Source: Acidobacteria bacterium RIFCSPLOWO2_12_FULL_66_21 | GTDB taxonomy: Bacteria; Acidobacteriota; Vicinamibacteria; Vicinamibacterales; 2-12-FULL-66-21 | Assembly: GCA_001767455.1 (NCBI GenBank) | Contig: MELC01000014.1 | Coordinates: forward strand, 73,336-108,968 | DNA length: 35,633 nt | Reading direction: 5' to 3' | Shown here: positions 1 to 35,633 of the stretch, in pieces | How the letters are laid out: every line of letters starts with the position of its first letter | Position numbering within the stretch: position 1 is the stretch's first letter | Notes under the pieces: model-generated | Databases searched by the model: none | What the model was told of the DNA's origin: nothing | What the model saw: only the letters and a program-made list of their open reading frames with translations | Position numbers and translations under genes: made by a program

Positions 1-160
1 GGCTGCGCTACAGGGAACACCGAGTCTCGGCAGCCGGCAGCCCTGAAGGGCTGCGCTACAGGGAACACCGAGTCTCGGCAGACGGCAGCCCTGAAGGGCT
101 GCGCTACAGGGACACCGAGTCTCGGCAGCCGGCGGCCCTGAAGGGCTGCGCTACAGGGAC
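1..160. repeat. Tandem 48-bp repeat array, cut by window edge
   Basis: Three full units (1-48, 49-96, 97-143; the last is one base shorter) and a partial fourth (144-160) follow head to tail without spacers. Each unit carries a palindrome GCAGCCCT-GA-AGGGCTGC followed by GCTACAGGG, then a linker containing ACCGAGTCTCGGCAG. The palindrome plus its GCTACAGG flank recurs singly at 16882-16909, and the palindrome alone at 6284-6301. The array is therefore an amplified form of a dispersed repeat. No coding signal is seen. Its left end lies outside the window. Confidence 0.85.
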
Positions 161-192
161 GGCGGGTAAGCACGGCCGCCGATTTGAATTCC

Positions 193-287
193 CAATCGAC
201 AATAATCGACAATCGATAATTCGTCGATCGGCAATCGACAATCGCCAATCCGTCAATCGGCAATCGCCAATCGGCAGTCGGCAATTG
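193..287. repeat. Degenerate heptamer repeat, CAATCG(A/G)-type
   Basis: The stretch is built from imperfect 7-base words such as CAATCGA, CAATCGC and CAATCGG, with a few interruptions. It ends directly against the stop codon of the DinB-like gene at 290. It is one of three heptamer families in this window. No open frame or promoter is seen in it. Confidence 0.8.
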
Positions 288-289
288 AC

Positions 290-823
290 TCACTGCCCGA
301 TTCTCTCCTTCGCCTGCTTGTTGTGCCTGATGATGTGGGCCGTCGCCCAGTCGCCGAGCTGATACAGCGAGATCGTGCCCACCAGCTTGTTCGTGATGCC
401 GAACCCGCGGCCGCGCGGCTCGGTCAGCGCGTCGAAGGCCCGCGCCATCCGCATCCCCGACGCTTCGAGCGCCGACACCGCGTCCGCCCGGCGCACGATC
501 GCGGGCGGCACGAGCGCCGCGGGCGTCTCGATGCGCTCGGGGATCGCCGCCGCAATTTCCGCCCACGGCCGCTCCCTGTAGCCCTCCGGCAGCGGATGCG
601 CGCCCGCGATGTCGCCCGAGATGAGGCCCGCGAACCGGTTCGTCACGGCCGCCACGTGCCAGCCGATCCGCGCCGCGGACCACCGCCCGTCCGGCGCGCG
701 CTCGGCCGCCGCATCGGTCGCGCGGCGCAGCCGCGCCACGAGCCGCTCGTTCGCCCCGGCGAACGCCTGGCGCAGCCGCCCGACCCGCGCCAGGTGTTCC
801 GAAGGCTTCTGATTCATCGTCAC
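290..823 (-). CDS. DinB-like protein (putative metal-dependent enzyme)
   Basis: A 177-residue protein with the features of the DinB/YfiT four-helix fold. Near residues 48-56 it has a W-S-A-x-x-I-x-W-H-V segment typical of the first metal-ligand helix, and near the C-terminus a W-A-x-x-H-I-I-R-H-N segment that supplies further His ligands. DinB-type proteins bind a divalent metal through His residues, and some act as thiol-dependent S-transferases; the substrate here cannot be told. The start is the first of two in-frame ATGs two codons apart, and the length is normal for the family. It lies 27 bp downstream of the amine-dehydrogenase-like gene on the same strand, so the two are probably cotranscribed, although no functional link is evident. 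The family call is fairly safe; the function is unknown. Confidence 0.75.
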   Translation of the reverse strand: MTMNQKPSEHLARVGRLRQAFAGANERLVARLRRATDAAAERAPDGRWSAARIGWHVAAVTNRFAGLISGDIAGAHPLPEGYRERPWAEIAAAIPERIETPAALVPPAIVRRADAVSALEASGMRMARAFDALTEPRGRGFGITNKLVGTISLYQLGDWATAHIIRHNKQAKERIGQ

Positions 824-850
824 TGTCGCGTCGGGCCTGAGAGGCCCGGC

Positions 851-1867
851 CTACCGCCCGCCGAAGAACGACGGCAGCGGCATGTCCCGCATCGTGTGCA
901 GCCCGGGCGCCACCTCGAGGATCTTCGAAATCGAATTCACCACGATGGACGCGGTCGCGATGTCCCCGTGCACGCCGCCCGAGATCTTCATCGTCAACGC
1001 GGGAGACCCCGTGATCTCCACCGCGTCGTACGACTCGGGCGCGCCCAGGTACGCTTCCATGTGCAGCGTGACGACCGCCTCGCCGTTCCGATACCCGGTG
1101 CCGTCCTGCACGATGCCGCACACGAACCCCGGGTCCACCGCGAGGAACTCGCTCGACACCGTCTCGGTCGCCATCTTCGGCTGGATCTCGTCGGTGATCC
1201 GATCCAGCTTCCACCCCATCGCCTCCGCGATCATCGTGATCGACTCGGTCAGCCCCACGTGCCGCACGCTCGCGTCGTCCACCTTCTGCTGGAACTGCTC
1301 GCGCGTGAGCCCCGCGCCGATCTTCTGCTGGAACGGCAGCCGCCGGATCCGCGCGTCCTGGATGCGATCGATGTGGATCTTCTCCACCCGCTCGCAGACG
1401 CCCGTCAGCGCGATCGGCAGCGCGTCCATCACGAACCCCGGGTTGACCCCCGTGCCGAGCACCGCGACCTTCGACTTCTTCGCGAGCTGATGGACCGCGC
1501 GCGCGTACTTCAGGTTGCGCGCCGTCGGATACGCCAGCTCCTCGGTCGTCGAGACAATCGGCACCTTGAGCTTCAGGATCTCCTCGATCTGCGGCATCAC
1601 CTTCTTCATCGACGAGCTGGTGCACAGCACGACGACGTCCGGCCTGGCCGCCTTGATGGCCTTCTTTGCGTCGGCCGACACCTTCACGCGCAGCGCCCGG
1701 CCGACACCGGCCACCTCGCCCAGATCGCGCCCGGCCTTCGCCGGATCGATGTCGATGCCGCCGACGACGCGGAATCCTTTGCGGGACGCGACCTGGCGCA
1801 CGACCGCGGCGCCGATGGGCCCGAGCCCGACGTGCATGACCTTGATGGGACCAGTCTTCGATGCCAT
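851..1867 (-). CDS. NAD(P)-dependent amine dehydrogenase-like / dihydrodipicolinate reductase N-domain protein
   Basis: A 338-residue Rossmann enzyme. The N-terminus reads V-G-L-G-P-I-G-A (residues 13-20), a dinucleotide-binding turn, with Asp residues at 39 and 41 where ribose recognition is expected. The DapB-like N-domain is followed by a long C-terminal part matching the pattern of 2,4-diaminopentanoate dehydrogenase and natural amine dehydrogenases: a G-V-N-P-G-F segment near residue 140, then the substrate domain. Such enzymes reversibly deaminate an amine or amino acid with NAD(P)+. It is not a plain DapB because it is about 70 residues longer and lacks the usual DapB active-site signature. 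The ATG at 1867 is preceded by AGGAGC. Its upstream region carries the GC-rich hairpin element at 1880-2050. The substrate is not predictable. Confidence 0.75.
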   Translation of the reverse strand: MASKTGPIKVMHVGLGPIGAAVVRQVASRKGFRVVGGIDIDPAKAGRDLGEVAGVGRALRVKVSADAKKAIKAARPDVVVLCTSSSMKKVMPQIEEILKLKVPIVSTTEELAYPTARNLKYARAVHQLAKKSKVAVLGTGVNPGFVMDALPIALTGVCERVEKIHIDRIQDARIRRLPFQQKIGAGLTREQFQQKVDDASVRHVGLTESITMIAEAMGWKLDRITDEIQPKMATETVSSEFLAVDPGFVCGIVQDGTGYRNGEAVVTLHMEAYLGAPESYDAVEITGSPALTMKISGGVHGDIATASIVVNSISKILEVAPGLHTMRDMPLPSFFGGR

Positions 1868-1879
1868 ATGACAGCTCCT

Positions 1880-2050
1880 GTATGAACCGGGGGGCTTCGC
1901 CCCGCCAGCCCCCCCCTGCGCGCTCGCTCGCGGGGGCCCGCGAGCCCCACTCCCGCCTCCGCCAAGGCTTCGGCGAGGCTCGCCGTAGCGCCTCCGGCGC
2001 GAAGGCGGCCGCTCGCGCGGCTCACTTCACTACGTTCGTTCGCTCCGAGA
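1880..2050 (-). repeat. GC-rich dispersed hairpin element in the leader of the amine-dehydrogenase-like gene
   Basis: Read on the minus strand, this segment contains GGGCCCCCGCGAGCG and ends with GGCGGGGCGAAGCCCCCCGG, about 20 bases before the start codon at 1867. The last part folds as a GGGGC-GAA-GCCCC hairpin. The same words in the same order occur upstream of the M14 peptidase gene at 13793-14063, also in the sense of the downstream gene. The outer part (1930-2050) is less similar and is rich in short GC-rich inverted words. No open frame is supported here. Confidence 0.7.
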
Positions 2051-2061
2051 GAGATCCGTGA

Positions 2062-2067
2062 ATTATA
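2062..2067 (-). promoter_or_regulatory. Candidate -10 box (TATAAT)
   Basis: A perfect TATAAT lies on the minus strand in otherwise GC-rich sequence, between divergent genes. The hexamer 17 bases upstream is not close to TTGACA, so the call rests on the -10 alone. If used, transcription toward the gene at 1867 would begin near 2055 and give a leader of about 190 bases containing the hairpin element. Confidence 0.35.
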
Positions 2068-2127
2068 CCCGCGCCGGCGCGCTTCGGAGAGGACCGGACG
2101 CGGCGGGTTCTGGTGTAGGATGGCGGC

Positions 2128-4164
2128 GTGTTCCCCCGATTCGCGGCGATCCTGGCGCTCGCGGCGCTGGGCGGCGGCTTGTTCTCCCAGGGCACCCCGG
2201 CGGCGCCCGGCGCGGCGACAGGACAGACGAACCCGGCGGCCGCTCCCCTGTCCGCGCGAAACGCCACCTACGCGATCACCGCCCGCCTCGACCCGCGCAG
2301 CCGCTCGCTGACCGGCGACGAGCTGCTCACATGGCGGAACCCCGCGGCCGTGCCCGCCACGACCCTCCGCTTCCATCTGTACTACAACGCATGGCGCAAC
2401 AGCCGGTCGAGCTGGCTGCGCGAGCGCCTGCTTGCCGCATCCGATCGCTCGCTCGTCGAGCGCCCCGCGGAGGACTGGGGATGGATCGACATCACGAGCC
2501 TGCGGCTGATTGACGGCGGGACACCGTTGGATCTCACGTCCGAGCTCCGCTTCGTCGCGCCCGACGACGGCAACCAGGACGACCGCACGGTCGTGGAGGT
2601 GCCGCTGCCGCGCGCGGTCGCCCCGGGCGGCACCATCAACGTGCAGATCGCGTGGTCGTCGCGCGTGCCGAGGACCTTCGCGCGGACCGGCGCGATCGGC
2701 AACTTCTATTTCCTCGCGCAGTGGTTCCCGAAAATCGGCGTCCTCCAGGACGCCGGGTGGAACTGCCACCAGTTCCACGCCTCCACCGAGTTCTTCTCCG
2801 ACTTCGGCAGCTACGACGTCCGGCTCACGGTGCCGGCCGGATGGACCGTCGGGGCCACCGGCGTCGAGCGCGACAGGCGCGACGAGACCGACGGCACGAC
2901 GACGCATCATTACTATCAGGACGACGTGCACGACTTCGCGTGGACGACGAGCCCGGACTTCGTGGAGCGCCACGCGAGGTTCGAGCATCCGTCGCTGCCG
3001 GCCGTGGACATGCGGCTGCTGCTCCAGAGGGAGCACGCCGATCAAGCGGAGCGGCACTTTGCCGCGACGCGCGCCGCGCTGCGCTACTACGGCGAGTGGT
3101 TTGGCGCGTATCCGTACGGCCACATCACGGTCGTGGACCCCGCGTGGGCGAGCGGCGCCGGGGGCATGGAATATCCCACGCTCTTCACCGCCGGATCGCG
3201 CTGGCTGGCGCCCGCCGGCGCGACGACGCCAGAAGGGGTGACCATCCACGAGGCCGGTCACCAGTTCTGGTTCGGGATCGTCGCGTCCAACGAGTTCGAG
3301 AACGCCTGGATGGACGAAGGCTTCAACACCTTCTCCACCGCGCGCGTCGTCGAGCAGGCGTTCCAGCCGAATTACCACGTGAAGCGGTACTTCGGCGGGT
3401 TCGTGCCGTGGACGTTCTACGACCTTGCCCTCACGCGGGTGGGCGACGGCGATCGCCCGTCCGCCTACCGGGCGCTGGCCAAGGTGGACGCGCAGGCGAC
3501 GCCGAGCTGGCGGTACTGGCCGGGGGCGGGCGGCGCGCTCACCTACAGCAAGACCTCGCTCTGGCTGCACACGCTGGAGCGGATGCTCGGATGGGAGACG
3601 GTCCAGCGGATCATGTCCACCTACTTCGAGCGCTGGAAGTTCCGCCATCCCAGGCCCGCGGACTTCTTCGCCGTCGTCAACGAGGTCAGCGGCCGCGACA
3701 TGACCTGGTTCTTCGACCAGGTGCACCGCAGCTCGAACGTCTTCGACTACGGCGTGGACGTGTTCAAGAGCGGGCCCGCGACCGCGCGCGGCTACTTCGG
3801 CGACGGCAACGGGCGCGCCTTCTCGGACGCGGAAGGGCCGACGGACACGTACCACACGACGCTCGTGGTACGGCGGTACGGCGAGGGAGAGTTCCCGGTG
3901 GACGTCCGCGTGCAGTTCGAGAACGGCGAGGAAATGCGCTGGCACTGGGACGGCCGGGATCGCTGGAAGGCGTTCGAAGTGGATCGGCCGTCGCGCGCGT
4001 CGCTCGCGCAGGTGGATCCCGACCACGTGCTGCTGCTCGACGTGAACTACACGAACAACTCGGCGGCGCTCGCGCCGAAGGGCGGCCAGGCGGCGCGGAA
4101 GTGGTCCCTCGTCTGGCTCGTGTGGCTGCAGGATCACCTCATGACGTACGGGTTCTTCGTCTGA
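2128..4164 (+). CDS. Secreted M1-family zinc metallopeptidase
   Basis: A 678-residue aminopeptidase-type protein starting with GTG and a hydrophobic export segment (residues 3-20). The zinc site is canonical: HEAGH at 374-378 and the third ligand Glu397 in a W-M-D-E-G-F segment, giving the H-E-x-x-H-x18-E spacing of clan MA. The substrate-binding GAMEN motif appears as G-G-M-E-Y (345-349), with Tyr in place of Asn. M1 enzymes remove N-terminal residues from peptides. The predicted location is outside the cytoplasm; the hydrophobic C-terminus (W-L-V-W-L) may help membrane contact. The stop codon overlaps the start of the next gene by one base (TGATG), so the two are probably translated together. 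The N-terminal beta domain is recognisable, but no separate ERAP1-like C-terminal domain is obvious, so it belongs to the shorter M1 branch. Confidence 0.88.
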   Translation: MFPRFAAILALAALGGGLFSQGTPAAPGAATGQTNPAAAPLSARNATYAITARLDPRSRSLTGDELLTWRNPAAVPATTLRFHLYYNAWRNSRSSWLRERLLAASDRSLVERPAEDWGWIDITSLRLIDGGTPLDLTSELRFVAPDDGNQDDRTVVEVPLPRAVAPGGTINVQIAWSSRVPRTFARTGAIGNFYFLAQWFPKIGVLQDAGWNCHQFHASTEFFSDFGSYDVRLTVPAGWTVGATGVERDRRDETDGTTTHHYYQDDVHDFAWTTSPDFVERHARFEHPSLPAVDMRLLLQREHADQAERHFAATRAALRYYGEWFGAYPYGHITVVDPAWASGAGGMEYPTLFTAGSRWLAPAGATTPEGVTIHEAGHQFWFGIVASNEFENAWMDEGFNTFSTARVVEQAFQPNYHVKRYFGGFVPWTFYDLALTRVGDGDRPSAYRALAKVDAQATPSWRYWPGAGGALTYSKTSLWLHTLERMLGWETVQRIMSTYFERWKFRHPRPADFFAVVNEVSGRDMTWFFDQVHRSSNVFDYGVDVFKSGPATARGYFGDGNGRAFSDAEGPTDTYHTTLVVRRYGEGEFPVDVRVQFENGEEMRWHWDGRDRWKAFEVDRPSRASLAQVDPDHVLLLDVNYTNNSAALAPKGGQAARKWSLVWLVWLQDHLMTYGFFV

Positions 4165-5189
4165 TGGCCGCGACCTCCGCCTTCCGCGACGGGATCCGCC
4201 GGGTGAACGGCGCGCCGGCGGTGCTCCTGGGGATGTTCGCCGTCACGCTGCTCGTGGCGCTGCCGCTGTCCTTCGCGCTGCGGGGCATGCTGGCCGCGCA
4301 CCTGGGTCCGAGCCTTGCCGCCGGCACCGCCCTGAGCGGCACGAATTACGCCTGGTGGCAGGAATTCTCCGCGCAGGCGTCGGGGCTGGCGACGACGTTC
4401 GTGCCGTCGATCATCGGCTTCGGCGCGGTGCTCGACAACCTGAGCGCCCTGCTGGACAACCTGCCGCTCGCCACGACCATCGCGGGCGCGACCGCGGCCT
4501 GGCTCGTGATCTGGTCGTTCCTGAGCGGCGGCGTGCTCGACCGCTACGCGCGCCAGCGGGCGACGCGGGCGCATGGCTTCTTCGCCGCGTGCGGCGTCCA
4601 CTTCTGGCGCTTCGTCCGGCTGGGCGTCATCGCCTGGCTGGCCTACGCCTTCCTGTTCGGCTACGTGCACCGCTGGATCTTCACCGGCGCGTTCGGCTGG
4701 CTGACGCGCGACGTCACGGTCGAGCGGACGGCGTTCCTCATCCGGCTGGGCGGCTACGCGCTCTTCGGCGTGCTGCTCGTGCTGTGCACGATCGTGTTCG
4801 ACTACGCGCGGGTGCGCACGGTCGTGGAAGATCGCCGCAGCGCCATCGGCGCTCTGGCGGCGGGGATGCGTTTCGCCTGGCGCAACGCCGGAGCGGCGCT
4901 GACGCTCTACGCGCTCAACGCCGCCGCCTTCCTGGTCCTCGTGCTCCTCTACGCGCTCGCCTCGCCGGGGACGCCTGGCGCCGGCTGGGCGATGTGGCTC
5001 GCGCTCGGTCTCGGCGAGGTGTACATTCTCGCGCGGCATTATCTGAAGCTCCTCTTCTACGCATCGGAGACCTCGCTCTTCCAGAGCCGGCTGGCGCACG
5101 CGGCGTACACCGCCGCGCCGGCCGTCGAGTGGCCGGACTCGCCGGCCGCCGAGTCGATTGCCAGCGCGGGTCCAGCCGCCAGATTCTGA
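4164..5189 (+). CDS. Polytopic membrane protein of unknown function
   Basis: A 341-residue protein with about six hydrophobic spans: near 20-42, 75-115 (broken), 140-165, 190-215, 240-265 and 270-290. The start is the ATG that overlaps the stop of the M1 peptidase gene; reading-frame continuity upstream of this is only a shadow of the peptidase. No catalytic motif is recognised. The overlap with the peptidase argues for coordinated synthesis, so it may anchor or assist the peptidase, or form a transport partner; this is inference. The C-terminal 40 residues are Ala/Pro/Ser-rich and probably unstructured. The next gene starts 18 bp downstream on the same strand. Confidence 0.8.
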   Translation: MAATSAFRDGIRRVNGAPAVLLGMFAVTLLVALPLSFALRGMLAAHLGPSLAAGTALSGTNYAWWQEFSAQASGLATTFVPSIIGFGAVLDNLSALLDNLPLATTIAGATAAWLVIWSFLSGGVLDRYARQRATRAHGFFAACGVHFWRFVRLGVIAWLAYAFLFGYVHRWIFTGAFGWLTRDVTVERTAFLIRLGGYALFGVLLVLCTIVFDYARVRTVVEDRRSAIGALAAGMRFAWRNAGAALTLYALNAAAFLVLVLLYALASPGTPGAGWAMWLALGLGEVYILARHYLKLLFYASETSLFQSRLAHAAYTAAPAVEWPDSPAAESIASAGPAARF

Positions 5190-5207
5190 CGATTCCCCGG
5201 TATCGCC

Positions 5208-6254
5208 ATGGCTCCCAGGGTCTTCAGGAACGCGCGCATTCTGATCGTGGACGACGAGCCCGCCAACATCGAAGTCCTGCGGCGGCTGCTCGAGCGTGCC
5301 GGCTACCATCGGATCGAGACCACGACGGACCCCCGCGAGACCGAGCCGCTGTACGTCCGCCTCCGTCCCGACCTGATCCTCCTCGACCTGCACATGCCGG
5401 AGATGGACGGCCTCGAGGTGATGGACCAGCTCAATCAGATCGCCGAGGCGAGCTACCTGCCGATCCTGGTGCTCACGGGAGACATCTCGCAGGAGGCGAA
5501 GCAGGAGGCGCTGTCGCGCGGCGCGAAGGACTTCCTCAGCAAGCCGTTCGACAACCACGAGGTGCTGCTCAGGATCGCCACGCTGCTCGAGACGCGGTTC
5601 CTGTACCTCCAGATTCAGAGCCAGAACCAGATGCTCGAAGCGAAGGTGCGCGAGCGGACGCGCGAGCTGGAGGCGGCGCAGATCGAGATCATCGAGCGGC
5701 TGGCCCGCGCGGCGGAATTCAGGGACGACAACACGGGCCGGCACACGGAGCGCGTCGGGCAGATGGCGGCGCTCATCGCGAAGCAGATGGGACTCCCCGA
5801 CCCGCAGGTCTCGCTCATCCGCCGAGCCGCGCCGCTGCACGACGTCGGCAAGCTGGGGGTTCCGGACTCCATCCTGCTGAAGCCGGGCAGGCTGACAGAC
5901 GACGAGTTCGCGCTCGTCAAGACGCACACGGTGATTGGCGCGCGGATCCTCTCGGGGAGCCGCTTTCCCATCCTGCGCCTCGCGGAAGAGATTGCGTTCA
6001 ACCATCACGAGCGCTGGGACGGCAGCGGGTACGCGGGACTGTCGGGTGACGCCATTCCGCTCGGCGGCCGGATCGTCGCCGTCGCCGACGTGTTCGACGC
6101 GCTCACGCAGACGCGCCCCTACAAGGCGGCGTGGCCCGTCGGAGAGGCGACGGCGGAAATCGACCGGCAACGCGGGCGGCAGTTCGACCCGGCGCTGGTG
6201 GACGCCTTTCTCCGCGCCATCGAACGACCACATCATTCCGGCGCGCGCAAGTAG
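5208..6254 (+). CDS. Response regulator with HD-GYP-type phosphodiesterase domain
   Basis: A 348-residue two-domain protein. The REC domain (residues about 9-125) has the acidic pair D15-D16, phosphoacceptor D60 in L-L-D-L-H-M-P, T90 and K112. A helical linker (about 130-165) leads to an HD domain with H211-D212, H240 and [10 protein letters not shown] at 266-275. HD-GYP enzymes hydrolyse cyclic di-GMP, so phosphorylation of D60 would be expected to control c-di-GMP breakdown. In place of the signature GYP this protein has G-Y-A, and the following loop is one residue shorter than usual, which could be a subfamily variant or reduced activity. No histidine kinase is adjacent. It probably belongs to the same transcription unit as the two genes before it (18 bp gap). 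Confidence 0.88.
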
Positions 6255-6277
6255 CACAGGCGCGTGGCAGAATGATC

Positions 6278-6303
6278 GGCAGCGCAGCCCTTCAGGGCTG
6301 CCG
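6278..6303. repeat. Single copy of the palindromic dispersed repeat
   Basis: The palindrome GCAGCCCTTCAGGGCTGC (6284-6301) matches the core of the tandem array at 1-160 and the copy at 16882-16909. It lies in the 58-bp gap before nadE, ending about 11 bases before the start codon. It can form a hairpin over the ribosome-binding region. No T-run follows, so it does not look like a terminator. Confidence 0.7.
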
Positions 6304-6312
6304 TGGAACGCT

Positions 6313-7080
6313 ATGAGCACCTCGAAAGACATCGCGGCATGGATGCGGCAGCAGGTCACGGTCTCGGGCGCGCGCGGGATCGTCGTCGGGTTGAGCGGCG
6401 GGATCGACTCGGCGGTCGTCGTGCGGCTGGCGCAGATGGCCGCGCCCGGCCAGGTCGTCGGCGTCATCATGCCGTGCCACAGCGACCCGCAGGACGAGGC
6501 GGATGCGCGCCTGGTGGCGGGGCATTTTGCCGTGCCGACCGTGCGGATCGACCTTGAAGCGGCCTACGATCGCTTCGTCGCCGATCTCAGGACCGCGGCC
6601 GAGCAGCTTCCGGCCGATCTGCTTCCGCCGGCGCCGGCCCAGCCCGCCGACATCAAGGCACGCATGCCGCTCGCCAACGTCAAGCCGCGGCTGCGCATGG
6701 CGACGCTGTACTTCGTGGCCAACACGCTCAACTACCTGGTTGCCGGCACCGGCAACCGCAGCGAGCTGACGATCGGGTATTTCACGAAGTACGGCGACGG
6801 CGGCGTCGACCTGCTGCCGATCGGCAAGCTCCTCAAGAGCGAGGTGCGCGCGATGGCGCGCGAGCTGGACGTCCCCGAGCGCGTGATCACGAAGGCGCCG
6901 AGCGCGGGGCTGTGGCTCGGCCAGACCGACGAGCAGGAGATGGGCTTCACCTACGCGGATCTGGAGCACTATCTGATGGACGGCCCCGACGCGGTGTCGC
7001 CCGCGCTGGCCATGCGCATCGAGCGACTGATGCGCACGAGCGACCACAAGCGCACGGTCGCGCCGACGCCAGACGTCTGA
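6313..7080 (+). CDS. nadE: Ammonia-dependent NAD+ synthetase
   Basis: A 255-residue enzyme that converts deamido-NAD+ to NAD+ with ATP, using ammonia as nitrogen donor, in the cytoplasm. The PP-loop S-G-G-I-D-S (28-33) is intact. Downstream are the A-G-T-G-N-R-S-E and G-Y-F-T-K-Y-G-D-G-G segments typical of NAD synthetase, then a P-S-A-G-L-W-x-G-Q-T-D-E motif. There is no N-terminal nitrilase-type glutaminase domain, so ammonia rather than glutamine is the direct donor. The start chosen is the ATG of the S-T-S-K-D N-terminus; an upstream extension in the same frame is a shadow of the HD-GYP gene. A palindromic repeat ends about 11 bases before the start. Family identity is clear. Confidence 0.93.
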   Translation: MSTSKDIAAWMRQQVTVSGARGIVVGLSGGIDSAVVVRLAQMAAPGQVVGVIMPCHSDPQDEADARLVAGHFAVPTVRIDLEAAYDRFVADLRTAAEQLPADLLPPAPAQPADIKARMPLANVKPRLRMATLYFVANTLNYLVAGTGNRSELTIGYFTKYGDGGVDLLPIGKLLKSEVRAMARELDVPERVITKAPSAGLWLGQTDEQEMGFTYADLEHYLMDGPDAVSPALAMRIERLMRTSDHKRTVAPTPDV

Positions 7081-7090
7081 CTGGGATAGC

Positions 7091-7188
7091 TTCCAGTTTC
7101 CAGTTTCCAGTTTCCAGCTTCCAGCTTCCAGCTTCCAGCTTCCAGTTTCCAGCTTCCAGCTTCCAGCTTCCAGCTTCCAGTTTCCAGC
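7091..7188. repeat. Heptamer tandem array TTCCAG(T/C), 14 units
   Basis: Fourteen uninterrupted 7-base units read TTCCAGT or TTCCAGC, filling the gap between the convergent nadE and transporter genes. The C and T variants are mixed rather than sorted. The same word forms a shorter array at 16812-16850. No coding or CRISPR-like spacing is present. Confidence 0.95.
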
Positions 7189-7263
7189 CCGAGCCCCGAG
7201 CAACGAGCCCCGAGCAACGAGCAACGAGCAACGAGCAACGAGCAACGAGCAACGAGCAACGAG
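7189..7263. repeat. Heptamer tandem array CGAGCAA/CGAGCCC
   Basis: About ten 7-base units, early ones alternating CGAGCCC and CGAGCAA and later ones nearly all CGAGCAA. The array follows the TTCCAG array without a gap and ends exactly against the stop codon (7264-7266) of the minus-strand transporter gene. The period is the same as the neighbouring array, although the word is different. Confidence 0.93.
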
Positions 7264-10077
7264 TTAGACGCCCATGTCTATGACGGCAGGCACCGGCTCG
7301 GCCGCCGCCGCGTCCGGCTCGGCCGCGAGGCGCCGCAGCGCGGCGTGCACGCTGTCGCGCACGGTCGCGTCCCCCGAGCGCTCGATCCGGCGCAGCTCCC
7401 CCTCGAGCGCGTGGAGCTGAAGGACGCCGACGGCATACACGGCGCACGACCGCAGCCACGCGTCCTCGCTCGCGAGCAGCGTCGCGACCGCCTGCTCCGC
7501 CGTCTCGAGCGGCGCCCCGACCACGCGATTCGCCACGGCTATGCGCTGCTCGACGGTGACGTGCGGATCGAGCAGCGGCACCAGCACCTGGCGCAGCTCC
7601 GGGCTGAGAATGTTGTCGAGCAGCTCGATCGCATCCGCGCGCACCGACGAATTCGAGGAGCGCACGCCCACGTACGCGTCGTGGCATGCCGATCCCGGAT
7701 ACACCAGCGCCATCAACCGGAAGATCCGCTCCAGCTCCTGCTCCATCGCCGTCTCCAATGCCTGGATGACCGCATCGTCCTCCTTCAACTGCGTGCGCAG
7801 CGGGCCGAGCACCTGGTACGAGCGGTAGTGGCCGGCGATTTCCGCCGCCAGCAGCAGCTCGACGACGCCCCGATCGACGCGGGCGCCGCCGTGAAGGTCG
7901 CCCAGCTTGTTGAGCGCCGCGATGGTGCGATGGCGCAGCGTCACGTCGGCTTCGAGGAGCGTCTCGGTGAGGATCTGCTGGGCGCGGGGCGTCCCGACCC
8001 GTACGAGGACCACCGGCAGCTCGCGCCGGATCTCCATGGGCGTGGACCGGTCCCTGAGACGCCGCTCGATCTCGTCGATGACCGCCTCGCCATGCTGCGC
8101 GAGCGCGCTCGCCGCGTCGTCCGCGACGTCGGCGCGGGCAAGTGCATCGAAGAGCGCCGAGAGCAGGTCCGGGTCGGTGAGCGCGCGCGCGGAGCGCATC
8201 GCCAGCCGGGCGACGTCCGGATCCGGATCGGCCGCGAGCAGCATCAACAGGTCCGTGAACTCGGGCACGAGCGCGAGCAGCCGCGCCGCCTCCGCCCTGT
8301 CGCGCGTGCCTTCCGATCCTTCGGACCACACCATGGCTTCCAGAATGGCGCGCGCGGCCACGAGGTTCTGCGACGGACCGGCTGAGGCCAGGAACGCGGC
8401 CATCCCCGCGCGGATGGAGAAGTCCTCGAAATCGCCGAGCTGCTCGAGCACCGTGAGCGGGTCGGTCCCGATCTCGCGCGTGACGTACAACAGCGCCTCG
8501 GTCCGGACCTCCAGATCCGGATCGTGCAGCATCTCGGTTGCGCGCTGGGCGATCTCGGGATCCCCGGCGGCGGCGAGCATCGCGAGCGCCCGCCGCCTGA
8601 TGTCGGCCTCCCAATGCGACAGCAGGCGCCGCAGCGCCGGGTGCCACTCACGGCCGGACGGCTGCCGCTCGAGGACCGCGAGCGCGTCGCGCACGTCGTC
8701 GGCATCGGCGGCCGCCAGTTTCGCCGCGAGCGCCTCGACCGCGGAGCGGTCGAGCTGACCGCCCGCCGATCGCTCGCTGTCGATGCGGTACTTGTGGACG
8801 CTCTCGTGGATCGTGCGGACGTACTCACCGCGCAGCCGGGTCGCCACGGCGAACCAGGCGCCGATCAGCACGAGGTTGATCGCGGCCGTGCCCCGGAGCC
8901 CGAAGCCGAAACCCGGCAGGATCCAGAACCCGCGCGTGGCGATGCCGAGCAGGAGCGCGCCGACGGCGTCGGCGAGACGGTTGACCACGATGTCGATCGT
9001 GTTCTTGAGGGGAGCACGGACCGCCGGAGGCAGCGGCAGGTACAACAGCTCGTAGCTCGCCTTGTCGATCGAGAAGTGGAATCCCTGGTCGCCGGCATAC
9101 GTGAACAGCACGGTCCACAGACCCGGCAGCAGGACGACGAGCGCGGTCCCGAACCCGAGCGTCACGGGCAGCACCAGGATCGTGATCGCCAGGCCGAACC
9201 TTCGCAGCGCCGGCCCGACGGCCAGGAGCTGGATCAGGAGGGCGATGGTGCCCATGAAGAAGTTGACCGTCCCGAAGAACGCCGTCAGCGCGTCGGGGTC
9301 TTCGCCGAACTGACGGGCGGCGACCACGTTCATCTGGAAATTGGTCCACTGGGTCGCGATGGCCACGAGGAACACGAGCGCGGCCATCAGGCGCAGATAC
9401 GGGCTGGTCGAGATCTGGCGCAGGTTGTCGATGAAGGGATACCGCAATCGCCCCCGCCTCGTCGGGAGCGACGCGCGCCGGATGCGCGAGTTGCCGACCG
9501 CGACGATCCCCGCCGCCGCCAGGATCAGGGCGGCGAGCACGAGCATCATGTTCACCGTGCCGCCCACGGGCCTCACCAGGACGCGCGCCATCAGCCCGCC
9601 GGAGATCGCGCCGAGCGACGCGCCGGCGCCCACGAGACCGAACAGCCGCCGCGCCTGCCGCGTGTCGAACAGCCCGTGCGCGAAGCTCCACGCCTGCACG
9701 GGCGCGATGATCCCGAAGCATCCCACCCAGACGTAGAAGATGGCCGGGAGCAGCCCGCCCGGGTGGTACGAGAACAAATACCAGAAGATCACCACGTTCG
9801 CGCTGAAGAAGACGAGCGTCCACACGGTCACCGCGCGCGTGCCGAAGCGCGCCACGACGCGGTTGTACGCGGGAACGAAGAGCGACAACGCCAGCGGCAC
9901 GGCCGCATAGACGTAGACGAGGGCGTACGGGCCGTACTGATGAAGGAAGAGGCTCGTGCGGATCGGCTTCGCGAGCAGGTACGCCGCCACGACGGTGGCG
10001 ATGTACGAGACGGCGACGAGCACCGGCAGGCCTTCGCCCGCACGGATGTCGAAGAACCGCCGCAGGCGCAGGACCAT
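7264..10077 (-). CDS. NTT/ATP-ADP-translocase-like transporter with HEAT-repeat C-terminus
   Basis: A 937-residue fusion. Residues about 1-415 form a polytopic membrane domain with roughly twelve hydrophobic spans, like the Npt/TLC nucleotide transporters; a D-T-R-Q-A-R-R-L-F-G loop followed by a Gly-rich helix is shared with the divergent paralogue. Residues about 440-930 are soluble helical repeats of HEAT type, seen as repeated acidic-hydrophobic helix pairs with R-x-x-A/L-x-x-L patterns. Classical NTT proteins exchange ATP/ADP or import nucleotides in intracellular bacteria and plastids; in free-living bacteria the substrate of these HEAT fusions is not established. It starts 47 bp from the paralogue on the other strand. 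It lacks the cyclic-nucleotide-binding domains of that paralogue. The domain calls are good; the transported solute is unknown. Confidence 0.82.
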   Translation of the reverse strand: MVLRLRRFFDIRAGEGLPVLVAVSYIATVVAAYLLAKPIRTSLFLHQYGPYALVYVYAAVPLALSLFVPAYNRVVARFGTRAVTVWTLVFFSANVVIFWYLFSYHPGGLLPAIFYVWVGCFGIIAPVQAWSFAHGLFDTRQARRLFGLVGAGASLGAISGGLMARVLVRPVGGTVNMMLVLAALILAAAGIVAVGNSRIRRASLPTRRGRLRYPFIDNLRQISTSPYLRLMAALVFLVAIATQWTNFQMNVVAARQFGEDPDALTAFFGTVNFFMGTIALLIQLLAVGPALRRFGLAITILVLPVTLGFGTALVVLLPGLWTVLFTYAGDQGFHFSIDKASYELLYLPLPPAVRAPLKNTIDIVVNRLADAVGALLLGIATRGFWILPGFGFGLRGTAAINLVLIGAWFAVATRLRGEYVRTIHESVHKYRIDSERSAGGQLDRSAVEALAAKLAAADADDVRDALAVLERQPSGREWHPALRRLLSHWEADIRRRALAMLAAAGDPEIAQRATEMLHDPDLEVRTEALLYVTREIGTDPLTVLEQLGDFEDFSIRAGMAAFLASAGPSQNLVAARAILEAMVWSEGSEGTRDRAEAARLLALVPEFTDLLMLLAADPDPDVARLAMRSARALTDPDLLSALFDALARADVADDAASALAQHGEAVIDEIERRLRDRSTPMEIRRELPVVLVRVGTPRAQQILTETLLEADVTLRHRTIAALNKLGDLHGGARVDRGVVELLLAAEIAGHYRSYQVLGPLRTQLKEDDAVIQALETAMEQELERIFRLMALVYPGSACHDAYVGVRSSNSSVRADAIELLDNILSPELRQVLVPLLDPHVTVEQRIAVANRVVGAPLETAEQAVATLLASEDAWLRSCAVYAVGVLQLHALEGELRRIERSGDATVRDSVHAALRRLAAEPDAAAAEPVPAVIDMGV

Positions 10078-10124
10078 GGATGAAGCAGAGTTTACTTCAG
10101 CGGCGGCATGTCTTAGGCTGTGCC
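10078..10124. promoter_or_regulatory. Short divergent intergenic region
   Basis: Only 47 bp separate the start codons of the two divergent transporter paralogues, if the plus-strand gene starts at 10125. A TAAACT hexamer on the minus strand (10089-10094) is the best -10 candidate, but no good -35 is seen. Promoters of both genes must overlap here or lie inside the opposite gene, so coordinated control is likely. Confidence 0.35.
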
Positions 10125-13100
10125 ATGCTTCAGCGGGTCCTCGCGCCCATCGTCGAGGTGCGCAAAGAGGAAAGCCTCACGGTTTTCCTGATGTTCGCGT
10201 GCTCGTTCCTCGCGATGACCGCCTACAACACCATCAAGCCGCTGACCCGGTCGAAGTTCATCGGCGACCTCGGGGCCGACAACCTCCCGTACGTGCTGCT
10301 GGCAGCGGGGCTGATCATCGGCGTGCTGATGGCCGGCTACACGTGGATGATGGCGCGGCTGCCGCGTCGCTGGGGCCTGCCGATCACACAGGCAGGGTTG
10401 TCGGGGGTGCTGCTGGCCTTCTGGTTCCTGTTCCAGCTCCACGCCGCCTGGGTATCGGTCACGTTCTTCGTGCTGGCGCTGATCATGGCGGTGCTCCTCA
10501 TCAGCCAGTTCTGGACGCTGGCAAACGTGATTTACGACGCGCGTCAGGCGAAGCGGCTGTTCGGGTTCATCGGCGGAGGCGCGCCGCTCGGCGGCATCGC
10601 AGGCTCCGCGCTGGCGGCGTACGCGCCCCGGATCGGATCGGTGAACCTGATTCTTCCCAGCGCCGCGGTGATGTTCGCCTGCGCCATTCTCGTGGCGGCG
10701 ATCATCTGGCGCGAGCGGGTCAGCATCGGACCCTCAGCCTCGCAAGAGCGGAGGGCAGTCAAGGCCACGGAGGCCTTCGATCTGCTGCGATCGTCGACGC
10801 ACCTGCAGATCATCGCGCTCGTCATCAGCTTTGCCGCCATCGGCGCGGTGATCATCGAGCAGCAGCTCAACATGGCTGCGGAAGCTTCAAAGGGCGCGGC
10901 GGCGACCGATGCCATCACCGCCTTTCTCGCCAAGGTCGGCCTGTGGACCTCGACCATTGGATTCGTCATCCAGGTGTGGCTGACGAGCAAGGTGCACAAG
11001 TACCTGGGCATCGGCTTCGCGCTGATGATTCTGCCGGTCAGCCTCGGATCCACGGCCATCGTGATCCTGTTCAACGCGGTGCTGTGGGCGCCCGCACTGG
11101 CGCGGATCTTCGATCAGTCGCTCCGCTATAACATCGACAAGACCACCCGCGAAGTCCTGTTCCTGCCGCTGACGTCCGATATCAAGCTCAAAGCCAAATC
11201 GTTCGTGGACGTGACGGTGGACCGCGGCGCAAAGGCGCTGGGCGCGCTGCTGCTGCTGGTGCTGGTGAAGCCCTGGGGTCTGCACCTGGACTGGCAGCAT
11301 CTGAGCTACGCGAGCCTTGCGATGACCGCGCTGTGGGTGTTCACGGCGCTTCGCGCGCGCAAGGGGTATCTGCGCGCGTTCCGCGAGAGCATCGAGCGGC
11401 GGAATCTGTCGCCCGACGACGTGGCCTTGAATGCCGCCGACCTCTCGACGATCGAAGCCCTGGTCCAGGAGCTTTCACAACCGGAAGGCTCGCGGGTCGT
11501 GTACGCGATCGACATGCTGGAATCGCTCGGCAAGGGCAGCCTGGTGACGCCGCTGCTGCTGTACCACGAGTCGCCGTTGGTCCGGGAGCGCGCCCTGCGC
11601 GCGCTGGAGCCGTCGCCTGACGGCCGTGCCGCCGGCTGGCTGCCGCACATCACCAGGATGACGGCGGACGCCAATCCCGCGGTGCGCGCGGCCGCGATGG
11701 CGGCGCTCGCGCGAATCAGCCAGAAAGACGCGGCGACCTTCGCCCGCCCCCTGGTGTCGGATCCCGAGCCGCGCATCCGCGCCGCCGCGGCCATCGCGCT
11801 CGCCGGGAGCGGCGCGCCGGCCGATCTCGATCTGGCGGAGGCGACATTGATCGATCTCTCGGCCGATCCGTCCGACGGCGCTCGCGCCGCGCGGCGCGAA
11901 GCCGCCGCGGCCATCCGTCAGGTCGCCGAGCCGCGCTTCCACCGGCTGCTGATTCCATTGCTGTACGACTCCGCGCCGGAAGTGGCGGCGGAAGCGATGG
12001 AGACCGTTCGCGCGGCAGGACGCTGCGACTTCCTGTTCGTTCCGGCGCTGATCTCGCTGCTGCGCCACCGCCACCTGAAGGCGACCGCCAGGGCCGTCCT
12101 CGTCGGCTACGGCGAGGACGCCATCGAGCCGCTCGCGCATTTCATGCGGGATCCGGACGAAGACATCTGGATCCGCCGCCACATCCCGGAAACGCTGGCG
12201 CGGATCCCCTCGCAGAAATCGGTCGGCGCGCTCGAGGCGGCGCTGGCCGAGCCGGACGGGTTCCTGCGCTTCAAGGTCATCGCCGCGCTCGAGCGCCTGC
12301 GTCAGGGCCACGCGGCGCTGGCATTCCGGGCGGAGGCCGTGGAGGCGGCCGCCCTCCGCGACGGCCAGCGGTTCTTCACCGGCCTGTCGCTCCACGATAA
12401 CCTCCGGCGCGGCAGGTGCGCGGCCGACACGCTGCTCGTCCGCGCGCTCGAGCAGAAGATGGATCGCGCGAAGGACCGGATCTGCCGGCTGCTCTCGCTG
12501 ATCTACCCCTGTCGCGACATCGCCGCCGCCCGGTGGATGCTGCAGCACGGCGATCCGCGCGGCCGCGCGAGCGCGTCGGAGTACCTCGACAACCTCCTGT
12601 CGGCGCCGCTCCGCAAGGCCGTCATGCCGATCCTGGAGGACCTGCCGATCGAAGAGAAGGTGCGGCGCGGCAACGTGCTGCTGCGCACGCGTCCGCGCGA
12701 CATCGAGGAAACGCTGCTGCAGCTCATCAACGACGACGACCAGGTCATTGCCGCCGCCGCGATCGACGTCGTGCGGCAGCAGCAGCGGTGGAGTCTCGGC
12801 GACGACGTGGAGCACGTGCTGGCGCACCGCGACGTGCGGGACTGGTACGTGTTCGAGGCGGCGTCGTGGGCGCTGGCCGAGCGGCGCATGCCGGCCGAGC
12901 GGCGCCGCGAGCTGTGGCTCGAGCCCCTTCCCGCGGCCGAGCTCGCCGAGCGCCTGCGCCACCTGCCGCTTTTCGCCTCGGTGAGCGTCGACGAGCTGTT
13001 CCGGATGGCGGCCGCGTCGCGGCAGGTGCGGCACGAGCCCGGAGCGGTCCTGCTCCAGCAGGGCGCGGTGCCCGATACCACTCACGTGCTGCTCGACGGC

Positions 13101-13787
13101 CGCGCGATCGCCGTGGCCCAAGGCGAAGCAGCGCCCGACATCGACGCTCCGGCGCCGATAGGCTTCCTCGAAGCGCTCCAGGGAACGCCCATGCCGTGCA
13201 CCGTCCGCGCCAGCGGGCGCGCCGTGACGCTCGCTCTGACGCGCAACGAGCTGTACCTGCTGCTGGCGGACAACACCGATCTCGTCCGCGGCCTGTTCGC
13301 GACGCTCGCCGATCGCCTCGACGAGGAAGCCATCGGAGGACAGGGGCGCGGCCCCGCGTCCGCGGGAGTGCCGGCGGCTCTCGGCCACGTCCTCGCGCTG
13401 CAGCGCGTGCCGCTCTTCTCGCGTGTGTCGGCGGAAGAAATGCGGCACCTGGCGGCCGTCGCCCACGCCGTCGCGATGACGCCCGGCGCGCCGCTCTTTC
13501 CCGAGTTCGATCCGCCCGCGCTGTGGCTCCTGCTGTCGGGCGAGGTCGTGCTCGAGGATTCGCGCGGCGGGACCGCCACCGTCGCGCGTGCCGGGGATAC
13601 CATTGGCGTGCTGGCGACGCTTGCCGGGCGGCCGCTCGGGCGGTCGGCGGCGGTCCGCACGGGCGGCGGCGCGCTGAAGATCGATCGAGACGACTTCTTC
13701 GACCTGCTCGGGCAGCGTCCGGACCTGCTCAGGCAGATATTCTCCGCGCTGTTCGGCGCTCGCACCGTCGAGCACGCAGTGGCGTAG
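10125..13787 (+). CDS. NTT-like transporter with HEAT repeats and two cyclic-nucleotide-binding-like domains
   Basis: A 1220-residue protein. Residues about 1-410 are a polytopic transporter domain related to the divergent neighbour, with the shared D-A-R-Q-A-K-R-L-F-G loop. HEAT-type helical repeats run from about 430 to 930. Two CNB-like domains follow, about 944-1070 and 1087-1215, each beginning with an L-x-x-L/V-P-L-F-x-x-V-S helix typical of this fold. The phosphate-binding cassette is degenerate: the second domain keeps G-R-S-A-A-V but has lost the usual Glu, and the first lacks the Arg. Ligand binding is therefore doubtful. The ATG at 10125 is chosen because the protein from there aligns with the paralogue's N-terminus; an in-frame ATG at 10080 would leave only 2 bp between the genes. 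The substrate is unknown. Confidence 0.82.
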   Translation: MLQRVLAPIVEVRKEESLTVFLMFACSFLAMTAYNTIKPLTRSKFIGDLGADNLPYVLLAAGLIIGVLMAGYTWMMARLPRRWGLPITQAGLSGVLLAFWFLFQLHAAWVSVTFFVLALIMAVLLISQFWTLANVIYDARQAKRLFGFIGGGAPLGGIAGSALAAYAPRIGSVNLILPSAAVMFACAILVAAIIWRERVSIGPSASQERRAVKATEAFDLLRSSTHLQIIALVISFAAIGAVIIEQQLNMAAEASKGAAATDAITAFLAKVGLWTSTIGFVIQVWLTSKVHKYLGIGFALMILPVSLGSTAIVILFNAVLWAPALARIFDQSLRYNIDKTTREVLFLPLTSDIKLKAKSFVDVTVDRGAKALGALLLLVLVKPWGLHLDWQHLSYASLAMTALWVFTALRARKGYLRAFRESIERRNLSPDDVALNAADLSTIEALVQELSQPEGSRVVYAIDMLESLGKGSLVTPLLLYHESPLVRERALRALEPSPDGRAAGWLPHITRMTADANPAVRAAAMAALARISQKDAATFARPLVSDPEPRIRAAAAIALAGSGAPADLDLAEATLIDLSADPSDGARAARREAAAAIRQVAEPRFHRLLIPLLYDSAPEVAAEAMETVRAAGRCDFLFVPALISLLRHRHLKATARAVLVGYGEDAIEPLAHFMRDPDEDIWIRRHIPETLARIPSQKSVGALEAALAEPDGFLRFKVIAALERLRQGHAALAFRAEAVEAAALRDGQRFFTGLSLHDNLRRGRCAADTLLVRALEQKMDRAKDRICRLLSLIYPCRDIAAARWMLQHGDPRGRASASEYLDNLLSAPLRKAVMPILEDLPIEEKVRRGNVLLRTRPRDIEETLLQLINDDDQVIAAAAIDVVRQQQRWSLGDDVEHVLAHRDVRDWYVFEAASWALAERRMPAERRRELWLEPLPAAELAERLRHLPLFASVSVDELFRMAAASRQVRHEPGAVLLQQGAVPDTTHVLLDGRAIAVAQGEAAPDIDAPAPIGFLEALQGTPMPCTVRASGRAVTLALTRNELYLLLADNTDLVRGLFATLADRLDEEAIGGQGRGPASAGVPAALGHVLALQRVPLFSRVSAEEMRHLAAVAHAVAMTPGAPLFPEFDPPALWLLLSGEVVLEDSRGGTATVARAGDTIGVLATLAGRPLGRSAAVRTGGGALKIDRDDFFDLLGQRPDLLRQIFSALFGARTVEHAVA

Positions 13788-13792
13788 GGCTT

Positions 13793-14063
13793 GGCGCGGG
13801 GCGAAGCCCCCCGGTGTAGAAAGGCGCGCCGCGGGCGCGCCCGCCGGAGCGGAGCGGGGCGACGGGGCCCCCGCGAGCGACGGCGAGCCGGGGCCCCCGC
13901 CGCGCGTTGTTTGCGCGGTGGAGTGGGATAGGGGGTCCGGCGGGGCGAAGCCCCCCGGCTCGAGTGCGCGCCGTAGGCGCCCGCCGGAGCGGAGCGGGGC
14001 GACGGGGCCCCCGCGAGCGACGGCGATGGGGGGTCCGGCGGGGCGAAGCCCCCCGGTTTAGAA
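13793..14063 (+). repeat. GC-rich dispersed hairpin element, two units plus a partial third
   Basis: This fills almost the whole gap between the transporter and M14 peptidase genes. Unit 1 (about 13793-13938) and unit 2 (about 13939-14036) share GGGGCGAAGCCCCCCGG at their start, then GCCGGAGCGGAGCGGGGCGA and GGGCCCCCGCGAGCGACGGC. A third partial copy of the starting hairpin (14037-14063) ends a few bases before the ribosome-binding site GGAAGG. The hairpin is GGGGC-GAA-GCCCC. A related copy lies in the leader of the gene at 851-1867. No protein-coding signal is seen. Confidence 0.85.
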
Positions 14064-14076
14064 ATGGAAGGTCCTC

Positions 14077-16797
14077 ATGCGTTCTCTGAGTGCTCGTTCG
14101 CTGGTGGTCGCTCTGGCGGCCCTCGTCATCACCACGGCCGCCCCGCGTCTCACCGCGCAGACCGGTGCGCGGCTGGCAACGCCGGCCGAGTTCCTCGGAT
14201 TCCAGGTCGGCGCCGACAACAAGCTGGCGCGGTGGGACAAGATCGTCGAGTACATGCGCCTGGTGTCCGCGGCAACCGACCGCGTGCGATTGCGCGAGCT
14301 GGGAAAGTCGACCGACGGCAATCCGTTCATCGTCCTGGAGATCGCCTCGCCGGATACGCTGAAGAACCTCGATCGCTACAAGGCGATGGAGCGCAAGCTG
14401 TATTTCCAGGGAGGCGCGCCGACCGACGCGGAGCGCGACGAGATCTTCAGGCAGGGCAAGGCCGTGGTCGTGGTCACGTGCAGCATTCACGCGACCGAGG
14501 TCGGCGCGACCCAGATGTCGGTAGAGCTGGTGCACCGGTTGGCGACGGACAACTCGCCGCAGGTCAAGAAGATTCTGGACAACGTGATCTTCCTGCTCGT
14601 CCCGAGCCTCAACCCTGACGGCGAGATCATGGTGACCGACTGGTTCAACAAGAACCTCGGCACGCCGTACGAGGGGAGCTCGATCCCTTACCTGTATCAC
14701 CCGTACGTCGGCCACGATAACAACCGCGACATGTACATGTTCACGCAGAAGGAGAGCCAGCTCACCGCGCGACTGCTCTGGAGCGACTGGTTCCCCGCGG
14801 TGTGGCTCGACGAGCACCAGATGGGCGGCAACGGGGCGCGCATTTTCGTCATGCCCGCGACCGATCCCATCAATCCAAACGTCCACCCGTTGATCTACCG
14901 GTGGAACGGGATCCTGGGGCAGTCGCAGGCGGCCTCGCTCGAGGCGGCCGGCAAGGAAGGGATCATCTACAACTCCACCTACACGAACTACTGGCAAGGG
15001 GCGATGGCGTGGAGCGGATGGTGGCACAACCAGGTGGGCCTGCTGACGGAAGTCGCCAGCGTCCGCGTGGCTGCGCCGACCGATCAGCAGCGGGCGGTCC
15101 CGGGACAGGTCGCCGCGGGCGGCGGACGCGGCGGCACGGCCGAAGGCGGTCGCGGCGCGGGCGCAGGACGTGGGGCCGGTGCTGGGCGCGGTGCGGGTGA
15201 AGGCGGCCGCGGCGGCGGCACGGCCGCGCCACCGAACGACATCAATCCCCGCACGGAGTACCCGCGGCCGTGGATGGGCGGCCGCTGGACCCTGCGGGAC
15301 ATCGTCGACTACGAGCTGATCGCCACCATGGGCCTGCTCGACACCGTTGCGGATCGCCGTGAAACGCTGTTGCGGCAGATCTACGAGGTCAACAAGGCGA
15401 CGATCGACGCCGGCCGGACCGCCGACGTCAAGACCATCATCATCCCGGTCCAGACTCAGCACGACCCGCACGAAGCGGCGCACCTGGTCGAGAAGCTGCA
15501 GATGGCGGGCGTCGAGGTCTCGCGCGCGACGGCGGAGTTCGAGGCGGACGGCGTCAAGTATCCCGCGGGCACGTTCGTCATTCCGATGACGCAGGTCTTC
15601 GCCCGCTACGCGAAGGACATGCTCGAGAAGCAGACGTACCCGGAGGTGCGCCGCAGTCCGACGTCACCGCCCGAGCCGCCGTACGACGTCACCGCCTGGT
15701 CGCTCGGCATGCTGCTCGGCGTGGATCACGCGTTCGCGAAAACCGCCCCGCCCGCGGGGCTCGAACAGCTGACGGGCGTTCCGAAGATCGAGGGTCGCGT
15801 GGCGGGCAACGGTCCCCGCTTCGCATTCGACTACGCGGGACCCGATGCGGCGAAGGCGATCAACACGCTGCTCGAGCAGGGGGCGCGCGTCGCGATCGAA
15901 CCGGGCCGTGAGGGGGGCGCCGGCCGCGCGATCGTCAGCAGCCAGACCCGCAAACAGATCGAGGACGTCGCGGGGGCGTTCGGCCTCGATGTGAAGACGG
16001 CCGACGCGGCAGCCGGCTCGTCCGCCGCCGCGATGAAGATCCGCGCGCCGCGCGTCGGCATGTACCAGCCGTGGGGCGGCGGCAACATGGACGAGGGCTG
16101 GACGCGGTGGGTACTCGAGCAGTACGGATTCCGGCCGACTACGCTGCACAACGACGCGATCCGCGCCGGAGGACTCAACGACAAGTACGACGTCATCATC
16201 CTCGCGGATCAGAACCCGCAGCAGACGATCAACGGCGCGAGCGGCGCGAACGTGCGTCCCGAATACCGGGGCGGCATCGGCACCGAGGGAGTGGCGGCGC
16301 TGAAGAAGTTCGTCGGCGGCGGCGGCACGCTCGTCACGCTGGGCGCCGCGTCGGATTTCGCGATCCAGAACTTCCCCGTCCCGGTGCAGAACGCCAAGCG
16401 CGGGCTCACGCGCGACGAGCACTTCGCGCCGGGCACCGTGCTTCGCATCGAGGTGGACACGAAGCAGCCGATCGGCTACGGCATGGCGGCGTCGACCTAC
16501 GGGTTCTACAACAACAGCCCGTTCTTCAACCTGGTCGAGGGCTTCGCGTCGCAGCGCACCACCGTCATCGCGCGCTACCCCAACACCAGCGTGGTGGCAT
16601 CGGGGTGGCTGAAGGGGGAGGAGCTGATGACCGGCCGCGCCGCCGTCGTGACGGTCGATCTCAACCCCGGGCGGATCGTGCTGTTCGGCCTGCGCCCGCA
16701 GCACCGCGCGCAGACGCACGCCACGTTCCCGATGCTCTTCAATGCGTTGTATCTGGCGACCTCTGACGTGTCTCTGAAAGGTGCTGGCACGCAGTAG
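14077..16797 (+). CDS. Secreted M14-family zinc carboxypeptidase-like protein
   Basis: A 906-residue exported protein: a signal peptide (residues about 1-27, ending T-A-Q), then an M14 domain. Zinc ligands are H138 and E141 in the H-x-x-E motif (S-I-H-A-T-E) and H247 in D-E-H-Q-M-G. The substrate carboxylate-binding N-R pair is at 216-217 in H-D-N-N-R-D. M14 enzymes remove C-terminal residues from peptides; related bacterial exoproteins are often of unknown specificity. Residues about 348-384 are a Gly/Arg/Ala-rich low-complexity insert splitting the protein. The C-terminal half (about 640-880) looks like a class I glutamine-amidotransferase-like Rossmann fold, found in many large M14 proteins. 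GGAAGG lies 5 bases before the ATG. The upstream gap carries the GC-rich hairpin element. Confidence 0.85.
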   Translation: MRSLSARSLVVALAALVITTAAPRLTAQTGARLATPAEFLGFQVGADNKLARWDKIVEYMRLVSAATDRVRLRELGKSTDGNPFIVLEIASPDTLKNLDRYKAMERKLYFQGGAPTDAERDEIFRQGKAVVVVTCSIHATEVGATQMSVELVHRLATDNSPQVKKILDNVIFLLVPSLNPDGEIMVTDWFNKNLGTPYEGSSIPYLYHPYVGHDNNRDMYMFTQKESQLTARLLWSDWFPAVWLDEHQMGGNGARIFVMPATDPINPNVHPLIYRWNGILGQSQAASLEAAGKEGIIYNSTYTNYWQGAMAWSGWWHNQVGLLTEVASVRVAAPTDQQRAVPGQVAAGGGRGGTAEGGRGAGAGRGAGAGRGAGEGGRGGGTAAPPNDINPRTEYPRPWMGGRWTLRDIVDYELIATMGLLDTVADRRETLLRQIYEVNKATIDAGRTADVKTIIIPVQTQHDPHEAAHLVEKLQMAGVEVSRATAEFEADGVKYPAGTFVIPMTQVFARYAKDMLEKQTYPEVRRSPTSPPEPPYDVTAWSLGMLLGVDHAFAKTAPPAGLEQLTGVPKIEGRVAGNGPRFAFDYAGPDAAKAINTLLEQGARVAIEPGREGGAGRAIVSSQTRKQIEDVAGAFGLDVKTADAAAGSSAAAMKIRAPRVGMYQPWGGGNMDEGWTRWVLEQYGFRPTTLHNDAIRAGGLNDKYDVIILADQNPQQTINGASGANVRPEYRGGIGTEGVAALKKFVGGGGTLVTLGAASDFAIQNFPVPVQNAKRGLTRDEHFAPGTVLRIEVDTKQPIGYGMAASTYGFYNNSPFFNLVEGFASQRTTVIARYPNTSVVASGWLKGEELMTGRAAVVTVDLNPGRIVLFGLRPQHRAQTHATFPMLFNALYLATSDVSLKGAGTQ

Positions 16798-16811
16798 GAG
16801 ACTCGTGATCA

Positions 16812-16850
16812 GTTTCCAGTTTCCAGCTTCCAGCTTCCAGCTTCCAGCTG
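16812..16850. repeat. Short TTCCAG(T/C) heptamer array
   Basis: About five 7-base units of the same family as 7091-7188 start 15 bases after the stop codon of the M14 gene. They run into AGCTGGGAGC words that are also repeated twice. The position just downstream of a gene end repeats the pattern seen at the other heptamer arrays. Confidence 0.85.
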
Positions 16851-16881
16851 GGAGCTGGCGGCTGGGAGCTTCATCGTGCGC

Positions 16882-16909
16882 TCCTGTAGCGCAGCCCTTG
16901 AGGGTTGCC
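16882..16909 (-). repeat. Single copy of the 28-bp palindromic dispersed repeat
   Basis: Reading TCCTGTAGCGCAGCCCTTGA and then GGGTTGCC, this is the reverse complement of the junction motif of the tandem array at 1-160, with two mismatches in the palindrome. It shows that the repeat unit includes the CTGTAGC flank as well as the palindromic core. Confidence 0.8.
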
Positions 16910-17289
16910 TTGCCGCGCGGCGACGGCACTGTCTGTCCACGGCCGACTTCCGCGGGCCGGGAAAGCGGTCGCAGCTCATACTCTTATGCTCGCGCGCCGA
17001 CTACGGATGCGTTTGGCCGACACACGTCAGGCGCACTGATGCGCCGGCGGTTCTCTGGCTTACGCGGATCACACGGCCCGAAGTCGGCGCGAGGAATCGC
17101 TGCGCCCGCTTTCCGGCTGCGCCGCGCGTCGGCCCGCTCCAACGGCCGTGGCCAGCCAGTACCGCCGCCACGCGCCCGGTTGACAGGACACGAAACGAGC
17201 GGATCGCTTTGGCCTGCCGCGCCAAAGCGCGCAGCCCGAAGGCAGGTGCAGGACGGCACGGTCAGCGTCCTCGAACGAGAGGCGTCAGT
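16910..17289. other. Non-coding interval with an isolated hairpin
   Basis: This 380-bp stretch before the BrnA-like gene has no supported gene; the open frames crossing it lack codon structure and family resemblance. A hairpin CGCTTTGG(9 nt)CCAAAGCG lies at 17205-17229, about 60 bases before the BrnA start. A TTGACA hexamer at 17180-17185 could be a -35 box, but no good -10 follows at 16-18 bases. No BrnT toxin gene is found here. Confidence 0.5.
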
Positions 17290-17541
17290 ATGAAAAAGGA
17301 ATACGACTTCAGCAAGGCGAAACGGGGCGCCGTCGTTCCTCAGGTGGGAAAGACCCGCATCACGATTTACCTCGACGACGATGTGCTCGATGCGTTTCGG
17401 GACCGGGCCGACGCCGCCGGACGCGGCTACCAGACGATGATCAATGAGGCGCTTCGGGAGCACCTTGGACGGTCGAAACAGCCGCTCGATGCGGACACGA
17501 TTCGGCGGATCGTTCGGGAGGAGGTTCGGAAAACAGGATGA
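17290..17541 (+). CDS. BrnA-like ribbon-helix-helix antitoxin, orphan
   Basis: An 83-residue protein with the BrnA antitoxin pattern: a K-T-R-I-T-I-Y-L-D-D-D-V-L strand and first helix (residues 21-33) followed by G-x-G-Y-Q-T-M-I-N-E-A-L-R-E, the second helix of a CopG-type DNA-binding fold. BrnA normally pairs with BrnT, an RNase-like toxin encoded just upstream; no such gene is seen within 490 bp upstream or downstream. It may be a solitary regulator. The ATG is chosen by the M-K-K-E-Y-D-F start usual for this family; the frame stays open upstream without resemblance to anything. Confidence 0.8.
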   Translation: MKKEYDFSKAKRGAVVPQVGKTRITIYLDDDVLDAFRDRADAAGRGYQTMINEALREHLGRSKQPLDADTIRRIVREEVRKTG

Positions 17542-17576
17542 CGGTGCCGTGTCCGGCCGCGGCGACCTGCGCAGCC

Positions 17577-18131
17577 CTATAGCGTAATGTTCCAGCGATC
17601 GTCGCGCTTCGACTTCTCGACGGGATAACCCTTCTCGACCCAGTCGATCCCGAAGTTGTTCGGCAGAACGAGCACGCGCACGCGGGTGAAACCCATGCCG
17701 CGCAGCGCCTTGAACGCGGGGCTGAGATTCGGGCAGTGATCGAGCGGGCAGCACCCGCAATAGACGACAAGATTGGTCGAGCGCGCGAGGCCCTGCGCCC
17801 ACGTTCTCAGATCGCTGAGCCCTTGTTGCGTGGACGCCGGGCCGTGCAGCGATGCGCCTGGCACGTGCCCGTTTCTATACAGAAACGCCGGAGCGGTGCA
17901 CACGACGACGGGCTTGTCCGCCTTGCTGGCGCGAGCGATCTCGCTGACGAGGCCGGCGGGGCTAACCGTTTCCGCCGGCGTCCAGGGCACCGTCGAGCGA
18001 GCCACTTGTGTCGTCGTCGCTCCGGCCTGTGCGGCCCACAGCCACAGGAGAGCGGTCGCGACGGTCATCGCAAGCGCGGTAGTTACGCACGACACTGTCT
18101 TGCCGGGGCACGCCCCCCACTGATCCCTCAT
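17577..18131 (-). CDS. Exported rhodanese-like protein
   Basis: A 184-residue protein with an N-terminal hydrophobic segment (about 15-38) that looks like a signal peptide or anchor. The rest is a rhodanese domain: a G-H-V-P-G-A segment (88-93) and an active-site loop beginning Y-C-G-C-C-P-L-D-H-C (124-133). Rhodaneses move sulfane sulfur via a persulfide on the loop cysteine. The loop has four Cys, more than usual, similar to rhodanese-fold proteins that bind metals or form disulfides. It lies 65 bp downstream of the flavoprotein gene and could be the last member of the sulfur operon. The start at 18131 is the longest option; a later start would shorten the signal region. Confidence 0.75.
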   Translation of the reverse strand: MRDQWGACPGKTVSCVTTALAMTVATALLWLWAAQAGATTTQVARSTVPWTPAETVSPAGLVSEIARASKADKPVVVCTAPAFLYRNGHVPGASLHGPASTQQGLSDLRTWAQGLARSTNLVVYCGCCPLDHCPNLSPAFKALRGMGFTRVRVLVLPNNFGIDWVEKGYPVEKSKRDDRWNITL

Positions 18132-18196
18132 TGTCCCCTCGCCTCATAATTGAAGATAGGATGCTCGGTGATCCCTCGTCTCGGCCATTGGCGGTT

Positions 18197-19435
18197 TTAG
18201 AATGTCGTCGGAATCCCGTAGATCCGGCTGCCAATCGTAAGGGTCGCCTTCAGGGCCCGGCGCCGGATCCCCCACGGCGCGAGCCACCACCACTCGAAGA
18301 GCACCTTTCCGAGATGCCAGGCCTTCCCGATCGACCGCACCTCGACGCGCGGTGAGGGTTCGGCGAAGAAATCCCCAAAGGCGACGCCGGCGAGGTCCTC
18401 GCCCGCCTCGAGCATGCAGAAGCCGTCGCCGCAGAACGTGTCAGTGGCGGCCACGCCGGCAATCTCGGCGGCGATCCGACGCGCCACGACGAGCGCCTCG
18501 GCGTGCGCAAACACGCCCGCCTTGGGCAACATGAGAGGCACGTCTGGCCTCCATCGACCAGGGACCGCAACCGCCGTGATGTCGCCGATCGCGTACACGT
18601 GCTCGTGGCGGGTCGCAAGCGTCTGCCGGTCGACGGGGATCCACCCGCTTTCATTCGCGAGGCCTGCGTCACGCACGAGCGCCGGCGAACGGTGCGGCGG
18701 GATTGCCGCGAGCAGGTCGTACTTCACCGGCGGCTTCCCGTCAAAGAGCAGCTCGCGAGTGTCCGGGTTGACGGCCGTCAGCTTGTGTGACGGATGGAAG
18801 CCGATCCGTCGCCGGGCGAGCATCTGCTGGACCGCCTCGCCGAGGACGGGTCCGGCGACCGGCATCGGCTGCGGCTCCGGAGTGAAAAGGTGAACGTCGA
18901 CCGTGTGTCTCCTGCGGCGCCGGCGGAAGAAATCGGCCAGCAGCATCGCCGCCTCGTGTGGCGCTCCCGGGCACTTGTACGGGAGCGCGCTGACGACCAC
19001 TGCCACCGTCCCGCCGCCAACTCCGTCGAGGGCGGTCCGCAGTCGAGCCGCCCCGTCGAGGGTGTAGAACGTGTGCGCCGCGGAAGCCAGGCCCGGTATG
19101 GCGTCCAGCGCCAGTTCGGCGCCGAGCGCCACGACCAGGTAATCGTATGCGAGTGATTCGTGACCGGTCTCCACGCGCCGGTTCGCCACATCGATGCGGC
19201 GGATCTCGGCTGTGATCACCTCGACACCAGGCCTCACCAGCTCGCGCACGTTACGCGTGACGTGTTGCGGTTGGCGATCGCCAGTCATCACCCAGAGGAA
19301 TGACGGGGCGAACGCGTGCCGCGTGTCCCTCTCGATGAGCGTGACGCGGTGCTCGGGGGACAGGCGACGCCGCAGCTCGTTCGCGGCGACCTGGCCGCCG
19401 ACGCCGCCGCCGAGGATCAGAATGCGCATTGTCAT
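18197..19435 (-). CDS. Sulfide:quinone oxidoreductase-like FAD-dependent oxidoreductase
   Basis: A 412-residue flavoprotein of the SQR/flavocytochrome c group. The FAD-binding G-G-G-V-G-G (9-14) opens the protein and the second FAD motif Y-A-I-G-D is at 281-285. The K-C-P-G-A-P segment (C155) matches a redox Cys of SQR, and the C-terminal C335/C340 pair lies where SQR has its last catalytic Cys. The first of the three SQR cysteines seems absent: the segment near 120-129 reads A-A-H-T-F-Y-T-L-D-G. Such enzymes oxidise sulfide and pass electrons to quinone. The Trp-rich C-terminus (about 380-390) may contact the membrane. ATG at 19435 is chosen, with ATG at 19429 also possible; the open frame continues upstream into the dsrE-like gene as a shadow. 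Confidence 0.8.
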   Translation of the reverse strand: MTMRILILGGGVGGQVAANELRRRLSPEHRVTLIERDTRHAFAPSFLWVMTGDRQPQHVTRNVRELVRPGVEVITAEIRRIDVANRRVETGHESLAYDYLVVALGAELALDAIPGLASAAHTFYTLDGAARLRTALDGVGGGTVAVVVSALPYKCPGAPHEAAMLLADFFRRRRRRHTVDVHLFTPEPQPMPVAGPVLGEAVQQMLARRRIGFHPSHKLTAVNPDTRELLFDGKPPVKYDLLAAIPPHRSPALVRDAGLANESGWIPVDRQTLATRHEHVYAIGDITAVAVPGRWRPDVPLMLPKAGVFAHAEALVVARRIAAEIAGVAATDTFCGDGFCMLEAGEDLAGVAFGDFFAEPSPRVEVRSIGKAWHLGKVLFEWWWLAPWGIRRRALKATLTIGSRIYGIPTTF

Positions 19436-19464
19436 CTCATCGGTCCAACGCCTGGAGCGAGACC

Positions 19465-19818
19465 TCAGAACACCACGGTCTTGTCGGCCCACTGCATCCA
19501 ATCCGTGAGCTGATCGAGTGTGCTCCTGTGCGTCCCCTCCACCAGTTCGGTCTCGGTAATGCCGCGCGCGTCCATGCACGTGCCGCACACCCCGATGTCG
19601 CCGCCGTGTGTGGCGACGCTTCGAAGCATCACCTCGAGGTTGTAATAGCCCTGCGGGACCTTTTGACCCGATTTCGCGCTGGTTGGCGCATCCCCGATGA
19701 GGAATACCTTGACCTCTTCGCCGTCGCGCGTCGAGAGGGAGCGCGCAAGACGCAGGCCGTTGTAGCTGCGCTCGGTGCCATAGGGAGGATCGTTCAGGAT
19801 GAACAGGGTCTTGGCCAT
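19465..19818 (-). CDS. DsrE-family sulfur-relay protein
   Basis: A 117-residue protein of the DsrE/YchN fold. It has a C-x-x-C pair at residues 78-81 (C-G-T-C-M-D-A-R-G-I), the site that carries persulfide in related sulfurtransferases. It begins 3 bp after the ArsR-rhodanese stop and ends 29 bp before the flavoprotein start, so it is almost certainly cotranscribed. In this setting it probably accepts or passes sulfur from the rhodanese or SQR-like enzyme; the direction is inference. The length is typical for the family. Confidence 0.85.
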   Translation of the reverse strand: MAKTLFILNDPPYGTERSYNGLRLARSLSTRDGEEVKVFLIGDAPTSAKSGQKVPQGYYNLEVMLRSVATHGGDIGVCGTCMDARGITETELVEGTHRSTLDQLTDWMQWADKTVVF

Positions 19819-19821
19819 ACG

Positions 19822-20493
19822 TCATGCCCCTTTTTCGATCGCCCACCCGCGGGCGCGCCAGTCGACCACGCCCAGCTCCATGCGATGGGCGCGGTAACCT
19901 CTCTTGCGCAGGAGCTCGACCGCGTCGATCGCCAACACACAGTACGGTCCCCGGCAGTACGCGACCACCTCGCGGCGCCTGGGCAGTTCAGCGAGTCGCT
20001 GCTTGAGCGCGGCCAGTGGAATCGAGCGCGCCCCCGGGATGTGGCCGGCGAGGTACTCTTCGGTGGGACGCACATCGAGAATGGTGACCTCGCCGCGCCG
20101 CACGCGACGAAGGAGCTCGTCTCCGTCCACGGACTCCATCGCACCCCGTGCGTCACGATACTGGCGCCGAACCTGCTCGATCTCCGCCAGACGGGCTTCG
20201 CCCAGACGCCGCAAGTCGAGAAAGAACCGGCTCACGTGCGGATCGGCCAGTTGGTAGGTCACATGCAGGCCGGCCTTCTCGGCTTCGACGAGGCGCGCGC
20301 GGCGAAGGACCTGGAGGTGATGAGACGTGTTGGCGAGGCTCTGCCTGGTCTGCCGCGCGAGGACCTCGACGGTGCGGGGCCCCTGCGAGAGCAGGTCCAC
20401 GAGCTCCAACCGGCACGGATGGGCAAACGCTTTGCCGATCCGCGCCAGCTGTTCGTACACCGCCGTGCTCGGTCCGGTCGCTGGAGCATTCAT
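19822..20493 (-). CDS. ArsR-family transcriptional regulator fused to a rhodanese domain
   Basis: A 223-residue protein. The N-terminal winged helix-turn-helix (about 12-100) has the ArsR pattern: F-A-H-P-C-R-L-E-L-V-D-L-L and a Q-S-L-A-N-T-S-H-H-L-Q-V-L recognition helix. The C-terminal rhodanese domain (about 120-223) has the active loop C-R-G-P-Y-C (180-185) and G-H-I-P-G-A. Such fusions are expected to respond to reactive sulfur. It is the first gene of the minus-strand sulfur operon and lies 28 bp from the palindrome at 20521-20536, consistent with autoregulation. It is not a classic arsenic sensor because no C-V-C metal motif is present in the recognition helix. Confidence 0.88.
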   Translation of the reverse strand: MNAPATGPSTAVYEQLARIGKAFAHPCRLELVDLLSQGPRTVEVLARQTRQSLANTSHHLQVLRRARLVEAEKAGLHVTYQLADPHVSRFFLDLRRLGEARLAEIEQVRRQYRDARGAMESVDGDELLRRVRRGEVTILDVRPTEEYLAGHIPGARSIPLAALKQRLAELPRRREVVAYCRGPYCVLAIDAVELLRKRGYRAHRMELGVVDWRARGWAIEKGA

Positions 20494-20520
20494 GTCGAAA
20501 ACTCTGGAGTCATCAAATGG

Positions 20521-20536
20521 TCAAACGTATATTTGA
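20521..20536. promoter_or_regulatory. Candidate operator palindrome for the ArsR-rhodanese regulator
   Basis: TCAAACGTATATTTGA is an inverted repeat with perfect TCAAA/TTTGA arms and an AT-rich centre, in otherwise GC-rich sequence. It lies 28 bases before the regulator's start codon, where an ArsR-type operator is expected. A related TCAAATG half-site is next to it (20512-20520). The minus-strand -10 is probably overlapped, but its exact position is unclear. Confidence 0.6.
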
Positions 20537-20653
20537 ATAATGAACGTCGAGGGCACCTGATGTCAAGACCACCATCGGAGCGGGTTCTCCCGGCAGGCGC
20601 TGCACGGTCGGCCGCTTCCATCGGGGCCCCCGGCTGCGCCGCCTGGCGGCACG

Positions 20654-20672
20654 TGGTCCTCCGGCAGGACCA
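20654..20672 (+). promoter_or_regulatory. Hairpin in the leader of the efflux operon
   Basis: TGGTCCT-CCGGC-AGGACCA forms a 7-bp stem with a 5-base loop. It lies 4 bases before the GGAG ribosome-binding site (20677-20680) of the small exported protein gene. It could influence translation start or mRNA stability. No T-run follows, so it is not a typical terminator. Confidence 0.4.
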
Positions 20673-20684
20673 TTTCGGAGCATA

Positions 20685-20984
20685 ATGGACGTCGTGACTC
20701 GGGTCGTCGCGCTGTTGTTGTTGCTTGCCTGTGCCGGCGGGGGTCTCGGGGATCCCGTGTGGTGTCCCGACGGCTGCCGGGAGGCTCCGGCTCACCCTGC
20801 CACGAGCTCGAATCATCCTCTTGCGCCCGGTGTTTGTTTGTTTTGCGGCACGGGGTTCATCGTCACGAATCCCGTTCTGCCCTCCCACGAGGCCGCGCTC
20901 TCGCCTCGAGACATCGTCACGACCTCTGAGTCGGTTGCCCCGCCAGAGCTTCACTCGATCGACCACCCTCCGCGACTGAACTGA
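20685..20984 (+). CDS. Small exported Cys-containing protein heading the efflux operon
   Basis: A 99-residue protein of no recognised family. An N-terminal hydrophobic stretch (about 5-20) containing Cys16 looks like a signal peptide. The mature part has C-P-D-G-C (27-31) and C-L-F-C (51-54), which could bind metal, followed by a Pro/Ser/His-containing tail probably without structure. GGAG lies 4 bases before the ATG. The TolC-type gene begins 70 bp downstream. Small exported leader proteins are common in front of heavy-metal RND operons, so a periplasmic metal-binding role is plausible but not shown. Confidence 0.6.
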   Translation: MDVVTRVVALLLLLACAGGGLGDPVWCPDGCREAPAHPATSSNHPLAPGVCLFCGTGFIVTNPVLPSHEAALSPRDIVTTSESVAPPELHSIDHPPRLN

Positions 20985-21054
20985 CGGCTCCTTCGTCATC
21001 GTCGTCTCACCACCCGGGCTGTCCGGGCGGTGCTCCACTTCGAACAGGAGGCTC

Positions 21055-22272
21055 ATGACACGCTCGATCTTCGTCGCGTGGGCTCTGGCCGTGCCCGCGA
21101 TCGTCCAGGCACAGGCCGCTCAGCCGTTGACGCTCGATCAGGTGCTGGAACTCGCCGCACGCCAGAATCCCGAGGTTCTGATCGCGCGCGCTCGTGAGAT
21201 CGAGGCCCGCGGCCGACTCACGACGGCGCGCGCGCGCCTGGCGGACAATCCGGATCTGGATCTGTTCCTCGGTTCGCGCCGGCAGTCGATTGGGGGGAGC
21301 ACACCGGAAGTTGATTTCAATGTGTTTCAGCGCATGGAGATCGCCGGTCAGCGCGGATTACGCATCGAGTCAGCGACCGCGCAGATCAGCCAGCGGTCGG
21401 CGGACATCGACATGGCCGCTCTCACGGCGCGCGCGGCCGCTGCGGCGGCTTTTTTTCTCGCGCTCCACGCGGATCGGTCGCGCGAGGTCGCGGGACAGGC
21501 CGAACAGCTGGCGGGCGATCTCGGGAACGCGGCCAGGGCCCGGTTCGAAGCCGGCGAGACGGCCGTCCTCGATGTGAATCTCGCCCGCGTCGAGCAAGCG
21601 CGCGCGAAGCGGGATCGCTTGTCGGCTGAAGGGCTTCTCGAGCGAGCCTGCGGAGAACTTCGCGAGATCCTGGCGTTGCCGCCCGAGTCGGCCGTCGCCG
21701 TGAAGGGCGACTGGCCTGGCGCCGCGCCACCGCCGCTCGATGCGCTCCTGTCGCGCATCGCCGACCGCCCCGACGTCCGCTCGCTGACGGCCGGGGTTAC
21801 TGAGGCAGATGCGGAATGGCGGCTCACGCGGGCGATGCGTCGTCCGGACTTGGTCGCCGGTGTCGGCCTGCGACGCGAGGGCGGTGAGCCTGTTGCCGGC
21901 GCTCACGTCGGATTCTCAATTCCGTTGTTCCAGCGGAATGTCGGTGTCCTGGCCTCTGCGGCGGCTCGGATCGACGCCGCCCGTGTCTCACTCGACGCGC
22001 GGCGCCGCGCACTCGACACGCGCATTCGCAGCGCGCACAAGCAGTACACGATGGCACTTGAAGCGCTGAACGCGCTGACCTCCGGCGGCCTGCCACTCAT
22101 CGAGGAAAACGAGCAGCTCGCCCGCGAAAGTTATCAGGCCGGAAAGCTCAATCTGGTCGATCTCCTGGTGATTCGGCGCGAAGGCTTTGCCGCGCGTCGC
22201 GAAACGCTGGACGCCCAGCTCAGCGTCGCATTGGCAGCGACCGAGCTCCGGCTGGCCGCCGGCACGTTCTGA
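21055..22272 (+). CDS. TolC-family outer-membrane efflux protein (CusC/CzcC type)
   Basis: A 405-residue protein with a signal peptide (residues about 1-20, ending Q-A-Q-A-A). Two long amphipathic coiled-coil repeats dominate, as in outer-membrane efflux proteins: A-L/V-E-L-A-A-R-Q-N-P-E-V at the start of the first, and a second copy with S-Y-Q-A-G-K-L-N-L-V-D-L-L near residues 358-372, the standard repeat-end motif. As a trimer it would form the outer-membrane channel of the RND complex. A strong AGGAGG lies 3 bases before the ATG. The stop at 22272 is 15 bp before the adaptor start. Confidence 0.9.
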   Translation: MTRSIFVAWALAVPAIVQAQAAQPLTLDQVLELAARQNPEVLIARAREIEARGRLTTARARLADNPDLDLFLGSRRQSIGGSTPEVDFNVFQRMEIAGQRGLRIESATAQISQRSADIDMAALTARAAAAAAFFLALHADRSREVAGQAEQLAGDLGNAARARFEAGETAVLDVNLARVEQARAKRDRLSAEGLLERACGELREILALPPESAVAVKGDWPGAAPPPLDALLSRIADRPDVRSLTAGVTEADAEWRLTRAMRRPDLVAGVGLRREGGEPVAGAHVGFSIPLFQRNVGVLASAAARIDAARVSLDARRRALDTRIRSAHKQYTMALEALNALTSGGLPLIEENEQLARESYQAGKLNLVDLLVIRREGFAARRETLDAQLSVALAATELRLAAGTF

Positions 22273-22287
22273 TTGAGAGCAACGCTC

Positions 22288-23523
22288 ATGATTCATGTGA
22301 CTGCAACGTGGTTCACAAAGCCGGCAGCCGTGGCCGTGATCCTGTTCATCGCGCTGGCGGTCGGCTGCGGGCGCGGGAAATCATCGACGGCAGGCGCCCC
22401 GCCTGACGCGCGCGTCCCTGGCGACACTCGCGAGCCTGCCGCAGTGGAGAAGGACGCGGAAGCGTCCATCGTTCGCTTGTCCGACGCCGCACGCCAGCGC
22501 GCGACGATCGCCGAGATCACGGTCCTGCCGCGACCGGCGAGCGACGTCCTGTCGGCGCCGGCTGAACTGCAGTTGAACGGAGACCGAGTGGCGATGGTTG
22601 GACCTCGAGTGGCCGGCCGCGTCGCTCGGATTGCCGTGTCGATGGGCGATCGCGTCGATGCTGGAACGGTCCTGGCGAGCATCGACAGTCCCGACGTTGG
22701 CAGCCTTCTCGCGTCGTACGCCAGCGCGCAAGCCGCGGAGTCTGTCGCGCAACGCACCTATCAGCGTGAGAAAGACCTTTTCGCCCGCCGCATTTCCGCG
22801 GAGCGCGAAGTCTTCGCGGCGGAGGCGGAGCTCGCACGGGCGACATCCGAGCGACGCACGGTGGAGAGCCGCCTGCAAGCGCTCGACGTTGCTCTGCCCC
22901 GAGCCGGTTCGTCCAGTCCGGCATCCGCGCTGCTGCCGATCCGCTCGCCCATTCAGGGCACGGTCATCGAACGCAACGCGGCGATCGGCGCCCCGGTCGG
23001 ACCGGACGCCGTGTTATTCACACTCGCTGACCTCTCGACACTGTGGCTGGTCGCCAGAGTGTCGGAGACGACGATGCGGGATATCAGGCGTGGCGATACG
23101 GTGACGGTCACCCTCGACGCCTTGCCCGATCAGCGCGTCTCCGGTCGCGTGTCGTACATCGGCGCCACCGTCTCGGACACGACGCGAACCGTTGACGTGC
23201 GGATTGATGTTCCGAACAGGACGGGCCAACTCAAGCCGGGGATGTTCGCTCGCGCGCAGTTGGCAACCCGCGGTGCGCGCACCGGGCCGTCGAATCAACT
23301 CCTGATTCCGCAGATCGCCGTGCAGGAGCTCAATCGCAGGCGTGTCGTATTCGTCCCTCGCAGCGATGGCGGATTCGATGTCCGCGAGGTGACCGTCGGC
23401 GCGAGCGTCGGCGACGACATCGAAGTCCTCTCGGGGCTCAAAGCGGGGGAAGCCGTCGTGACCACCGGCAGCTTCACCCTCAAGTCTCAAGCGGTTCGAG
23501 GCGGGGCCGGGGAGTCTCAGTAG
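22288..23523 (+). CDS. RND efflux periplasmic adaptor, probable lipoprotein
   Basis: A 411-residue membrane-fusion protein. The N-terminal hydrophobic segment ends L-A-V-G-C, a lipobox, so the mature protein is probably lipid-anchored. The barrel-sandwich halves appear around V-A-M-V-G-P-R-V-A-G-R-V and the second lipoyl half near P-I-Q-G-T-V-I-E-R-N-A-A-I-G-A-P-V, separated by a coiled-coil hairpin. It connects the inner-membrane pump with the TolC-type channel. ATG 22288 is preferred over an upstream TTG at 22273 because GAGAG lies 8 bases before it. No N-terminal His/Met-rich metal-binding extension like that of CusB is visible. Confidence 0.88.
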   Translation: MIHVTATWFTKPAAVAVILFIALAVGCGRGKSSTAGAPPDARVPGDTREPAAVEKDAEASIVRLSDAARQRATIAEITVLPRPASDVLSAPAELQLNGDRVAMVGPRVAGRVARIAVSMGDRVDAGTVLASIDSPDVGSLLASYASAQAAESVAQRTYQREKDLFARRISAEREVFAAEAELARATSERRTVESRLQALDVALPRAGSSSPASALLPIRSPIQGTVIERNAAIGAPVGPDAVLFTLADLSTLWLVARVSETTMRDIRRGDTVTVTLDALPDQRVSGRVSYIGATVSDTTRTVDVRIDVPNRTGQLKPGMFARAQLATRGARTGPSNQLLIPQIAVQELNRRRVVFVPRSDGGFDVREVTVGASVGDDIEVLSGLKAGEAVVTTGSFTLKSQAVRGGAGESQ

Positions 23524-23525
23524 CC

Positions 23526-26500
23526 ATGCTGAGTCATCTGATTTCGTCGTCGTTTCGAAATCGTCTTCTGGTGCTCCTGTTGACGATCCTCGGGGCCGGA
23601 CTCGGTGTGCTCTCGTATTCGCGGCTGTCGACCGATGTCTTTCCGGATTTGACGGTGCCGGTGTTCAACGTCATCACGCAAAACGCGTCGATGGCGCCCG
23701 AGGAGCTGGAACTGTCCGTGACACTTCCGGTTGAGAGCGCGTTGAATGGACTGCCGGGCGTGCGCCGCATCCGATCGACGACGCAGCTTGGCGTGTCGCA
23801 GGTGACCGTGGAGTTCGACAGCGAGATGGACTATTGGCGGGCGCGCCAGCTCGTGTCGGAACGCCTCGCCCAGGTGCTCCCGCAGTTGCCGGCGGGGACC
23901 AGGGCGCCGCTGGTGTCGAGTCTGACCAACCGGCTCAACGAGGTGTACGAGTATCTCGTGGAGGGGGACGTCGATCCGATGGCCCTGCGCGACGTGGCGG
24001 AGTTCGATCTGCGCTATCGGATCCTCGCGGTGCCGGGCGTCGCGAGCGTAGAGCGGCTCGGCGGACGCCTGCGCCAGTTTCAGGTGCAGCTCGATCCGAT
24101 CCGGATGCAGGCCCTTGGTGTGGGGCTCGACCAGGTGCTGCAGGCGGTGCGGGAGAGCAACGAGAACGCGCCCGGTGGCTTCGTCTCGACCGGCGCCACG
24201 GAGTTTACCGTCCGGAGCCTGGGTCGAATCCGGTCGATCGACGATCTCCGCCGTTCGGTGGTCGTTGTCCGGCAGAACGCGCCCGTCACGCTCGGCGACG
24301 TGGCCCGTGTCGTAGAGGGATCGGCGGTGCAGCGCGGACTCGCCCACGCGGCGGGCCGTGACGTGGTGAGCTCGCGGGTGATCAAACAGTTCGGGAGCGA
24401 CACGATTACCGTGACCCGCGCGGTTCGGGCGGCCCTCGACGAAGCGCAGAAGACGTTGCCGCCAGGGGTTCGGATTCGATCGGTGTACGACCAATCCGAA
24501 TTGATCGACCACGCCCTCACCAGCGTCCAGCGCGCAATCGTCATCGGAGCGGTGCTCGTGGTGATCGTGCTGCTCCTGCTGCTCGGTGATGTGCGTTCGG
24601 CAGTGATCGTCACGGTGACTCTGCCCACCTCCGTGATGCTGGCGGGGATGGTCATGTACTGGTTCGGGGCCGGCATCAACACCATGACGCTGGGCGGGTT
24701 GGCGATCGCGGTCGGTATTCTGGTCGACGCCGCGATCATCATGACCGAGAACATCCACCACCGGCTGTCGACTGCTGAGGGCGACCTCGAGCGCGTTGTG
24801 CTCCCGGCTGCCATCGAGGTGGGCCGGCCAATTGCGTTCGCCACGCTCATCATCATGGCGGTCTTTCTTCCGCTCCTGCTGATGACGGGAATCGAGGGCC
24901 GGCTGTATCGTCCGCTTGCGCTGACGGTCGTGTCGGCCATGGGCGCATCGCTGGTGTTGTCGCTGACGCTCGTGCCGGCGCTCTGCGCGTGGTTTCTGAA
25001 GCCGGCGAGGGGAGATTCGGACGTCGTGGTGATCCGGGCGGTCAAGCGCCTGTACGTTCCGGCGCTCGACTGGGCGTTCCGTCACGCCGGACTGGTGCGG
25101 GCCCTGGCGCTCGGGGTCACGATTCCCGCGTTCGTCGGTTTCTATTCTGTGGGCACGGAGTTCATGCCGGAGCTCGATGAGGGGGCGTTCCTCGTGCAAA
25201 CGGTGTTGCCGCCGGAGGCGTCCCTCGGCGAAGTGGACCGGGTGAACACGCAGGTCGAGGATGTGCTCGCCAGGTCGGACGGTGTCGCGTTCGTGTCGCG
25301 GCGATCGGGCCGGTCGGAAGAGACCGAGGACCCGATGCCGCATACGCTGAGCGACGTGCTCGTCGCGCTCGCGCCCCCGTCGGAGCGCGAGAGCTCCGAG
25401 GCGGTGGAGACCAGGCTGCGGGCCGCGCTCGAGGACGTGCCTGGCGTGGTGGCGCTCTTCACGACACCGCTCGGCATGCGGATCGACGAAGGACTTGGAG
25501 GCACCGTCGCCCAGGTCAGTGTGCGCGTGTTCGGGCCGGACCTCGACGTCCTGGAGGCCAAAGCCCAGGAAATCGCGAGCATCGCGCGGTCGGTTGACGG
25601 CTTGACCGACCTGCGTGTCGAGAGCGCCAGCGGCGTTCCGCAACTGCAATTGTCGATCGATCGCGACGCCGCATCCCGCCAGGGAGTCACGGCGGGAGAG
25701 CTTGCCGAAGCGATTCGGGTCGCGATTGGCGGCGAGGTCGTCTCTGAGTTCTGGCAGGGCCAGCGCAACTACGGCATTCTCGTCCGCGCGGGCGAGCCGT
25801 TTCGCAGCGGACCGGCCGCGATCGAGCGGCTGCCGCTGACACTGCCGTCCGGCATGGTGGCACCGATTGGACGGTTCGCCCGTGCGGAGATGACGTCGAG
25901 CCCCAGCGTCATTCGGCGGGAACATGTCACCAGGCGAATCGCCGTGGAAGGCAGTGTGGAAGGACGGGATCTCGGGTCCGCTGTTTCAGAGCTGCGGGAC
26001 AAGATCGCCAAATCAGTGACGTTGCCGAGCAACTACTACGTCGACTTTGGCGGTCAATACGAGCAGCAGCAGCGCGCGCTCGGTTCGCTGACTGTCGCGG
26101 TTGCGATCGCAGTCGGCCTCGTGTTCGTCCTGCTGTTCATGGCCCTCGGCTCGATGGCCGAAGTGTTCGTCATTCTGCTGACGCTCCCGGACGCCTTCGT
26201 CGGAGGCATTCTCGCGTTGATACTGGCGCGACAGACGCTGAATGTGTCATCCGCCGTCGGCTTCATCGGGCTGTTCGGCATCGCGGTGCAGAATGGGCTC
26301 GTCTTGATCGCGCAGACCCGAACGCTGGTGGCTGAAGGACTGCCCTTCGCCGAAGCGTTGCGGGCGGCGAGCATCGGGCGCGTCAGGCCGAAGCTGATGA
26401 CCGCTGGATGCGCGATGCTCGGGTTGACGCCGCTCGTGCTCTCGCGTGCCCAGGGAGGGGAGCTCGAGCGGCCGCTCGCGATTGTCATGATCGGCGGATT

Positions 26501-26591
26501 GGTCACCTCGACGCTGTTCACGCTGCTGGCCTTGCCGACATTCTATTCGCTGGTCGCGCACCTCACGGCGAGATGGCGGCGTACTGGCTGA
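23526..26591 (+). CDS. Heavy-metal-type RND efflux pump (CusA/CzcA family)
   Basis: A 1021-residue inner-membrane proton antiporter with the RND layout of twelve transmembrane helices and two large periplasmic loops. TM4 contains D401 and E408-N409 in V-D-A-A-I-I-M-T-E-N, the proton relay. The residue three before this motif is G in A-V-G rather than D in D-F-G, closer to the CusA pattern than to CzcA; monovalent metal export (Cu/Ag) is therefore favoured, but only weakly. Another family mark is T-E-F-M-P-E-L-D-E-G-A-F in the second periplasmic loop. Length is slightly short of CusA. The start is 2 bp after the adaptor stop, and the two must be translated in tandem. The gene ends convergent to the mod gene. 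Confidence 0.9.
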   Translation: MLSHLISSSFRNRLLVLLLTILGAGLGVLSYSRLSTDVFPDLTVPVFNVITQNASMAPEELELSVTLPVESALNGLPGVRRIRSTTQLGVSQVTVEFDSEMDYWRARQLVSERLAQVLPQLPAGTRAPLVSSLTNRLNEVYEYLVEGDVDPMALRDVAEFDLRYRILAVPGVASVERLGGRLRQFQVQLDPIRMQALGVGLDQVLQAVRESNENAPGGFVSTGATEFTVRSLGRIRSIDDLRRSVVVVRQNAPVTLGDVARVVEGSAVQRGLAHAAGRDVVSSRVIKQFGSDTITVTRAVRAALDEAQKTLPPGVRIRSVYDQSELIDHALTSVQRAIVIGAVLVVIVLLLLLGDVRSAVIVTVTLPTSVMLAGMVMYWFGAGINTMTLGGLAIAVGILVDAAIIMTENIHHRLSTAEGDLERVVLPAAIEVGRPIAFATLIIMAVFLPLLLMTGIEGRLYRPLALTVVSAMGASLVLSLTLVPALCAWFLKPARGDSDVVVIRAVKRLYVPALDWAFRHAGLVRALALGVTIPAFVGFYSVGTEFMPELDEGAFLVQTVLPPEASLGEVDRVNTQVEDVLARSDGVAFVSRRSGRSEETEDPMPHTLSDVLVALAPPSERESSEAVETRLRAALEDVPGVVALFTTPLGMRIDEGLGGTVAQVSVRVFGPDLDVLEAKAQEIASIARSVDGLTDLRVESASGVPQLQLSIDRDAASRQGVTAGELAEAIRVAIGGEVVSEFWQGQRNYGILVRAGEPFRSGPAAIERLPLTLPSGMVAPIGRFARAEMTSSPSVIRREHVTRRIAVEGSVEGRDLGSAVSELRDKIAKSVTLPSNYYVDFGGQYEQQQRALGSLTVAVAIAVGLVFVLLFMALGSMAEVFVILLTLPDAFVGGILALILARQTLNVSSAVGFIGLFGIAVQNGLVLIAQTRTLVAEGLPFAEALRAASIGRVRPKLMTAGCAMLGLTPLVLSRAQGGELERPLAIVMIGGLVTSTLFTLLALPTFYSLVAHLTARWRRTG

Positions 26592-26676
26592 CCCTCATCC
26601 CCGCGACGGCCTGGGCGCCTGGTCACAAGGACAACACGTCGCTGATCCGGCGTGGCAAGGTCGGACGGGAAGGCAG

Positions 26677-29307
26677 CTACACGTCGAACACTTTGAGCAC
26701 TTCGTCGCCGTAGTGGTTGATCACCTTGACGGCGATGCGGCCCTGGTCGGGCGCCGCGAACGGGCGGCTGCGGGTGCTGTAGAGCGTGGACCAGGTGCCC
26801 TCGTCGATCTCCGCACGGAGCGCGCGCTTGAGCTTCTCGTACGGCTCGTCGGCGCCGGTGAAGTACGCGTGGCGGACGAAGAAGCTCTCGCCGTTGTAGT
26901 TGGTGTCGATGAACCAGCAGGCGATGTCGTCGGTCGAGCTGCTCCGGATCTGCCCCGTCGTCGGATCGTAGACGTCGAGGCCGTTGATCTGGACGACGAC
27001 GTTGCCGTCGGTGTCGCGCTCGACGTCGACGTCCGGCTCGCCAAAGACGGTGAAGAGGTTCCCGGCGCCGGTCTTCTTCAGCAGCTCGTCCCCCATCGCG
27101 AGGTCGGGGTTCATCCGCGTTGGGAGGACGGTCAGCTTACCGTAGCGCTTCACTTCCTCGTTGACGTGCGGGTCGAACGCAAAGCCGCAGACGACGAGCA
27201 GGTCGAAGCCGACCCCCTGGACAGCTTCCTTCGCCGCTTCCTGGACGAGCGTCGGTCCGACGGTCCCGTGCTCGGGACCGATCGCGATCGCGGCCCGGCG
27301 CGCCTTCCCGTCGGCGTCGGTGTATGCGCCCGCGGCATTGATCCACTTGCCCGCGAACGGCTCGATGCGGTCGAAGACCAGGCGTTCCTTCTTTTTCGTG
27401 TTCTGGACACCCGCCTTCAGCAGATTGCCGAGGATCATCGCCTCGAACTGCCCAGCCGCCGAGTCCCGCTCCCCTTCCTGCTCGGAAACCGGCCGCTCCG
27501 TGTCGGTTGACAGCACGCGGTGCGGTGACAGGCTCTCGACGGTGAACGGACCGGTGACGCGGATGCGCTTGGGGTCCTCGTACGGTTTGTCGTACAGCGT
27601 CTCGGTTTCCGCGTGACGCGCGATCGCGGCGTCGATCTCCTCGCGCGTCATGCCTTCTGTGATGTCGGGGTTGTTCGCGATCGACTTCAGGGTGACGTGC
27701 GGCACACGCTTGTACACGAACCCGCGCCGGATGTCGTTGTCGGTCTTGTGGTCGGGCGGGATCTTGCCGGTGATCTCGGCCTCTTTACGGACGCCTTCGG
27801 GCGAATCGGCCAGCAGGTAGTACGGGTACTTCGCGGCCATCAACCGCGTCCGCGCGAGCGCCAGCGCCACGCGGCTCGTGTCGATCGTGATCCAGCGGCG
27901 GCCCCACTGCTCCGCGACGAACGCGGTGGTCCCGGAGCCGCACGTGGGGTCCAGCACGAGGTCGCCCGGGTCGGTAGTCATGAGCAAGGCACGGGTAATC
28001 ACTTTCACGTTTGTCTGTACGACGTACGTTTTCTCCCTGGCGTCAAAGCCCCACTTCGTGTCTTGCCAGATGTTTCCGATCGCAGCGACCGGAAAATCCT
28101 GCAGCAGTCGGATGTACGAGAGCGATTCCGCCCTCGGCAGCAGTCTTCCTGCGACACGCAACTTAGCCAGGCCTTCAACTGTTGTTTTCCAGTTGGCGCC
28201 GGCACCGGGATGGTAGACCTTGCCGTGAAATTCAAACGGCACTGTCGTATTAGTTCTGAAACCCTGAGACGTCAACGGACTCGGCCGGAAAGGCTGCCAA
28301 CCCTCGGGAATCCGCGTCGAATTCTGCAGCTCGGCGGAAGTCAGTACGCGTCGCTCTCCCGAATTGCTGATCGCTTGTGAATACTCTTCAGCGAGTTCAT
28401 CGCCCAGCCCTTTGTCGAAGTACATCTGCCGATACTTGACGACGGCCCGATCCTTCGCGAACCACACTAAATAATCCGATGTCCCGGTAATCAACTCGGA
28501 AGTCTGGCTGCTGGCTTTGAGAAAAGCGATGTTCGCGCAGAAATTCTCGCTCCCGAACACCTCGTCCAGCACGCACCGCACGAGGTGCACGTTCTCGTCG
28601 CCGATCTGCACGAAGATCGAGCCGCTTTCGGTCAGCAGCTCGCGTGCAGCGGTGAGGCGGTCGCGCAGGTACGCCAGGTACGAGTGGATCCCGAGCTTCC
28701 ACGTGTCGCGGAACGCGCGGATCTGTTCGGGCTGGCGCGTGGCGTCTTCGACCTTGCCGTCCTTGACGTCGCGCTTGCGGGTTGAGACCTGCCAGTTCGA
28801 GCCGAACTTGATGCCGTAGGGCGGGTCGAAGTAGATCGTCTGGACCTTCCCCTTCAGCCCCTCCTTCTCCGCGAGCGACGTCATCACCAGCAGCGAGTCC
28901 CCGAGGATCATCCGGTTCGACCAGTGCTGGTCGTGGTGGTAGAAGTCCACCTTCTGCTCGAAGTCGCTGACGCCGTTGAAGTCGTCGAAGAGCGTCAGCT
29001 CCGGCTCCCTCTCGCCGGCCTTGGCCGTCTCGCGCAGCAGCTCGACGAGCGCCTGCGGGTGGATCTTCTCCTGGATGTAGATCGGGACGGCCGGTATCTC
29101 GAGCGGTTTCGCGTCCTGCTCGTCCTTCCCCTTCCACACGAGCTGCGGGTCGAGCGACGGATCGCGCGGATAGAGGACTCCGGGCGGCCGCGCCTCTTCG
29201 ACGGCCACGAACCCGCGCAGCTCCTGCGTCGGGATGTTCGTGCGCGCATCCTTGTGCTTGATCGACTCGACCGGCACCGGCCCGGACGGCTTCTGTTTTT
29301 TCGCCAT
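26677..29307 (-). CDS. mod: Type III restriction-modification DNA methyltransferase (Mod)
   Basis: An 876-residue beta-class N6-adenine/N4-cytosine methyltransferase. The catalytic D-P-P-Y is at 161-164 and the AdoMet motif D-P-T-C-G-S-G-T at 453-460; this order and the wide gap between them mark a beta-class enzyme with the target-recognition region between. Type III Mod proteins methylate one strand of an asymmetric site and pair with a Res helicase-nuclease, here the gene at the right edge. The C-terminal part (about 600-876) has no motif I recognise. Its start codon overlaps the ATPase stop by one base (TAATG). Residues about 260-435 are encoded by clearly lower-GC DNA than the rest, indicating a swapped recognition region. 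Confidence 0.88.
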   Translation of the reverse strand: MAKKQKPSGPVPVESIKHKDARTNIPTQELRGFVAVEEARPPGVLYPRDPSLDPQLVWKGKDEQDAKPLEIPAVPIYIQEKIHPQALVELLRETAKAGEREPELTLFDDFNGVSDFEQKVDFYHHDQHWSNRMILGDSLLVMTSLAEKEGLKGKVQTIYFDPPYGIKFGSNWQVSTRKRDVKDGKVEDATRQPEQIRAFRDTWKLGIHSYLAYLRDRLTAARELLTESGSIFVQIGDENVHLVRCVLDEVFGSENFCANIAFLKASSQTSELITGTSDYLVWFAKDRAVVKYRQMYFDKGLGDELAEEYSQAISNSGERRVLTSAELQNSTRIPEGWQPFRPSPLTSQGFRTNTTVPFEFHGKVYHPGAGANWKTTVEGLAKLRVAGRLLPRAESLSYIRLLQDFPVAAIGNIWQDTKWGFDAREKTYVVQTNVKVITRALLMTTDPGDLVLDPTCGSGTTAFVAEQWGRRWITIDTSRVALALARTRLMAAKYPYYLLADSPEGVRKEAEITGKIPPDHKTDNDIRRGFVYKRVPHVTLKSIANNPDITEGMTREEIDAAIARHAETETLYDKPYEDPKRIRVTGPFTVESLSPHRVLSTDTERPVSEQEGERDSAAGQFEAMILGNLLKAGVQNTKKKERLVFDRIEPFAGKWINAAGAYTDADGKARRAAIAIGPEHGTVGPTLVQEAAKEAVQGVGFDLLVVCGFAFDPHVNEEVKRYGKLTVLPTRMNPDLAMGDELLKKTGAGNLFTVFGEPDVDVERDTDGNVVVQINGLDVYDPTTGQIRSSSTDDIACWFIDTNYNGESFFVRHAYFTGADEPYEKLKRALRAEIDEGTWSTLYSTRSRPFAAPDQGRIAVKVINHYGDEVLKVFDV

Positions 29308-30530
29308 TACGGCACGGCCAACCTGAAGGCAGAAACGGCGTCGTTCACGAACTGCCTAAGGCCAGGCTCCGCACGGCCGGCCCGGTAGAAATCGATACTT
29401 TCAGCAAATGGCTCGACGACGGTCTTGCTCGCCTTGCGCTTGACGTTCAGCAACGCCGACACGCCAGGCGACTCACGCTCCAGGCGGATCACAGCGTCAC
29501 AAAGAAGAGGCGAATGCGTCGTGACGATCACTTGCCTGTCGCCGGTCTGCGCCAGCGAGAAGAGCAGTTGGGCGATCAGCTCAATGCGTCTAGGATGAAC
29601 GCCGTTCTCGGGTTCCTCAAGGGCCAGCAAAGTGCCGCTCCATGGATTCGCGGCGATCGCACAGATCGCGAGCACGCGGAGCGTGCCTTCGGAGACAATC
29701 CTCGACGAGAACTCGGTTCCGTCCTGTCGAACCAGGATGTCCAGCGTGCCGCGTCGCTTGTCGAGATCCACGACCATGTCCTCGACGCTCGGAATGATCG
29801 AAGTCAACGTGCGGCGCACGGCAGCAAAGTGCTTGGGCTTCTCCGCGCGAAGTCGATACAGGAACGGCGCGATATCTCCTCCAAGAACCCCGATGTCCCT
29901 GACCTCAGCCGGCGGTTGCGCGACGCGCATCGCGACTCGCGGATCGAGGTAGTACGTTCTCCACGCTGACAGTTCCGCTCTCGTTAGATCTATCGCTCTA
30001 TATTCAGACCCGCCCAGTCGCAAGTCTGAGAGCATCGTGAAGTTCTGCCGGAGACTCTCGAACCGCGGCTTGCCGGAGCTCTTGCGTCGGAGGCGAATCC
30101 TGTCGTCCACGACCTCGATCGCGGGAATCCCTGAAGGCTCGTGCGATGACTTGCGTAAACGTGCCAGATACTCGTCGACCACTGACAGGGCCGCCGAAAG
30201 CGGCTCAATCTCGACGGCCAACTTGTACCGAAAAGGGTCCTGGCCGACCTCCAGTTCCGCCTCGAGGTCGAACTTGCGCGGCGGGCCCGACAGAAGTTCG
30301 GCCAATCCTCCGGAGGGAAATGAGAACGCCTCGACCGGATATCCGCGAATGGGCTCGGCGAGCGCGTCCGCAAGCGTCCGACTGGTCGCGAATCGGGAAA
30401 GCGCCTGCACTGCGTCCAGGATGTTGCTCTTGCCGGACGCGTTCGGGCCGAAGAGCACAGTCAAACGTGGAAAGTCGAGTGTCACATCGTCCAGTGACTT
30501 GAATCCCCGCACTTTCAACGTCTTCAACAT
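29307..30530 (-). CDS. AAA ATPase of the SMC/RecF-like AAA_21 group
   Basis: A 407-residue ATPase. The N-terminus M-L-K-T-L-K-V-R-G-F-K-S-L is typical of RecF/SMC-type proteins, followed by Walker A G-P-N-A-S-G-K-S-N (28-36). Walker B L-A-L-E-E-P-E-N-G-V-H-P lies near 300, and a T-T-H-S-P-L-L switch near 336-342. There is no Toprim nuclease domain, so it is not a full OLD nuclease. Proteins of this type occur in many defence operons, often as the energy module of a nuclease or partner. It overlaps the mod start by one base, so it is translationally coupled to mod, an unusual partner for Type III systems. Its role in restriction is inference. Confidence 0.85.
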   Translation of the reverse strand: MLKTLKVRGFKSLDDVTLDFPRLTVLFGPNASGKSNILDAVQALSRFATSRTLADALAEPIRGYPVEAFSFPSGGLAELLSGPPRKFDLEAELEVGQDPFRYKLAVEIEPLSAALSVVDEYLARLRKSSHEPSGIPAIEVVDDRIRLRRKSSGKPRFESLRQNFTMLSDLRLGGSEYRAIDLTRAELSAWRTYYLDPRVAMRVAQPPAEVRDIGVLGGDIAPFLYRLRAEKPKHFAAVRRTLTSIIPSVEDMVVDLDKRRGTLDILVRQDGTEFSSRIVSEGTLRVLAICAIAANPWSGTLLALEEPENGVHPRRIELIAQLLFSLAQTGDRQVIVTTHSPLLCDAVIRLERESPGVSALLNVKRKASKTVVEPFAESIDFYRAGRAEPGLRQFVNDAVSAFRLAVP

Positions 30531-30545
30531 GGTGTGCCCCTCGGG

Positions 30546-30568
30546 CTGACGGTCGAACGGTCAGTATA
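30546..30568 (-). promoter_or_regulatory. Candidate -10 and inverted repeat before the ATPase-mod pair
   Basis: On the minus strand, TATACT (30568-30563) is a good -10 in GC-rich surroundings, although no -35 is obvious. Overlapping the expected start of transcription is the inverted repeat CTGAC(9 nt)GTCAG at 30546-30564. Two further CTGACC-type words lie beside it. This would allow ATPase and mod to be expressed from their own controlled promoter, apart from the genes to the right. Confidence 0.4.
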
Positions 30569-30578
30569 TCGCTGTCGG

Positions 30579-30797
30579 TCAGCGTGCCTGGTGGATCACC
30601 GGCCGGTAGCGGGACGGCGGAATGGGCTTGCCGGCCTTTCGCGCGGCCTGCATCCACGCTTCACGTGCCTTCGCCACCTCGGCAAGCGCCTCCGCCGCGG
30701 TCGCGCCGAACGCGGAGCAGGCTTCCAGGTCGGGAATGTCGGCGATGTGGCCACCATCTTCCTCGCTGTAGAGGATGTTGATGTGGTAGTCGCTCAC
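30579..30797 (-). CDS. HicB-like antitoxin-type protein
   Basis: A 72-residue protein with the HicB fold pattern: Y-H-I-N-I-L-Y-S-E-E-D-G-G-H-I-A-D-I-P-D-L, then C-S-A-F-G-A-T-A-A-E-A-L and an amphipathic helix. HicB neutralises the HicA mRNA-cleaving toxin; no HicA gene is seen on either side, so it appears solitary. It ends at R-Y-R-P, without a C-terminal DNA-binding domain. A GTG start with GGGGGAG immediately upstream fits the family's N-terminus better than the longer in-frame ATG at 30938. It sits 48 bp before the ATPase gene. A role in controlling the R-M genes is possible but not shown. Confidence 0.75.
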   Translation of the reverse strand: MSDYHINILYSEEDGGHIADIPDLEACSAFGATAAEALAEVAKAREAWMQAARKAGKPIPPSRYRPVIHQAR

Positions 30798-30862
30798 TGC
30801 TCCCCCGGTCGCAGGTCTCCCAGTCCGGCGAGTCTCCGCGGCCGCTTCAGCGATCCCCGTAC

Positions 30863-30882
30863 AAAAAATAACCCCGCCGGGG
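30863..30882 (-). terminator. Intrinsic-terminator-like hairpin with T-run
   Basis: On the minus strand CCCC-GGC-GGGG is followed by TTATTTTTT. The stem is only 4 bp but all G-C, and the T-run is good. It would end transcripts that come from the TcmP/DUF5131 side and the res-tail relic, separating them from the HicB-ATPase-mod block. It lies 65 bp upstream of the HicB start. Confidence 0.55.
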
Positions 30883-31065
30883 CCTTTCGGCATGTCCAGC
30901 GGGGGGCAATTCCTGGATGATTCTGTCGCTCTGTTCACTGAAAGTCAAACGCTGCGGTACGCACCGTCTCGCGGCCAATGTCCCACTATTCCGGCGTGCC
31001 CCCCGTCGAATCCACCCACGGGAGCGACTTATCGTGGAGCAGTTCATCCCGCACTCGCCACGGCT

Positions 31066-31199
31066 GGCTGTTCGGCCGCCTTGATTGTCCTTTTCGCGTC
31101 TCATGGGTCGGTCACCTCGAGAATGCCCAACGGCCGAACCCGGCCGTGGTCGTTGACCGCCGGGACCCACTGCGTCCGCACCGTCCGGACCTTGGCCAT
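31066..31199 (-). pseudogene. Relic copy of the 3' end of a Type III res gene
   Basis: On the minus strand this segment aligns without gaps to the 3' end of the intact res gene about 1791 bp to the right, roughly 80 percent identical by eye. The translated tail A-K-V-R-T-V-R-T-Q-W-V-P-A-V-N-D-H-G reads in parallel with A-K-V-A-T-A-R-T-Q-W-V-P-A-V-N-N-H-G of res. The Trp of V-T-D-P-W-D-A-K-R-T-I is here a TGA stop (31101-31103), after which the homology continues (D-A-K-R-T-I-K-A-A). ATG at 31199 is preceded by AGGAG, only 2 bases away, so a 32-codon product could be made. No helicase part remains. The rest of 30883-31065 shows nothing identifiable. Confidence 0.75.
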
Positions 31200-31207
31200 G
31201 GCTCCTG

Positions 31208-31972
31208 TTACGTCCGCTGTTCGACGAGGGGGATCCGCCGACGTGGCTGACGGTCCGCGGCCACGGCGCGCGGCATTTCGTCCCACGTTCGACCGTGCAG
31301 ATCGCGGCCGGTCCGCTTCTTGAAGACACCTCCCCACTGCTTGAAGAAGAAAGCGACGCCCGCTTCCTTACACTGATCTCTGATGTCGAGCACCCAGGAA
31401 GTCTGCATCGCCCTGGCCTTGGGCCCCGACTCGCCTCCGACGATCACCCAGTCAATTCCGCGCAGGTCGAGACGACCCAGCGGGCCAAGCAGCGGCTCCA
31501 GCGACAGGAACCTCACCCGAGCGTGCGTCTGGCGCAGATGGTCAATGCGATGAAGCCATCGCGCGTTCTCCACGCTGACGCCCATCCACACGTGCTCCGG
31601 CCAATCCAGATTCGCGTCGAGCTCGAGGAGACGCTCGGAGCGCTTTGTCAGGATCTGAAACTGGTGCCAGTCGGCACGCCGCATCACGTCAAACGCATCT
31701 TGAATGAACGACAGCGGCACATCCTCGTGAAACATGTCGCTCATCGAGTTCACGAATATGCGCCTCGACCGCTTCCACCGCAGGGGCAGTTCGAGCATCG
31801 ATTCCTGCAACGTCAACTTGAAACCGTTGGCGTAGTTGCGCTGCCCCATGGCTTTCAGCCGCAGCGCCATGCGCTCAGCGTAGCAGTGGGCACACCCCGG
31901 ACTGACCTTGTCGCAGCCCGTCACCGGATTCCAGGTCGCCTCGGTCCACTCGATATGGGAACTGGTCGCCAT
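31208..31972 (-). CDS. DUF5131 / phage Gp37-Gp68 family three-Cys-motif protein
   Basis: A 254-residue protein with the defining cysteine cluster C20-x6-C27-x2-C30 in W-N-P-V-T-G-C and G-C-A-H-C-Y-A-E, followed by F-V-N-S-M-S-D-M-F and a V-G-G-E-S-G segment. The cluster resembles a metal or Fe-S site, and the family is thought to be related to radical-SAM-like proteins, but its reaction is not established. It is widespread in phages and bacterial islands. The start overlaps the stop of the TcmP-like gene by one base (TGATG), fixing the start and pointing to coupled translation. GC is clearly lower than in the flanking res gene (31 of 60 bases in 31681-31740). Confidence 0.85.
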
Positions 31973-32811
31973 CACGCAGCTCCTTTGGAGCGGTACTTGT
32001 CGAAGATCTCCCCTACGATCTTGGCCCCCTCGCGGTTCGGCGAAGCGAAATACAGGTAGTACACGACGGCGCGTTTCCTGTTGCGCATCGGAATGGGTGG
32101 TGGCACGTACGTGAACCCCGCAACGTTCTTCAGGCGCTGGCGGAACCACTCGGCGATCGCTTCGTTTGAAACCTTCTCATCGATGTCGCCGAACAATCCT
32201 GGCGTCGAACGATATGCCGCTTCCCGCCAGGATCGGTCACCGCACACAGCATCCATACGAGCGGCCTGCTCAGGTGGGACTTTGCTCGAATCCCGCATGA
32301 ACACGTTCATGTTCGCGTCCATGATCATGAAGTTGTAGAACACCTCCACGCTTTTCATGGCACCCGCTGTCCTGAGCACCTCCCAGTTGACGTTCAGCCC
32401 ATATGGATCCAGAAGACACAGAGCACGGTGGTAATCCTCGTACTTACACCTCGGAAACACGTGGTCCAAGAGGATCTCGTTGCAGTCGCCCTTATGGACG
32501 CGCACGCGCCGATCAGCCGCGCTGAGCCGCCTCAACTCCGCGGCTCTGGTTCCATCGAGGTCGATGAAATGCAGCTCGGAGAACGGAGGCGTTATTCCCA
32601 TTGCGTTCATCGGGCTGCCAGCGACCTCCTGCCCCGTCGTTTCTGAAATATGCGTTCCAGCCCCAGCGAAGGCGTCAACGTAGATGTGGCGCTTGATGAC
32701 GCCCTGTTTCGAGAGGATCGTAGAGTACGCCAAGGCGTATTTCCTGACGATCTCGAGCTTGACCTCGGACCAGTAGCCGATTTCATCGAGCCGAAGCGCC
32801 TTCTTGCCCAT
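31972..32811 (-). CDS. Three-Cys-motif partner protein (TcmP-like)
   Basis: A 279-residue protein. It starts with the pattern [13 protein letters not shown] (residues 14-26) and has Y-V-D-A-F-A-G-A-G (about 44-52) and L-D-P-Y-G-L (about 134-139), which resemble motifs I and IV of AdoMet-dependent methyltransferases. TcmP proteins are named for their regular pairing with three-Cys-motif DUF5131 proteins, as here. The function is not established; a methyltransferase-like role is inference from the motifs. AGGGA lies 4 bases before the ATG. It begins 29 bp after the res stop, so res, tcmP and DUF5131 may share a transcript. Confidence 0.85.
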
Positions 32812-32840
32812 GTTCCCTTGTACTCAATCCGTGTGACAGG

Positions 32841-35633
32841 TCAGGTCACGACCAACGCCTGAACGGCCGCAGTGATCGTCCGCTTCGCGTCCCACGGGTC
32901 GGTCACCTCGACGAACGCCCAGCGGCCGAAGCCGCCGTGGTTGTTGACCGCCGGGACCCACTGCGTCCGCGCGGTCGCGACCTTCGCCGCCTTGTCCTTC
33001 CGGTTCTCGCCGCTCACCTCGATGACGAGGTTCACGGGAACGGGCCCGTCCATGACGGCGATGAAGTCCGGGAAGTACTGCCGCTCCTCGCCGTTGAGCG
33101 TGTAGGGAATCGTGAAGTTCAGCCCCTGGTTCTTCACGTAGCGCGCCACCTCGGGCATGCTCTCGAGCGTCTGCGCGAGCTTCTGTTCCCACGATCCCGT
33201 GTCGGCGACCACGTGCGACACATGGCACTTGTCCGGCGCGGTCTCGAACACCGGCTTGGCGGTATCGAAATCCACCCAGCGCGTGCTGCCGACGACGTCA
33301 AACGGTCGCAGGATCGGTTTGAGCGAAGCGGCGCCTTCGACGCTCGCGACAATCGATCGATAGATGCGATCCGCAGCGTCGTGCGCCAGCTCCACGAGCA
33401 ACAGGAGCTGGGGGAACGTCTCGTCCTTGCACGCCAGGCACTCGGCCAGCCACCGCTTCGTGATGGCGAGCACCTGAGGGAAGACCCACCACTTCACCTC
33501 GGCGTCGAACCGGTGCTCCTTCGGGCGCTCCGGTCGATCCTCGCCGTCCTGCCTGAAGTACTTTTCGATGGTGAGTTTCGCAAGCAGGAACGCGACCTCG
33601 GACAACCGCCTCTGCCGCAGGTCGTCCAACGTATGGATGCTCGATTCGCCAACGATCGGCGCCGCTTGCGTCCACGTCGGCACGTCCGCCGTCGAAATCG
33701 CCAGCTTTGCGTCGTCGTCGAACCTCGCCTCCAGACGCTCGGTCGGGAAATCGTGTCGGTACCCGGCGAGGCGCGGAAAAGTGATCTCGAGCGCGGCGCG
33801 GTCTTCGATCGCGCGCACGCGCGTCGAGCGCGACGGCTCGATCACCCCGGCGGCGCCGGCGGTCGGAATGAACGAGAACGGCACTCCGTAGACCTCGGCG
33901 TACTCGGGGCCCAAATGCCCGGCATCATTCAACGCGAAGCTCATGCGGCGCAGTCCGCGGCCGACGACCTGCTCGCACAGGAGCTGCGTGCCGAAGGCGC
34001 GCACGCCGAGAATGTGCGTGACGGTATTGGCGTCCCAGCCCTCCGTCAGCATCGAGACCGAAACGACGCAGCGCACGTGCTCGCCGAGCTTGCCCGCCTT
34101 CCCCACGGTGTTCATGACCTCGCGCAGCAGATCTTCGTCGGTCAGCTCCTCGACGTCGCGTCCGGGGAAACGCGCGCGATATTCGGACTTGAACTCCTCG
34201 ATTTCGGCGGCGGCAATGGCCTTGAAGTCCGCGCTCATGCCTTCGCCCGACTCGAGCTGCTGGCTGTCCACGAGGATGCTGTTCGGCCGCGAGGTCCAGC
34301 GCCCGTCCTTCTCGTTGTTGAATGCCGCGAGCTTGCCGGGGGCGACGAGCGGCGTGCCGTCAGCGTGCTGCTTCCCGGTCTCGAAGCCCGCGATCCAGTC
34401 GAACACGAGCTTCGACACGTTCGTGTTGTTGCAGACAACGACGAACACCGGCGGCGTCAGGCCGCGTGCGCGGGCATCCGCGTTCTGTTCCCACGCGCGG
34501 AATGACTTCTCGTAGTGGCCATAGAGACTGTGCAATGCCCCTTCGAGTTCGGCCGGCAGCTTCGGTGGGCCGGTGACGGCGTCCGTCCTACGACTCTTTC
34601 GGGGAAGGTCCTCACGGATGCGCGGCCATAGATCGCGGTAGGTGGGCTGGTCGCCCAGCATCGCGTTATCGGCAACCGGCACCCGAGGGATCTTGACGAT
34701 GCCCGCTTCGATGGCGTCGATCAGCGAAAAGTCCGAGACCACCCAGGGGAAGAGCGTGCCCTCGGGATAGCCCGAGCCGCTCAGGAAGAACGGCGTGGCC
34801 GAGAGGTCGTAGATGGTGCGGATGCCCAGCTTCCGCTGCACGGCCTCGAGCCCGCCGCTCCAGACACGGGCATCCTCCTCGCGGCGCTTCGCCTCGGCGC
34901 GATCCTCCGCGCTCAACGTCTCGTCCTCGGCGTCCGCCTTGCGCCAGTAGCAATGGTGCGCCTCGTCGTTGATGACGACGATGTTCTTCTTGCCCGAGAG
35001 CTCGCGCGCCACGCGTCGCACCATCTGGTCCGGCGTCTCGCGGAACGCGCTTGTGTCTCCCTTTCCGAGGATCGACTTCGTCAGCTTCGCCGCCTCGCCC
35101 CGCTCGCGCAGCAGGAACCCGTGGTAATTGGTGATGACGATACGTGCCTGTGCGAGGCGTTCGAGCAGGTCCGGCGACAGGATGTCGCGCTGGCGGTAAT
35201 AGTTGTCCGGGTCGGTCGGAAGCAGCACGCGCAGGCGGTCGCGGATCGTGATGCCAGGGGAGACGACCAGAAACGCGTCGCTGAACCGCGCGTCCTGTCG
35301 GTTCTCGAACTTGTTGAGCGCCTGCCAGGCGATCAGCATCCCCATTACGACGGTCTTGCCGCTGCCGGTCGCCATCTTCATCGCGATGCGCGGGAGCCCG
35401 GCGTTGTACTCGCTGTTCCAGTCGCGCAGGTGGTTCTCGATCCACGCGTCGCCGTACCGCGCCGCGACCTCCGCGAGGTACACGGCCGTCTCCACCGCTT
35501 CGCGCTGGCAGAAGAACAGCTTCTTCTCGCGCGCCGGATCCGACCAGTACTCCAGCAGCCGCCGCGTGGTCGCCGTGATGCCGACGTATCCGCCGGTCCG
35601 CCAGGCGTCCACGCGCTCGCGGATGCGGTTGAT
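32841..35633 (-). CDS. res: Type III restriction enzyme Res subunit, 5' end cut by window edge
   Basis: At least 930 residues are present; the frame stays open to the right edge (I-N-R-I-R-E-R), so the true start is outside. Numbered from the GTG at 35612, Walker A A-T-G-S-G-K-T is at 81-87, the D-E-A-H box near 213, S-A-T-P-F-F follows, and the helicase end motif Q-V-V-G-R-G-L-R-R is in the second RecA domain. The C-terminus (about 840-920) is the nuclease-like domain with P-D-F-I and I-E-V-S-G. Res proteins use ATP to communicate between two recognition sites and cut DNA near them. The expected catalytic Lys after E-V is Ser here. Its Mod partner lies at 26677-29307, with four other genes between. 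Confidence 0.9.
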   Translation of the reverse strand: MNRIRERVDAWRTGGYVGITATTRRLLEYWSDPAREKKLFFCQREAVETAVYLAEVAARYGDAWIENHLRDWNSEYNAGLPRIAMKMATGSGKTVVMGMLIAWQALNKFENRQDARFSDAFLVVSPGITIRDRLRVLLPTDPDNYYRQRDILSPDLLERLAQARIVITNYHGFLLRERGEAAKLTKSILGKGDTSAFRETPDQMVRRVARELSGKKNIVVINDEAHHCYWRKADAEDETLSAEDRAEAKRREEDARVWSGGLEAVQRKLGIRTIYDLSATPFFLSGSGYPEGTLFPWVVSDFSLIDAIEAGIVKIPRVPVADNAMLGDQPTYRDLWPRIREDLPRKSRRTDAVTGPPKLPAELEGALHSLYGHYEKSFRAWEQNADARARGLTPPVFVVVCNNTNVSKLVFDWIAGFETGKQHADGTPLVAPGKLAAFNNEKDGRWTSRPNSILVDSQQLESGEGMSADFKAIAAAEIEEFKSEYRARFPGRDVEELTDEDLLREVMNTVGKAGKLGEHVRCVVSVSMLTEGWDANTVTHILGVRAFGTQLLCEQVVGRGLRRMSFALNDAGHLGPEYAEVYGVPFSFIPTAGAAGVIEPSRSTRVRAIEDRAALEITFPRLAGYRHDFPTERLEARFDDDAKLAISTADVPTWTQAAPIVGESSIHTLDDLRQRRLSEVAFLLAKLTIEKYFRQDGEDRPERPKEHRFDAEVKWWVFPQVLAITKRWLAECLACKDETFPQLLLLVELAHDAADRIYRSIVASVEGAASLKPILRPFDVVGSTRWVDFDTAKPVFETAPDKCHVSHVVADTGSWEQKLAQTLESMPEVARYVKNQGLNFTIPYTLNGEERQYFPDFIAVMDGPVPVNLVIEVSGENRKDKAAKVATARTQWVPAVNNHGGFGRWAFVEVTDPWDAKRTITAAVQALVVT

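Follow-up and report, generated by a model that had tools for sequence, protein, structure and literature searches.

The DNA analysed here, called the window, is a stretch of 35,633 nucleotides from Acidobacteria bacterium RIFCSPLOWO2_12_FULL_66_21 that carries a restriction-modification operon with, in order of transcription, res, TcmP, DUF5131, a HicB-like ORF that scores under the Pfam cut-off, an AAA ATPase, and mod. The mod gene (26677..29307, minus strand) encodes a DNA methyltransferase of 876 amino acids (PF01555, 3.7e-29; PADLOC MTase_III, 1.1e-280, 931.9 bits). The res gene (32841..35633, minus strand) encodes a restriction endonuclease of the BPTD_3080 family, which matches the NF046055 profile at 1102 bits against a cut-off of 800, PF04851 (ResIII) at 43 bits, and PADLOC REase_III at just 35 bits. 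The NF046055 match begins at profile position 79; because the contig stops where the window does, the N-terminus of Res is missing, and the GTG at 35612 is unlikely to be where it really starts. Judged by its sequence, Mod is a beta-class, type III-like methyltransferase and the partner of this BPTD_3080-family Res.

We found res ahead of mod in all 60 loci where both were present, with a gap between the two matches that ranges from 15 to 4117 bp. This variability points to a slot for variable cargo, which corresponds to 29308-32840 in the window. In Picosynechococcus pAQ5 the same slot holds UPF0175 and DUF3368 genes. Four alphaproteobacterial plasmid copies (L303, L304, L305, L307), which belong to a more distant mod subfamily, have the reverse order, mod then res. 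Inside the window slot, at 31073-31197, the res 3' end (32864-32988) is present a second time, as a copy of 126 bp with 86% DNA identity that is interrupted by a stop codon; the two res tails on either side of TcmP and DUF5131 are likely a recombination scar. The operon adjoins TolC-like, adaptor, and CusA/CzcA-like RND heavy-metal efflux genes (21055-26591). Elsewhere in the window, two divergent genes (7264-10077 on the minus strand and 10080-13787 on the plus strand) each contain a TLC ADP/ATP-carrier-like part and HEAT repeats, and one of them also has a cyclic-nucleotide-binding domain.

Beta-class methyltransferases are ordered as motif IV, target-recognition domain (TRD), and motif I. 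This order is found in the translated Mod: the catalytic motif IV, DPPY (aa 161-164; 28816..28827, minus strand), is invariant among 38 aligned homologues and is followed by a variable block and then by the AdoMet-binding motif I, DPTCGSGTT (aa 453-461; 27925..27951, minus strand), whose columns are invariant or nearly so in the 38 homologues. The variable block, an exchanged segment of 55% GC with a GC3 of 0.648 (aa 260-435; 28005..28530, minus strand), therefore occupies the TRD position, where the preliminary description of this DNA had placed it. The solved type III Mods 6k0w and 4zcf (EcoP15I Mod) match Mod in sequence over aa 126-309, and Foldseek retrieved both with the predicted Mod structure (E 1.7e-8 and 2.9e-8), at TM-scores of just 0.15-0.28 for what is a low-confidence model. 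This AlphaFold model has a mean pLDDT of 58.8 and a pTM of 0.32, and served only for locating the core of the TRD and for a first indication of the C-terminal fold; within the TRD it is confident over aa 301-410 (ten-residue mean pLDDT of 76-90).

The C-terminal domain of Mod (aa 612-742; 27082..27474, minus strand) has a predicted PD-(D/E)XK-nuclease-like fold. By structure comparison with the low-confidence model, it resembles NucS 2vld (Z 10.7), LlaBIII 4xqk (Z 9.3), and MspJI (Z 8.4). Inspection by eye found no clear D/ExK motif in the query. A nuclease-like domain within a Mod would be unusual. A search for phase-variation repeats over 26500-35633 gave four weak arrays alone, with scores of 30-33, and no clear tract; the seven-unit array inside mod (26992-27033) has 71% matches and 10% indels.

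The middle of mod is markedly poorer in GC than the rest of the gene. The count of 30 G or C among the 60 bases of 28201-28260, given in the preliminary description, is exact, and the sliding-window check that it suggested identified 28010-28530 (287 of 521 G/C, 55.1%) as the lowest such stretch of the window. Along the 35.6 kb, 20 of 35,112 windows of 521 bp are equally low, all with starts at 27971-28025. GC3 is 0.938 over aa 1-259, 0.648 over aa 260-435, and 0.912 over aa 436-876, and when mod was scanned blindly, the segment that deviated most in GC3 was aa 259-444 (z 9.75), a value matched by none of 200 block shuffles. Across 240 kb of the host genome, a GC3 of 0.648 or less was seen in 19 of 3725 windows of 176 codons (0.5%). 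Six of the 56 host ORFs of at least 450 codons have a within-gene GC3 drop below -0.18, three of which exceed the -0.274 of mod; all six drops lie at codon 0 and look like N-terminal stop-to-stop over-extension, not internal blocks.

To compare mod with its homologues, we assembled 110 loci (80 from genome contigs, 29 from related genomes, and the query's own) and kept 90 full-length mods in the alignment after removing duplicates and copies that were broken, cut, or short. Among the 77 homologues at least 55% identical to the query, identity measured in 20-residue bins ranges over 0.75-0.98 at aa 121-260, falls to 0.21-0.47 at aa 261-440, and returns to 0.88-0.95 at aa 441-500. Conservation through the middle is thus far from even, in line with the exchange of specificity domains proposed in the preliminary description. 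Over the 4005 pairs among the 90 mods, TRD identity is uncorrelated with flank identity (r=0.06). For example, the query and L005 share flanks at 0.93 identity and TRDs at 0.29, whereas the query and L090 have flanks at 0.55 and TRDs at 0.67 (0.57 and 0.67 with another column set). L090, which holds the TRD nearest to that of the query on a different backbone, comes from a genome (G004) of the same family. L090 also has its TRD type in common with L028, again on a different backbone (flanks 0.49, TRD 0.59; 0.55 and 0.59 with another column set). TRD identity exceeds flank identity in four of the 4005 pairs, the query/L090 pair among them. In 192 pairs whose flanks are alike but whose TRDs differ, the breakpoints cluster at aa 257 and 436.5, and their interquartile ranges define a left junction zone at aa 253-258 (28534..28551, minus strand) and a right one at aa 428-439 (27991..28026, minus strand).

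From these sequence comparisons, we consider it highly probable (roughly 0.85) that the middle of the query mod is the TRD of a type III-like Mod and has been exchanged between backbones as one cassette. Junctions in conserved codons on either side (aa ~253-258 and 428-439) would spare catalysis and AdoMet binding, and a TRD swap would then change only the methylated DNA site; homologous recombination is the presumable route. The query TRD type is also present in a different mod subfamily of the same bacterial family. A search for a close donor in 396 genomes found none, the best-scoring non-self match having 44% identity and partial matches reaching at most 46%; G004, the genome of L090, was absent from the genomes with matches. 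The query TRD had no match in the viral contigs searched, and none of 147 phage records with a mod match reaches 80% query coverage. Near full-length mods are present on three predicted viral contigs, and 37 plasmid records have at least 80% mod coverage.

The same low GC was found in nearly all relatives. Compared with its own flanks, the TRD is poorer in both GC and GC3 in 89 of 89 homologues, with a mean GC3 difference of -0.26. A further set, drawn from three viral contigs and from the phyla to which L080 (titled Bacteroidetes) and L079 (titled Oscillatoriales cyanobacterium) belong, comprised 37 loci (L243-L279), of which 35 sequences were kept (L270 is partial and L246 has no usable ORF); here TRD GC3 is under that of the flanks in 32 of 35 (mean -0.24). 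The same holds for 12 of 13 plasmid mod copies, a set retained from 15 fetched loci. When the TRDs of the 125 mods in the first two sets were clustered at 50% identity, the dip was seen in 99 of 100 clusters and in 123 of 125 mods, a sample that includes the same gene twice in L079/L272 and in L248/L271, and L269 from the genome of L080. The latter count implies 33 of 35 for the further set against the 32 given above, a difference that stems from differing flank columns, the changed cases being near ties. Nearly every homologue thus has a TRD that is AT-richer than its surrounding gene, and this has the look of a general rule.

Because the dip is found in nearly all homologues, low GC is a property of TRDs as a class and neither dates nor identifies an event in the query mod. 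The preliminary description had read it as the trace of an exchange in this allele, and on this point we depart from it. The reading it implied, one recent import from an AT-rich donor, would account for a low-GC block that is sharp at the TRD, but not for the same dip in 89 of 89 full-length homologues and 32 of 35 others. In addition, the query TRD is near saturation at synonymous sites relative to its closest TRDs in L090 and L028 (4-fold identity 0.28 and 0.28, with 0.24 and 0.26 expected by chance), and these two TRDs are likewise AT-rich against their own flanks. We therefore regard a single recent import as improbable.

The GC3 residual forms a flat block of -0.26 to -0.31 over aa 261-440 and is seen in all 18 amino acids that have a third-position choice. 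A TRD that was never exchanged, and was merely fast-evolving and weakly constrained, could have become AT-rich through weak codon selection, and the TRD is indeed the longest divergent part of Mod. However, TRD positions conserved at 0.9 or more dip equally with the variable ones (-0.27, n=13), whereas variable positions outside the TRD show a small dip (-0.05, n=26). No GC3 block was found in res across 53 homologues, where 20-codon bins range from -0.053 to +0.098 and the last, which is the least conserved, is at -0.088. Together with the independence of TRD and flank identity, and the four pairs in which the TRD is the more similar part, these results make an explanation free of exchange very unlikely.

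The left edge of the GC3 dip is gradual, extending over about 30 conserved codons (aa 231-260, 28528-28617), and the right edge is much steeper. A second, smaller dip, outside the TRD, was observed at aa 501-530 of Mod (-0.10 to -0.19 at conserved positions, -0.04 to -0.11 over all positions).

The size of the dip depends on the composition of the gene. In the set of 35 mods, it is -0.37 where flank GC3 is above 0.6 (16 of 16 lower) and -0.15 where it is 0.3-0.4 (7 of 7), and it is absent below 0.3 (2 of 5 lower, mean -0.005). Since the dip shrinks with falling GC, random sampling of an average pool does not account for the TRDs. These data also bear on the idea that selection favours rare AT-ending codons in the TRD as a brake on translation that aids folding of the inserted domain, which would agree with the coincidence of the dip and a structural domain. 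Yet the TRD is still AT-richer at a flank GC3 of 0.3-0.4 and is level, not inverted, below 0.3, and in hosts with a GC3 below 0.5, where AT-ending codons are common, it is below host genes in 7 of 8. In AT-rich hosts, TRDs thus move further toward common AT-ending codons or stay level, so they are not rare-codon regions, and we give selection for slow translation hardly any credence.

We also compared the TRDs and flanks with the genes of their hosts, taken in the query genome and 43 loci as ORFs scored by amino-acid content after training on the genes of the window. In 42 of 43 loci, GC3 is lower in the TRD than in host genes (mean -0.22); in 30 of 43 it is higher in the flanks than in host genes (mean +0.06, p 4e-5). 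In 17 further genomes, limited to those with a fetched stretch and with the longest ORFs taken as host genes, the TRD is below the host in 15, and the flanks are above in 12, which is not significant (p 0.24). Scatter about the host regression is wider for TRD GC3 (SD 0.123) than for the flanks (0.073).

As TRDs are AT-richer as a class than the genes that carry them, the AT-rich block of the query follows from its membership in this class. As the cause of this composition we favour, with about as much doubt as confidence, an AT-rich, mobile exchange pool, from which TRDs would keep arriving and then adapt slowly to each host, which would maintain an AT-rich class. Such a pool with slow amelioration fits both the low TRD values and their wide scatter. 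Two Rhodococcus plasmid copies (L299 and L301) share a common TRD and have no dip, with a 4-fold identity of 0.30 for the TRD and 0.35 for the flanks, as expected under slow amelioration; L302, another copy from Rhodococcus, has the dip (0.391 versus 0.497). On the other hand, in the co-inherited pairs L102/L106 and L251/L250, the TRD stays AT-rich at a synonymous divergence comparable with that of the flanks. This is not expected under slow amelioration and is better fitted by a GC-raising force that acts on pairing flanks only.

Such a force, for example GC-biased gene conversion during homologous recombination, would reach the flanks that pair and miss a TRD that has no homologous partner. 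Several observations are consistent with it: the dip in 123 of 125 mods and 99 of 100 TRD clusters, the flank GC3 over that of host genes in 30 of 43 loci, the gradual left edge across some 30 conserved codons, and the AT-rich TRDs kept in the two co-inherited pairs. In PMC4450053, GC-biased conversion is argued for bacteria, with recombining genes higher in GC3 in 11 of 14 recombining groups. Weighing against a GC-raising force are the non-significant flank excess in the second set (12 of 17, p 0.24), the right edge of the dip, far steeper than the left, the lack of a dip in Rhodococcus L299 and L301, and the failure of a likelihood test of amelioration in its own control; on balance, we think this force somewhat unlikely to be the cause. 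The likelihood test compared amelioration with a free equilibrium in seven co-inherited pairs. Its uncalibrated result was not against amelioration for most of them, but the C-terminal flank control gave large or negative ratios in several, and we dropped the test as evidence.

Other restriction-modification families show dips of varying strength, and those of the other Mod families examined are weaker than in the family of the query. In a second Mod family, TRD and flank identity are likewise decoupled (r=0.10), and the dip is seen in 19 of 20 members (mean -0.108). It is weak in 16 mixed beta-like Mods of other families (11 of 16, mean -0.048). In 11 members of one of these families, the middle is divergent and its GC3 residuals lie between about -0.01 and -0.09; in four EcoP15I-like Mods the middle residuals are -0.03 to -0.16. 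For HsdS, comparable with an adjacent HsdM-like ORF in 13 of 30 loci taken, TRD GC3 is under that of the HsdM-like ORF in all 13 (mean -0.178). The genomes for HsdS and for the second Mod family were picked around relatives of the query genome, which makes these checks taxonomically narrow. We tentatively propose, as a possible if doubtful generalization, that exchanged TRDs are AT-richer at synonymous sites than the gene around them in all but the most AT-rich hosts, either because pairing-dependent GC-raising forces bypass them or because they come from a shared AT-rich pool.

TRD exchange and one low-GC TRD, that of modA12, are already published (PMC3311624), and the query mod adds a further example of specificity exchange; of greater weight is the composition pattern as a whole. 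A TRD GC dip read as evidence of import, as for modA12 (PMC3311624), needs a baseline, because the dip is present in nearly every homologue, including TRDs that look long resident. The literature searched, including passages of PMC2667262, yielded no general statement on TRD composition, an absence that is weak evidence. If TRDs are excluded from GC-biased conversion, each such gene would contain segments exposed to it next to one that is not. TRDs could then serve as built-in controls, within the gene itself, for measuring GC-biased gene conversion, and a question about bacterial GC content would become directly testable.

Among known systems, the closest resemblance is to modA of Neisseria and Haemophilus, a type III Mod with a variable DRD, conserved ends, and a central recognition domain exchanged en bloc. 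PMC3311624 describes transfer of modA DRDs en bloc between alleles and a GC content of the modA12 DRD significantly lower than that of the 5' and 3' regions. Unlike modA, the query mod has no clear phase-variation repeat tract, its Mod has 876 amino acids, and its Res is of the BPTD_3080 family; moreover, the GC dip here is not confined to one allele but runs through a whole family and across many phyla. The BPTD_3080 systems (NF046055) are themselves a match, as the Res partner passes the model cut-off and a BPTD_3080 Res is annotated beside a mod relative on plasmids; our literature search found no data on specificity exchange in BPTD_3080 restriction systems and did not meet the term BPTD_3080.

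The recognition domains of HsdS in type I restriction systems are known to be exchanged. HsdS resembles the query in its GC3 deficit relative to HsdM (13 of 13 loci), but differs as a separate specificity subunit with two TRDs and no comparably long conserved flanks within the gene. Rhs and CDI toxins have a GC-rich core and AT-rich variable tips, and thus a conserved body with an exchanged AT-rich module; there the module is terminal, with no flank on the far side, and the function is unrelated.
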